Source: Spironucleus salmonicida (Eukaryota > Fornicata > Diplomonadida > Hexamitidae). Taken from it: DNA of 64,000 nucleotides. The notes below the pieces were generated by a model. The model saw only the letters and a program-made list of their open reading frames with translations. It was not told the DNA's origin and ran no database searches. Shown piece after piece: positions 1 through 64,000 of the stretch (positions within the stretch are counted from its first letter, which is position 1; each line of letters opens with the position of its first letter). The DNA is taken from positions 1,144,001 through 1,208,000 of the forward strand of contig CM035321.1 in NCBI GenBank assembly GCA_000497125.2, written 5' to 3'. The position numbers and the translations under genes are program-made.

Positions 1-119
1 ACTGTGCAACGTGGATGGGGGCTTCATAGGATGCACTTTAGAGTACTAAAAAGATTTAACTGCGTGCATTTGGAAGGAGATAGTATGTCCCATTTATTAT
101 ACACAGAAATCTTAAATTA

Positions 120-341
120 TCATTCGAGGAGCTTAGCCGCTTTTCTAGCCTGTGCGGAATCTAGTACGTCTAGAATCTGAGGACGATCGATATGCGCATA
201 TACAGGCGGGTGTGCCTATACTATACCTCTCTAGCTATGTTCCGCGGCGACGGCGGACTTTTAAGACTATTATGACAAGAAAACTTGGTTAAGGTTCTCA
301 ATCTGTGAGGCCTTGTAAATCTTTGCATTCACGTGTTCCAT
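120..341 (-). CDS. Hypothetical 73-residue protein, palindrome I left copy
   Basis: I do not recognise this protein. Read with TAA/TAG = Gln it runs from an ATG at 341 to a TGA at 120-122 and gives 73 residues, rich in Gln and Ala, ending in a helix-like, charged segment (ARKAAKLLE). It contains several TAG/TAA codons and so is invisible under the standard code. It is transcribed divergently from the xRRM gene, with 107 bp between the two start codons, and both sit in all four palindrome arms. Sequence identity between the palindromes ends just past its stop codon, so it marks the outer edge of the shared duplicated unit. Conservation of the open frame in four copies supports it; function unknown. 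Confidence 0.6.
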
Positions 342-448
342 TCGTGATCATGTGGCCCGTTTTATATAATAATCTCCACCCCGCTCTGTTAGTTCAATAT
401 TATATACACCACTCCACAAATTCTCCTCTCCTCTTTCACTTCCTCCAA
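342..448. promoter_or_regulatory. Bidirectional promoter region, 73-aa gene / xRRM gene
   Basis: These 107 bp separate two divergent start codons. They contain A+T-rich TATA-like runs (TTTTATATAATAAT near 360 and AATATTATATAC near 390) and a pyrimidine-rich stretch just before the xRRM ATG. The same block is present in all four arms (3449-3555, 6496-6602, 9604-9710). Assignment as a promoter is inferred from position and composition. Confidence 0.45.
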
Positions 449-1021
449 ATGGAATTTATTAAGGACCTCCTCCTTAGGATATCAGATATCGGCGTCATTG
501 GTGTCAATGATGGTGTATTTGACAGAGATTTCCGCCCTGACTCAGAGGATGTCAAGGATCAGCGTGTAACACGCGAGATTCTCAAAGAAGTGTTTGGAAA
601 GTTTGGTTTCATCAAGCATGTAGACTATGCCGCTGGTAAGACTGAGGCCGTGCTAAGGTTTTCTGAATAAGACGTTGATGCAACCAAGAACGTTATGGAA
701 GAGTTTGCCGAGACACCTCTTGTCCTTGGGCAGAATGAGGTTAAGTTGTCCATCGTCAGTGGTGACGAGGAAGCCGAAGTATATAAGAACATTAGAGAAA
801 GCTTTGCAAAACGTGGTGATAACCGTGGTGGATTCAATGGCGGTGACAGACGCGGAGGATATAATGACAGACGCGGTGGTGACAGAGATGGTGGTGATAG
901 ACGTGGCGGTTATAATGATAGGCGTGGTGGTGATAGGGACGGCGGCGACAGGCGTGGTGGATACGAGAAAAGAGATGGCGGTGATAGACGTGGCGGGTAT
1001 GAGAGGCGCGACTACAAGTGA
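449..1021 (+). CDS. La-type xRRM protein with RGG tail, palindrome I left copy
   Basis: A 190-residue predicted RNA-binding protein. The reading needs one in-frame TAA (668-670) as Gln; the frame then runs on to TGA at 1019-1021. Residues about 25-105 resemble the C-terminal xRRM of La-family proteins: a helix (EILKEVFGKFG), a strand pair (IKHVDYA.GKTEAVLRF), and a late strand followed by an acidic/basic helix. The remainder, about 115-190, is a Gly/Arg/Asp-rich tail built from RRGGYNDRRGGD-type units, typical of RGG boxes that bind RNA. No La motif (winged helix) precedes it, so it would be a stand-alone xRRM. Likely nuclear RNA or RNP binding; the RRM/RGG call is firm, the La kinship moderate. 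In palindrome I both copies have Asn at the TKNVM position, whereas palindrome II copies have Lys. Confidence 0.75.
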
Positions 1022-1055
1022 TATCTTTGATGCAGGGCTGTATAATTTAGGGACG

Positions 1056-1544
1056 ATGAAGTGAGTAAAATACTATTCATTTTAGTTTAGCGCAGAAAGG
1101 TTGTACGCGCATTCTTTGGGCACTACATCATTTCTCAATATCGAAAAGGTTGCTGCAGCTACGCATAAAACTTTGCCTTCGGATGAGTTTTATATGGCTC
1201 GGTTCTTGCAGCCCGTCCTCCTACTCAACAAAGCTCCCCTTCCTTACTTTATTGACCACGCGCCATTCGCTCTCAGCTGCTTCACGAACTTTATCTATAT
1301 CGGCGAGCCGCTATTGGAGTCGAATGTGAGGGATGATGTCCTGGGTGAAATCCCTGAACCTAAAAAATTGCAAGTGCTAGTGTTATATAAAATAACATTT
1401 AAATACATACTAATTATTAAAACACTTCTTACAAATCTTCAGATTTAACAAAAAAATGGTTATTTTAAAATATTTACAAGCAAAATCTTTATTGATAATG
1501 AAGTTTATATCAAGTTTTCATCTTTGAATGAATATTATTACTGA
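1056..1544 (+). CDS. Unknown gene cut by arm/spacer junction, copy 1 (possible intron)
   Basis: Not recognised. From base 1091 a reading frame encodes about 89 residues of well-composed protein (for example MARFLQPVLLLNK and PYFIDHAPF) up to the end of the palindrome arm at 1358, after which it runs into spacer DNA and stops at TGA 1542-1544. There is no ATG at the start of the open frame, but ATG AA at 1056-1060 followed by a 30-bp GTGAGT...TTTAG segment would splice in frame to give a protein beginning MNAERLYAHS, about 152 residues in all. The mirror copy at 2404-2841 has the same body but a different C terminus because the spacer is not symmetric. The true C terminus is therefore probably missing from both. 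Confidence 0.45.
1061..1090 (+). other. Candidate 30-bp spliceosomal intron
   Basis: The segment starts GTGAGT, ends TTTTAGTTTAG, and its removal joins ATGAA to CGCAGAAAGG in frame with the long downstream open frame; without removal the ATG runs straight into TGA. Ending at the following CGCAG instead would lose the frame. Very short introns are known in diplomonads, but a clear branch-point consensus is not visible here. Present in all four arms. Confidence 0.35.
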
Positions 1545-2538
1545 AATTTGGGAAAATACGGATAAAATATCATTAATATTATCAGTTTGAATTTAATTTC
1601 AGGATGTGCAATATTTTATTAATTTATGATAAGGTATTACATTCATAATTTAATGTAAAGCTATAGACGATTATTTCTAATCTATATTCATAGATCCATA
1701 AATAATTAAATTACACATCGTGGTAGCGCTTTAATCATTTTAAATCTGCTTGTTTTCGGATTTCGCAATTTTCAAGTTAAAGGTCTCGATTAAAAGTTTA
1801 TAATAATATTAACTGTTCACGAAAATCAAGTATTTGATCAATATATTCTTCACATTTAGTCATAAGATGTTATTTTTATGCTAGGAGATCAACTTTATCT
1901 AGTTCAAGTGTTAAAATTTTCTACCGAAGAAGCGTTAGTTCAGATAAACCCACTTCAGGTATGGAGTTTTACTTTACTTATTTTATTTCATCTGTATTTT
2001 ATTCTTTAAGTTCGCTAAGACGTTTTCTGAATAAGTTATTACATTAATTTAGGGACAGATTCATTTATACTAGCGAATTTTAAATTATTATATTATATTA
2101 TGTATAGTATAAATATATTTATATAAAATGTATAGAAAAGTTTTATATCTATAGTATTTAATCTACCATAGATTACTTCATTAATAGTTTAATTTATAAT
2201 TGATACCATTGGTGCTGTATTTACCGATCTAAAATATTACTATCATATTTAGTATATATCGGCGCGCTAAGATCAACTCTAATTATTAAATGAGAACCGT
2301 GATTAAACCAGTAAATAAACCACACATCTAAAAATATAGTGAGCAGTATTCGCATAAATCAACTCTCTTACCGTGCATGAAGAACAAATCTTTCTAGATG
2401 CCTTCATTACACGCAAGTTCCTTTAGTGTTCCGTAGGCATATCTTACTAAACCTGTCCGAAGCTTAATCCTGAGAAATGTATACCCAGAACAAACAGATT
2501 AAATTCCGGTATTAAAAAGATAGATATCTTAGATAAGC
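1359..2538. other. Palindrome I spacer
   Basis: A 1,180-bp A+T-rich stretch between the arms. It recurs in the same orientation and at the same length as the spacer of palindrome II (7514-8693). The arm-cut gene runs into it from both sides. One small open frame at 1878-2030 (ATG to TGA, 50 residues, beginning MLGDQLYLVQVLKFSTEEA) has protein-like composition and contains CAG/GTATGG, which could be an exon end; I cannot confirm it as a gene. Nothing else is recognisable. Confidence 0.6.
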
Positions 2539-2841
2539 TTCAGGGATTTCACCCAGGACATCATCCCTCACATTCGACTCCAATAGCGGCTCGCCGATAT
2601 AGATAAAGTTCGTGAAGCAGCTGAGAGCGAATGGCGCGTGGTCAATAAAGTAAGGAAGGGGAGCTTTGTTGAGTAGGAGGACGGGCTGCAAGAACCGAGC
2701 CATATAAAACTCATCCGAAGGCAAAGTTTTATGCGTAGCTGCAGCAACCTTTTCGATATTGAGAAATGATGTAGTGCCCAAAGAATGCGCGTACAACCTT
2801 TCTGCGCTAAACTAAAATGAATAGTATTTTACTCACTTCAT
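2404..2841 (-). CDS. Unknown gene cut by arm/spacer junction, copy 2
   Basis: Mirror of the gene starting at 1056: ATG at 2841, candidate intron 2807-2836, then the same body to the junction at 2539. Beyond it this copy reads ...GEIPEAYLRYLSF and on to TGA at 2404-2406, while copy 1 reads ...GEIPEPKKLQVL. The two copies thus share the same N-terminal part and carry unrelated C-terminal tails. Whether either is functional is unknown. Confidence 0.4.
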
Positions 2842-2875
2842 CGTCCCTAAATTATACAGCCCTGCATCAAAGATA

Positions 2876-3448
2876 TCACTTGTAGTCGCGCCTCTCATAC
2901 CCGCCACGTCTATCACCGCCATCTCTTTTCTCGTATCCACCACGCCTGTCGCCGCCGTCCCTATCACCACCACGCCTATCATTATAACCGCCACGTCTAT
3001 CACCACCATCTCTGTCACCACCGCGTCTGTCATTATATCCTCCGCGTCTGTCACCGCCATTGAATCCACCACGGTTATCACCACGTTTTGCAAAGCTTTC
3101 TCTAATGTTCTTATATACTTCGGCTTCCTCGTCACCACTGACGATGGACAACTTAACCTCATTCTGCCCAAGGACAAGAGGTGTCTCGGCAAACTCTTCC
3201 ATAACGTTCTTGGTTGCATCAACGTCTTATTCAGAAAACCTTAGCACGGCCTCAGTCTTACCAGCGGCATAGTCTACATGCTTGATGAAACCAAACTTTC
3301 CAAACACTTCTTTGAGAATCTCGCGTGTTACACGCTGATCCTTGACATCCTCTGAGTCAGGGCGGAAATCTCTGTCAAATACACCATCATTGACACCAAT
3401 GACGCCGATATCTGATATCCTAAGGAGGAGGTCCTTAATAAATTCCAT
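2876..3448 (-). CDS. La-type xRRM protein with RGG tail, palindrome I right copy
   Basis: Exact reverse-complement copy of 449-1021, encoding the same 190-residue xRRM/RGG protein with one TAA-encoded Gln. It faces its twin tail to tail across the spacer and carries the palindrome I variant (Asn in TKNVM). Confidence 0.75.
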
Positions 3449-3555
3449 TTGGAGGAAGTGAAAGAGGAGAGGAGAATTTGTGGAGTGGTGTATATAATAT
3501 TGAACTAACAGAGCGGGGTGGAGATTATTATATAAAACGGGCCACATGATCACGA

Positions 3556-3777
3556 ATGGAACACGTGAATGCAAAGATTTACAAGGCCTCACAGATTGAG
3601 AACCTTAACCAAGTTTTCTTGTCATAATAGTCTTAAAAGTCCGCCGTCGCCGCGGAACATAGCTAGAGAGGTATAGTATAGGCACACCCGCCTGTATATG
3701 CGCATATCGATCGTCCTCAGATTCTAGACGTACTAGATTCCGCACAGGCTAGAAAAGCGGCTAAGCTCCTCGAATGA
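3556..3777 (+). CDS. Hypothetical 73-residue protein, palindrome I right copy
   Basis: Mirror copy of 120-341, identical in sequence; ATG at 3556, TGA at 3775-3777. Divergent from the xRRM copy at 2876-3448. Confidence 0.6.
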
Positions 3778-3896
3778 TAATTTAAGATTTCTGTGTATAA
3801 TAAATGGGACATACTATCTCCTTCCAAATGCACGCAGTTAAATCTTTTTAGTACTCTAAAGTGCATCCTATGAAGCCCCCATCCACGTTGCACAGT

Positions 3897-5638
3897 TATT
3901 AGATATCTAATGACTTTGAATATGCACCGAATTTAGTATTACTGCCATATAAACATAATGTCATTATAGACTTTAATATCCCATCTTGTCCAAAATAGTA
4001 ACCAAACTATTATGTACACCGTAGTTTTCGAAAATATGAAACTTTAAAAGTTCCATAGTTCATGTTTATTGATTAAAATCAACTTATTCGCAAGGAATAA
4101 ATAGAATCTACCACTGTGTTTCGTGGAGCTCGAAGGACCCGTATGTGCCAATATTAGTAGGCATTATTAAATATCCAGATAAATGTAAACAAATGAACGA
4201 AATTTATCCTAATACGTTGTCTACTTTTTCATCATAATACGAATATTTCCAAATAAACCATTAGCTAATTAAAGTGTTTATGCCTATAATGAGTGAATAA
4301 TCTTTTTACATTTTGTATAGTATTTTTTAAAATTGTTACTGAAATATAAACACAAGGTGTAGTGTTATTGTATTTTTTTATTTTGTATCTTTTCAGGATA
4401 TTACTCAGTAGCAAATATCTGGGTTATTTATACTAAGAAATTGATATAATCTATATTAATAATGAATTTTGGCAATGAGTATTAAAGATAAGGTCAGGTT
4501 TTGGATGTAAAGTTTACAATTTGTTTGATATTTTAGACCATCACTAAGACTACAATAAACGGGTTTTGGAATTTTCTATTATTTATATAGCCGAATACGC
4601 TTGATTAATACATTTTCTAATTATCAATAAGGAATACAAATTATAAGTATCAGGTATCTTATGCTTTTCCAAATTATTAATATACTTTACTTTAAACGTT
4701 ACTAAATAATTTATCTATAGGAAAATTTAACAGTCTTAAGTTATGAGCGGTTATCACAAATAATAAGTCTAAATAATAACCATGTATTCAATTGCATATA
4801 ATAAATATGAGTATATGAACTAAATAAAATTACGATAGAGAAATAACTTTATTGTGCTCATTATGGAAAAAGTAGCAGGATTTTCGATATAGTTAGAAAT
4901 TAAATATATGGTTAAGTCGTTTGAGCGAATAAACTTCAAAATAACTAATATTCCTTTCTAGCAGTAAAAGATTCGTAACACTTATAGTTAATAATAGTAC
5001 CAGATAATTGATGTTATACTGTATGTTTAACACTAATATGTATGATGCCTTACAAAAATCAGAATAACTAGATCATTTTGGTATTATAAGTTTCTAACCT
5101 AGATAATTATTTAAAAATTATTAACATTTTAAAAAATATATTTATGGTAATGATTATTCAAAGATCAAACTTTACTTAGTTAGTATAAAATATTACATTA
5201 CTACATTTCTATATCATAACAAATCTTATATTTAAACTTGAAAATTATAAAACATAATCATGATTGACAGATAGGTCAATTTTAAAAGATTAATGAAAAT
5301 TAGAAGAAGACCTTCTTAAACAAAATAATATTTAGAATATATTTTAATTTATTCTGATTAGATACTATAAATTAGCTTATATAATAAATATCAATTAATG
5401 GCATCTAATTTTTAATATAATTTTAGTAATTTTTGCTAGTGCTCCTTATAATATCTATATAACTCTCTATGATAAAAGTTAAAAATCAAAATTCGGCGAA
5501 GTACTAACATTGATATGAATAAATTCATAATTAATTACTTAATATAATAACTATATATAGAAAATAGAGTACTCGTAACGGATAACTTAATAATTTAGAT
5601 GCTATACTTTACCTAAAATGATTTAAAATAAATTTAGT
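3897..5638. other. A+T-rich DNA between palindromes I and II
   Basis: About 1.7 kb of A+T-rich sequence. I see no open frame with convincing protein composition on either strand, no RNA gene and no terminal repeat. The outermost part of palindrome I's right arm (3778-3896) likewise shows no gene. Confidence 0.5.
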
Positions 5639-5733
5639 ATTATAACCCCCTAAACCTTACTAGAGTATGCAGTTTCCAACTTAATATTTAGCGGTTGGTG
5701 CGTTTGAAGCTTATCATAACTGAGCACAAAAGA

Positions 5734-6045
5734 TCATTTTATCACCAACTTGAGGCATTCAAGCTGTTGAATTTCAGACTAGATGTTATGTAGGGTATAG
5801 TCAGTCCTATCTTCACCTTATGAGATATCTTCCTTATTTAATGTATCTACCAGGAGCATTTAATTCATAGTCTGGCACAACCTGTTTGATGTGAGTTAAG
5901 ATGGGGTTTGTAAAGGAGGTATATGAGTACTAATTCCACAGTCGGGTATTTATTATAACTTTTACGGCAATACACATTATTTACGTTTATTTCTTTGATC
6001 ACTTGTGTGTTACCCCCTACGTCGTGCTAACGACATATCTCGCAT
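5734..6045 (-). CDS. Hypothetical 103-residue protein, palindrome II left copy
   Basis: Not recognised. With TAA/TAG = Gln, an ATG at 6045 opens a frame to TGA at 5734-5736. The product starts MRDMSLARRRGQ, is basic at its N terminus, and has a more acidic, helical C-terminal half (NIQSEIQQLECLKLVIK). A second in-frame ATG lies three codons downstream. Mirrored at 10161-10472. It sits in palindrome II's private outer arm and is absent from palindrome I. Confidence 0.5.
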
Positions 6046-6273
6046 TTGCTAAGATCAAATAATCTATAATTTTTATATATTAATGGTATATAAATATATT
6101 AAAGCTCTAAAAACCATAGAATATCAAACTCTCAGTGTTCAACAGAATAGATGAGAGAAATACGGATAGTGATTATTCATGAACATTGATCAATATAAAC
6201 CTCTATGTTGAAGAGACAGCAAAATATACTTTACAAAATTGATAATGAATGAGTATCAATATACCTGAAATTA

Positions 6274-6495
6274 TCATTCGAGGAGCTTAGCCGCTTTTCT
6301 AGCCTGTGCGGAATCTAGTACGTCTAGAATCTGAGGACGATCGATATGCGCATATACAGGCGGGTGTGCCTATACTATACCTCTCTAGCTATGTTCCGCG
6401 GCGACGGCGGACTTTTAAGACTATTATGACAAGAAAACTTGGTTAAGGTTCTCAATCTGTGAGGCCTTGTAAATCTTTGCATTCACGTGTTCCAT
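6274..6495 (-). CDS. Hypothetical 73-residue protein, palindrome II left copy
   Basis: Same 73-residue frame as at 120-341, divergent from the xRRM copy at 6603. Palindrome I and II sequences diverge immediately upstream of 6274 on the plus strand, right after this gene's stop codon. Confidence 0.6.
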
Positions 6496-6602
6496 TCGTG
6501 ATCATGTGGCCCGTTTTATATAATAATCTCCACCCCGCTCTGTTAGTTCAATATTATATACACCACTCCACAAATTCTCCTCTCCTCTTTCACTTCCTCC
6601 AA

Positions 6603-7175
6603 ATGGAATTTATTAAGGACCTCCTCCTTAGGATATCAGATATCGGCGTCATTGGTGTCAATGATGGTGTATTTGACAGAGATTTCCGCCCTGACTCAGA
6701 GGATGTCAAGGATCAGCGTGTAACACGCGAGATTCTCAAAGAAGTGTTTGGAAAGTTTGGTTTCATCAAGCATGTAGACTATGCCGCTGGTAAGACTGAG
6801 GCCGTGCTAAGGTTTTCTGAATAAGACGTTGATGCAACCAAGAAGGTTATGGAAGAGTTTGCCGAGACACCTCTTGTCCTTGGGCAGAATGAGGTTAAGT
6901 TGTCCATCGTCAGTGGTGACGAGGAAGCCGAAGTATATAAGAACATTAGAGAAAGCTTTGCAAAACGTGGTGATAACCGTGGTGGATTCAATGGCGGTGA
7001 CAGACGCGGAGGATATAATGACAGACGCGGTGGTGACAGAGATGGTGGTGATAGACGTGGCGGTTATAATGATAGGCGTGGTGGTGATAGGGACGGCGGC
7101 GACAGGCGTGGTGGATACGAGAAAAGAGATGGCGGTGATAGACGTGGCGGGTATGAGAGGCGCGACTACAAGTGA
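6603..7175 (+). CDS. La-type xRRM protein with RGG tail, palindrome II left copy
   Basis: Same 190-residue protein as 449-1021 except that the codon after TK is AAG (Lys) rather than AAC (Asn). The mirror copy in this palindrome has the same Lys, so arms within a palindrome match each other better than they match the other palindrome. Confidence 0.75.
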
Positions 7176-7209
7176 TATCTTTGATGCAGGGCTGTATAAT
7201 TTAGGGACG

Positions 7210-7699
7210 ATGAAGTGAGTAAAATACTATTCATTTTAGTTTAGCGCAGAAAGGTTGTACGCGCATTCTTTGGGGCACTACATCATTTCTCAATATCGAA
7301 AAGGTTGCTGCAGCTACGCATAAAACTTTGCCTTCGGATGAGTTTTATATGGCTCGGTTCTTGCAGCCCGTCCTCCTACTCAACAAAGCTCCCCTTCCTT
7401 ACTTTATTGACCACGCGCCATTCGCTCTCAGCTGCTTCACGAACTTTATCTATATCGGCGAGCCGCTATTGGAGTCGAATGTGAGGGATGATGTCCTGGG
7501 TGAAATCCCTGAACCTAAAAAATTGCAAGTGCTAGTGTTATATAAAATAACATTTAAATACATACTAATTATTAAAACACTTCTTACAAATCTTCAGATT
7601 TAACAAAAAAATGGTTATTTTAAAATATTTACAAGCAAAATCTTTATTGATAATGAAGTTTATATCAAGTTTTCATCTTTGAATGAATATTATTACTGA
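7210..7699 (+). pseudogene. Arm/spacer-cut gene, copy 3, frameshifted by +1 G
   Basis: Same locus as 1056-1544, but the run reads TTTGGGGCAC here instead of TTTGGGCAC in the other three copies. The added G shifts the frame soon after the candidate intron, so a full-length product cannot be made unless translation begins downstream. This is the only asymmetric change seen between the arms of palindrome II. Confidence 0.6.
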
Positions 7700-8693
7700 A
7701 ATTTGGGAAAATACGGATAAAATATCATTAATATTATCAGTTTGAATTTAATTTCAGGATGTGCAATATTTTATTAATTTATGATAAGGTATTACATTCA
7801 TAATTTAATGTAAAGCTATAGACGATTATTTCTAATCTATATTCATAGATCCATAAATAATTAAATTACACATCGTGGTAGCGCTTTAATCATTTTAAAT
7901 CTGCTTGTTTTCGGATTTCGCAATTTTCAAGTTAAAGGTCTCGATTAAAAGTTTATAATAATATTAACTGTTCACGAAAATCAAGTATTTGATCAATATA
8001 TTCTTCACATTTAGTCATAAGATGTTATTTTTATGCTAGGAGATCAACTTTATCTAGTTCAAGTGTTAAAATTTTCTACCGAAGAAGCGTTAGTTCAGAT
8101 AAACCCACTTCAGGTATGGAGTTTTACTTTACTTATTTTATTTCATCTGTATTTTATTCTTTAAGTTCGCTAAGACGTTTTCTGAATAAGTTATTACATT
8201 AATTTAGGGACAGATTCATTTATACTAGCGAATTTTAAATTATTATATTATATTATGTATAGTATAAATATATTTATATAAAATGTATAGAAAAGTTTTA
8301 TATCTATAGTATTTAATCTACCATAGATTACTTCATTAATAGTTTAATTTATAATTGATACCATTGGTGCTGTATTTACCGATCTAAAATATTACTATCA
8401 TATTTAGTATATATCGGCGCGCTAAGATCAACTCTAATTATTAAATGAGAACCGTGATTAAACCAGTAAATAAACCACACATCTAAAAATATAGTGAGCA
8501 GTATTCGCATAAATCAACTCTCTTACCGTGCATGAAGAACAAATCTTTCTAGATGCCTTCATTACACGCAAGTTCCTTTAGTGTTCCGTAGGCATATCTT
8601 ACTAAACCTGTCCGAAGCTTAATCCTGAGAAATGTATACCCAGAACAAACAGATTAAATTCCGGTATTAAAAAGATAGATATCTTAGATAAGC
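7514..8693. other. Palindrome II spacer
   Basis: Second copy of the 1,180-bp spacer at 1359-2538, same orientation. The small candidate frame recurs at 8033-8185. No other gene seen. Confidence 0.6.
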
Positions 8694-8996
8694 TTCAGGG
8701 ATTTCACCCAGGACATCATCCCTCACATTCGACTCCAATAGCGGCTCGCCGATATAGATAAAGTTCGTGAAGCAGCTGAGAGCGAATGGCGCGTGGTCAA
8801 TAAAGTAAGGAAGGGGAGCTTTGTTGAGTAGGAGGACGGGCTGCAAGAACCGAGCCATATAAAACTCATCCGAAGGCAAAGTTTTATGCGTAGCTGCAGC
8901 AACCTTTTCGATATTGAGAAATGATGTAGTGCCCAAAGAATGCGCGTACAACCTTTCTGCGCTAAACTAAAATGAATAGTATTTTACTCACTTCAT
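8559..8996 (-). CDS. Unknown gene cut by arm/spacer junction, copy 4
   Basis: Right-arm copy without the extra G: ATG at 8996, candidate intron 8962-8991, body to the junction at 8694, then the spacer-derived tail to TGA at 8559-8561, as in copy 2. Confidence 0.4.
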
Positions 8997-9030
8997 CGTC
9001 CCTAAATTATACAGCCCTGCATCAAAGATA

Positions 9031-9603
9031 TCACTTGTAGTCGCGCCTCTCATACCCGCCACGTCTATCACCGCCATCTCTTTTCTCGTATCCACCACGC
9101 CTGTCGCCGCCGTCCCTATCACCACCACGCCTATCATTATAACCGCCACGTCTATCACCACCATCTCTGTCACCACCGCGTCTGTCATTATATCCTCCGC
9201 GTCTGTCACCGCCATTGAATCCACCACGGTTATCACCACGTTTTGCAAAGCTTTCTCTAATGTTCTTATATACTTCGGCTTCCTCGTCACCACTGACGAT
9301 GGACAACTTAACCTCATTCTGCCCAAGGACAAGAGGTGTCTCGGCAAACTCTTCCATAACCTTCTTGGTTGCATCAACGTCTTATTCAGAAAACCTTAGC
9401 ACGGCCTCAGTCTTACCAGCGGCATAGTCTACATGCTTGATGAAACCAAACTTTCCAAACACTTCTTTGAGAATCTCGCGTGTTACACGCTGATCCTTGA
9501 CATCCTCTGAGTCAGGGCGGAAATCTCTGTCAAATACACCATCATTGACACCAATGACGCCGATATCTGATATCCTAAGGAGGAGGTCCTTAATAAATTC
9601 CAT
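9031..9603 (-). CDS. La-type xRRM protein with RGG tail, palindrome II right copy
   Basis: Reverse-complement twin of 6603-7175, also with Lys in TKKVM. Encodes the 190-residue xRRM/RGG protein. Confidence 0.75.
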
Positions 9604-9710
9604 TTGGAGGAAGTGAAAGAGGAGAGGAGAATTTGTGGAGTGGTGTATATAATATTGAACTAACAGAGCGGGGTGGAGATTATTATATAAAACGGGCCAC
9701 ATGATCACGA

Positions 9711-9932
9711 ATGGAACACGTGAATGCAAAGATTTACAAGGCCTCACAGATTGAGAACCTTAACCAAGTTTTCTTGTCATAATAGTCTTAAAAGTCCGCC
9801 GTCGCCGCGGAACATAGCTAGAGAGGTATAGTATAGGCACACCCGCCTGTATATGCGCATATCGATCGTCCTCAGATTCTAGACGTACTAGATTCCGCAC
9901 AGGCTAGAAAAGCGGCTAAGCTCCTCGAATGA
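9711..9932 (+). CDS. Hypothetical 73-residue protein, palindrome II right copy
   Basis: Fourth copy of the 73-residue frame (TGA at 9930-9932), divergent from the xRRM copy at 9031-9603. Confidence 0.6.
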
Positions 9933-10160
9933 TAATTTCAGGTATATTGATACTCATTCATTATCAATTTTGTAAAGTATATTTTGCTGTCTCTTCAACA
10001 TAGAGGTTTATATTGATCAATGTTCATGAATAATCACTATCCGTATTTCTCTCATCTATTCTGTTGAACACTGAGAGTTTGATATTCTATGGTTTTTAGA
10101 GCTTTAATATATTTATATACCATTAATATATAAAAATTATAGATTATTTGATCTTAGCAA

Positions 10161-10472
10161 ATGCGAGATATGTCGTTAGCACGACGTAGGGGGTAACACA
10201 CAAGTGATCAAAGAAATAAACGTAAATAATGTGTATTGCCGTAAAAGTTATAATAAATACCCGACTGTGGAATTAGTACTCATATACCTCCTTTACAAAC
10301 CCCATCTTAACTCACATCAAACAGGTTGTGCCAGACTATGAATTAAATGCTCCTGGTAGATACATTAAATAAGGAAGATATCTCATAAGGTGAAGATAGG
10401 ACTGACTATACCCTACATAACATCTAGTCTGAAATTCAACAGCTTGAATGCCTCAAGTTGGTGATAAAATGA
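10161..10472 (+). CDS. Hypothetical 103-residue protein, palindrome II right copy
   Basis: Mirror of 5734-6045. ATG at 10161, TGA at 10470-10472. Several internal TAA/TAG codons are read as Gln. Basic N terminus, no membrane segment, function unknown. Palindrome II ends about 95 bp beyond its stop. Confidence 0.5.
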
Positions 10473-10679
10473 TCTTTTGTGCTCAGTTATGATAAGCTTC
10501 AAACGCACCAACCGCTAAATATTAAGTTGGAAACTGCATACTCTAGTAAGGTTTAGGGGGTTATAATGTTCACTTTTTATGATTTGTATTAATTGTTTGG
10601 TTTTAAATTTTATCTTATAGAGATTTAATATATTAAAGTTTCCTCAATTTTATTTACTTCCAATTTACCATTTCATAAA

Positions 10680-11036
10680 ATGACCAGGCAGGTGATGCGG
10701 TTCCAATTACAGTAGCTGGGTGACGAGCTGGAGATAGCGCGTATAGAAGTTTAGGAGGGCAAGGATGCCCAGATGGGGTCTGTGCTGCTGAAGGAGATTA
10801 GGATGCTGCAGGCGAGACTGGAGCTGCTGGACGCGAGGGCTGCAGAGGAAGGTATGTAGGTGGCAGCAGCATTGGAGGTCCAGAAGCGCACGGTATTGCG
10901 CATGGTTGGCTCGAGGGAGGCGCATCTCGCCGGAGAAAAGCGAGACGCGGCGGAGCGTGTAGCCACAGCTAAGCGCAGGGTCCAGGAACTCGGGGCGGCG
11001 CGTGAGGAGCTTCGCGGTCGCATCAGAGGCCTCTGA
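10680..11036 (+). CDS. Coiled-coil protein, 118 residues
   Basis: ATG at 10680, TGA at 11034-11036, with in-frame TAG codons read as Gln. The product (start MTRQVMRFQLQ, end RGRIRGL) is almost entirely helical with heptad-like spacing of Leu/Ile/Met and many Arg, Glu and Ala, so a coiled coil is likely. The sequence is clearly G+C-richer than the flanking intergenic DNA. It lies in the 468 bp between palindromes II and III, and palindrome III begins exactly at the last base of its stop codon. It is single copy here. It could be the surviving C-terminal part of a longer gene, though the ATG is well placed. Function unknown. Confidence 0.6.
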
Positions 11037-11060
11037 GTAATTCATCTAATTCCACTCCTA

Positions 11061-11354
11061 ATGCAGTTCAAGTTTACGTCGGCTGAGACGGGCTTCACGG
11101 CGAGCGTGACAAAGGAGATCTCGTCGATCGCGCAGCTGTTCGAGATCGCCGGGGAGGCCATGGGGATCGCGGGCGAGTTCATCCTCCAGACGCCAGAGTA
11201 CCGCCTGGGGAAGGACGATCGCGTGAAGTTCCCGCAGCTGCAGCCGGAGAACGAGTACAAGCACTTTCTGGTGGTCCCGACCGGTGGAAGACAGCCGGCG
11301 CTTTAGGCGACGCTGGTGGACGTGGACCCAAGCGGGGGTGCGGAGGAAGTGTGA
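11061..11354 (+). CDS. Ubiquitin-like small protein with C-terminal extension, copy 1
   Basis: A 97-residue protein. It begins MQFKF, and the order strand (QFKFTSAET) - strand (FTASVT) - helix (SIAQLFEIAGEAM) - strand (GEFILQTP) - strand (KHFLVV) follows the ubiquitin beta-grasp order. Residues 75-76 are Gly-Gly, exactly ubiquitin's processing position, and a 21-residue tail follows (RQPALQATLVDV...), including one TAG-encoded Gln. Sequence identity to ubiquitin is low, so this is a fold-level inference. If correct it would be a precursor needing cleavage after GG to act as a protein modifier, or a UBL domain protein that is never conjugated. In frame +2 a second open frame overlaps its 3' end and leads into the next gene. 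Duplicated at 14841-15134. Confidence 0.5.
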
Positions 11355-11383
11355 TTGTATATGTCGGCACTCGCTTCCTCAAA

Positions 11384-11899
11384 ATGAACAACATCGAAAC
11401 TGCGTACCTGCGCAGCAAAAAGCGCCTAGGGGGCCACCCCTGCCGCCTCGTCCTGGACCGCAGAATATGCGAGTCCCAGCTGTCGACCTCCAGATAGCTG
11501 GCCGCAGTACGGGAAAGCCGTGACCGCATAGCTCGAATGCCGTCGCCCCCACCTGATAGCGCTCCAGTCAACGAGCTGCAGTAGTTCTGGGCCCGCTAGG
11601 CCAAAACGGCAAGACTTTAGAATGAAATGACGCAGAGAAATGTCAGAGATGTCGAAATCGTCAACCAAAACGAGAAATAGATTGAAACCTACTATGCATT
11701 CGAACAGATAGAGACGGTGCGCCGGCGTCCACTAAGATAACGATTACCTGACGATATTTGGGATCTTACGTAAGAAATAAAGAGAGTGACTAAAGTAGAT
11801 GAATGGTTGGAGAGCGTACTTCTAGGCCGAATTGCAGTACAAACAATGCAGCTGCGAAGGATGCGGCGGGAATTGACCTACGGTTTTGATTTTGAATGA
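11384..11899 (+). CDS. Coiled-coil protein, 171 residues, copy 1
   Basis: Starts 29 bp after the ubiquitin-like gene on the same strand; ATG at 11384, TGA at 11897-11899. The product (start MNNIETAYLRSKKRLGG) has a basic N-terminal third and a long charged, Gln-rich helical C-terminal part (for example EIVNQNEKQIETYYAFEQIE) consistent with a coiled coil. Eight or more TAA/TAG codons are read as Gln. The frame stays open upstream of the ATG into the 3' end of the previous gene, reading VYVGTRFLK before the Met, so an earlier start or a frameshift link to the upstream gene cannot be excluded. Function unknown. Confidence 0.6.
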
Positions 11900-11909
11900 A
11901 ATATAATTA

Positions 11910-12095
11910 TTATATAAAATATTCTTGTGATTTCAATTTAAAATCCGACCACCACTTCTCTATTTCGGCTCTTTGATATCCTGGACCCTGGACCGTTCCA
12001 GCTTCTGTAGAAATCTCTGAGACAATGAGAAGGCCCGTTTGCTTACCAGCTTTAGATTTTGCAGTCTGAGCTGAGTCGGGTTTGAATATTTTCAA
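11910..12095 (-). CDS. Uncertain 61-residue frame downstream of kinase, copy 1
   Basis: A frame of strongly coding-like composition (PDSAQTAKSKAGKQTG, ending WWSDFKLKSQEYFI) with no ATG; its apparent start is TTG. It is in the same frame as the kinase upstream on this strand, and no TGA occurs between the kinase stop and this block. Read with TAA = Gln it would continue beneath the convergent 171-residue gene. It may be the tail of a longer ancestral product or an exon whose start I cannot find. Confidence 0.3.
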   Translation of the reverse strand: MKIFKPDSAQTAKSKAGKQTGLLIVSEISTEAGTVQGPGYQRAEIEKWWSDFKLKSQEYFI

Positions 12096-12281
12096 TTATT
12101 TTTTAACGTCATTTAGGTAGTGACTATATAACAAAGAACATTTTAGACAATAATATTTAGTCGTGTTTAACAAACAGCAGATGTATGCAAATGCATTTTC
12201 TTAGTGTTAGTTAATATTTAAGTTTTAAATTAATATTGTAATGGAAGCATGCAATACTAATTTAAGAATAAACTTATCGAA

Positions 12282-12917
12282 TCACTCTGCTAAGCAAGTT
12301 TTTGCAGATTCATATATATTATAAATAGTGCTAGTTGATCCAAACATGGTCCAGTCTACATTATAAACTCTGCAGCCCATTCCCTTAAGCTACTATACTA
12401 ATATTTTATAACATGCATCAAGTCCTTCTAAATATTCAACTTAAATGTTCATCTCGTAATCACGTTTTCTTATATTTTTTATTCTATAAAGGCAAGTTTC
12501 TGGCGAGACATCAAGATAAACTACTGCGGTTGGAAGAGGAATCTTAGAGACAATATCATTGTATTTAATTAAGTATTAATCAAACTAGTTCTATGATATG
12601 AAACCATCTTAAAACGCTAATCTCGCAAATACGGAATCTGAGAACACACTTCTATCTAATATAACTATATTATTCGGTTATTCAATAGCTATCTAGCATG
12701 CATGTTTATAGTGTTGTATTCTTTGTTCTAAAAACCACATTTAGAATTCAAAGGACCATTTTTTAGGGTCTTCATAGAACTTTGCCAAATAAGGGTTATC
12801 GGTAACGGGTTCCTCTAACGCATATAAATTGTACTCATTAGCTAAATTATGCAGTAATGATGTTTTACCGGCTGCTATACCACCCTCAAGAATCAAAAGA
12901 TTAGGCAGGGAATTCAT
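12282..12917 (-). CDS. Deoxynucleoside kinase, copy 1
   Basis: Reverse-complement twin of 13278-13913 with identical coding content; ATG at 12917, TGA at 12282-12284. See that entry for motifs. The two copies are divergent around the 116-bp palindrome centre, with 360 bp between their start codons. Confidence 0.88.
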
Positions 12918-13277
12918 TATATAAAGGAGAGGTGAATTGAAATTTTGGTTATATTATATATTTAATATGTATCTACATTTTCACCCGGGAAATACAACTG
13001 AAGGATTCTATCTTTATTTATTGAACCTAATCAAATATATCTTTAATACTATTATTACAACAGAGTTACTAAAATCCAATTTGTATAATAGTGTCATACT
13101 TTTATTATTTGAAAAAAAATAGAAATCATCGATTTGATGTATTTAATTTAATTTTTATATTTGATTAGGTTCAATAAATAAAGATAGAATCCTTCAGTTG
13201 TATTTCCCGGGTGAAAATGTAGATACATATTAAATATATAATATAACCAAAATTTCAATTCACCTCTCCTTTATATA

Positions 13278-13913
13278 ATGAATTCCCTGCCTAATCTTTT
13301 GATTCTTGAGGGTGGTATAGCAGCCGGTAAAACATCATTACTGCATAATTTAGCTAATGAGTACAATTTATATGCGTTAGAGGAACCCGTTACCGATAAC
13401 CCTTATTTGGCAAAGTTCTATGAAGACCCTAAAAAATGGTCCTTTGAATTCTAAATGTGGTTTTTAGAACAAAGAATACAACACTATAAACATGCATGCT
13501 AGATAGCTATTGAATAACCGAATAATATAGTTATATTAGATAGAAGTGTGTTCTCAGATTCCGTATTTGCGAGATTAGCGTTTTAAGATGGTTTCATATC
13601 ATAGAACTAGTTTGATTAATACTTAATTAAATACAATGATATTGTCTCTAAGATTCCTCTTCCAACCGCAGTAGTTTATCTTGATGTCTCGCCAGAAACT
13701 TGCCTTTATAGAATAAAAAATATAAGAAAACGTGATTACGAGATGAACATTTAAGTTGAATATTTAGAAGGACTTGATGCATGTTATAAAATATTAGTAT
13801 AGTAGCTTAAGGGAATGGGCTGCAGAGTTTATAATGTAGACTGGACCATGTTTGGATCAACTAGCACTATTTATAATATATATGAATCTGCAAAAACTTG
13901 CTTAGCAGAGTGA
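13278..13913 (+). CDS. Deoxynucleoside kinase, copy 2
   Basis: A 211-residue kinase that would phosphorylate deoxynucleosides with ATP in the salvage pathway, expected in the cytosol. Visible motifs: P-loop GGIAAGKTS at residues 12-20, the substrate-site stretch QMWFLEQRI near residue 60, the DRS motif at 88-90, and an arginine-rich lid (R145, R150, R152 before DYE). The Gln of QMWFLEQ is written TAA, a good internal proof of the code because this position is conserved in the family. Length matches the dNK/dGK/dCK family. Which base is preferred cannot be told. A+T-rich TATA-like sequence lies about 50 bp upstream, with a pyrimidine-rich stretch before the ATG. It exists twice in perfect mirror image. 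Confidence 0.9.
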
Positions 13914-14099
13914 TTCGATAAGTTTATTCTTAAATTAGTATTGCATGCTTCCATTACAATATTAATTTAAAACTTAAATATTAACTAACACTAAGAAAAT
14001 GCATTTGCATACATCTGCTGTTTGTTAAACACGACTAAATATTATTGTCTAAAATGTTCTTTGTTATATAGTCACTACCTAAATGACGTTAAAAAATAA

Positions 14100-14285
14100 T
14101 TGAAAATATTCAAACCCGACTCAGCTCAGACTGCAAAATCTAAAGCTGGTAAGCAAACGGGCCTTCTCATTGTCTCAGAGATTTCTACAGAAGCTGGAAC
14201 GGTCCAGGGTCCAGGATATCAAAGAGCCGAAATAGAGAAGTGGTGGTCGGATTTTAAATTGAAATCACAAGAATATTTTATATAA
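14100..14285 (+). CDS. Uncertain 61-residue frame downstream of kinase, copy 2
   Basis: Mirror of 11910-12095. The frame follows the kinase stop (13911-13913) in register for about 200 codons without a further TGA, but only 14100-14285 has convincing protein composition. No ATG. Confidence 0.3.
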   Translation: MKIFKPDSAQTAKSKAGKQTGLLIVSEISTEAGTVQGPGYQRAEIEKWWSDFKLKSQEYFI

Positions 14286-14295
14286 TAATTATATT

Positions 14296-14811
14296 TCATT
14301 CAAAATCAAAACCGTAGGTCAATTCCCGCCGCATCCTTCGCAGCTGCATTGTTTGTACTGCAATTCGGCCTAGAAGTACGCTCTCCAACCATTCATCTAC
14401 TTTAGTCACTCTCTTTATTTCTTACGTAAGATCCCAAATATCGTCAGGTAATCGTTATCTTAGTGGACGCCGGCGCACCGTCTCTATCTGTTCGAATGCA
14501 TAGTAGGTTTCAATCTATTTCTCGTTTTGGTTGACGATTTCGACATCTCTGACATTTCTCTGCGTCATTTCATTCTAAAGTCTTGCCGTTTTGGCCTAGC
14601 GGGCCCAGAACTACTGCAGCTCGTTGACTGGAGCGCTATCAGGTGGGGGCGACGGCATTCGAGCTATGCGGTCACGGCTTTCCCGTACTGCGGCCAGCTA
14701 TCTGGAGGTCGACAGCTGGGACTCGCATATTCTGCGGTCCAGGACGAGGCGGCAGGGGTGGCCCCCTAGGCGCTTTTTGCTGCGCAGGTACGCAGTTTCG
14801 ATGTTGTTCAT
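14296..14811 (-). CDS. Coiled-coil protein, 171 residues, copy 2
   Basis: Mirror copy of 11384-11899 in the right arm of palindrome III; ATG at 14811, TGA at 14296-14298. It lies downstream of the second ubiquitin-like gene on the minus strand. Confidence 0.6.
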
Positions 14812-14840
14812 TTTGAGGAAGCGAGTGCCGACATATACAA

Positions 14841-15134
14841 TCACACTTCCTCCGCACCCCCGCTTGGGTCCACGTCCACCAGCGTCGCCTAAAGCGCCGG
14901 CTGTCTTCCACCGGTCGGGACCACCAGAAAGTGCTTGTACTCGTTCTCCGGCTGCAGCTGCGGGAACTTCACGCGATCGTCCTTCCCCAGGCGGTACTCT
15001 GGCGTCTGGAGGATGAACTCGCCCGCGATCCCCATGGCCTCCCCGGCGATCTCGAACAGCTGCGCGATCGACGAGATCTCCTTTGTCACGCTCGCCGTGA
15101 AGCCCGTCTCAGCCGACGTAAACTTGAACTGCAT
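14841..15134 (-). CDS. Ubiquitin-like small protein with C-terminal extension, copy 2
   Basis: Mirror copy of 11061-11354 (ATG at 15134, TGA at 14841-14843), with Gly-Gly again at 75-76 and the same tail. Confidence 0.5.
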
Positions 15135-15189
15135 TAGGAGTGGAATTAGATGAATTACTTAAATGCCTCTAATATGAATTTAACCTGCT

Positions 15190-15600
15190 CATTATCGTCC
15201 TAAAACACCCGCAGCGTCATCGCGCTGAGCTCGAAATTGCTATAAAGAAGCAGCAAATGGAGAGGGAAATTGCGTGTAGAAACTGATCAAGTATGTGGAA
15301 TACTATCCGTATTCCGCGAGAATATCGAAAAAATCCGTTCCGCTTAAAAATTCGCCTTTTCGCGCAATCGATGTGAAGATGTGCCAGAAACTCAAAGAGA
15401 AAGCAGCAAAATGAGAGCTTTCGGGGATTTGGAATGACGATTTTGCAGATATGAGCGAAATGGCCGACGAGAAACGGCCAAGGGCAGGAAACTATCAGCG
15501 CGTGCACGATTCCGTGAAGGCCAAAATAGATATTTTTGTTTGGGAGGTAGTAGATTTTCTGTGTTCCGAAGTCTAATACGACTTATTTGAAAAGTAATAC
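15190..15600 (+). pseudogene. Degraded coiled-coil-type gene at palindrome III edge
   Basis: G+C-richer DNA starting just outside the right arm. One frame reads a charged helix (HRAELEIAIKKQQMERE) and stops; another continues with coding-like text (CQKLKEKAAK, in-frame TGA, then WNDDFADMSEMADEKRP and beyond). No ATG begins it and no single frame spans it. It looks like a gene truncated at its 5' end by the palindrome boundary and since frameshifted. On the minus strand two 96-codon frames overlap it, but they start at GTG and look like shadows. Confidence 0.4.
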
Positions 15601-15694
15601 AAGCATTATGTAAAATACTGTAAATAGCATTTTTATTATATAGTATAAAAGATATAATAATTAGTATTATGTAGTTTACCACTTCTTTGTCATA

Positions 15695-16018
15695 ATGTCT
15701 GAAAATTTTAACTCCGTGCTGAACATGTTATTCCCTGACGATACTGAGCCTCCTTATATTAAGGAGATATTGTAATAGGCAGATCGTCCAATAACAGCAG
15801 GTATCGGTGCCGAAAAAAATAGTATTAAGTAAGACACAGCAATGCGAATGAACAACACATTAAATGTTTTAAAAATAGCACATAAAAAGAACTTCGACTT
15901 TAGCGTCCGAAAGTAATAAAACTGGACTGGGAAACATTAGGTATAAAAAATTTAAGGAGATTCAGCAAAGATTATTAAGAAAAACAAAGGTTTTGACCGA
16001 TTCGCAGCTTTCAAATGA
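15695..16018 (+). CDS. Hypothetical 107-residue protein
   Basis: ATG at 15695, TGA at 16016-16018; 107 residues starting MSENFNSVLNMLFPDD. Multiple internal TAA/TAG codons are read as Gln. Acidic N-terminal third; strongly basic, Lys-rich C-terminal third (AKIIKKNKGFDRFAAFK). No membrane segment. The composition suggests binding to nucleic acid or ribosome, but I do not recognise the family. It ends 57 bp before the tRNA gene. Confidence 0.6.
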
Positions 16019-16075
16019 ATAAAAATAATGAAATTTCTAGTGAATTTAATGTTATTATTAAATTCTTTTAAAAAT

Positions 16076-16157
16076 CGACTGAGGTGGGAATTGAACCCAC
16101 GCATACAGAGTATAATAGCTTAGCAAGCAATCGCCTTAACCGCTCGGCCACCCAGTC
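16076..16157 (-). tRNA. tRNA-Ser (anticodon GCT)
   Basis: On the minus strand the 82 nt begin GACTGGGTGGCCGAGCGG and end with a T arm reading GTGGGTTCAATTCCCAC and the complementary acceptor strand CTCAGTC plus discriminator G. The acceptor stem pairs 7/7 with one G-T. The anticodon loop is TTGCTAA, anticodon GCT, reading AGC/AGT. The long variable arm is the type II structure of tRNA-Ser. The anticodon stem has one T-T mismatch. No intron; CCA is not encoded. Confidence 0.9.
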
Positions 16158-16237
16158 ATATTTAAAACAAATATGAATTAAGAATAATTTATCTTATGTA
16201 TATACATTATTATATATAAAACTACATATTACTTAAA

Positions 16238-16645
16238 ATGTGTTTCTGTACATCTAAAAAAGTTCTCTAACAAAGAGATCTTTTTATACAACTTACCTCG
16301 CCTATTTAATTAATTTATCCTTAAGTGTCGTTAGTGTATCTTGTAAATGCAATCTCCCAGAATATAATTTTTGAACATGGTTATTAGGAAACTGATAAAG
16401 ATATCGACTTAAACAATATTATTCATACTCACTAACAGTCTTAAAACTTGGCAATTTTGTTTAAAGAAAAAGCTTGTCCCATAATTCATTTTGAAAAAGA
16501 TGATATATTAACTAGTGTGTACTCACTGAAGTAAGGAAATCTGCTAGTATTTCATTCCCACATTGTATAAGACTTAAATGGTTGCGATATTAAGATGCAA
16601 AATATCCTTATTAAGCTAATAGAAGCTATGAGTGAGATGGATTGA
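16238..16645 (+). CDS. Hypothetical 135-residue protein
   Basis: ATG at 16238, TGA at 16643-16645. Product starts MCFCTSKKVLQQRD and ends LIKLIEAMSEMD; Gln is mostly written TAA/TAG. Alternating hydrophobic strands (LIYPQVSLVYLV, NLLVFHSHIV) and a C-terminal helix suggest a small globular alpha/beta protein. Two Cys near the N terminus could carry lipid. Not recognised. Convergent with the membrane protein gene that ends at 16704. Confidence 0.6.
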
Positions 16646-16703
16646 ATCCTATTATAATAAAATACGACCACATCATGTCATATACTTAATAATAAAAAAC
16701 CAA

Positions 16704-17288
16704 TCACGCCATCGAGTGAACTTTTTCACTACAGCACATTCTACACAATCCGCAGCACTCACAACCACACCATCCAGAACAGCACCACCACATGAATACA
16801 AAGAAGAGCACGAAGGTAATAATAAATATAGCCAAAATAATAGCCATCATTGTATTGTATTTTGCATAGTAAAACTGATTCCTTTAATCATCAAGAGAGC
16901 TCTTAACGATGCAACTAAAATTTCCAATTTATGGAATATAGCCAACGGCAATAGTATCGTATACATCGATTCTATCCCTTTTTTTAATCTCGGAATCTTT
17001 ATCTTTAGCATACTAAACGCAAACTTTGCTATTATCAGTTTCAATTTTCCAAACATTTCCTGGCATTGAGATATTGAAGTAGAATGATGTCAACTATAAC
17101 TTTTCACTGATTTCCTTCACAGTGATTGACGTGGTCTCATTTTTGAAAGTAACGGTGCTGAATGCAAACGAAGTCAGCATAGAATCGGCCATAAGGACTG
17201 CGATAATGATGATTAACACGACTGATAGCACGCTGTAAGTGATTCTGGCGCAAAGATTTTTAAGCAGGTTGCAACAGCAGTTAGCCAT
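16704..17288 (-). CDS. Two-pass membrane protein with cysteine-rich tails
   Basis: A 194-residue protein, ATG at 17288, TGA at 16704-16706. Residues 1-16 are a Cys-rich cytosolic-type N terminus (MANCCCNLLKNLC). A first hydrophobic segment spans about 19-35 (SVLSVVLIIIIAVLMA); an extracytosolic domain of roughly 100 residues follows with few Cys; a second hydrophobic segment (MMAIILAIFIITFVLFFVF) lies near 145-163; the last 30 residues hold about ten Cys (WWCCSGWCGCECCGLC). The paired membrane segments and terminal Cys clusters suggest palmitoylation at the membrane face, or metal binding. Family not recognised; topology is inferred. Confidence 0.7.
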
Positions 17289-17627
17289 TTATAGTAAAGA
17301 AATAGAAAATGATTTGCATATTTAAAGCATATTTTTTTGATATTACAATTCCCCTCTCTTTAGCAACCTAAAGAACTCCAATTATACCTTAATACCCAAA
17401 TTACTATTTTAAAGATCTTCCGCTCCCTCTTTATAAACTCTGCAATAAAATTTATTACACGGTTTCTACTATTCTACTTATTAATGTAGAAAATTAAACT
17501 TTAACATCCTATATAATAATACTATTTAGAAAATTTATCCACACTACAAATTTTTAATTTTTCTAAAAATACATATTCGCTCTTATATACGCTAATATAC
17601 CTAAAATAAATTTTATCACACAACTGC
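17289..17627. other. A+T-rich gap between two minus-strand genes
   Basis: 339 bp with no open frame of note; TATA-like runs upstream of 17288 probably belong to the promoter of the membrane protein gene. Confidence 0.5.
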
Positions 17628-20600
17628 TCAAACCTCGTCTATGTTCGTATTCACGCTCCCCACGCAGCCGATCCAGCACCCAGTGCCCCCGTTCACTTTC
17701 ACGTAGAAAACGCTCCGATACTGGCACCGGAACACTCTGTCACGCGTCATGTCGAAACTCTCGTCCTGAGGCGAAAATCTGACGCCAATTTCGCAGTTTT
17801 TGTGCGGTTTCTGGTTCTGGTGGCCCCCGATTTCGCCCTCAAGAAACGAGAATTCGAAGTGCGCGGGAACGTCCAAAACGACGACCCCCTCGCTCTCGTC
17901 GAAATAGACGTCCTGGAAGTCCGAAAACGATTTTTGACAACTTTCCGTCACTTTTCGAGCCATTTGCTGCTACTTATTGAATTGAATTTCAATTAGCTTT
18001 TCCACTCCAAATTTTTCTAAATTTTCGTTTTGCAAACCGAGAAATTCGCTGATTTTCACGTGCAAAATCTCGAATTTTGCGGCCAAAACGCTCGCATTTT
18101 CGAGCTTGAAAAACCGCAAATCCTCGCGGCGCGGGAACGTGTTTTTGAACTGCAGAATTTGACGCCGCGGGTAGAGCTCAGGAGCGGCGATAACGGCCTG
18201 AATCGGGTACGTCAATTCGTACGGAATCTGGTCAGAATTCTGGATTTTCAGAACGATTTTGCTCTGAATTTGACGCTGGCCGATTTCGCTCAAAATCAAA
18301 TTCTGAATGTCATTTTCGCTGTTATTCACAATGTTGAAAAACTAGAAAACGTCGCTTTTGGTCAACTTCAACGCAAATTCTACGCGACTCAGCGCGTCGA
18401 TTTTTAAGCACTTTTCGCTAATTTGGAGTGGAAAATCAATTTCAATTTCAATTTCAAGTTAGCTCTAACACTGACTCACGATATTCAAATTCTGCAAATA
18501 ATTTGAGCTGAAATTGCTCTGAAATTCGAGCGATTTCGCGCCGTCGCAGAATTTGATTTTCGGCGGCTCGCGCTCGCATTTCAGGCGCAGGAAGATGCCG
18601 TTGAGCTGCAAAATTCCCTCATAAACTCCAAATTTCTTCATATTCGTCGCCTTTATCGCAATTTGCTGCGATTTCATCGACAGGATTTCGGTCTCGGACG
18701 GCGAGCAGACGAAAAACGGCGTGTCCAGCAGCTAATTCGACGAAAAAAGACCCCCCGGGAACAGCTGAATTTGGTTCTGGGAGCTGTTGTAGTGAATTTG
18801 CAGCTTCAGGAAATTTTTGTTCAATTGCGAGATTTTGGGCTTTAAAAGCATCGATGAGCCCGTCGGATTGTGGATCGAAATGTTGATCGATTTCGACTGC
18901 GTTGAGCCCTGATTTTGAAGAATTAGGAAGGGCATTTCTTGCAAAATTTCGTCGTAAGTGGAAGGGGTTTTTAGCTGCGTTAGGTCCAATATAGCATTTT
19001 AATTTGACGCTTTTTTGAGCATTCGCTGGGTCGTTTTCTACGGCTATTTGACCTGAAAATCGCAAATTTCGAGGTCCAGAATTTCGATTTGGAGCGGGAT
19101 TTCGCACAGGAGGCGCTCCCAGCTCTGGCCTTGAACGGCCTCGTTCTTGTCGTTCTGGCGGATCATGCCTTGTTTTTCGTGCAAATTGTCGAAATTCTGC
19201 ACGAACGGGCAGCGGATGCTCACGTCTGGGCCGAAAGAGCTCACGTGAATGCGCATCGAGGCGTCGTGGAACTGAATGAAGCTCTCGATGTCGCCTGAGC
19301 GGTCCGGATTGATCGCGAAAAACGCGTTCGCCTTCGACTGCGCTCTGATTTTGATGATTTGGGGCGCAATTAAGTCCTGGCCGATTGCGATTTCGCAGAC
19401 GAAAATCGACGATGAGGGGTTCACGATCGTGAACGGAATCGTTATTGGGTGGTACGGGCGCGTCTGGATCGCGAAATCCTGAATCGCCGGATTTGTCGGA
19501 TTTAGAATGTCGAAAGATTGCTTGTAAATGTCCAGGTAGACGTACGGTTTGAGCGGTTCTAGGCGCTTTTTGAGCGTTGTGGCTGAGATTATGACATTGT
19601 TGTCCGAATCGATCAAATTTTGCGGTAATTAGGAGGCCATGACGCCGAATGCCTGAATATTTTTCTTGCAGACGATTGTGGAATCCTGGAGGCCTGGAAG
19701 CATCAGAATCGGCTTGCTTTGGTCCAATTCTAGCTCTACAACTTGGTCAATTTGCTATTTGCGCTGCCTGAACCACACAGAGAGTCCCGCCGGGGCGAGC
19801 TGAGACGGGATTTCGTCGATGTTCAAAAAGCTCGCATCGCCGCTCAGAACTGTCAAATCAACGCTAACGCTCGTTTTTCCCTTGTTTATCAGAATCAACT
19901 CAACAGGCTTCAATTGGTCATTTTCCGGCGCGTAGACATCAGTTCCAAATTCGACCTCCGGAGCCGCCACCGTGCCGTAAACGCGGCAGCACACATCGCG
20001 CTCAGACAAAAACCCACCTTCCATGAAAACTTGAGGCTGAAAAGGAGTGAAAAGGCGCTGCATTTCGCTCAAAGGAATCGCCTTATCGCGCAGCTGCTCG
20101 AAGAGCTTCAGCGACGAATTCTTGTAATTCAGCGACGAGTCCTAAAAGTTCAAAAACGGGTTCGCCGAAACCTGCTAAAACTGCTTCAGCGACGTCGACG
20201 GACGGACGGATTTCAGCGGCGATAACACGCTCCGGACGCTCATCGAAGAGCTCTTTCGCGCGTTTATTTCGATCTCTTGATTTTCGTGCGCCTTGACTTT
20301 TACGTGAATTTGCTTCAAAACCTGCTCGTAATAGAGCGTTCCTGGCGTATTTATGACGATAAACGCCTCAATCGGCCCCAAACTCAACGGACGAACTTTT
20401 ATGTGAATCGTTATATCACATTGCGGCGGAATGATCCCAGCGTGCGGGAACGCCATTATCGGCTCAGGCTCGTCGTAAACGGCCTGATTTCGCTGTATTT
20501 TGCCGCTTTTCCGCGAGCTTATTTGCACTTATTTCAGGTACTGGGGCTGGTAATTTACCGGAATTTCGCGGTCCAAATTCTCGTAAATCCCACGCGCATT

Positions 20601-22637
20601 TTGGCCGTTAAAAACGTCGCAAACGTCCGGAAAACTGACGTCGGAATTGACGATTTCGTGCTGTTTCGACCATCGAAAATGCACGCCGGAATCGTGCGGA
20701 ATCGTCACCAATTTGCTCGACGAACAGCGCAAATTCGTGCTCACAATGAACGGAATAAAGCAGTTTTGAGAGCAATTTCTGACCCGAAATTTGAACTCCG
20801 CTCCACTTTGGAGCGGAATGACAGAAAGATCGAGCGCCGGCTCCGAAATTAGAAGGTAGTCCGTGAGCGGAATCTGCTGCGTCTGCAGGTAGTTAATGGC
20901 AGCGCTAATTGACAGTTTGTGCTCTTTTAGCAAAGTGTCCGAAATGGAGTGGAAAATCGGAATTGAATTCAAAAGAATTCTGAAAATCGTGAAATTCTTG
21001 AAATTGACGTCCAAAATCGCCTTTTTGGGTCGCGGCGGCGGGATTTTTTGCTTGTGCAGAAACTCGGAAATGTTGTGCTGCTGCGAGTTCAGATTTTCGA
21101 TTTCTGGCAGCGCGAATTTGAAGATCAAATTGAGCGTTTTTTGGTCGTTTTCGGTCGAAAAAGCGAAGTTTTCGGACTCGAAATGCGTGTAAATGTTGTT
21201 CAAGTACCCGAGCGCGAGATTCGTCTCAAAATATCGCATTTGGTAGCTCACATTTTGACTTTCCACTCCCTCAAATTCGAAATTTATGCGCCGCAAAACG
21301 ACTTTTTTGCTGTCAATTTCGCTCGAAATGTTCAGAATTCGCGATTTTGGGAGGCGCTTTTTTGCGTAAATTTCGAGGAAATCGCTGCTTTTGAGGTCGA
21401 TTTCGGCCGTAAAATCGACCGGATTTTCGTCGATTTTCGAGATTTAAATCGCAGAATTCGCGATTTTTGCGCTGAAATTTATCAAAATTTCGTAGTTTTC
21501 GAGCGTTTTAATCGAAATTTGATGCGGTTTCGTCAGATTGTCCTGAAAATCGAGTTCCAGGGCTAAAATGCTGTTTCCGAGCATCGTGATGTCGTGCTGC
21601 TCCAGAACTGGCGTTTCCGGCTTCTGAAACTCGAAATAATCACCGAAAAATCGCTTTTCGTAGGCCAGAAATTGCTGCAATTTCGACGCCTAAAACGCGT
21701 TTTCGGGCGCCTGCGGCTCCTCGTATTTCTGCCGGAAATCGCAGTTTAGCGAGGCCTCGCTGCTCACGAAAAGCTCGATTTGGGGGTCGCTTTCGAAGGC
21801 CGAAATGTCGACTGAAGCGACGCGCAAAACTGAGCCTTTTGGGTCGTTTTGAGCGTTTTTGAGCAGAATTCGGCAGTTGTGCGGCTCGTCGTACGACTTG
21901 TTGATTTGCTGGATTTTGACGTCGAAAACGGAGCGATTTTGCTCCCGCCGGCAGCTCATTTCGCAGGGAATCGCGCGCTCGTCCAGGAGCACTTTTTCGA
22001 TGCTCAGGACGCCCGGCAAATTGCGCGCCTAAAGGGCGATAATGCTCGTCTGCTCGCCGCTGCGAATTTCGACTTCTGAGCTGAAAATTCCGTGCGAAAC
22101 CGGCAAAAAGCTTACTATGAGCTCCTGAGAAGCCCCGGGGGCCAAATTTCCGGCTAAATGCTGGATGTGGAAAGGTTGTTTCGGCGGTAGAATTATGAAG
22201 CGGCGTGAGGTTTTGCACGGATTTGTAATTATTATATTATTTGTATACAATTTTCCTGGAATGTAGTGTGAAAAACAGATAATATCGTTATTATATTATA
22301 AATAGTTGCTTAGGCCCGGAGTGTTTTTAATGAAATCGCCGACGTGGGCGAGCTTCGCGGCCTTCTGGTGCTCAGAGTGCAGGATTTCCGGGTTCAGGAG
22401 CGTCTTCGAGTTAAGATAATTCGTCTTGCAGTGGATGCGGTTTGCGTGCTTCTCGAGACTTTTTGTCGAAGAAACTTTCGCATTTTCAATTTGCTTTTTG
22501 TTCTGTTTTTAGTAGTTTTTGAATGCAGCAGTTTCTTGTGACACGTCGCGTGGAAGGGGCTTCAGGAGTGGTCGATTGCCGACTTGGAGCTGCTGCTGCT
22601 TTTCCAGTAGAATTGTATCCAGCGGAATTTGCGACAT
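17628..22637 (-). CDS. Large ASH/MSP-type protein, likely axonemal
   Basis: One 1,669-residue frame from ATG at 22637 to TGA at 17628-17630. Under the standard code it falls into a dozen fragments, but all lie in the same frame, joined by TAA/TAG codons. An N-terminal region of about 100 residues (MSQIPLDTILLEKQQQ) is Lys/Gln-rich. The rest is a series of Ig-like beta domains of the ASH/MSP kind: LYTNNIIITNPCKTSRRF...LAPGASQELIVSFLP near residues 130-185, and later turns such as NPTNPAIQDF, IHNPTGSSMLL and VNNSENDIQNLILSE. ASH arrays of this size occur in central-apparatus and other axonemal proteins (HYDIN, CFAP74, CFAP47, CFAP65 types); I cannot say which. Gln is mostly CAG/CAA with scattered TAG/TAA. 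An A+T-rich in-frame patch near 22220-22310 contrasts with the rest. Confidence 0.8.
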
Positions 22638-26432
<3,795 letters not shown>

Positions 26433-26640
26433 CCCCCCTCCCTCCCCAACTCGGCTCGCACTGAACTTCACCCTTCCAATTTCTGACTAAATTTCCATTT
26501 CTCCAAATCACGTTAGTCCATTTTTCTCAAAAAAGTAAAAATTAAAAATAAATAAAATAAAAATAAAATAAAAATAAAATAAAAATAAATAAAATAAAAT
26601 AAAAAAATAAAATTAAAATTTCAATGTCAATTCAATTTCA
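26433..26640. repeat. C-rich then A-rich low-complexity tract
   Basis: The microsatellite is followed by a short C-rich run and then, at about 26530-26620, irregular AAATAAAAT-type repeats leading to the 3' end of the minus-strand gene at 26661. Confidence 0.8.
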
Positions 26641-26660
26641 ACTTTCCACTCCAAAAACCC

Positions 26661-27902
26661 TCACTCGTAATCCTCCATATCCAGCGCAAAAAAGTCGTCT
26701 TCGTAGTCTTAGCTGACCTCTAAATCGGCCAGGACGTTCTGCTCCCTCTTGACGTTTTTGAGGGCCAGGAGCCGCTGCGCGTCGACGCGTTTGAGGACGC
26801 TTTTGAGCTCCTTTCTGGGCTTGTTGGAGCCGTAGAATTCTCCGTTTTGGCCCAAAAGTACGGTATTTTCCCGGACGTTCAGGTCGTCGGCGTGCACGAA
26901 ATTCTCGAAAAACGCGAGGGGGACCTGGCTGTAAACGGTCTTCGCGAGGTGCATTTTGAGCTGAAACTGGAAAATTCTGGTGAAAAACTGCCTGCAGATG
27001 TAGAAGAGGCCCTCGGGCTTCAAAAGGGGCGTTTGGGCGTCGAATTCGGCGCGCAAATCGGCTAGGCTGATTTTGTTTTGTAAGAATTCCAAATTGCAAC
27101 TTTGGGTATATTATATGATATTATTGATAAATATATCAATTTCATTTTTCTACGGTAAACTTGAAACTTTCTCAAAATTAAGTAATTATATTAATGTTTT
27201 TATTCGCTCCACTTTCACGTCTTCGCTGTCGCTTTTGATCTGTCTCAAAAATTGACTGGCGGCCTCGATTTGGCCCAAATTTGCGTGCAGGACGCCCAAA
27301 ATCAGGTACATTTCAGGCTGAATTTCGAGCGTTTTCTGCAGCAAAAATAGCTGATTTCGCTGTTTTTTGTAGAATTCGAACGCCTCGAAAAGCTTGAAAT
27401 CGGCCAGAAAGTGCTGCAAAACGGCCTAAAACAGCACCAGGAACAGCTGGTTCGGCTGCGTCGACGAGATGCTGAAGTACTGCAAAATTATCGCCTGCAC
27501 GTTCGACGCGGCGCGCAAAACGGCGATCAGCGCCGCCCTGTCCAGCGTGTGCTGCGCGCGGCTCAGGAACAGGTACGAAACGGCGTGGAAATGGTGTTTC
27601 AGGGACGAGATTTTGACGAGCGCGATGAGCGCGATTTTGACCGAAAAATCGTCCAGGTTCGTGAGCTGCAGGTGCGCCTCGAACGTTTTCAGGTTCTGCT
27701 GCTGCAGGTCGAAATCTGGGGAGTTGGTTAACGTGATCAAAAGCGGCTAAATGAACACTAGGAGCTGGGTCGAAAGTTGGTCTTTTTGGAGCTTCTGGAT
27801 CAGGTCAGTATCTATCAGCTTGTAGATTTTGTTAACTGACGTTTCGTCTTTGATTTAGAGCGATATCTGCGCGATCAAATCGAGCGCGTTCGGCTGCGTC
27901 AT
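26661..27902 (-). CDS. All-helical protein, 413 residues
   Basis: ATG at 27902, TGA at 26661-26663; the apparent fragments all share one frame through TAA/TAG codons. Nearly all alpha-helical by composition (SVKIALIALVKISSLKHHFHA; FLADFKLFEAFEFYKKQRNQ; MYLILGVLHANLGQIEAASQ), the last resembling a TPR-like helix pair. A C-terminal region near 300-350 (GLFYICRQFFTRIFQFQ) precedes a basic stretch and an acidic tail ending DMEDYE. This could be a TPR/PCI-type subunit of a multiprotein complex, but no diagnostic motif is present and I leave it unnamed. The coding DNA is G+C-rich except for an A+T-rich in-frame patch at about 27100-27200. Divergent from 27962. Confidence 0.7.
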
Positions 27903-27961
27903 TTTAGAGGACTGGGGAAAATAAAATCAGTATTATAATATAATAATGTGTTTTATGTAAA
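27903..27961. promoter_or_regulatory. 59-bp bidirectional promoter region
   Basis: Only 59 bp separate the start codons of two divergent long genes. The centre is TATTATAATATAATAATG, the A+T-rich motif type found upstream of several genes here. Role inferred. Confidence 0.5.
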
Positions 27962-30901
27962 ATGGAAGTTTTGCTACCATACGTAGATTTCGAGACGCAG
28001 CGGCTGATTATGCACAAAACGATAAATCCCAGTCAGCTTTACGATCTGATCTTTGAGAACCTCCCAGAAACCTGCTTTCCGGTGCTCTACGAGCACATTT
28101 TGCTGATTTCGCAGGGCGAGCTAGGCGCACTGTGCGAGCGCAGGCCCAACTTCAGGTTCCTCCAGTCCAAACATGGCCAGAAATTCGTTTCGCAGGTCGA
28201 AACGCAGCAGTTTTACGCTACCGAATTCGCTAACTCGGCGGCGTTTGTGGGCTGCTTCGAGTACGCAAACCAGCAGATTCGGTTCAGAGACACGCCACTG
28301 ACGATGATACAGTTCGCGTTTGCGATCCAAATGCGGCAGGTCTACACGATGGACGAATTAGTGGACCTGTCAGTGCTGATGCTGCAGGACGACCAGCTCT
28401 TCCTGGCGTTGCACGCGCTTGTAGTAGAGCAGCTGAAGGGGTTGGCCGTCGAGGACCAAATTACGATCATTTTGTGCCTCTACGCGCCGCTGATTATGAA
28501 GCCGCTATCGAGCAACGTCCACATCGTATTTTTGACGGCAGGTGTGTCAGCTAGTCTGTAGGATTTGGCTTTTGACGTTCTGGTGACCTACTTCCCCCAA
28601 ATTTAGCCGTATCTGCCATTCGAAATAGCGCAAATCCTGTTAAAGGCCCTTATTGCCAATGACTAAAGTGGCATTTTTCCGGGCCTCCTGACGATGACTT
28701 CTAACAAGAAGCAGATCATCGAGGAGCTGAACGCGAAAATAGACGAAAAATAGCGCATTCAGCAGTTGGTTTCCAAGCCAAAGCTGTTCAAGGAGAGCTT
28801 CAATGGCGACTTCACTGGATTTTTCAGCGAAAACGACGTCGCACCGGAAGCAAAATTCGATATCCTTTCGAGAAACTTAGATGAACTGAGCGCCTTTTTC
28901 GACTACAAAATCAGCTCCGTGGTCGTCAAAGAGGACAACGCGCTCCTGAAGGTCGTGCGACAGTGCCTGGCGGACTTCCTGCTGTCAGGCGAGGGACAAG
29001 CGGTCGAGAAGGTCGTGAACGCCATCGCGCTGAAGTGCGCCGAAAAGCTGCAGTTCGACCCAAAATCGTGTCTCTTCGTCGTCTGCGGCATCACGATGCT
29101 GAATACGCAATTCGACTTCGAGCTGCAGGGCCGGCGGCTGACCCGTTATATCAGCAGCGCCGACTTCATCAAAATGATGCACACGTCCCCCAATTTCGAC
29201 GTACAAACCCTGGATGCACCCTTCCTGGCTGGCCTCTACGCTGGCCTCAAGACGACGCCACTGGGCCTGCATCACTGCATTTTCGAGGCGTTCACGTGCA
29301 ACTTCATGACGTTCGACGCCGAGATCGCTGGTGGCTGCCCGCAGCTCTAGGAGCTCGTGCGCGTGCCGCACGCCCAGAAGGCAAACTACGCAACAGCGCA
29401 GTACTTCTGCAGGACGCGCGAGCGGCTGCAAGGCGGCGTCCCGCGCGCTGACAACGGCTTCGCGCTGGCGCCGCTGATGCTGGAGCACGCGCTGGCGGCC
29501 GTGGGCGCGTCGTCAAACTTCGGGCAAATTCAGGCGCTGCTGGACGCGATTTTGGACGCTTTCGCGGGATCCGAGAGCTCGAATTTCGTGATAAACGGCG
29601 TCCTCGCGCTGCTCTCAATCTGCGGCTTCCAGAACTCCGAGATTCTGGCGCTTTCGGACGCCTCCCAGATCGCGCAAATGGCCGCTGCTGCGAAATTGAA
29701 TCGAAAACAAATTCAGATTTTCGCTTCTATTTTGAAAATTTTGCCCGCCGTCATTCCCCATTTTAACGATTCTGAGCTGGATCAGGTGCTCTACAATTTG
29801 CTGATTTTGGACGCGCTGCGGCTGTCGGATTTCGGCTCCAGCCAGCCGTTTCTGGCGCTGCAGCCGCTGCTGCGCGCGGGCGATTTCGCGGTTTTCGCTG
29901 CGATTTTCGCGCGTTTCAGACCGTTTCTGGCCGCGAAAACGATCGAAATCGTCGATTTCACGAACTTGAAGTACCTGCTTTTCACGCAAATCGGGCCCAA
30001 AACGCAGCGCGTGCCGGCGTCCAAGGAGGTGCTCAAGGTGGCCGTTTTGCAGCCGTTCCAGTACGCGACAAACTTGGCGATAACGCGTATTTTGAGCTGG
30101 TTTCTGGGCGAGAAAAGCGCCAAAACGAGCGTTCTGCTGAGCGAAATCTGCGCCTGCAGGGACCTCGTCTGGGCGCGCCTGCAGCCGGGCCAGATCGTGA
30201 AGATAGAGCGCGCGTTCCGGGTCTAGCAGCAGCCGTTTTTGGAGGTTTTTCAGGGAATGAAAAGTCAAATTGTGCTGAATGGCGCGTTTGCAGTCACGCT
30301 GAAGGAGGCGTACTAGTTTTTGGAGGCCCAGGAGCCCGTGGAGTTCAGCGCGCAGGAGTTCCTTCAGCTCGTTCTGCGCCTGCGCGAGAACGCGCGATAC
30401 CGGCAGATTTGGCTCCCTTTCGTGCCGAAGTTTTTCGTGTTCTCGCAGCAGAAGCTCAAGGACTGTGAGAGCGCGATTGTAGAGGATCTGGTGGCTAGGA
30501 CCGACCTGGCTGGGTTTGCGTTCTTTTTGGAGGATGTGCAGAATCTGTCTACGCTGATTCTGCTGTACAAGATGCTTACCGGGCTCGAACTTGACTTTTT
30601 GCTGCTCAAAAAGAGCATTGCGGATTTTGTTATATCAGTTAAAACGGTTGGAATCGTGCAATTGGCAGAAAATCTGGACAGCGAAAAGGTCAGGATTGCA
30701 GTTTCTGAGCTTGTAGTGCTGCAGGAGAGGCTGACGCTAAACGATGTTTTGGGCGCAGTTTTGGTAAGAAATTTAGCGGTGTCAAACGAGATTGATTTTG
30801 GTGTTAAAATAGGCATCTAGGAGTTCACTATCGGAATTTTATGTGTTGTGCTAGGAGTAGAGCTGAAATCTTAGTTTTCTTGGTTCTCGTAGAGTAAGTG
30901 A
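27962..30901 (+). CDS. Large helical-repeat protein, 979 residues
   Basis: ATG at 27962, TGA at 30899-30901; five standard-code fragments are joined in one frame by TAG codons read as Gln. The protein (start MEVLLPYVDFETQRLI) is a long succession of amphipathic helices rich in Leu, Ala, Phe and Gln (EQLKGLAVEDQITIILCLYA; DLAFDVLVTYFPQ; LQPLLRAGDFAVFAAIFARF), in keeping with a HEAT/ARM-type solenoid. No catalytic motif, signal peptide or membrane segment. G+C-rich coding DNA with CAG as the main Gln codon. Likely a scaffold or adaptor; family not recognised. It overlaps no other gene and converges on the coiled-coil gene, with 14 bp between their stops. Confidence 0.75.
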
Positions 30902-30915
30902 AGGATATGAAGTGT

Positions 30916-31335
30916 TCACTCATTTTTGTTCAATTTAGTAACTTCTTCAAGCTCTGATTGCACTCTCTTTAACGCGTCGATTAAGTGCTTATTTTATTTT
31001 TTAAGCTGGTCGCATTCGCTCTTAGTTACAGCCCAACCTTGTATGCCGTCGGCCTTTTCAGCCTCTAAACAAGCGCACCTTTCCTTATACTGTTCAAGTT
31101 CGGCAATCTTTGCTTCAGCCTGCAAGATTTTTAACTTCAAAAATTGATCAGAGCCGTTGAACGCAGGGGGAGTGGTGAGAGTAGGGATATTTTCAATAAA
31201 CTCTTTTTTATCAGTGGAGGTAGGAGCAGGAATAGATTATGAGGAAGCTAATCTAGAATCACCTAACGAGCGACGAGATACATTTGAAGGTGATGGCTAT
31301 GCAAGGGGTTTTGTTAAAGCGAGAGAATGGTCCAT
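30916..31335 (-). CDS. Coiled-coil protein, 139 residues
   Basis: ATG at 31335, TGA at 30916-30918. Residues 1-60 are Ser/Pro-rich and probably disordered (SLALTKPLAQPSPSNVSRRS). From about 65 on it is a continuous helix with heptad pattern (QAEAKIAELEQYKERCACLE; LKRVQSELEEVTKLNKNE), a likely parallel coiled coil. The ordered layout suggests an adaptor or structural protein; unnamed. Confidence 0.7.
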
Positions 31336-31466
31336 TTAGTAGATTGAAAAGAAACGGCGGAAAAAAATTTATAATATTATATTGTTATATATAAAATTGT
31401 TACAAATAAAGTATTTGTTTATAATATGATATTTAATATTTATTAAATTAAAAACTATATTAAAAA

Positions 31467-32126
31467 ATGGAGCAGAGCATCCTAGACAGGATTGCCCTTC
31501 AAAAATAAATATTATATGGTGATACTGGAGTTTAGTGTTATTAAAATCCATAAAAAGTTGTTTATAGGATCTAAATCGAAGAAAAAAATGATCCGTTTGC
31601 AGAAAATTATGACGAATATGCATATGATTTGTAGTAGTAAAATGAATATGCTGAGGTATTAATGGAAGATTTACCTGAACCTATTCATATTCCGATTTAA
31701 TCCCCGGATATCCCAATTGAATTTGAGGAAAATAATTAAGTTAGCCACTTTATAATAGATAATGTAGATAGTTCAGAAGCCCCTAGCGAAAGTTAAATTT
31801 TAGATGTAATATATAAGCAAAAAGGACAATACTCTTATGAGAATTTTGACAAATAAGATAACCTAGATAAAGAGATAGATTAGAAAAATACTAAGTTACC
31901 AAAAGTACCAATTAAAAATCCTTCTGTTAACAAACTTACTAATGATTTTCGCTAAATATTGGTTGATTAAAAGATCATGTCATAAAAAATAGAGCCAGAC
32001 TTTAGTAATAGTTAAACTTTTATAAATAACCAGGATGTAATACATAAAATTATATTTTTAAATAACCCTAGATAGACAGATTTTATTGATGATATTTTGA
32101 ATTTGCCAGTTAGTAGACCAGAATGA
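31467..32126 (+). CDS. Acidic hypothetical protein, 219 residues
   Basis: ATG at 31467, TGA at 32124-32126. Starts MEQSILDRIALQKQ. Rich in Asp, Glu, Asn and Gln with many TAA/TAG codons; the central part (MEDLPEPIHIPIQSPDIPIE) is low-complexity Pro/Ile/Glu and likely disordered. No motif recognised. Lies 134 bp upstream of the methyltransferase gene on the same strand. Confidence 0.6.
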
Positions 32127-32260
32127 ATTATTTTCATTATACTGATATTTAGTAATAGCGATGTACGTTACTTCATTAATTATACTAGTTTGACTTACCA
32201 TGCTACATCTTATATAGACAATTAATACAAATTAAAAATATATTTATTCCACTCCTAAAA

Positions 32261-33400
32261 ATGGATCATACTGGTTTAAATTAATTCTTAATTTATCGTG
32301 ATTCATCTATCAATCATGAACTATTTGGAGCATTATCAAATTTTAGAGATTTATAGTTTGCTGCTCCTTATAAATATGAAGATTTTGAAGCTTATTCTAC
32401 TTAGTTTAGAAAAATATTTCCATATGAAAACGATTCTAAGGCTCCTTTGATAACTGACGATCCTTTATTATCTAAAAATGCTATTTTTATAATTACAAAA
32501 GACTCTTTTACAAGAACAGAGGGTGCTAATTTTGAAACACCCGATGGTGTTCTTTCTGATCCACCAATAAATTCAAACACATAATTTTTAGCACTTTTAA
32601 ACTCAAAACATTAAGTATGGTATTTGGACCTATTATCTATTTGGATATCGCGGCGTTGCCCCGTTAAAAGAAATATTTCAACTAAAGAATTAACACATTT
32701 AATTTATTAATTCAAAACTGATGATATTATTCTTTAAAAGATTTATTAATATTTTTATAATCGACCAGCTCCTCCTCCTTAATAGTTACCCCCGCCAAAT
32801 TCATAAAAGCGCGTGAGTTAACGGGTAAAAGAGATTAAAACTCTTTTAAAAGATCGTAAGATATCATCAGCACTCGATATAGGTTGCAGCGATGGATTTA
32901 TTATCTAGGCTTTAGGTTAAGAGCTGCAAATAAATGTTGTTGGAATTGACATACGGCCTCCATAGTGCAAAATTAAATTTCATGAAACCACAGGCTCCGA
33001 ATTTGTCGATGAATTAGAAGGATAGTTTGATTTAGTATGTATAATGATGACATTGCATCACGTTGAAAAATGGAAAATAATGATTAAAAATGCTTTAAAA
33101 TATTTGAAAAAAGGAGGATTTTTGTTTATACGAGACCATGATGCATTTGAAAATGATTATAAGATTTTATTAGACCTACATGATTAAGCATTTAATTCAT
33201 GTATATGGGAGACTCCAGAAAGCGATACATTTGAATTTTAGAAAAATTGTAGAAGTTGGTTTTTAAGCTATCTAGATGTTAAAGAAGAGATTTTAACATA
33301 TGATGGATTAGAAATGGTCGAAAAATTTAATTTTACTGGATAAGAGTTTGATTGGAGATGTTATGGTAGTGTGTGGTATGCTTTATTCAACAAAGAGTGA
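32261..33400 (+). CDS. Class I SAM-dependent methyltransferase
   Basis: A 379-residue protein, ATG at 32261, TGA at 33398-33400. Residues 1-195 form an N-terminal region of unknown type (FGALSNFRDLQFAAPYKYED) with a Pro/Gln-rich linker near 180. A Rossmann-type methyltransferase domain follows: motif I LDIGCSDGF at 205-213 binds S-adenosylmethionine, the acidic end of strand 2 is GIDIRP near 228, strand 4 is FDLVCIMMTLHHVEKW, and strand 5 is LKKGGFLFIRDHD. The substrate cannot be inferred; the split layout with a large N-terminal domain is unlike small-molecule methyltransferases. Nearly all Gln codons are TAA/TAG. Its stop is 10 bp from the stop of the convergent gene. Confidence 0.85.
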
Positions 33401-33410
33401 ATTTATTCGT

Positions 33411-36400
33411 TCATTTCATAAGAGACATTAGTTTACCACACTCTAGACTGTTTAGATTTTTAATAGAGTCATAAATTTAACCCCAGTTCTTTTTACAGAT
33501 TTCATGAATTTGCGTATCATTTGAGTTAAATATTCTAACTAAAAATGAAAGTGCTTTATCAATAAGAGACTAATCTTTTTCTTATAGTAAGAAGGTTTTT
33601 AATACTTCGAATACTGGAACACCTAATACACCACAATCTTATTAGTAAATAATAAGATGCTTAAAGTTTTTTTCTTATATAATTTGTTCAAAAAGATTAA
33701 TTGAACAATTTTTTATTTTTATATTACTATATAGGGTAAGCATACCTAAGGTTAGGATAACTTTAAATGTAGGTTGACATGATACGATTGATTACACTAT
33801 TTACAATGTCTTTAGTACAAAATTCTCAAGGAATTAAATGTTTAGCGTTAAATTTTAACCATTTGATAAATATAAATTTTTCTGTGAACAAGATGATTAA
33901 TTTAAAACAGCAACTGCAGAGTATAATGCATCAATCATATTTTCAAAACATGAAACCATATAGTTTTATTATGATATTTATGAAATAGTAATAGCATGAT
34001 TAATAATACTAGATAATAAATCAATAAACGTTTCAGATTCCAATTGGTAATAAAATAAGAACTAGCCTTATAAAAATTTAAAAAATAATGGAGTACAACT
34101 TTACTCAGATATATCGTTAAGCGGCGTATTACTAAATATATTATTTAAGATTGTTAAAACAAGAGTACATAGTAAAACAGAATTAAATTATTATTTTTAT
34201 TTAATTTCTTATTAGAAAAACCTTAAAGTTCTTTACTATTTCATATTTAATAACTGATTAATAGCTTAAATAAACTAAATTGATTTTTACTCAGATAAAC
34301 ATATTAAAATTCCCATCATAAAAGAAATAAAATTATTTTATGTACATAATTTGTCAACAATTTATAGATTAAAATCATATAAAGTCACAAAAATAATTAT
34401 ATTAAATATCTTTTGCAGCATGTCTATTAAATTTATCGATTCATATGATAATATGAATTATATAAATGCATAAAGGCAATCTTATGTAGTAACAGTTGCT
34501 TGAATAACAGTACTAATTTTTTACTGGTAAAATTATATATTACTCCTTTGTTACTGCATTTAAAATGAAATTTATTGAAAAATATATTCAATGATAGATA
34601 ATTTGTTATCATAATCAATTTCAGAAATAAGAACGTTAGATAGTATTGATTCATCATAAATAAATAACTCCAAAATATCCTTTGACGTCAATATATGCAA
34701 TTTTGTATTAATCAAATAACCAATATTGTTGGATAATGGTTAAGAGAAATTCTATATTTTTAACAATAATTATTCAAATAGTTACAATAGTTCTTTGTCA
34801 TTAACTACGGAAGAAAAACTGTTTATAAAATCCTCATTAGAATCAGGATCATTTAATAGATTGATTATTAGGTTAACGTGATTAAATTACTCATGGGTTA
34901 CAATTGAATATTATGATATATACAAGATAATTTACAACACATGAGTTTTTACTAAGTTAATATTATTAGTTTAATAAAATTCGGATAGTTTTATACAGAA
35001 TTAATTGTTAATAGTTGTATCTGTGATAATATATTGATTTTAGTTGATAAGTAACGAAATTACTAGAATTGTATCTGAATTTATTGAAAGTAACTATAAA
35101 ACTTCAAACATAACAAAAATATTTAGTAGTTAGATGTTGTCAGATTGTGATTATATAGATAATAATTCGATGTCTTGTAAATTTATCGTAGCTTTTTAGC
35201 TATCGAATAAATCAAAAATAAATATCTAACCTATTGATATTAAAATTTATTATAACTATTAGATATATATCAGAGATTAGTTGCTTTTAAGTTTACTAAA
35301 TAGTTAATTAATATAAAATCCTTAGTTATTATATATATCATTTGATAAATACTCTATTAAAAAACTATAAGTTTACTACAGTTATAATTATGTATGTATA
35401 ATAATAATTACAATAGAAGTAAGTTTTTAATCTTATGATTCTAATAAACGAATTAGCAAATTTATCCATTATTAAATATCTAAAAATTACTTAATAATTT
35501 CTATATCAATAATGCTGGTTAACTAAAAGAAATGAGATAATAAATCATCTCTATTCAAAAAAATTAGATTATAAATTTGTTAATAATATTATTCAATACA
35601 TTTTAAGTTAGTAATATCAATTTATAGATTTGATAAGTAAGATTCTATTTTTTGTAAATAATTAGTATAATCATTCAACTAAAGCTTTATCAATATATAT
35701 AATAACTGCAAATCCTAAACACCAAATTCTTATTTCTCAAAAATTAGCGTAACTAATTTGACTAATAATAGATTTTCTGAGTTTTCTATAAAAATATCTT
35801 TTAATACATCCAAAAGTGATGATGTAATAATTATTTTGTGATTTTATTCATTATCTAATAGATTTATAACTAATTTTAATAAAAAATATAGGATTTCATT
35901 ATAAATTTGATATGTTTCTTCACATAGACTGAGCTGAATAAAAATTTAACATATATAACTACCCAATTTGTTACTTATAACATGTTTACTTAGTTATTTA
36001 ATTTATAAAGATTAAATAATATTACTAATATCCTATTCAAAAATAACATCAGAATTTTAATATTAACTATTAAAAAATAAACTTATTAATTATAAACTTA
36101 ATATCAGTAATGTTTCTTATAAATCTTATGATACCTAGTAATTAAACTTTATATTATTAATAAATGAATGAATATTGAAAACAATTTAATAAATATCTTT
36201 TAAAACTATATGCAAGAAATGCCTTTATATTTAGGGCTCTTACATAAAATAATTCAAAATTTTAAATAGATGAGAAATAACTTATCCTTATTAGAAAAAC
36301 TATTATATAATTTGTTCCTATTAGTCATCTTGCTAAATTACTGTGTTGAAAAGACATAGCAAGTTACGCAGAAACTAAAAGTTGTTTGATTGCACTATAG

Positions 36401-37478
36401 TTTAGTCGAAAGTATTTTATTTTAATGATTTCTAAATATTATAAAATTCATATTCAATTTCTAAAATAAGAGATCTAAAAAAATAAGGCTCTATAATAAT
36501 TACATAATTAATAATATTTTGCATATAATATATATTCTAGAAGATTAATGCCCTTAGTAAACTTTATTATGGAATATCTAGCAAGGATGGATTAGTTTAA
36601 TCAAACTAATATATAAAGCTCTTTTCAGAATCAACTAAAAAATGCATATTTTTATTTAATGTACAAATAAAGCTTGAAATTTCTGACTTATTATCAGCAA
36701 AATCTTAATTACCTTCCATTTTTATTATAAATTGCAGCAAAAATAGTAAATAATTATAACAAACATCTTTATTAATGATAACTTAACATGTAATTGTATC
36801 ATAATAGATTATTCTATCTAAAATTTTTAAAAGTAATTAGATATTTTATTATTCAATGAACACTTAGACAAGTACTTATGGTTAGCTACTAAAAATAAAG
36901 TATAAAAATTTTATAATTCTTAGAAGTAAAACATTATTTAATGAGTTGTCAATAATTCTAAGTAATTTGATAACAATTAGTGAAAGCGTACTAGTTTAAA
37001 TTTTATTCTTTTAATACAATTAATATACTTAAGACACCAGTGAATAACAATTAGCATCATTAGCATTTTTATCTAATTATAATAAATCCTATATTACAGA
37101 ATAAGTAAAATCATTTTTTAATAATGTTTACGGTTGTTAGGATAAATTTGTAAGCAAGATAGTTGATTGCAATAGTTAGTCGTTTTCAATGTCTTTATCA
37201 GCTACCTATCTCTGTTTTAGCAAGGTGGTAAACTCTTATGCCTTGTTAGAATCTTTAAATTGAATTATTATATCGTGAAAGTAAACTAAATCTAATTTTG
37301 TACTTACGTAAAATTAAATAACTAATTAATAGACAAAAATTACAATATCATTATGCTTTACAAATAGCATAATTTTATCTTTTGCTGTATAGGTTGACAG
37401 TTGTCCTTGAATATTAGATAAAATAAATTGATTATTCTGAATAGTTAGAATCCTTACTTCACTGGTAAAATTATTCAT
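33411..37478 (-). CDS. Giant all-helical protein, 1,355 residues
   Basis: ATG at 37478 (MNNFTSEVRILTIQNNQ), TGA at 33411-33413; the 4,068 bp are one frame of 1,356 codons with no other TGA found on reading through. It contains well over a hundred TAA/TAG codons, so nothing here looks like a gene under the standard code. The product is rich in Leu, Ile, Gln and Asn and consists of repeated amphipathic helices (NLIINLLNDPDSNEDFINSF; SLIDKALSFLVRIFNSND), with no membrane segment, suggesting an ARM/HEAT-like solenoid. The C terminus (EVLKTFLLQEKDQSL and HEICKKNWGQIYDSI) is the best-composed part. Family not recognised. Divergent from the kinase gene. Confidence 0.65.
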
Positions 37479-37793
37479 TAAAATCTAGTTATTTGGTTAT
37501 AAATATTATATGCTGTACTAAATATAATATTAAAATATATTAAACAATAATAATTCTCTCAAATAATAGGTTAGTTTTTACTTGAAAATAATAGAGAGGC
37601 GGTAACATATTATATTTAATATTAATAATTAATATTTTTATATATATTTATCTGCCAAAAATTCATTGGAAAAACTATACATTTTATAATATTCCAAGAA
37701 TCTTCTAATATAACATTTTACTGTAAAAGAATTATCATTTAACTTATCATTAACTTATTCATATTAGTTATATTTATTAGATTATTTATAGAA
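37479..37793. promoter_or_regulatory. Shared upstream region, helical protein / kinase
   Basis: 315 bp between two divergent start codons, almost entirely A/T with several TATATTTAATATTAAT-like runs. No specific site can be assigned. Confidence 0.3.
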
Positions 37794-39350
37794 ATGGAAT
37801 ATGTGTACTCAAAGACAATGCAACGAATTCCATTAGATTAAATAAATGATATTGAAAGAGTCTTACAAATACTACGTAGATATAAATTTACATACGGGGT
37901 TCTTAATTTTAACTACAGTACTGATTCTGAAAATTTAATTATAGAAAATGATTAGTATGATGAAGATTTATAACTATTTAAATAATAATACCGACTTATT
38001 ACTGTTTATGAAGCTGAATAATTTATTACTAAATGTATTATGGCGGCAAGATATGTTGCATTAAGTGATATCTTCTTAGGCGGTTATTGTTTAGATGATT
38101 TCTGTCTTATATATAAGGGTTTAGATTATGAGGTTAAAATTAAGGTTAAAGCGGACAAAATTGTTAATTTTATTAACAATTCGATTTAATTTGAGTATTT
38201 AGATGCACCTGAGTTAAAAATTGGTATAATAACAGAGAAGGCTGATTTCTGGAGTTTTGGAAAGTGTTTTATGGAGCTTGTAAAAATAAATAGTAATTAG
38301 CTTTTAAATAAATAATAGACATTAGAAGATTTGCTAGAATGTCTTGATATATAAGATTTGCGTTTACTATAATTATTAAAATCTATGATTGATATTGATT
38401 ACAAAAAACGACTAACATATAGTTAGTTTAAAAGACTATATATAGATGGATTAGTTTAAATTACATCAATTAATTCAAAGTACATTGGTTAAACATAAAT
38501 ATGTCCATCTTTTGACGCATTATTAAAATAAAGAAAATTAACGACTATTAAATAACTTGGAGAAGGATCATTTGGTACCGTGGATCTAGTTGAAAACGAA
38601 CTAGGTGAATAATTTGCAGCTAAGTTTATTAAGGTTTAAAACTAAAGATAAATGAATAAGGCCTCATCAGAAATGATAGCAATGTTTAAAAATTTGTAAT
38701 CAGAATACGTTATTAATATTTTATATGCTCATAAAGTTTTTATAAAATTTGATTGTTATGTTTTAGTGTAATAAGAATACGCTTCTAATGGCGATATGCG
38801 AAATTTTATGTTTAAATATAGTAATTAGTTAACAAATAAACATAAGTTGAAATTTTTTTATGATATTTCCTGCGCATTAGTTGCAATCAAAAAATAGGAA
38901 ATTATTCATAGAGACTTAAAGCCAGACAACATTTTAATTTCTGAAAACTTTACTGCAAAATTATCCGATTTTGGCTGTAATTAATTGACAATCAATACAT
39001 AAAGTTAAAGTTCTTTTTAAGGTACGCTTGGTTATATAGCCCCAGAGGTTATAACAAGTGGTAATATATCATTTTAAGTTGATGTTTGGAGTTTTGGTAT
39101 AATGCTTCGTGAATATTGCAAGGATTCTCCTTTAATTAAAGATTGTCTTTAAGAAAATCCTTAAAATAGGATTTCTATTGAGTAGATTTAGCTAGAACTA
39201 TCTATTTATAAGAATGCAAAATTTAACATAGAATTATGTGATGATAGTGACAGCATGGTTTCATTTGCTGATGACTTCTCTTTCACGAATATACTTGAAG
39301 ATAAGTTTAGTTTCAATGATTATAGTTTAAATTTAGAAGCTTCTCAGTGA
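37794..39350 (+). CDS. Tandem pseudokinase-kinase protein
   Basis: A 518-residue protein, ATG at 37794, TGA at 39348-39350. The C-terminal half is a full Ser/Thr-type kinase domain: glycine loop LGEGSFGTV at 255-263, catalytic Lys in FAAKFIK, HRDLKPDN with H372-R373-D374, DFG at 392-394, and APE at 416-418, with subdomain IX VDVWSFGIML and a short lobe ending near 450. Residues about 20-235 look like a second, degenerate kinase domain: no glycine loop, HRD or DFG, but YLDAPEL, ADFWSFGKCFMEL and LLKSMIDIDYKKRLTYSQF match subdomains VIII, IX and XI. The tail after 450 is acidic. The catalytic domain should be active; the N-terminal one probably regulates it or anchors substrates. Gln is almost always TAA/TAG. 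Confidence 0.88.
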
Positions 39351-40020
39351 TTTATATTTATTATGATTCAAATTTATACTTTGCAAATATTACATCGTAA
39401 AGTAATATTCACTTAATTTGTTAATATATCACACTAATATATATCAATAAAGCAAAATATCTTATTTAATTTGAAATCCGGACGTTAGAATGATAATACT
39501 TAAAGCAGATTTGCTCTTTGTTAAACTTTAATTTTAAATTGCAAGATGAAATTTATATGAAATTTTACTAAAGTTAAATATTAGGGACTTCATTTATTTT
39601 TAATTAAATAAGAAGTTACAGTAATAAATTATAAGATCATATTTCATTAGATATTACTCTTAAATTATGACTAATATTTATTAACAAAAATTGACTGATA
39701 GATTCCAGTAGGCAAAACTTAAGTACATAATTGGTGAAAACTAGTAAACTTGAAACTATTTCGCAAGAATACTTATATATTGTACTTATTTGAATCATTT
39801 TCATGTATATTTCCTTAAACTAATAATGATATGATTATTTTATATATATTATAATTTTAATAAAATGGTATAAGTCACACATGTTATAGTCTTGTTCTGA
39901 TATATTTTAACATGATGGTAGAAGAATGAACAAGAAAGGTAAATATTTATAAATCTATAAAATTTAGCCTTTAATTTATTCAAGTAAATTATATCTTAAT
40001 CGTAATATTGACAAAATACA
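39351..40020. other. A+T-rich gap between convergent genes
   Basis: 670 bp with no convincing frame or RNA gene. It is unusually long for a convergent gap in this window, where 10-20 bp is common. Confidence 0.5.
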
Positions 40021-43000
40021 TCACCATTTCTTCTACTTGATATAGTCTGATGGGCCAGGGGCATCTTAAAATATTATATCTTACCGCACAGCTATAGTCT
40101 ATTATTTATTTAAAAGAGTGGATTATCCAGCATATTCTCCAGGCGCGGGTGTCACTTCTTTTTATGCCTTTGGAAATCTTTCATGTATAAGGAGTTCACC
40201 TGATTTTTATCGTGAGATTTAATAATCTCCTGGACCAGCTGTAATTTTTAAAGGTTTGACCTCAGACTGGGAGAAGGGCTGAACCTTGGCGTCGAAAATG
40301 CCCTCTCTGCTCTGGTCATACGCGCCTGGGCCGGGCTTCCTATCCTGGTGTGGATCCGCGTGGCGGTCACCAATATATGCGCCAGCCGCTGTGGGCTGAG
40401 GACGGACGTTATAGGGGCCAGGAGTAGGCTCGATCGCGGCCTCTCGCTTGTCATAGATCGCACCGCCCTTAGAAGTGAGGGTGGAGCCGGCTGCTATCAT
40501 GGGGATGTCATTTACCTCGGGGCGGGCGTTATCCCGGTCGCTCTAAGGCATCATGCCGCCTTTAGCTTCCCAGACTGCGGGGGCCTGGTAGTCGGCTGGG
40601 CCGGGACCTTAGTTCACGGGTGCATCGCGTCTGACGGCAATGGTACTTGGGTTCACCTCGCGCTGTTTCGCCTCATAGGCACCTGGGCCTGGAGTGGCCT
40701 TCTTGGCAGGTGCTGCCATTTTGTTTCCAATATTTCCGCCTAGGACACTGCGTTCGAGATTGGGGTTGTAGTCACTGGGGCCGGCCGTCTATCTGGGTTG
40801 CTTGACCTCAGACTGGGAGAAGGGCTGAACCTTGGCGTCGAAAATGCCCTCTCTGCTCTGGTCATACGCGCCTGGGCCGGGCTTCCTATCCTGGTGTGGA
40901 TCCGCGTGGCGGTCACCAATATATGCGCCAGCCGCTGTGGGCTGAGGACGGACGTTATAGGGGCCAGGAGTAGGCTCGATCGCGGCCTCTCGCTTGTCAT
41001 AGATCGCACCGCCCTTAGAAGTGAGGGTGGAGCCGGCTGCTATCATGGGGATGTCATTTACCTCGGGGCGGGCGTTATCCCGGTCGCTCTAAGGCATCAT
41101 GCCGCCTTTAGCTTCCCAGACTGCGGGGGCCTGGTAGTCGGCTGGGCCGGGACCTTAGTTCACGGGTGCATCGCGTCTGACGGCAATGGTACTTGGGTTC
41201 ACCTCGCGCTGTTTCGCCTCATAGGCACCTGGGCCTGGAGTGGCCTTCTTGGCAGGTGCTGCCATTTTGTTTCCAATATTTCCGCCTAGGACACTGCGTT
41301 CGAGATTAGGGTTGTAGTCACTGGGGCCGGCCGTCTATCTGGGTTGCTTGACCTCAGACTGGGAGAAGGGCTGAACCTTGGCGTCGAAAATGCCCTCTCT
41401 GCTCTGGTCATACGCGCCTGGGCCGGGCTTCCTATCCTGGTGTGGATCCGCGTGGCGGTCACCAATATATGCGCCAGCCGCTGTGGGCTGAGGACGGACG
41501 TTATAGGGGCCAGGAGTAGGCTCAATCGCGGCCTCTCGCTTGTCATAGATCGCACCGCCCTTAGAAGTGAGGGTGGAGCCGGCTGCTATCATGGGGATGT
41601 CATTTACCTCGGGGCGGGCGTTATCCCGGTCGCTCTAAGGCATCATGCCGCCTTTAGCTTCCCAGACTGCGGGGGCCTGGTAGTCGGCTGGGCCGGGACC
41701 TTAGTTCACGGGTGCATCGCGTCTGACGGCAATGGTACTTGGGTTCACCTCGCGCTGTTTCGCCTCATAGGCACCTGGGCCTGGAGTGGCCTTCTTGGCA
41801 GGTGCTGCCATTTTGTTTCCAATATTTCCGCCTAGGACACTGCGTTCGAGATTAGGGTTGTAGTCACTGGGGCCGGCCGTCTATCTGGGTTGCTTGACCT
41901 CAGACTGGGAGAAGGGCTGAACCTTGGCGTCGAAAATGCCCTCTCTGCTCTGGTCATACGCGCCTGGGCCGGGCTTCCTATCCTGGTGTGGATCCGCGTG
42001 GCGGTCACCAATATATGCGCCAGCCGCTGTGGGCTGAGGACGGACGTTATAGGGGCCAGGAGTAGGCTCAATCGCGGCCTCTCGCTTGTCATAGATCGCA
42101 CCGCCCTTAGAAGTGAGGGTGGAGCCGGCTGCTATCATGGGGATGTCATTTACCTCGGGGCGGGCGTTATCCCGGTCGCTCTAAGGCATCATGCCGCCTT
42201 TAGCTTCCCAGACTGCGGGGGCCTGGTAGTCGGCTGGGCCGGGACCTTAGTTCACGGGTGCATCGCGTCTGACGGCAATGGTACTTGGGTTCACCTCGCG
42301 CTGTTTCGCCTCATAGGCACCTGGGCCTGGAGTGGCCTTCTTGGCAGGTGCTGCCATTTTGTTTCCAATATTTCCGCCTAGGACACTGCGTTCGAGATTG
42401 GGGTTGTAGTCACTGGGGCCGGCCGTCTATCTGGGTTGCTTGACCTCAGACTGGGAGAAGGGCTGAACCTTGGCGTCGAAAATGCCCTCTCTGCTCTGGT
42501 CATACGCGCCTGGGCCGGGCTTCCTATCCTGGTGTGGATCCGCGTGGCGGTCACCAATATATGCGCCAGCCGCTGTGGGCTGAGGACGGACGTTATAGGG
42601 GCCAGGAGTAGGCTCGATCGCGGCCTCTCGCTTGTCATAGATCGCACCGCCCTTAGAAGTGAGGGTGGAGCCGGCTGCTATCATGGGGATGTCATTTACC
42701 TCGGGGCGGGCGTTATCCCGGTCGCTCTAAGGCATCATGCCGCCTTTAGCTTCCCAGACTGCGGGGGCCTGGTAGTCGGCTGGGCCGGGACCTTAGTTCA
42801 CGGGTGCATCGCGTCTGACGGCAATGGTACTTGGGTTCACCTCGCGCTGTTTCGCCTCATAGGCACCTGGGCCTGGAGTGGCCTTCTTGGCAGGTGCTGC
42901 CATTTTGTTTCCAATATTTCCGCCTAGGACACTGCGTTCGAGATTGGGGTTGTAGTCACTGGGGCCGGCCGTCTATCTGGGTTGCTTGACCTCAGACTGG

Positions 43001-46000
43001 GAGAAGGGCTGAACCTTGGCGTCGAAAATGCCCTCTCTGCTCTGGTCATACGCGCCTGGGCCGGGCTTCCTATCCTGGTGTGGATCCGCGTGGCGGTCAC
43101 CAATATATGCGCCAGCCGCTGTGGGCTGAGGACGGACGTTATAGGGGCCAGGAGTAGGCTCGATCGCGGCCTCTCGCTTGTCATAGATCGCACCGCCCTT
43201 AGAAGTGAGGGTGGAGCCGGCTGCTATCATGGGGATGTCATTTACCTCGGGGCGGGCGTTATCCCGGTCGCTCTAAGGCATCATGCCGCCTTTAGCTTCC
43301 CAGACTGCGGGGGCCTGGTAGTCGGCTGGGCCGGGACCTTAGTTCACGGGTGCATCGCGTCTGACGGCAATGGTACTTGGGTTCACCTCGCGCTGTTTCG
43401 CCTCATAGGCACCTGGGCCTGGAGTGGCCTTCTTGGCAGGTGCTGCCATTTTGTTTCCAATATTTCCGCCTAGGACACTGCGTTCGAGATTGGGGTTGTA
43501 GTCACTGGGGCCGGCCGTCTATCTGGGTTGCTTGACCTCAGACTGGGAGAAGGGCTGAACCTTGGCGTCGAAAATGCCCTCTCTGCTCTGGTCATACGCG
43601 CCTGGGCCGGGCTTCCTATCCTGGTGTGGATCCGCGTGGCGGTCACCAATATATGCGCCAGCCGCTGTGGGCTGAGGACGGACGTTATAGGGGCCAGGAG
43701 TAGGCTCGATCGCGGCCTCTCGCTTGTCATAGATCGCACCGCCCTTAGAAGTGAGGGTGGAGCCGGCTGCTATCATGGGGATGTCATTTACCTCGGGGCG
43801 GGCGTTATCCCGGTCGCTCTAAGGCATCATGCCGCCTTTAGCTTCCCAGACTGCGGGGGCCTGGTAGTCGGCTGGGCCGGGACCTTAGTTCACGGGTGCA
43901 TCGCGTCTGACGGCAATGGTACTTGGGTTCACCTCGCGCTGTTTCGCCTCATAGGCACCTGGGCCTGGAGTGGCCTTCTTGGCAGGTGCTGCCATTTTGT
44001 TTCCAATATTTCCGCCTAGGACACTGCGTTCGAGATTGGGGTTGTAGTCACTGGGGCCGGCCGTCTATCTGGGTTGCTTGACCTCAGACTGGGAGAAGGG
44101 CTGAACCTTGGCGTCGAAAATGCCCTCTCTGCTCTGGTCATACGCGCCTGGGCCGGGCTTCCTATCCTGGTGTGGATCCGCGTGGCGGTCACCAATATAT
44201 GCGCCAGCCGCTGTGGGCTGAGGACGGACGTTATAGGGGCCAGGAGTAGGCTCGATCGCGGCCTCTCGCTTGTCATAGATCGCACCGCCCTTAGAAGTGA
44301 GGGTGGAGCCGGCTGCTATCATGGGGATGTCATTTACCTCGGGGCGGGCGTTATCCCGGTCGCTCTAAGGCATCATGCCGCCTTTAGCTTCCCAGACTGC
44401 GGGGGCCTGGTAGTCGGCTGGGCCGGGACCTTAGTTCACGGGTGCATCGCGTCTGACGGCAATGGTACTTGGGTTCACCTCGCGCTGTTTCGCCTCATAG
44501 GCACCTGGGCCTGGAGTGGCCTTCTTGGCAGGTGCTGCCATTTTGTTTCCAATATTTCCGCCTAGGACACTGCGTTCGAGATTGGGGTTGTAGTCACTGG
44601 GGCCGGCCGTCTATCTGGGTTGCTTGACCTCAGACTGGGAGAAGGGCTGAACCTTGGCGTCGAAAATGCCCTCTCTGCTCTGGTCATACGCGCCTGGGCC
44701 GGGCTTCCTATCCTGGTGTGGATCCGCGTGGCGGTCACCAATATATGCGCCAGCCGCTGTGGGCTGAGGACGGACGTTATAGGGGCCAGGAGTAGGCTCG
44801 ATCGCGGCCTCTCGCTTGTCATAGATCGCACCGCCCTTAGAAGTGAGGGTGGAGCCGGCTGCTATCATGGGGATGTCATTTACCTCGGGGCGGGCGTTAT
44901 CCCGGTCGCTCTAAGGCATCATGCCGCCTTTAGCTTCCCAGACTGCGGGGGCCTGGTAGTCGGCTGGGCCGGGACCTTAGTTCACGGGTGCATCGCGTCT
45001 GACGGCAATGGTACTTGGGTTCACCTCGCGCTGTTTCGCCTCATAGGCACCTGGGCCTGGAGTGGCCTTCTTGGCAGGTGCTGCCATTTTGTTTCCAATA
45101 TTTCCGCCTAGGACACTGCGTTCGAGATTGGGGTTGTAGTCACTGGGGCCGGCCGTCTATCTGGGTTGCTTGACCTCAGACTGGGAGAAGGGCTGAACCT
45201 TGGCGTCGAAAATGCCCTCTCTGCTCTGGTCATACGCGCCTGGGCCGGGCTTCCTATCCTGGTGTGGATCCGCGTGGCGGTCACCAATATATGCGCCAGC
45301 CGCTGTGGGCTGAGGACGGACGTTATAGGGGCCAGGAGTAGGCTCGATCGCGGCCTCTCGCTTGTCATAGATCGCACCGCCCTTAGAAGTGAGGGTGGAG
45401 CCGGCTGCTATCATGGGGATGTCATTTACCTCGGGGCGGGCGTTATCCCGGTCGCTCTAAGGCATCATGCCGCCTTTAGCTTCCCAGACTGCGGGGGCCT
45501 GGTAGTCGGCTGGGCCGGGACCTTAGTTCACGGGTGCATCGCGTCTGACGGCAATGGTACTTGGGTTCACCTCGCGCTGTTTCGCCTCATAGGCACCTGG
45601 GCCTGGAGTGGCCTTCTTGGCAGGTGCTGCCATTTTGTTTCCAATATTTCCGCCTAGGACACTGCGTTCGAGATTGGGGTTGTAGTCACTGGGGCCGGCC
45701 GTCTATCTGGGTTGCTTGACCTCAGACTGGGAGAAGGGCTGAACCTTGGCGTCGAAAATGCCCTCTCTGCTCTGGTCATACGCGCCTGGGCCGGGCTTCC
45801 TATCCTGGTGTGGATCCGCGTGGCGGTCACCAATATATGCGCCAGCCGCTGTGGGCTGAGGACGGACGTTATAGGGGCCAGGAGTAGGCTCGATCGCGGC
45901 CTCTCGCTTGTCATAGATCGCACCGCCCTTAGAAGTGAGGGTGGAGCCGGCTGCTATCATGGGGATGTCATTTACCTCGGGGCGGGCGTTATCCCGGTCG

Positions 46001-47727
46001 CTCTAAGGCATCATGCCGCCTTTAGCTTCCCAGACTGCGGGGGCCTGGTAGTCGGCTGGGCCGGGACCTTAGTTCACGGGTGCATCGCGTCTGACGGCAA
46101 TGGTACTTGGGTTCACCTCGCGCTGTTTCGCCTCATAGGCACCTGGGCCTGGAGTGGCCTTCTTGGCAGGTGCTGCCATTTTGTTTCCAATATTTCCGCC
46201 TAGGACACTGCGTTCGAGATTGGGGTTGTAGTCACTGGGGCCGGCCGTCTATCTGGGTTGCTTGACCTCAGACTGGGAGAAGGGCTGAACCTTGGCGTCG
46301 AAAATGCCCTCTCTGCTCTGGTCATACGCGCCTGGGCCGGGCTTCCTATCCTGGTGTGGATCCGCGTGGCGGTCACCAATATATGCGCCAGCCGCTGTGG
46401 GCTGAGGACGGACGTTATAGGGGCCAGGAGTAGGCTCGATCGCGGCCTCTCGCTTGTCATAGATCGCACCGCCCTTAGAAGTGAGGGTGGAGCCGGCTGC
46501 TATCATGGGGATGTCATTTACCTCGGGGCGGGCGTTATCCCGGTCGCTCTAAGGCATCATGCCGCCTTTAGCTTCCCAGACTGCGGGGGCCTGGTAGTCG
46601 GCTGGGCCGGGACCTTAGTTCACGGGTGCATCGCGTCTGACGGCAATGGTACTTGGGTTCACCTCGCGCTGTTTCGCCTCATAGGCACCTGGGCCTGGAG
46701 TGGCCTTCTTGGCAGGTGCTGCCATTTTGTTTCCAATATTTCCGCCTAGGACACTGCGTTCGAGATTGGGGTTGTAGTCACTGGGGCCGGCCGTCTATCT
46801 GGGTTGCTTGACCTCAGACTGGGAGAAGGGCTGAACCTTGGCGTCGAAAATGCCCTCTCTGCTCTGGTCATACGCGCCTGGGCCGGGCTTCCTATCCTGG
46901 TGTGGATCCGCGTGGCGGTCACCAATATATGCGCCAGCCGCTGTGGGCTGAGGACGGACGTTATAGGGGCCAGGAGTAGGCTCGATCGCGGCCTCTCGCT
47001 TGTCATAGATCGCACCGCCCTTAGAAGTGAGGGTGGAGCCGGCTGCTATCATGGGGATGTCATTTACCTCGGGGCGGGCGTTATCCCGGTCGCTCTAAGG
47101 CATCATGCCGCCTTTAGCTTCCCAGACTGCGGGGGCCTGGTAGTCGGCTGGGCCGGGACCTTAGTTCACGGGTGCATCGCGTCTGACGGCAATGGTACTT
47201 GGGTTCACCTCGCGCTGTTTCGCCTCATAGGCACCTGGGCCTGGAGTGGCCTTCTTGGCAGGTGCTGCCATTTTGTTTCCAATATTTCCGCCTAGGACAC
47301 TGCGTTCGAGATTGGGGTTGTAGTCACTGGGGCCGGCCGTCTATCTGGGTTGCTTGACCTCAGACTGGGAGAAGGGTAATGATCTAGATAAATTAAAAAT
47401 TTATCTTTTATTTTCATAAGTTCCAGGACCTGGTATTCTTTACTTGTGAAGTGTCTCATGCTTCTCACCTATGAATCCACCAACAGGTGTTTCTTTTTTC
47501 GGGAAAAAGTAAAACCCTGGTGTGATATTTTGTTAATCTGGTAGCTTAGGATGTATATTCCCATGGGTATTTCGAAAAGTTGATTTTCCAGTGACATAAT
47601 CTTTTGGACCAAGATGATCTACATTGGCTCTAAGTTGTTTACCTGCTGATGATGTCCTACTTTAAAGCTTCTACTCCTTTTTCTTTTATATTGCATTTAA
47701 TTAAATCTAAGCTCTAATATCTTCCAT
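40021..47727 (-). CDS. STPGR (SHIPPO) repeat protein, 2,568 residues
   Basis: ATG at 47727 (MEDIRAQIQLNAIQ), TGA at 40021-40023; 7,707 bp in one frame with TAA/TAG as Gln. Residues 1-117 are unique and already carry sperm-tail PG-rich motifs (LGPKDYVTG, TPGFYFFP, IPGPGTYENK). Residues 118-2490 are thirteen near-identical 182-residue units, each with about five motifs (PGPYNV, PGPGAYDQ, AGPSDY, PGPGAYEAK, PGPADY). The last 78 residues again hold unique motifs (AGPGDYQ, TPAPGEYAG, DAPGPSDY). STPGR proteins line the inside of flagellar microtubule doublets or stabilise cytoskeletal microtubules, so a structural flagellar role is expected. About 65-70 motifs is unusually many. G+C-rich. Antisense frames of 163 codons recur in each unit and are shadows. 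Confidence 0.92.
40258..47376. repeat. Tandem array of thirteen 546-bp units
   Basis: The block GACCTCAGACTGGGAGAAGGG recurs every 546 bp from 40258 to 47356 (thirteen periods, plus a partial end). Units are almost identical. Two adjacent units share the same changes: GAGATTAGGG for GAGATTGGGG near 41306 and 41852, and CTCAATCG for CTCGATCG near 41520 and 42066. The period is a multiple of three, so unit gain or loss keeps the frame. Confidence 0.97.
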
Positions 47728-48498
47728 ATTTTATAAATAGAAATAAATTTTATTATAATTATGTATAATATATAGGCTATTTATTTAGTTTTTCTTCAAT
47801 AACAATATTATTATTATTATTATATTGTGATATTTATAATTTTTTCTTATTTTAGTTAATATTTATATTTCATATGAAATAATAGGAATTTATTTGCTTA
47901 GGTTAATTTTGTAGACAATATTTATTATTTTTAATATAGATATTAACAAGATAATATATTTTATTATTATATTTTAGACAATATATTTAATAAATTTTAC
48001 GATAATATCTATAAACTGATAAATATACTTATTTAAAATTATTTAATATTAAATCAGGGATGTTCTTAAAACTCAACGATTATGATATACCTTGAATATA
48101 ATTGAATCTAGGAAATAAAAAGTAAGAGTATTACTTAGATAGGTAATTGTTAATATGAATATGGTTTTAGAATAGTTAATAATAACCTTTAACAATTCGA
48201 TTCAATGAAATTGCTTATATAAATTTTATTAATAATATAAACTTTTAGTTCTAAATTCTATTTATTATATACAATATATAATAATATTATCCATTCCATA
48301 ATTTTAATGCTTTAGGCACTTTAAACAAAATCTATTCCATTAGTCAACGTTGCTTTATAATAAGACTTCAGATTGCCTTTCTATAATCTTAATTAATTAT
48401 AATAACTAATTTAACTTCTTTCATAATTTTCAGAAACGTCAACTCATGCCGTTATAGCAATATAAATCATCAAAAAAATATAGTATAATGAAAATGTC
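47728..48498. other. A+T-rich divergent intergenic region
   Basis: 771 bp between the start codons of the STPGR gene and the next plus-strand gene. TATA-like runs (ATTATAATAAAATTTA) lie just upstream of 47727 on the minus strand. No gene seen. Confidence 0.5.
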
Positions 48499-50232
48499 AT
48501 GTCAGATACTTCTTAACTTTTAACATAGCTATTATTATCTCTAATTAAAAAATTTGAGACAGACAAATAAGTAATTGTTGACTCAGTTGGAATACTTAGA
48601 GTCCTACTCTAAAGATTTTCTAAATTTGTATTTGGAAGCCTTAAGCTATATTTATAAGAAAATTAATAAAATAATACTATTTTAATATCATACGCTGCCC
48701 TTTTACCTCAGTTATTAAATGTAACTTAATAAGAGTCGCTATAACTATCAAATTAGATTAGAATAAAGCTATCAGAGTAAGATTTCTTATCTCCTGTAAC
48801 AAATGGGATTCTTTCATTAGTAGATACAGGTAAATTTTAGTTTCTTGATTCATAAAAATATTTTGATGATCTACACAATAACTACATTAATCGAATCTGT
48901 CCAACCTCTAAACAATAATAAGAGCCTCTCATTCACCCATAAATTACAATTTCTTAAAATGTTATTAATTTAGTTATATCACTCCAATAATTGGCAGAAT
49001 AATTAAACCCAGAAGCCCTTTAGATTTTTGCTGCTATATCAATCAAATCTACTTAAATATTGCAGATTTTTATTAAAATTCTTTAAAATTCCACTGCATA
49101 AAAATTAAATTAACAATAATATGAGTAAATATTAGAAATTATATGTTACTTTACAGTTAAAACTAATGTTCTGAATAGTGAAATTTTAAGAGTTTTCTAG
49201 TAATTCTTAAGATCAGAATTACTTCAAAATTGTAGCCTTTTAGCATAGTTACATATTTCTCGAATTTGCTAGATTATTGTTCAAAACCGAAATTTGGTAT
49301 AGAATAAATTTTTAGGTGACATTTTTTCATATTTGCATAAAGCAGTAATAAATATTAATTAACTGAATAATTTTGAGATCTTTGATAAAATTAAAAAGGG
49401 AATGGAAAGCTAATAATTCAACCCAATGCTAACCCCTTAAATACAGTCTTCTTAACCACCACCTGTTTAAAACAAACTTGTTCGTTCATTTATAATTTAA
49501 ATTCTTTTCAATATTTCTCTTCTTTCTGATTTTGATGGGTTCTAGTAAGAAATTTATGATTTGCTTTTCGAAATAAAAATAGTAAATTCAATTTCTGTGT
49601 ATCGACTTCTGGCTGGAGATATTATTGCTATAAGCGAAAAATCAATTTTTTTTATGAATTTGATGAAAAGTGGTGCTAGGGACCCATAATGGAGGTGTAG
49701 AAAATAGTCATTTTTGTATTTTAATTAAAATTTTACCAAACAGTTTTACGTTGTGCCATAACGATTAGATTTTCCATATTTTGAGTCTAAAAAACTAGTT
49801 TCTGAAACATTATTAACAGATAGTGATGTAACTGTCTTTTAGTGCTTAGTTGATCCTGTTAATATTATTCAGCAGTTAGGGATTACTTTAATTTAGTAAC
49901 AATATAATTAACTATTTAATGATACTACACCTTTGCAGTTTTAGAGTTATTTGACTTAGAATATATAATAATACATATAAATTAGTAATAGTGTCTATTA
50001 ACCTAGTGAAAAAGTGCTTTTTGCATTATAAGTGGCTAGGTGCTGTGCTATGATAAGTAAAATTTTAAGACATTCAACAAACTAATTTTAATCAATTTCA
50101 AGTATTCTTAGCGACATTTCTCGTGACTTTTACCAGTGTGTTTGCTGCGTTTATAGCTTTTTAGAGGAAAGAGGTGGTCCTGAATGGAAAGGTGAAGTAT
50201 TGAAAATTGAAAAAGAAGGGAGTGAGGTATGA
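48499..50232 (+). CDS. Helical-repeat protein, 577 residues
   Basis: ATG at 48499, TGA at 50230-50232; 578 codons in one frame, rich in TAA/TAG. The protein (MSDTSQLLTQLLLSLIKKFE) is a run of amphipathic helices typical of ARM/HEAT solenoids (KQVIVDSVGILRVLLQRFSK; EILRVFQQFLRSELLQNCS), then a linker of Pro/Gln (TPQIQSSQPPPVQNK) at about 313-327 and a second helical half ending SFLEERGGPEWKGEV. No catalytic or membrane motif. Family not recognised; likely a scaffold. The coding frame is invisible under the standard code. Confidence 0.65.
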
Positions 50233-50402
50233 TGAGTGGTTTCTTAAATTATACTTTTTTAAGTGTATAAATATATTAATTTACAAAAACTCGTAAAAAA
50301 ATAATATTGATAGATATTAGTATTAGTAGTAAATATGTTCGTGTAGAAATACTCACGATCATGTATTATCTATTAAATAATCATTTTAAATATTTGCCTT
50401 AA

Positions 50403-51278
50403 ATGACCCAGTCTACATGTTCTCTCAACCAGAACACATGCATTTCAAACACCCTGTGCAGTGCAACCCCCACAAGTCCCAATGATTAGTTATGTATATC
50501 ATGTGTAGAAAATCTATCACTAAGCATCGATTGCAACTGCAGAGATGGAACACCTTATGAAGGATGCTAAATTTGCTAAAATAGCACCTGCAGTCAGTGC
50601 AGAAAAGGATATTTCGCGTATGGAGATATATGCTAAGCATGCTCTTCTGGTTGTACCGATTGTGATAATAGCAGTTGTAAAGCCTGCAGCGATGGTCTTG
50701 TGCCAATTGATGTTTTCTGCGCTCCGACACAATGCAGAAATAAAGCAGACTGCAGAAACGAAAAACTTTTTTGCATAGAAGGCAAATGTAGGCAATGTTC
50801 AGTAGCCTGCGCTACGTGCGACTCCGATATGTACTGTGATAGGTGTACTCCAGGATTCTACCTATCAATCTTGGGAAAATGTGTTTAGACCTGCTTTCAG
50901 CACCCATTACAAGGGTAATTTTGTGATGATGGTACTGTTAAATCTTGCTATAGTGGTCAGTAGCGATAGTGTGAGTGTGGCGAGGCGGATAATTGTGAGT
51001 TCTGCAATAGTGACTTTTCATAATGTAGCTATTGCCTGATAGGCTTTAAAATGTAGTCTGATAAATGTGTTCAATGTGCGGATGGATACAAGAAGATTGG
51101 GACACTCTGTTTAAAAACTCATGATATAGATATTTAAGCTAAAAGTGGGATGTCTATAGGTTTTATCATTGGTATTGTGATGGCAATATTATGTGGTGTT
51201 TTGGGTGTACTTGGTGTTATGGTGTTCTTGTATTTCCAGAAGAAAAAGGGTTTGGTTGGGGAAGGCTATCATTAATGA
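50403..51278 (+). CDS. Cysteine-rich membrane protein (VSP/CRMP-like)
   Basis: A 291-residue type I-like surface protein, ATG at 50403, TGA at 51276-51278. About 40 Cys in residues 5-230 occur as CxxC and CxC pairs (CQACSSGCTDCDN, CSQCRKGYF, CATCDSDMYCDRC, CEFCNSDFSQCSYC), as in diplomonad variant-specific surface proteins and cysteine-rich membrane proteins. One C-terminal membrane segment (IGFIIGIVMAILCGVLGVLG) follows, then a short basic tail KKKGLVGEGYHQ. No signal peptide is evident; an in-frame ATG at 50361 adds 14 residues but no hydrophobic core. The true 5' end may be missing or the start misjudged. Function: cell surface, possibly antigenic variation or protection. Confidence 0.85.
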
Positions 51279-51438
51279 CATTTAATGTTTTTTGCTAACT
51301 TAAGTGTTTGGATATTTAAAAATAAGAATCTTAAAACATTATTGGTTGTGATAATTTTATTTAAGAAATAAGAACCTTGTAATATTGTACTAAATTTTTA
51401 TGTTTTTAAAAATCAGTAAATAATACAATTTGTTAGTT

Positions 51439-51702
51439 ATGGATATTTTATCATATTATGGCATGGTTGAGTTATTATATTTAATTCAAGGTCTCAACCT
51501 TCCTGGAACTTATTTAATTTCCTATTTATTAACTTCTCCTCTATATGAAATCCCTAATATCATTTACAATAAATTAAACTAGGGATATGACCTACCAAAA
51601 ATATCTTCACCGATATTGCCACGTAAAATGTTTACACTTAAACCAAACTAGTCAGTACTTTAACAGAATGATTAAAACAGACTATTTTGTTTAGACATTT
51701 GA
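51439..51702 (+). CDS. Hypothetical 87-residue protein
   Basis: ATG at 51439, TGA at 51700-51702. Hydrophobic N-terminal half (MDILSYYGMVELLYLIQG, then YLISYLLTSPLYEIP) and a Pro/Lys-rich C-terminal half. The first part could insert in a membrane. Unrecognised. Confidence 0.5.
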
Positions 51703-52123
51703 AGTGGGATTATAGATAGAATAATATAATCTATATAAAATAAATCATTTTAAATCAAACTCTATATCAATTTTTACATATTATTATTTAGATAATATTT
51801 ATCAATAAAGAAAAATAATTTAAGCATATACAAAATATCAATATTTCCCCTAAGATAAATAAAAATAAATTTCAAATAAGAAAATAAGTATTGTCCCATT
51901 ATAATTACCAACAGTTTCTAATTGTGCTTGTTTGTTTTTTAAACTTATCATACAAACAGTCATGATATGAATATATGCATATTTCATTTAAAAAATTTAC
52001 TTTTCGTATTTATCATTTAATCTCTCGCAAAGTAAAAATTTATTTAAATAGTAATTCTTCTCGAGTGTCATATTTTAGATCTAAATATATTTTTAAAAAA
52101 TTACCTCCACGTTCTCCCACGCC
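51703..52123. other. A+T-rich gap
   Basis: 421 bp; no frame or RNA gene I can support. Confidence 0.45.
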
Positions 52124-52510
52124 ATGAACTCCTACCAACCCGGCAAATTCTACCTAACACCACTAGTTATCACAGTCATTTATCTCTGCAAACACTGGTA
52201 TGGTGGATCATCCAAGGAGTTGAACTGCAATTTCACGAGAACTACTTCAACGCCAGGTTTCCAGACATGCAGATCCATAGACATGCGTCATGCCAGATGA
52301 ACTGCATCTCATTCAACATCTATACATGCATCGGTTACACGCTATCCTAGCTCTGGTTTGCACCTCCTATGGTCAGTTTCACAGTTATTGCCTGCTCTGC
52401 AAGTTCAGATCCTGCTGGACTCCATGATTGCAGCTGGGAATTGTCGGTATATCTTAGGCGTTATGGATTAATCTCGAATCATTAGGTAGATTTTGCGAAA
52501 ATAGTTAAAT
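52124..52510 (+). pseudogene. Frameshifted membrane-protein remnant
   Basis: A G+C-richer island in A+T-rich DNA. ATG at 52124 opens a frame reading MNSYQPGKFYLTPLVITVIY, which stops at TGA 52298-52300; from about 52195 a different frame reads coding-like text (VELQFHENYFNARFPDMQ, then CISFNIYTCIGYTL and FAPPMVSFTVIACSA) with hydrophobic segments. A single frameshift would join them. The 3' limit is unclear. Probably a dead gene for a Cys-containing membrane protein; a sequencing error is also possible. Confidence 0.45.
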
Positions 52511-53405
52511 TAAGATGTGCTATAAATACTAATAATTATAATATTATTGTATCAATACACAAAATTATGATTTATGTATTACAAATATAAAACATTGTGA
52601 TACTTGTTTACAGAGCTTTAAAATACTAAATGTGCTTACTGTGCAGATTCATAATTTCTAGATGGATCTTTGTGCATGTAAAATTTTTAATAAAGTTTTC
52701 GTAAATTAAATGCAGAAACAGCATACTATAACGTATATTAATGAAAAATAGTGTTACTTTCTTCATTAGGTGGGAATTTATTAAATAGGTTATATGATGG
52801 TGGTTGTCTAATACTAATTAAAAATATTAAAAACAATTGGATAATTGGGTAATATTTTAATAATTACATGATATTGAAACAAATAACCAGAAAATATATT
52901 ATAAAAGAGATCTAAAACGAATTTTTAATAAACCTTCAATTATTTATTTCATCATTATATAAAGATGTATCAAAATTGCGTAGTTAAATGCAAACTCGTA
53001 TACATCATCAAAAAATTAATTTTAGAATTATTTAATTATGATTAATACTAATTATTAATAAACTTTATATAGACAATCAATGTGAGCAATTTATTTATCC
53101 CTATAAAATTAACAAAAAATAATTGTAATCTCTATTAGAATTTTTATTTTACATATATTTCTATTATATAATATTTATGGTATTTTAAAATTAGAATAGC
53201 ATTTCACAGTATTCTACTATACTTTACAAAAACTGAATGAGATAAAAATTACTATTTTATCTATACAGTTATTATTTTAGAAAATATAATATACTGATAA
53301 TAACTATTAAATATAAGTTTAACATTTATTATTTGATATATAAATATATTTGTATAATATTAATGTTAATAATTTTTACAAAACAAAAGTATTAATCTAG
53401 ATAAA
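52511..53405. other. A+T-rich intergenic region
   Basis: About 900 bp of very A+T-rich DNA; no supported gene. Confidence 0.5.
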
Positions 53406-53885
53406 ATGATTAAAAAATCTTTAGCCTACCGTGAAAATCTTATAATATTTAATGGTGGTTGCCCTGTAAATTAATAAAGATTAGATTTAGAAACTTGTGT
53501 ACAATGCATTAATGACTAAAGTTGTGGAAAATTCATGTTTTGTTATCATTATAAGTGTACTATTGCTGAAAATTTACCTCCTTTTGGTTAAAGATGTGAA
53601 ACTAACGAAGACTGCGGCTTACTTTCCTGTTAGTTAGGATAATGTACCTCGTGTATTGAAAATTAATCAATGGGGGCCATAAGATGTATTTTCGGAGCAT
53701 GGTAGGATGGAAGTTAACAATAACTTAACTTATACAACATTAGTTTCGCTGCAGTATTCACTATTTATTCATTTATTTGCTTTCTTTGTATAATAGTAAT
53801 TTTTAGGAAGTAAATAAATGGAAAAATTAATGAAAAGGTAATATCTGGAGTTATTGCTAAACCTGTTTTGGTTCAGCTGTTATGA
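53406..53885 (+). CDS. Small cysteine-rich single-pass membrane protein
   Basis: A 159-residue protein, ATG at 53406, TGA at 53883-53885. Residues 20-100 hold spaced Cys (GGCPVNQ, ETCVQCINDQSCGKFMFCYH, CETNEDCGLLSCQLGQCTSC), followed by one hydrophobic segment (FAAVFTIYSFICFLCIIVIF) at about 119-138 and a basic tail RKQINGKINEK. Same plan as the protein at 50403 but shorter and with fewer CxxC pairs; no signal peptide seen. Probably a member of the same surface-protein class. Half of its Gln codons are TAA/TAG. Confidence 0.7.
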
Positions 53886-54242
53886 GTTTTTAATTACATA
53901 ATTATTAAATAAAAATTATTTATTTACTTTATAATCAATTGAATTTTGTAGATTTGAGTAATTAAATTTGATTAGAATATGTTTTAGGGTGTCTTCCTTT
54001 TAATAAGAAAACACAAATACATTGTTATTATGTGAATTTATATATAACATATTATTCATTAAAATATTCTATTTAACAAGTTAGAACATAGAATTTAAAA
54101 AGTAATTAAATAATTTATACTTCGTTATAGTTAAATTTTCATAATTATTATATAAACAAAACAATTTAAAAATGACTCTAAAAATTCTATTATTTTCATA
54201 ATATTATATAATATAATAATCAAAATTTGTTAATTACCAAAA
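53886..54242. other. A+T-rich gap
   Basis: 357 bp; TATA-like runs (ATATTATATAATATAATAAT near 54202) precede the next start codon. No gene. Confidence 0.5.
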
Positions 54243-54464
54243 ATGAGTTCTGTGGGTGACCTTGCTGCAATAATGGAGTATCGTTAAGAAAGGATTGATA
54301 GTCAAAATAGGAAGATTATTATATTATATACCATATGTTTGCTTTCAATAGTTTATTTTATATATGAACTTTTCTCACTTTATGCAAGATCTTCTAACCC
54401 TAAAGATTACATTGACAATTTACTTAATTATTGGTATAGTATGATCATTAATAGAGGAGAATGA
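54243..54464 (+). CDS. Small single-pass membrane protein, 73 residues
   Basis: ATG at 54243, TGA at 54462-54464. Starts MSSVGDLAAIMEYRQERID, then a hydrophobic segment (IIILYTICLLSIVYFIYELF) at about 25-44, then a short polar end. One TAA-encoded Gln. The promoter-like A+T motif about 30 bp upstream supports the start. Function unknown. Confidence 0.6.
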
Positions 54465-54672
54465 TGAGTGTTTTATTATTTGCAATTTAGTTAATTTAAA
54501 AATTATATTTATACGTAAGTATTGAGATTATTTAAATGAGAACATTTTATGCTAATAAAGTATCGTGTATACTTATTAAGTAAATCTAAATCAGATATAT
54601 TAATATATTAAGAGATTATATTATCAGATATAGTTAATTTATCAATATTTTTAATTTGATTTAAGCTAATTG

Positions 54673-54937
54673 ATAGCAACTTATATTGAGATAAATTGTA
54701 AAATATTTGATTAATTATTATAATAATAAGGCTAAATTATAAGATAGAAGTAAATATAATTTGGAATAACAAATAATAAATATAATTTCATATGATAATA
54801 TTATAACTAGTGAAAAAATATATAATTTAATATTACTGATTATCGTTTTTAGTATTGCATTAATTTTATCTTCATACAAAATAGGTACATAGTATATTAG
54901 TCTATCCTCGTACATTGAAGATCTAAATAAAAAATGA
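54673..54937 (+). other. Open frame without ATG overlapping next start
   Basis: A frame with coding-like text (KLQDRSKYNLEQQ, then LILLIIVFSIALILSSYK and SSYIEDLNKK) ends at TGA 54935-54937, overlapping the next ATG as ATGA. No ATG opens it; a TGA lies just upstream. It resembles the preceding small membrane protein in plan and may be a decayed relative. Confidence 0.3.
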
Positions 54938-56164
54938 AAGAGTATTAAACAAGATATAAACCAATTTTGTATCTTAAAGTATTATTTGGTTTATATGCAA
55001 TAATAGCGTCAGCTGGTAGATTTTTAGTTATGAATTTGATGGTATAACCCAAAAATATAAATAATTCTGTTTTAAGGTTCCAGGTATTTAATTTTTCACT
55101 ACTGGAATCGGATGTTTGTTATCGCATTGTCTATAAATATCTATTGGCATTAATTTTCACTAGGTAATGCACCAAATATTCTAATGAATTCGATTTGTAT
55201 AGAAAGTTAATATCTATGTCTTGTAGTCTACTTTTCCCTTATTTTTACTTAATTTTTATTAATATATCATATGGAATAGTAATTTAGAGTAAACCATATA
55301 TATGTTATTTACTTATTTAAATTTTAAACCGTATAGTAGATCTATTTTCAGAATGCTATTAGTTGTAGCAATTTCTAAATCATGATACTATCTTATATTG
55401 TTCACTACTTGGGTAGATTTCGAAAAGATAAGGTTAAATATTACATGAGATTTATTTTAGGTACATATTAAATGAAAATTTTATTTCAATATACTAGAGT
55501 CCTGTAAATCGTTTTTAATACTTTTTCTTACGCAGGAAATACATTACTATGTTATGCAATAATTGAAAGTATTTTCCCCTATGAAACAAACAAATTGAAA
55601 ATTAGTAATATAGAAATTTTAACATATGCTAATTGTTTAACATAATTTTAAAACTTCATGTTTGAAACTTATGACAGATGAAAGGTTATATTATTATTGA
55701 TTTCTAATATAGTCTCATTATATTTAGTCAAAATTCATATTAAACAGTTATTATTTTCACTTTTGTTAGCAGTAGTCCCGTAAATATCGTTCTTATTCAA
55801 TATATCATTATTGTTTATTTTTATCATCTCTAATGATTTATCCGGATTTACAACAAATTAGTTCGCAGTCAGAGCGTATTTTTGTAGTTTTTCATGCCGG
55901 CATACCTATAGAAATGCTAATTTATACCCAAATTTACTTCAACCTGCTAAATCGCCTGAACCTCATTGAGCTTGGTCATTATAAGACGTTTGTTCTTATT
56001 TTACTCTAGGTTGGTGTTTTGAGTTTCGTGTTTATGCCAGTTTCTGCTTCTACGAGGTGACTGCGCAGGTCATATTCGAATTTCAGCTCAGATGTGAAGC
56101 GTTCTTCAACAAATACAAGACAAAGCACATCCAGCAGTGGCTGCTCAAAAACCTGAAAAAGTGA
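54934..56164 (+). pseudogene. Multi-pass membrane protein gene with several frame breaks
   Basis: ATG at 54934 opens a frame of about 215 codons with several hydrophobic segments (LKVLFGLYAIIASAG, SMSCSLLFPYFYLIFINI) that ends at a TGA near 55565. A neighbouring frame carries on (GNTLLCYAIIESIFPYE), hits TGA near 55680 and continues in the same frame (VILLLISNIVSLYLVKIH; LLLFIFIISNDLSGF); two further frame changes near 55880 and 56005 are needed to reach FEFQLRCEAFFNKYKTKHIQ and the final TGA at 56162-56164. At least four disruptions imply a pseudogene of a roughly 400-residue multi-pass protein. Its last exon-like part is G+C-richer and intact up to 11 bp from the CysRS stop. Confidence 0.55.
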
Positions 56165-56175
56165 TTTTGTACATA

Positions 56176-57951
56176 TCATTCCTTGCCAAAGTACTTTTCG
56201 TTCAGCTTCTTCCTGGCCTCCCATTCCTTCACCAGCTTCTTGCCCCTGCTCTTCGCGATCTCCTCCCCATTCACCTTCTACGGAATGCCCCTCTCGTCGA
56301 AGTCGCCGTAGCTCTCGTCGTTCTTGAACATTTCTTCTGCTTTTTCGGCCGCTAAGAGCCTCTCGGCGTCTAGTTTCAGCTGTTTCTGCCTGTTAAACTC
56401 ATTCTGGCGGTCGGTTTTGGCCTACTTTTCGAGCAGCTCGCGCTGCCTATCAACCTTGTACTGGCTAGCATCGATTTGCTTGATGGTGATTTCTGCGGCA
56501 TCCTCGATCAAAAATCCAAGATTTGGCAGCTGATTGTCACGCAGGTCATCGCACAAGGCCAAAATCTGGCCATTTTGTAGGCTCTGTGCCTTGACATCTT
56601 GGCGGAATTTTGCCAGCACTCTGACAATTTCGAACTAGTCGTTTTGCCCCTAATTTTCAATTTTGAGCCCCAAAATTTCGAAGTTTGCCTTCAAAAACTC
56701 AACGGACTGGCTCAGTGGTAGAATGTGTGGGGTTCCATGCAAATACTGCTTGATTGTATCCAAAAATTAGAGCAGCTGCTTCAGAACGGATGGGTAGTCA
56801 AAATCCGCCTTAAAGGCGCTCAAAACTGAGCTTTTAACAGCAATTAGCTGCTTTAGAAGCTCATAGTCTGACCCTTTCATCTGAGCGTAGCCTTTTTGGC
56901 TCTGCTTGAAAACTTGCACATTTTAGAAGAATGAGCGGATTTTCGACTCGATGGAAACCGCGTTATCGAGCTGAACCAGCGTGTAGTTGATGTCAGAGGC
57001 GTATGGGACGTGTAAAAACAAGATTCTAATCTGATTTGCGCTGTAGTTTTCCAAGACGTCCTGGATTGTCTTAAAATTCATTTTAGACTTTGACATTATT
57101 TCGTTTTCAATCCTCAAGTGTCCGGAGTGCATGAAGCCTTAAATGCAGTTTCCGCAGAATTGAGTATCCAGAACTTCTTTGCCTAAAAATGCTTCTAACT
57201 GAGCGATTTCATTGGCGTGATGGGGGAATTGGAGGTCCTTTCCACCCAAATGGAGATCGAAGCCATCGAATTTGTTCAGTAAAACCTGCTATGACATCAC
57301 AGAGCACTCTATATGCCAGCCTGGCCTACCTCTCCCGAACTCTGATTCCCAAAACGGCTCATCTGGCTTGGCAGCTTTCCAGAGCGCAAAATCGAACGGA
57401 GAACGTTTCTCTTCGGTCCTGTTCTTCATAGACGCACCGTCAGCTGCATTATTAGCCTCAACTTAGTTCGAATTATCAAAAATTCTGAGCTTTGGGTAAG
57501 TAAAACCTGCAGCTTGGAATGCTTAAACATCAAAATAAACAGATCCGTTTGATTGATACGCAAAGTTGTTATCAATGATCTTCTTAATAAACTCAATTAT
57601 CTCGGGTACAAATTCAGTAACACGTGTAATGACTGATGGAGGGTTGATGTTGAGATCTTGTAAATCTTTGAAGAAAGCGTCTTCGTTTTACTTCACTAGG
57701 TCAGTAAAAGGAATTTTCATTTCATTTGAACGATTGATGATTTTATCATCAATATCTGTTATATTCAGTTGATAAATCACAGTTTTGTTAAACACTTTCG
57801 CTAAAATATTACGAATAATATCAAAAGTAATATAAGTCCTTGCATGTCCAAGATGGGAAGAGTTATATACTGTTGGACCACAAATATAAACACGAAGTAG
57901 ATCTTATTCTGGGATAGCTGTTTATGTATTGAAAAGGTTATTTTTATACAT
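56176..57951 (-). CDS. CARS: Cysteinyl-tRNA synthetase
   Basis: A 591-residue class I synthetase that charges tRNA-Cys, expected in the cytosol. ATG at 57951, TGA at 56176-56178. Motifs in order: [15 protein letters not shown] at 24-38, with zinc-ligand Cys24 and the HIGH-type HLGH at 33-36; [11 protein letters not shown] with the second zinc Cys; [17 protein letters not shown] with zinc His and Glu; the KMSKS-type loop as EIMSKSKM with MSKS at 286-289. The C-terminal third carries a helical anticodon-binding domain and a Lys/Arg/Glu-rich tail ([19 protein letters not shown]) typical of eukaryotic and archaeal-type enzymes. Gln appears as both CAG and TAA/TAG. No organelle signal. Confidence 0.95.
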
Positions 57952-58476
57952 TATTAGTGGAGTGGTAAGGAGCGGAGAAAGATACAAGGATATTTATATT
58001 AATATTTGTATAACAACAAAAGGTATTATAGAGAGTCACAATTAATTAAAAATAATACTATAATCTTAATAAAGATAAACATAGTCTTTGGTAAAAAACA
58101 AATAGAAAATGTAATTCTAACTAATTTTTAATTCTCATAATTAAGAGATAAATATATAAAATGATGTATAAATCATATAGTACATAAAGTTTCATTTTTT
58201 TTAATAACTAAGATAGACAATAAATTAAATTTAACTGTATAATAGCATTATTTATTAAAAATACGATGCTAGACCCGTAATTATAGGTTTTAGTATAGGT
58301 AGATAACAAATGATAATATTAATTTGTGATCGAAGCTAAAAATTGGTAGTATATTAAAACCGACGGAATGATTTGACTAAATATTATAATATTATATTAT
58401 AAAATATTTGATTAGTTTTTTGAAAACACTTTTATTAATAACATGATATATAAATTATTTTTTGATAACAATAAGA
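57952..58476. other. A+T-rich divergent intergenic region
   Basis: 525 bp, nearly all A/T; likely promoters for the genes on both sides. ATATTATAATATTATATT near 58380 is the commonest upstream motif type in this window. Confidence 0.5.
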
Positions 58477-58650
58477 ATGCCTGTAAAGTCAATGAGCAAG
58501 AAATCATCAAAAGATAAAGACCTAACATTTGACATTGACAATGATTCGACATTTAAAGAATTATAAAACCATATAGATCTGAGCAAAAGCTAAAAAGCCT
58601 CGTTATCTTTAGGTAAAAATGATGATATTGATATTATTATAGATGATTGA
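58477..58650 (+). CDS. Hypothetical 57-residue protein
   Basis: ATG at 58477, TGA at 58648-58650. Start MPVKSMSKKSSKDKDL is basic, followed by an acidic Asp/Ile-rich end (KNDDIDIIIDD). Two TAA codons are read as Gln. Small and highly charged; could be a disordered binding peptide. Placed just downstream of an A+T-rich promoter-like motif. Confidence 0.45.
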
Positions 58651-58828
58651 TACTATTTTTACTACATTTAATGATAAAATCGAATTTCGTGATATTCTTT
58701 TATCTTTTTTTATTTTAAAAGTTATTATTATACAGTTAAACGTAAAATAACTCACCTACTTATTAGTATTATTATATTATAGTATTAAATATTTTGTTTT
58801 ATACTGCGCGCATTCCCCTTCTAAAAAA

Positions 58829-59503
58829 ATGCCCATGATGAATCCTCACACAAAATTTGATAACCGCTCAATAGTTCATGAAATTTCACTTCGTCCTGAA
58901 ATACCTGATCGTCAGCGTGCAATCGAAATTCTCACGGCCGCCATGGAAGCTCTTAAAAACCATGCTATGGACACTCTTCGCGCTCGCAAGGGTATTATCA
59001 TCCCTGGATTTGGTACTGCTTTTTACGAAAACTCTTTCGACAAAACATACGAAAAACCTGTTAGGTAGCTCAGATTTGTATTTGATACCAAATTCTTAGA
59101 AGATTTCAAACTTAAATCCCACATTTTGCAAAAGCAGTCGTCCTTCGACGTCCAGGGCATGGCATTTATCGACAAACACGGTCCCATGAACAGACTAAAT
59201 TTCAACGTTATCGGCTCCTTGGCAGGCTATGATCCCCGCGACTGCAAAGAGGGCTACGAGCTCTTTATGCTGGAGCTGAAGAGATTTTTGCGCGCTGGAA
59301 GAGACGGAAAAGTCGAATTCGGCTTCGGAACCTTAACAATCGACAACTATAACGCAAAATTCGAAATCAACAAAATGTTGCTGCAGGAGCTCGGCCAAAC
59401 CGGCGTTCTGTGCACCGTGAAGACTGCGCAGGCATTGGTGTCCACGATCGGAACTTTTAGGCCAACCGAGAGCATGACGGGCGTCTTGTGCGTCAAAAAA
59501 TGA
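58829..59503 (+). CDS. CCDC81-type HU-domain protein
   Basis: A 224-residue protein, ATG at 58829 (a second ATG two codons later), TGA at 59501-59503. It shows the two-lobed plan of eukaryotic CCDC81 HU domains: a helical segment (RAIEILTAAMEALKNHAMDTLRARK), then the HU-like turn KGIIIPGFGTAFYE; in the second lobe RRFLRAGRDGKVEFGFGTLTI-like text (FLRAGRDGKVEFGFGTLTID) repeats the G-F-G-T pattern. One internal TAG is read as Gln. In other protists CCDC81-HU proteins are linked to basal bodies and flagella rather than DNA. Convergent with the next gene at 18 bp. Confidence 0.7.
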
Positions 59504-59521
59504 TTTTTATCCATTCCTCAC

Positions 59522-60562
59522 TCATACCCTCGTGTCCATGGCGACCGCGAACGCCTCGCGCTTCCCGCCGCTCAGAACCCTCAGAATCCTTGCTTTTCCC
59601 TCGAACTCCGCGCCGTTCTTGACGACCACCCGGCAAATCGACCTGCCGAGCTCCACGACCCTTATATCACCACTCCCAACAAGCTCCTCGGCCCAGTTCG
59701 TGAAAATCGCGCTGTCGCCGACGATTTGGGCCACTTTCTGACTCTTGCAGCACACAATCAGGAATTCTACGAGAATAGGAACGGAATTCGAGTCGTCTAT
59801 ATCAGTTCCGAGCTCGCTGATGAAGCGTACCAGCCCCGTCGAGATGCTCTTCTTCTGGCCAAGAATTTCGTGCAAAAAGCGGTCCTGGAAGGGCAGGAAC
59901 TTGGTGTGGATTTGCGTCAAAACTGCAGCTAGAACTGAGAGCAGCCAGTCGCGCGATTTCGTCGAAATCTCGACGATCTCCTTCTGCTGACCGTTCAAAA
60001 CTACGGCCAAAAGGAGCGAATTTGAGCAGGAAATTGGGATTTTGATGCACAGGCTGCTGATCTGCTCCTGGATAGCTGTGCTGTTCAGTTTCGCCGCCCG
60101 CATGTAAAAATTGTACGCAAAACTACAGTAGAAAGAAAGAGCGAAATCTTAATATGAAGATATCATAATGAAGTTGTCTGCGAGAAAATCTGCCGCTCCG
60201 TCGATCAAAAATTTCGATGCGGCAGCAGTAGCAAGAGAGGTGTAGATTGCTGAGTAGTCAGGCGCTAGGAAGTCGCGTTTTGCCGTTTAGTTGGACAGTT
60301 TTGGGTCTGTTTCTACCTGCTGCTCAAACTCAAGCTAGGATCGTTTAAAATGGGAAGTAAGAACCTGTAGCATCTCCAATTGGAAAAAAACCTGATCTAA
60401 TATAATAAATTCATCGAAAAAATCCAAAAAATCGTCCAAGTTTAACTGTTCTAACAGAGGAACCGGGTCAATTACATTTTAATGGATATACTATATAGCA
60501 GAAAGAAGATCTGGAAAAGGCTCTGGTCTAATTGACTTAAAATACTCAGCTAAAACGTCCAT
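59522..60562 (-). CDS. Helical protein, 346 residues
   Basis: ATG at 60562 (MDVLAEYFKSIRPEPFPDL), TGA at 59522-59524. All-alpha composition with a first third rich in Phe/Leu/Asp (LDDFLDFFDEFIILDQVFFQ), and later helices (LLAVVLNGQQKEIVEISTK; VPILVEFLIVCCKSQKVAQI), ending with a small Gly/Lys-rich segment. The pattern fits an ARM-like solenoid. Not recognised. Divergent from BBS9 with 71 bp between starts, so the two are probably co-regulated, and a flagellum-linked role is possible but unproven. Confidence 0.65.
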
Positions 60563-60633
60563 TTATAGAGGTTCCTGAATGAAATATTATATTATAAATA
60601 TAAATAAATTGTGATTTTTAAACCACTTCATAA
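60563..60633. promoter_or_regulatory. 71-bp bidirectional promoter region
   Basis: Between the starts of the helical protein gene and BBS9. Contains ATATTATATTATAAATATAA in the middle, the same motif type as in other start regions here. Role inferred from position. Confidence 0.5.
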
Positions 60634-63102
60634 ATGTACCCAATTCGAACACTCAGTTCAATTTAGTCTGACATTGGATAAGATATTGATACTACATTAA
60701 CTGCAAATTTATTACGTATGAAATAAGTGCAGCTAATTACGGGGTCAACATCTGGTAATATATAGATTTTTAAGGTATCGCAAACACCTTCACCGCAGGA
60801 TTTGCTTATTAACCACTAAACTTCGTCTGCTATTGTTGGATTACAAGTTGGATTTTTTTCATCTATGCATAATTCCTTGGATGATTCTGAACGATTAGAG
60901 CTAGCTGTTATTCATCCAAATTCTATAGAAATTCTTTAACCAAAAAAGTCATAGACTAATTCAATTGAGTTATAATAATTAGTATCTATTTAAATAAATA
61001 AAATAGGTTCATTTACAGTTGCACATAGACCTTAAACTTAACTAGACGAAAATAAGAACAAGAGAACATTTATTAGTTCCTATCTTATTATTAAAACTTT
61101 TGACTCACAATTACTATTAATTTAACGTAAAATTCTAGCTAAGCTTAAACTTTCTTTTAGGTATTCTCTCCCTTCACCAATATCATATTCACCGCTTTCT
61201 GATACTTTAATTATATCAACTTTCGAATATTCAGTACTTGCTATAGATTTTTAAGATTTACTAACATAGCAGGATAATTCTTTAGCATCACAAGATGAAG
61301 AAAAATTAAAGGTCAAATTTGAAGTAGTATTAAATGATAGAATATAATAATTACATTGTGGAAGATTTTTCCGTTCAGATTCGTAAAAGACAGGAGAGAT
61401 TTGTGTAGTAACACCACGTAACATAGTATTCTTCGATTTAACTGGAAAATTAGTTAAAGAAGTTAAAATAGATAACCTTGTAGTTAAACTGAGTTTTATT
61501 TATAGCCAGAGTACAAAATATTCAGAAATAATATCTACCTTGATTTTAACTTAAAATTCTATCTAAATCTTAAGTTCTGGAATAATTAAATGGAAAGGCA
61601 TTTTTAGTGAAAAATTAGTTGTACAAACAGTAAAAGACGACTAGTCTCTTAAAATAGTTAAATAAGAAGAGGAGAAACCTTAAGAGAACGAAGATGAATT
61701 TATTATTACCCCAAAACATTAAATATAACAAAAATAAACATTTAAAGCTCCTTTAAAAGCATAAACTGCAACGAACTTTTAACTTAATTAGGTATTGTTT
61801 CCTATCTGTATTTCAACGTCATTTTCAATATCTCAATAGTTTCATGCATCAAATATGAAAAGCTCACCTTTAATTTTAGATTAACCTGGATATTTTATTT
61901 TAACATATTCAGAAGGATTGTAATAAGTTTCCTTTTTCGGTACAACCTAATAAAATTTTTCAAAATTTTAACCTATTGCTATTCCAACTTCATAAATTTC
62001 TAAATAGATTAAAGAACAGTTATAATAAGAACTTTAGCAGACAAATCAAGAAAATAAGGAGAACGTAGATTAGCATCTTAATATAAAAATTGCTAATATA
62101 ACACCAACATAAAATGGAATTGAAACTTAATTTCAGATTGAATTTGAAAGTTCTTTAAATGTTACAAATCTTACAATTTAATTATCTGCTTTTAATTAAA
62201 ATTTTACAACCAGTTTTGATAATAAGGGCTCAATATTTTAAATTGATGAAGTACGTTCTTTTAAAAAGATAAATACAATATGTACTATTACATTCCCGTT
62301 AAATTTCTTTGTCTCTTATCAAGAAATTGGATTTTTAGCCTGCTCAGAGTATAATTTTTAGAGTTTAAGAACTTCAGTTTTTGTTCCATTATCATTATTA
62401 TCATATAATGTCTTTGGACCTATTCCAACACAATAGTTTGCATATAAAATAGATTTATAATTTGAAATTCCATTCTAATCACTAAAGCACTTTTTAGCTC
62501 AAAAATCATTCCCTGAGGAAATATTAAACGAATTGGAAACTAAAAGCTTAGGTATAAAGAATTTAGATGGATCAATTGCTTAAATATCACAATTAAACAA
62601 TTCTACTCTCCAAGTATCTTCAAACAATATAGAGTAAATATTTCCAGGACTTGATTTTCTTCTTAGTTATGAATTAAATTATTTGTTTAACTTCGATAAA
62701 TCTATAATAATTACAGCTATAAGTAATTTGAAAAACTAATCTAAAACATAAAATGTAGTTAAAATTGAAGATGTTTTAGCTTAAATATTATAAAAATTTG
62801 GAGCAGAAAATGAAAAAGTTTCTACAAATTTGAATGGAGTATATAGCGAAAGGGAAAACTTTGGTGAAAATATTGAAGTTATAACCGATTATATAGAAGG
62901 TCTATGTAGTAGAATTACTAGTGGAGATAATTCTGGAAAAATAGAAATAGAAAGACTGCGTGGCGTGGCATGTTTATTATGTTGTCTAAAGTATAAATAG
63001 GTTGATGTAATTAGCTAGGAGCGAAAAATTAAAACTGGATTTGGGGATAAAGAAGGCTTTGAAGGTATTTTTGGAACTAAACTTGAAAATTTTTTAGACT
63101 GA
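60634..63102 (+). CDS. BBS9: BBS9 / PTHB1-like BBSome subunit
   Basis: An 822-residue protein, ATG at 60634, TGA at 63100-63102. N-terminal beta-propeller: LITGSTSGNIQIFK at about 37-50, LAVIHPNSIEIL near 97-108, FRYSLPSPISYSPLSDTLII near 180, ICVVTPRNIVFFDLTGKLVKE at about 256-276, LTQNSIQILSSGIIKW near 308, and FILTYSEGLQQVSFFGT near 410. The order and wording match BBS9, where the propeller ends in the same GxIxWxxxF blade pattern. A hinge helix (KQIKEQLQQELQQTNQENKE) is followed by a beta appendage (QFQIEFESSLNVTNLTIQLS) and a C-terminal helical part. BBS9 is a core subunit of the BBSome, which moves membrane proteins in and out of flagella. Almost every Gln is TAA/TAG. Assignment rests on recalled family features; a profile search would settle it. 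Confidence 0.75.
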
Positions 63103-63207
63103 TTGGAAATTTTCATAATTTACATATTAATATAACAGTAAGTAAAAGTCTAATATATGAAATTATATATATGAGCCATTTTTATATGATTACTGAAAAA
63201 TTTAATT

Positions 63208-63621
63208 TCACTTAATAAAAATTCTTGCTAATGGAGATTAGTTGGGCTAACTTTAAGAATTTTCATTTCTTATAACAAAGTCATTTTAGTTTAAAAAATC
63301 ATTTATTTTAAGTACGGTAGGTTCAAATGTAGGAGTATTTGTAGAATTCTTTTGAGATATTGCCTCTTCACAATAGGAGAACGAGCAATCTATATCACTT
63401 AGTATAGGTTTAAATTTTGTAGTATATGTATTTTCATTTATCGAAAAATTACTAGTGTTCTAAAATAAATTTGACTTAACTTTTTATTCCATTATCACTA
63501 AATGAAATGAATAAGTAGAGAGAAATTTAGTGTATATATCATCATTTTTTAATAATATCTATAAATTATGCTTAATGGCTGCTATTGGCAGTAAATCTGC
63601 TGCTTTAATGTAATGATTCAT
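63208..63621 (-). CDS. Hypothetical 137-residue protein
   Basis: ATG at 63621, TGA at 63208-63210. Starts with a helix (MNHYIKAADLLPIAAIKHNLQ), then a Ser/Thr/Asn-rich, probably disordered remainder with two Cys (DIDCSFSYCEEA) and a Gln/Ser/Asn stretch near the end (ENSQSQPNQSP). Six or more TAA/TAG codons are read as Gln. Unrecognised. Convergent with BBS9, with about 105 bp between stops. Confidence 0.55.
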
Positions 63622-64000
63622 TTTATAATAATATTTGTAAAACTCTAATCTATTTTTATATGTATTTATAAAGAACTAATTATTTCTATTTTTAACATTT
63701 TAATTCCTTTATAATTATTTCTATAAATAATAAAGTTATATGATTTGTCATTTTATACACAAGTTCTCTAATATTTTCATAAATATGTACTACATGAAAT
63801 TTTTATGAGAATGGTTTGGTTAGTAAATAAAAATAGGAGTGAATAGTAGGATTAAATTTTTCTGTTTTTGGATAACAAGTTAAAATTAAATATCTATTTT
63901 AATCGATAGAACAAACTTTCTAAAGTAAAACTTATTTTTGAGAGTGGGTAAGTAAATATAAATACTATACTTTGCCTATACAGTCCCCAAAATTTTACAA
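63622..64000. other. A+T-rich end of window
   Basis: 379 bp with no frame or RNA gene I can support; it probably contains the promoter of the gene at 63208-63621. Confidence 0.45.

What the first reader, a model, noticed from the sequence alone, without database searches (positions are those of the whole stretch)
1..15159. Three consecutive gene-bearing palindromes in 15 kb
Palindromes I, II and III (arms about 1.36+, 1.87 and 2.00 kb; spacers 1,180, 1,180 and 116 bp) lie next to one another and together present every carried gene as mirror-image pairs. They carry intact genes, not transposase, so they look like a mode of gene duplication or maintenance (foldback amplification, hairpin end resolution or palindrome-based copy control) rather than ordinary insertion sequences. 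Positions and symmetry are read directly; the mechanism is inference.
Basis: partly seen in the sequence, partly recalled or inferred. Interest (0 to 1): 0.8.

Follow-up and report, generated by a model that had tools for sequence, protein, structure and literature searches.

The report
Mirror-image gene duplications in a diplomonad
A stretch of chromosome in the salmon parasite Spironucleus salmonicida is built from mirror-image DNA blocks that carry ordinary genes in near-perfect duplicate, probably kept alike by recombination between the two halves.

Summary
The palindromes are real in the assembly. The window is C6:1144001-1208000 of Spironucleus salmonicida, which reads TAA/TAG as glutamine. 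Arms are 1,361+, 1,878/1,877 and 2,018 bp; spacers 1,174, 1,174 and 116 bp.

I and II are not separate: they belong to one 14.5-kb array starting 3.9 kb left of the window. Five copies of an RRM_3 gene alternate in orientation on a 6,155-bp period. Nor are the three alone: the surrounding 264 kb holds nine inverted-duplication loci, eight of them within 154 kb. Cargo is ordinary: deoxynucleoside kinase, Fcf2, tRNA-Leu, tRNA-Glu. A 100-kb sample of C1 had none; score-matched inverted gene pairs occur on C2, C3, C5 and C7.

Best explanation: inverted segmental duplications exchanging sequence by homologous recombination. In the array one 2,478-bp spacer is exactly inverted relative to its sister while the 1,174-bp spacers are not, so at least one exchange occurred between arms. 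A published survey finds no end joining in parasitic diplomonads. No transposase domain turned up in the ORFs tested. It works like Y/X palindromes; G. muris has identical inverted VSP pairs.

The parts
1..1361 (+). Palindrome I left arm as far as the window shows it; the true mirror arm runs left to C6:1140384 (4,978 bp). Unit copy A2 is 111-1361.
1362..2535 (.). Spacer S1, 1,174 nt, GC 0.256; centre of the 4,978-bp-arm palindrome; identical to S2 in the same orientation
2536..3896 (-). Palindrome I right arm (unit copy A3 2536-3786); mirror arm continues to 7513
3787..6264 (.). Spacer G', 2,478 nt, exact reverse complement of the spacer G at C6:1141633-1144110
5639..7516 (+). Palindrome II left arm (unit copy A4 6265-7516)
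7517..8690 (.). Spacer S2, 1,174 nt, same sequence and orientation as S1
8691..10567 (-). Palindrome II right arm (unit copy A5 8691-9941 plus part of G); right end of the array
449..1021 (+). RRM_3 + RGG-tail gene, 190 aa, copy A2
2876..3448 (-). RRM_3 gene, copy A3
6603..7175 (+). RRM_3 gene, copy A4
9031..9603 (-). RRM_3 gene, copy A5
11022..13039 (+). Palindrome III left arm
13040..13155 (.). Palindrome III spacer, 116 nt, GC 0.181, between the 5' ends of the two dNK genes
13156..15173 (-). Palindrome III right arm
12282..12917 (-). Deoxynucleoside kinase (PF01712), 211 aa, divergent copy 1
13278..13913 (+). Deoxynucleoside kinase, divergent copy 2, DNA identical to copy 1 over 636 bp
11384..11899 (+). 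171-aa ORF without a significant Pfam match, mirrored at 14296-14811 (-)

Best explanation
These are inverted segmental duplications in a diplomonad chromosome. Shown: near-identical mirror arms carrying intact ordinary genes, AT-rich spacers unlike the arms, a cluster of nine such loci in 264 kb, and one array in which spacer orientations conflict. Inferred: the copies arose by inverted template switching or fold-back during break repair or replication, and afterwards the two arms exchange sequence by homologous recombination. Non-crossover exchange (gene conversion) keeps arms alike; crossover flips the spacer, as seen for G versus G'. The organism would lean on this because classical and alternative end joining appear to be absent in parasitic diplomonads.
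For: (1) Arms are identical along long stretches, genes and the rest alike: 2,004 bp in III, 1,878 bp in P6, 2,671 bp in P1. (2) The array reads: partial S, A1-, G, A2+, S, A3-, G', A4+, S, A5-, partial G. G' is the exact reverse complement of G (2,478 bp), while S1 and S2 are identical in the same orientation. Read as a tandem array, G is flipped; read as a fold-back, S2 is flipped. Either way at least one exchange took place between A units. The G-side flanks and the one coding difference group A1=A4=A5 versus A2=A3. (3) Mismatches between arms are clustered in P2, P3 and P5 (0 of 2,000 shuffles as clumped), as conversion tracts would give; nested duplications of different age could give it too. 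(4) Cargo differs between loci: dNK, RRM_3, Fcf2, tRNA-Leu, tRNA-Glu; genome searches with the I/II unit, the III arm and the P6 arm each found only their own locus. (5) PMC8516963, section 8 read: metamonads lack the NHEJ proteins, alternative end joining seems absent in parasitic diplomonads, HR including break-induced replication is retained. (6) Arms are richer in GC than their spacers in 10 of 10 comparisons from 9 loci, the direction expected of GC-biased conversion.
Against: Identity alone does not separate conversion from youth; no outgroup was available. Mismatches were not clustered in P4 or P9, and I, II and P6 have too few to test. GC enrichment is confounded: published coding DNA averages 36.2% against 25.4% intergenic, duplicated DNA is GC-rich in general, and the dNK gene inside III is AT-rich (GC3 0.29). 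The homopolymer indel (A1 and A4 against A2, A3, A5) does not follow the simple inversion pattern. Inverted versus direct duplications: 9 to 3 locally and 5 to 1 elsewhere; neither is significant alone (p 0.15, 0.22), pooled after the fact 14 to 4, p 0.03. A mis-oriented G in the assembly would imitate the inversion.
Confidence: 0.68

Rival explanations
1. The palindromes are simply young inverted duplications with no conversion between arms; the high identity reflects age alone.
For: Arms of I, II, III, P1, P4, P6 and P9 are 99.4-100% identical. Published heterozygosity is only 0.09% (table in PMC9509377).
Against: Clustered mismatches in P2, P3 and P5 and the conflicting spacer orientation in the array need recombination, or repeated nested duplication, at some point.
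Confidence: 0.2
2. Assembly products: PacBio fold-back reads or uncollapsed haplotypes joined head to head.
For: The assembly rests on PacBio RS II reads. The rotifer Adineta vaga is the recalled precedent for artefactual palindromes; PMC12448946 (passages) names uncollapsed haplotypes as a possible cause when it tests its own palindromes.
Against: Missing-adapter fold-backs have no spacer (recalled); here spacers of 116-1,174 nt are present and unlike the arms. The palindromes lie inside a 1.67-Mb contig with unlike outer flanks. Arms of P2, P3 and P5 differ by 1.3-2.2%. Mean read length is about 9.7 kb (2.6 Gb / 267,495 reads), longer than III (4.2 kb) or II (4.9 kb). The 14.5-kb array is less safe. 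The authors report inspecting pile-ups at their two largest duplications, not here.
Confidence: 0.08
3. A mobile element: fold-back transposon or paired insertion sequences.
For: Long terminal inverted repeats around a spacer. A RepeatMasker survey counts 29 DNA transposons in S. salmonicida (PMC11787283, passages). A 1.5-kb piece of the P3 arm has diverged relatives on C2 and C5 (66-89% identity), and a P5 protein has relatives on C3 and C7.
Against: The I/II unit, III arm and P6 arm were found only at their own loci; no transposase domain in 16 ORFs here and 10 from P1-P3, P5 and P6; the longest shared direct word in the 28-bp outer flanks was 3-5 bp at the 5 loci with exact boundaries (P1, P4, P6, III, P9); arms carry dNK, Fcf2 and tRNA genes.
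Confidence: 0.03
4. Hairpin-end or copy-control elements, or sites of amplicon formation as in Leishmania.
For: Inverted repeats seed linear amplicons in Leishmania (PMC4256157, abstract).
Against: No telomere-like repeats in the 264 kb; no coverage data available to show amplification.
Confidence: 0.03

Closest known systems
Gene-conversion palindromes of mammalian Y and X chromosomes (PMC8981503, abstract)
   Same: Mirror arms with genes, high arm identity, GC-richer arms
   Different: Here in a unicellular diplomonad, 0.5-13-kb arms, ordinary genes, three loci only 97.8-98.7% identical; conversion not demonstrated
Identical inverted VSP gene pairs of Giardia muris (PMC7641422, passages)
   Same: A diplomonad with identical gene pairs head-to-head or tail-to-tail (7 pairs) around intervening genes
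   Different: Those are surface-antigen genes; here housekeeping-type genes and tRNAs, clustered
Palindromes of the parthenogenetic springtail Folsomia candida (PMC5490193, passages)
   Same: 11 of 15 linked duplicated blocks are palindromes
   Different: That paper found a wide Ks range and argued against concerted evolution; here the small arms are nearly identical
Duplicated regions of the S. salmonicida reference genome (PMC9509377; section 15 part 1 of 3, section 22 and passages seen)
   Same: The same genome: 2.7 Mb (19.2%) duplicated at >=2 kb and >=95%, GC 44.7% against 30.7%
   Different: Main text has no word starting 'invert' or 'palindrom'; the orientation of duplications is not described in the parts I saw
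ODIRA and related inverted amplification (search listing only)
   Same: Inverted copies made by template switching
   Different: Its inverted triplication was not seen at III or P6, which have two copies each

Membership tests
Y/X-type gene-conversion palindrome | Inverted arms of high identity (>99%) with a short unique spacer | tested here: met
   Met by I, II, III and P1 (99.8-100%, spacers 116-1,174 nt). P4, P6 and P9 have the identity but spacers of 3.0-8.9 kb. P2, P3, P5 fail on identity (97.8-98.7%)
Y/X-type gene-conversion palindrome | Intact genes in both arms | tested here: met
   dNK, RRM_3, Fcf2, tRNA-Leu
Y/X-type gene-conversion palindrome | Ongoing arm-to-arm conversion (arms closer to each other than to orthologues) | not testable with these tools
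   No related genome held; clustered mismatches in 3 loci only
Y/X-type gene-conversion palindrome | GC-richer arms than surroundings | tested here: inconclusive
   Arms 0.451 against 0.322; confounded with coding content and gene class
Fold-back transposon / insertion sequence | Transposase, dispersed copies, target-site duplication | tested here: not met
   I/II, III, P6. P3 and P5 pieces do have diverged relatives elsewhere
Hairpin chromosome end | Lies at a DNA end | tested here: not met
   Internal, 1.14 Mb into a 1.67-Mb contig
ODIRA-type amplification | Inverted triplication (three copies, middle one inverted) | tested here: not met
   III and P6 have two copies each; the RRM_3 array has five

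The most novel reading that the evidence does not exclude
In diplomonads, which seem to have no end joining, inverted duplication followed by arm-to-arm recombination is a main mode of gene duplication and upkeep. Housekeeping genes and tRNAs would be stored as self-templating palindromes on many chromosomes, spacers would flip by crossover, and GC-biased conversion would turn the arms into the GC-rich islands of an AT-rich genome.
Probability: 0.3. Interest if true: 0.68.

Novelty: new member of a known kind. Interest (0 to 1): 0.47.

Why it matters
If true, a compact protist with no detected end joining would give a unicellular model for how palindromes form, flip and homogenise, a question studied so far mainly on mammalian sex chromosomes (recalled). 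The deposited PacBio and Illumina alignments would make it directly testable. It would also offer a cause for the GC-rich duplicated fraction that the genome paper reports.

Tried and rejected
Transposon reading: rejected for I/II, III and P6 (no transposase among 16 ORFs in and beside the palindromes; no target-site duplication at the 5 loci with exact ends; arms confined to their loci). In one search the rows for P2 and II used coordinates inside the arms and are discarded. For P3 and P5, pieces have diverged relatives on other contigs, so a mobile origin there is not closed. Hairpin ends: rejected.

I and II as independent palindromes: rejected.

The first whole-query search was not scored because it had too many letters for one answer; smaller queries were used instead. 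PF13306 gave no match. The RRM_3 homologue search scored only the 7,994 candidates sharing most words and found the window's own protein plus two weak ribosomal-S3-like hits at 3.7e-4 and 6.1e-4, so the 2014 assembly could not serve as a check for that gene; for dNK it gave V6LTK8, whose last residues differ. The Hexamita inflata paper has no word starting 'palindrom' or 'inverted' in its main text.

Literature: 'diplomonad' + 'palindrom' (11 papers), 'Spironucleus' + 'inverted repeat' (4 papers) and five-term searches listed no paper whose title or abstract start describes such palindromes in Spironucleus; listings only, apart from passages cited. Simion 2021 was not held.

Rows dropped before counts: the local 9:3 counts loci P1-P6, array, III, P9 as inverted and 1083707/1103751, 1091013/1102862 and the array's 6,155-bp period as direct. 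It leaves out tandem arrays at 994001-1002295 and 1184256-1191376, the 889-bp repeats nested in P2, extra copies of P5 pieces in either orientation, and the low-complexity pair 1031421/1098559. The 36% arm share counts spacer S2 with the array's arm, an excess of 1,174 bases. The elsewhere count of 5:1 uses score-matched pairs only, by script for 129 kinase rows and by eye for 68 Ank_2, 27 Ras and 10 protein rows; their DNA was not read, and the tool calls its counts lower bounds. In one search, 109 of 129 kinase matches served as singles (8 pair members and 12 low scorers left out; the C7/C17 cross-contig pair stayed in). Inverted-pair members had 0-1.09 TAA per 100 codons against a median of 3.1, one-sided p 0.006 with one member of each of 3 pairs, but 19% of singles are as low and the one direct pair is near (1.41).
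Full report
What the window is. It lies at C6:1144001-1208000 of a 14.47-Mb, 37-contig genome. Long ORFs appear if TAA and TAG are read as glutamine (41 ORFs of 250 aa or more with code 6, overlapping frames included; 2 of 200 aa or more with code 1), the hexamitid code. The dNK protein of palindrome III matches V6LTK8 of Spironucleus salmonicida at 100% over 70% of its length, so the organism is almost certainly S. salmonicida (reference genome PMC9509377).

The observation. In III, four mismatches in the outermost 14 bp are followed by 2,004 identical bases. The dNK gene pair (PF01712, E 9e-43) is divergent, its two starts facing each other across the 116-nt centre, with 636 identical bases. 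A diverged dNK-like match (31% identity) lies elsewhere on C6. The I/II gene is an RRM_3 protein with an RGG tail (E 1.2e-14; the tail is seen in the sequence).

I and II are one array. The gene unit A was found five times, all between C6:1140492 and 1153752, as -,+,-,+,-, with matching copies 6,154-6,155 bp apart. The order is: partial S, A1-, G, A2+, S, A3-, G', A4+, S, A5-, partial G. S1 and S2 are identical and in the same orientation (1,174 bp); G' is the exact reverse complement of G (2,478 bp); C6:1140384-1145361 mirrors 1146536-1151513 with one mismatch. If the array began as tandem repeats, G was flipped; if as a fold-back, S2 was flipped. Both need an exchange inside the A units. The G-side flanks group A1, A4, A5 against A2, A3, and so does the one coding difference (N or K at residue 81). 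One homopolymer indel groups A1, A4 against A2, A3, A5 and needs an extra change. Replication-type template switching between A units would leave the same pattern.

The neighbourhood. Joined with 200 kb of fetched flanks, the 264 kb holds nine inverted-duplication loci: P1 1005292-1010781 (arms 2,671, identical, spacer 148, tRNA-Leu pair); P2 (7.7 kb, 98.3%, spacer 1.9 kb, tRNA-Glu x4); P3 (13.0 kb, 98.7%, spacer 8.8 kb); P4 (530 bp, 99.4%, spacer 3.0 kb); P5 (11.4 kb, 97.8%, spacer 22.5 kb); P6 (1,878 bp, identical, Fcf2 gene, with a kinesin-like ORF recognised by eye in the spacer); the I/II array; III; and P9 (2,170 bp, 99.7%, spacer 8.9 kb). Eight lie in 154 kb. Arms cover 95,839 of 264,000 bases, spacer S2 counted with them. 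P3, P5 and P9 are better called inverted repeats with long spacers than palindromes. tRNA calls are (9 of 30 loci scanned), domains (2 of 10 proteins matched Pfam: Fcf2 and a kinase that straddles the outer end of P5). C1:400001-500000 had none, so density is regional. Score-matched inverted gene pairs elsewhere: C5 (kinase, 26 kb apart), C2 (kinase, 6.7 kb), C3 (kinase, 4.9 kb), C3 (Ank_2, 20 kb), C7 (390-aa family, 17 kb); one direct pair on C4. Their DNA could not be fetched (C2 and C3 asked for). Pieces of P3 and P5 have diverged relatives on other contigs; the I/II unit, III and P6 do not show any.

Is it an artefact? Against: asymmetric spacers unlike the arms, unlike outer flanks, arms with real divergence in three loci, and mean reads of about 9.7 kb that exceed II and III (figures). 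The authors report checking pile-ups at the two largest duplications. No read data could be opened here, so the 14.5-kb array's copy number and G' orientation rest on the assembler.

How it works. Creation by inverted template switching or fold-back is inferred; no junction homology of note was seen at the five loci with exact ends. Exchange between arms is supported by the array's conflicting spacer orientation and by clustered mismatches in P2, P3 and P5 (0 of 2,000 shuffles as clumped; not clumped in P4 or P9; III's four sit at one end; I, II and P6 have 0-2 differences). The published repair survey (PMC8516963, section 8 read) finds no NHEJ proteins in metamonads and no alternative end joining in parasitic diplomonads, with homologous recombination retained; that makes a nearby mirror copy a plausible repair template.

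GC. Arms have GC 0.451, the rest without tandem arrays 0.322, the C1 sample 0.301; arms exceed spacers in 10 of 10 comparisons from 9 loci. Biased conversion predicts this, as in primate X palindromes (PMC8981503, abstract). But coding DNA is richer in GC anyway (PMC3916229, passages), duplicated DNA as a whole is GC-rich, and dNK in III is AT-rich. I treat it as consistent, not as proof.

What is known. The genome paper reports the duplicated fraction; its main text has no word starting with 'invert' or 'palindrom'. G. muris has seven identical VSP pairs head-to-head or tail-to-tail. Folsomia candida has 11 palindromes, with the authors arguing against concerted evolution there. So the kind is known; its extent in S. 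salmonicida and its use for ordinary genes appear not to be in print as far as the searches go, which cover open-licence papers only.

Noticed in passing
40021-47727 (-): A 2,568-aa ORF made of about thirteen 546-bp tandem repeats 99.8-100% alike, with SHIPPO/PG-rich repeats (PF07004), GC about 0.6 in an AT-rich setting: strong homogenisation in direct repeats too.
   Followed up: partly
50229-51278 (+): Cysteine-rich membrane-protein-like ORF of 349 aa without a Pfam match; resembles the CRMP families of S. salmonicida by eye.
   Followed up: no
C6:994001-1002295 (L015): At least 8.3 kb of a short-period (about 22-bp, judged from alignment offsets) tandem array left of the palindrome cluster.
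   Followed up: no
C17, C23, C24, C27 of G000: Small contigs carry genes that score identically to genes on C7, C1, C3 and C6: unplaced duplicates or haplotypes.
   Followed up: no
25582-26964 (+): Long INQS simple repeat in an ORF.
   Followed up: no
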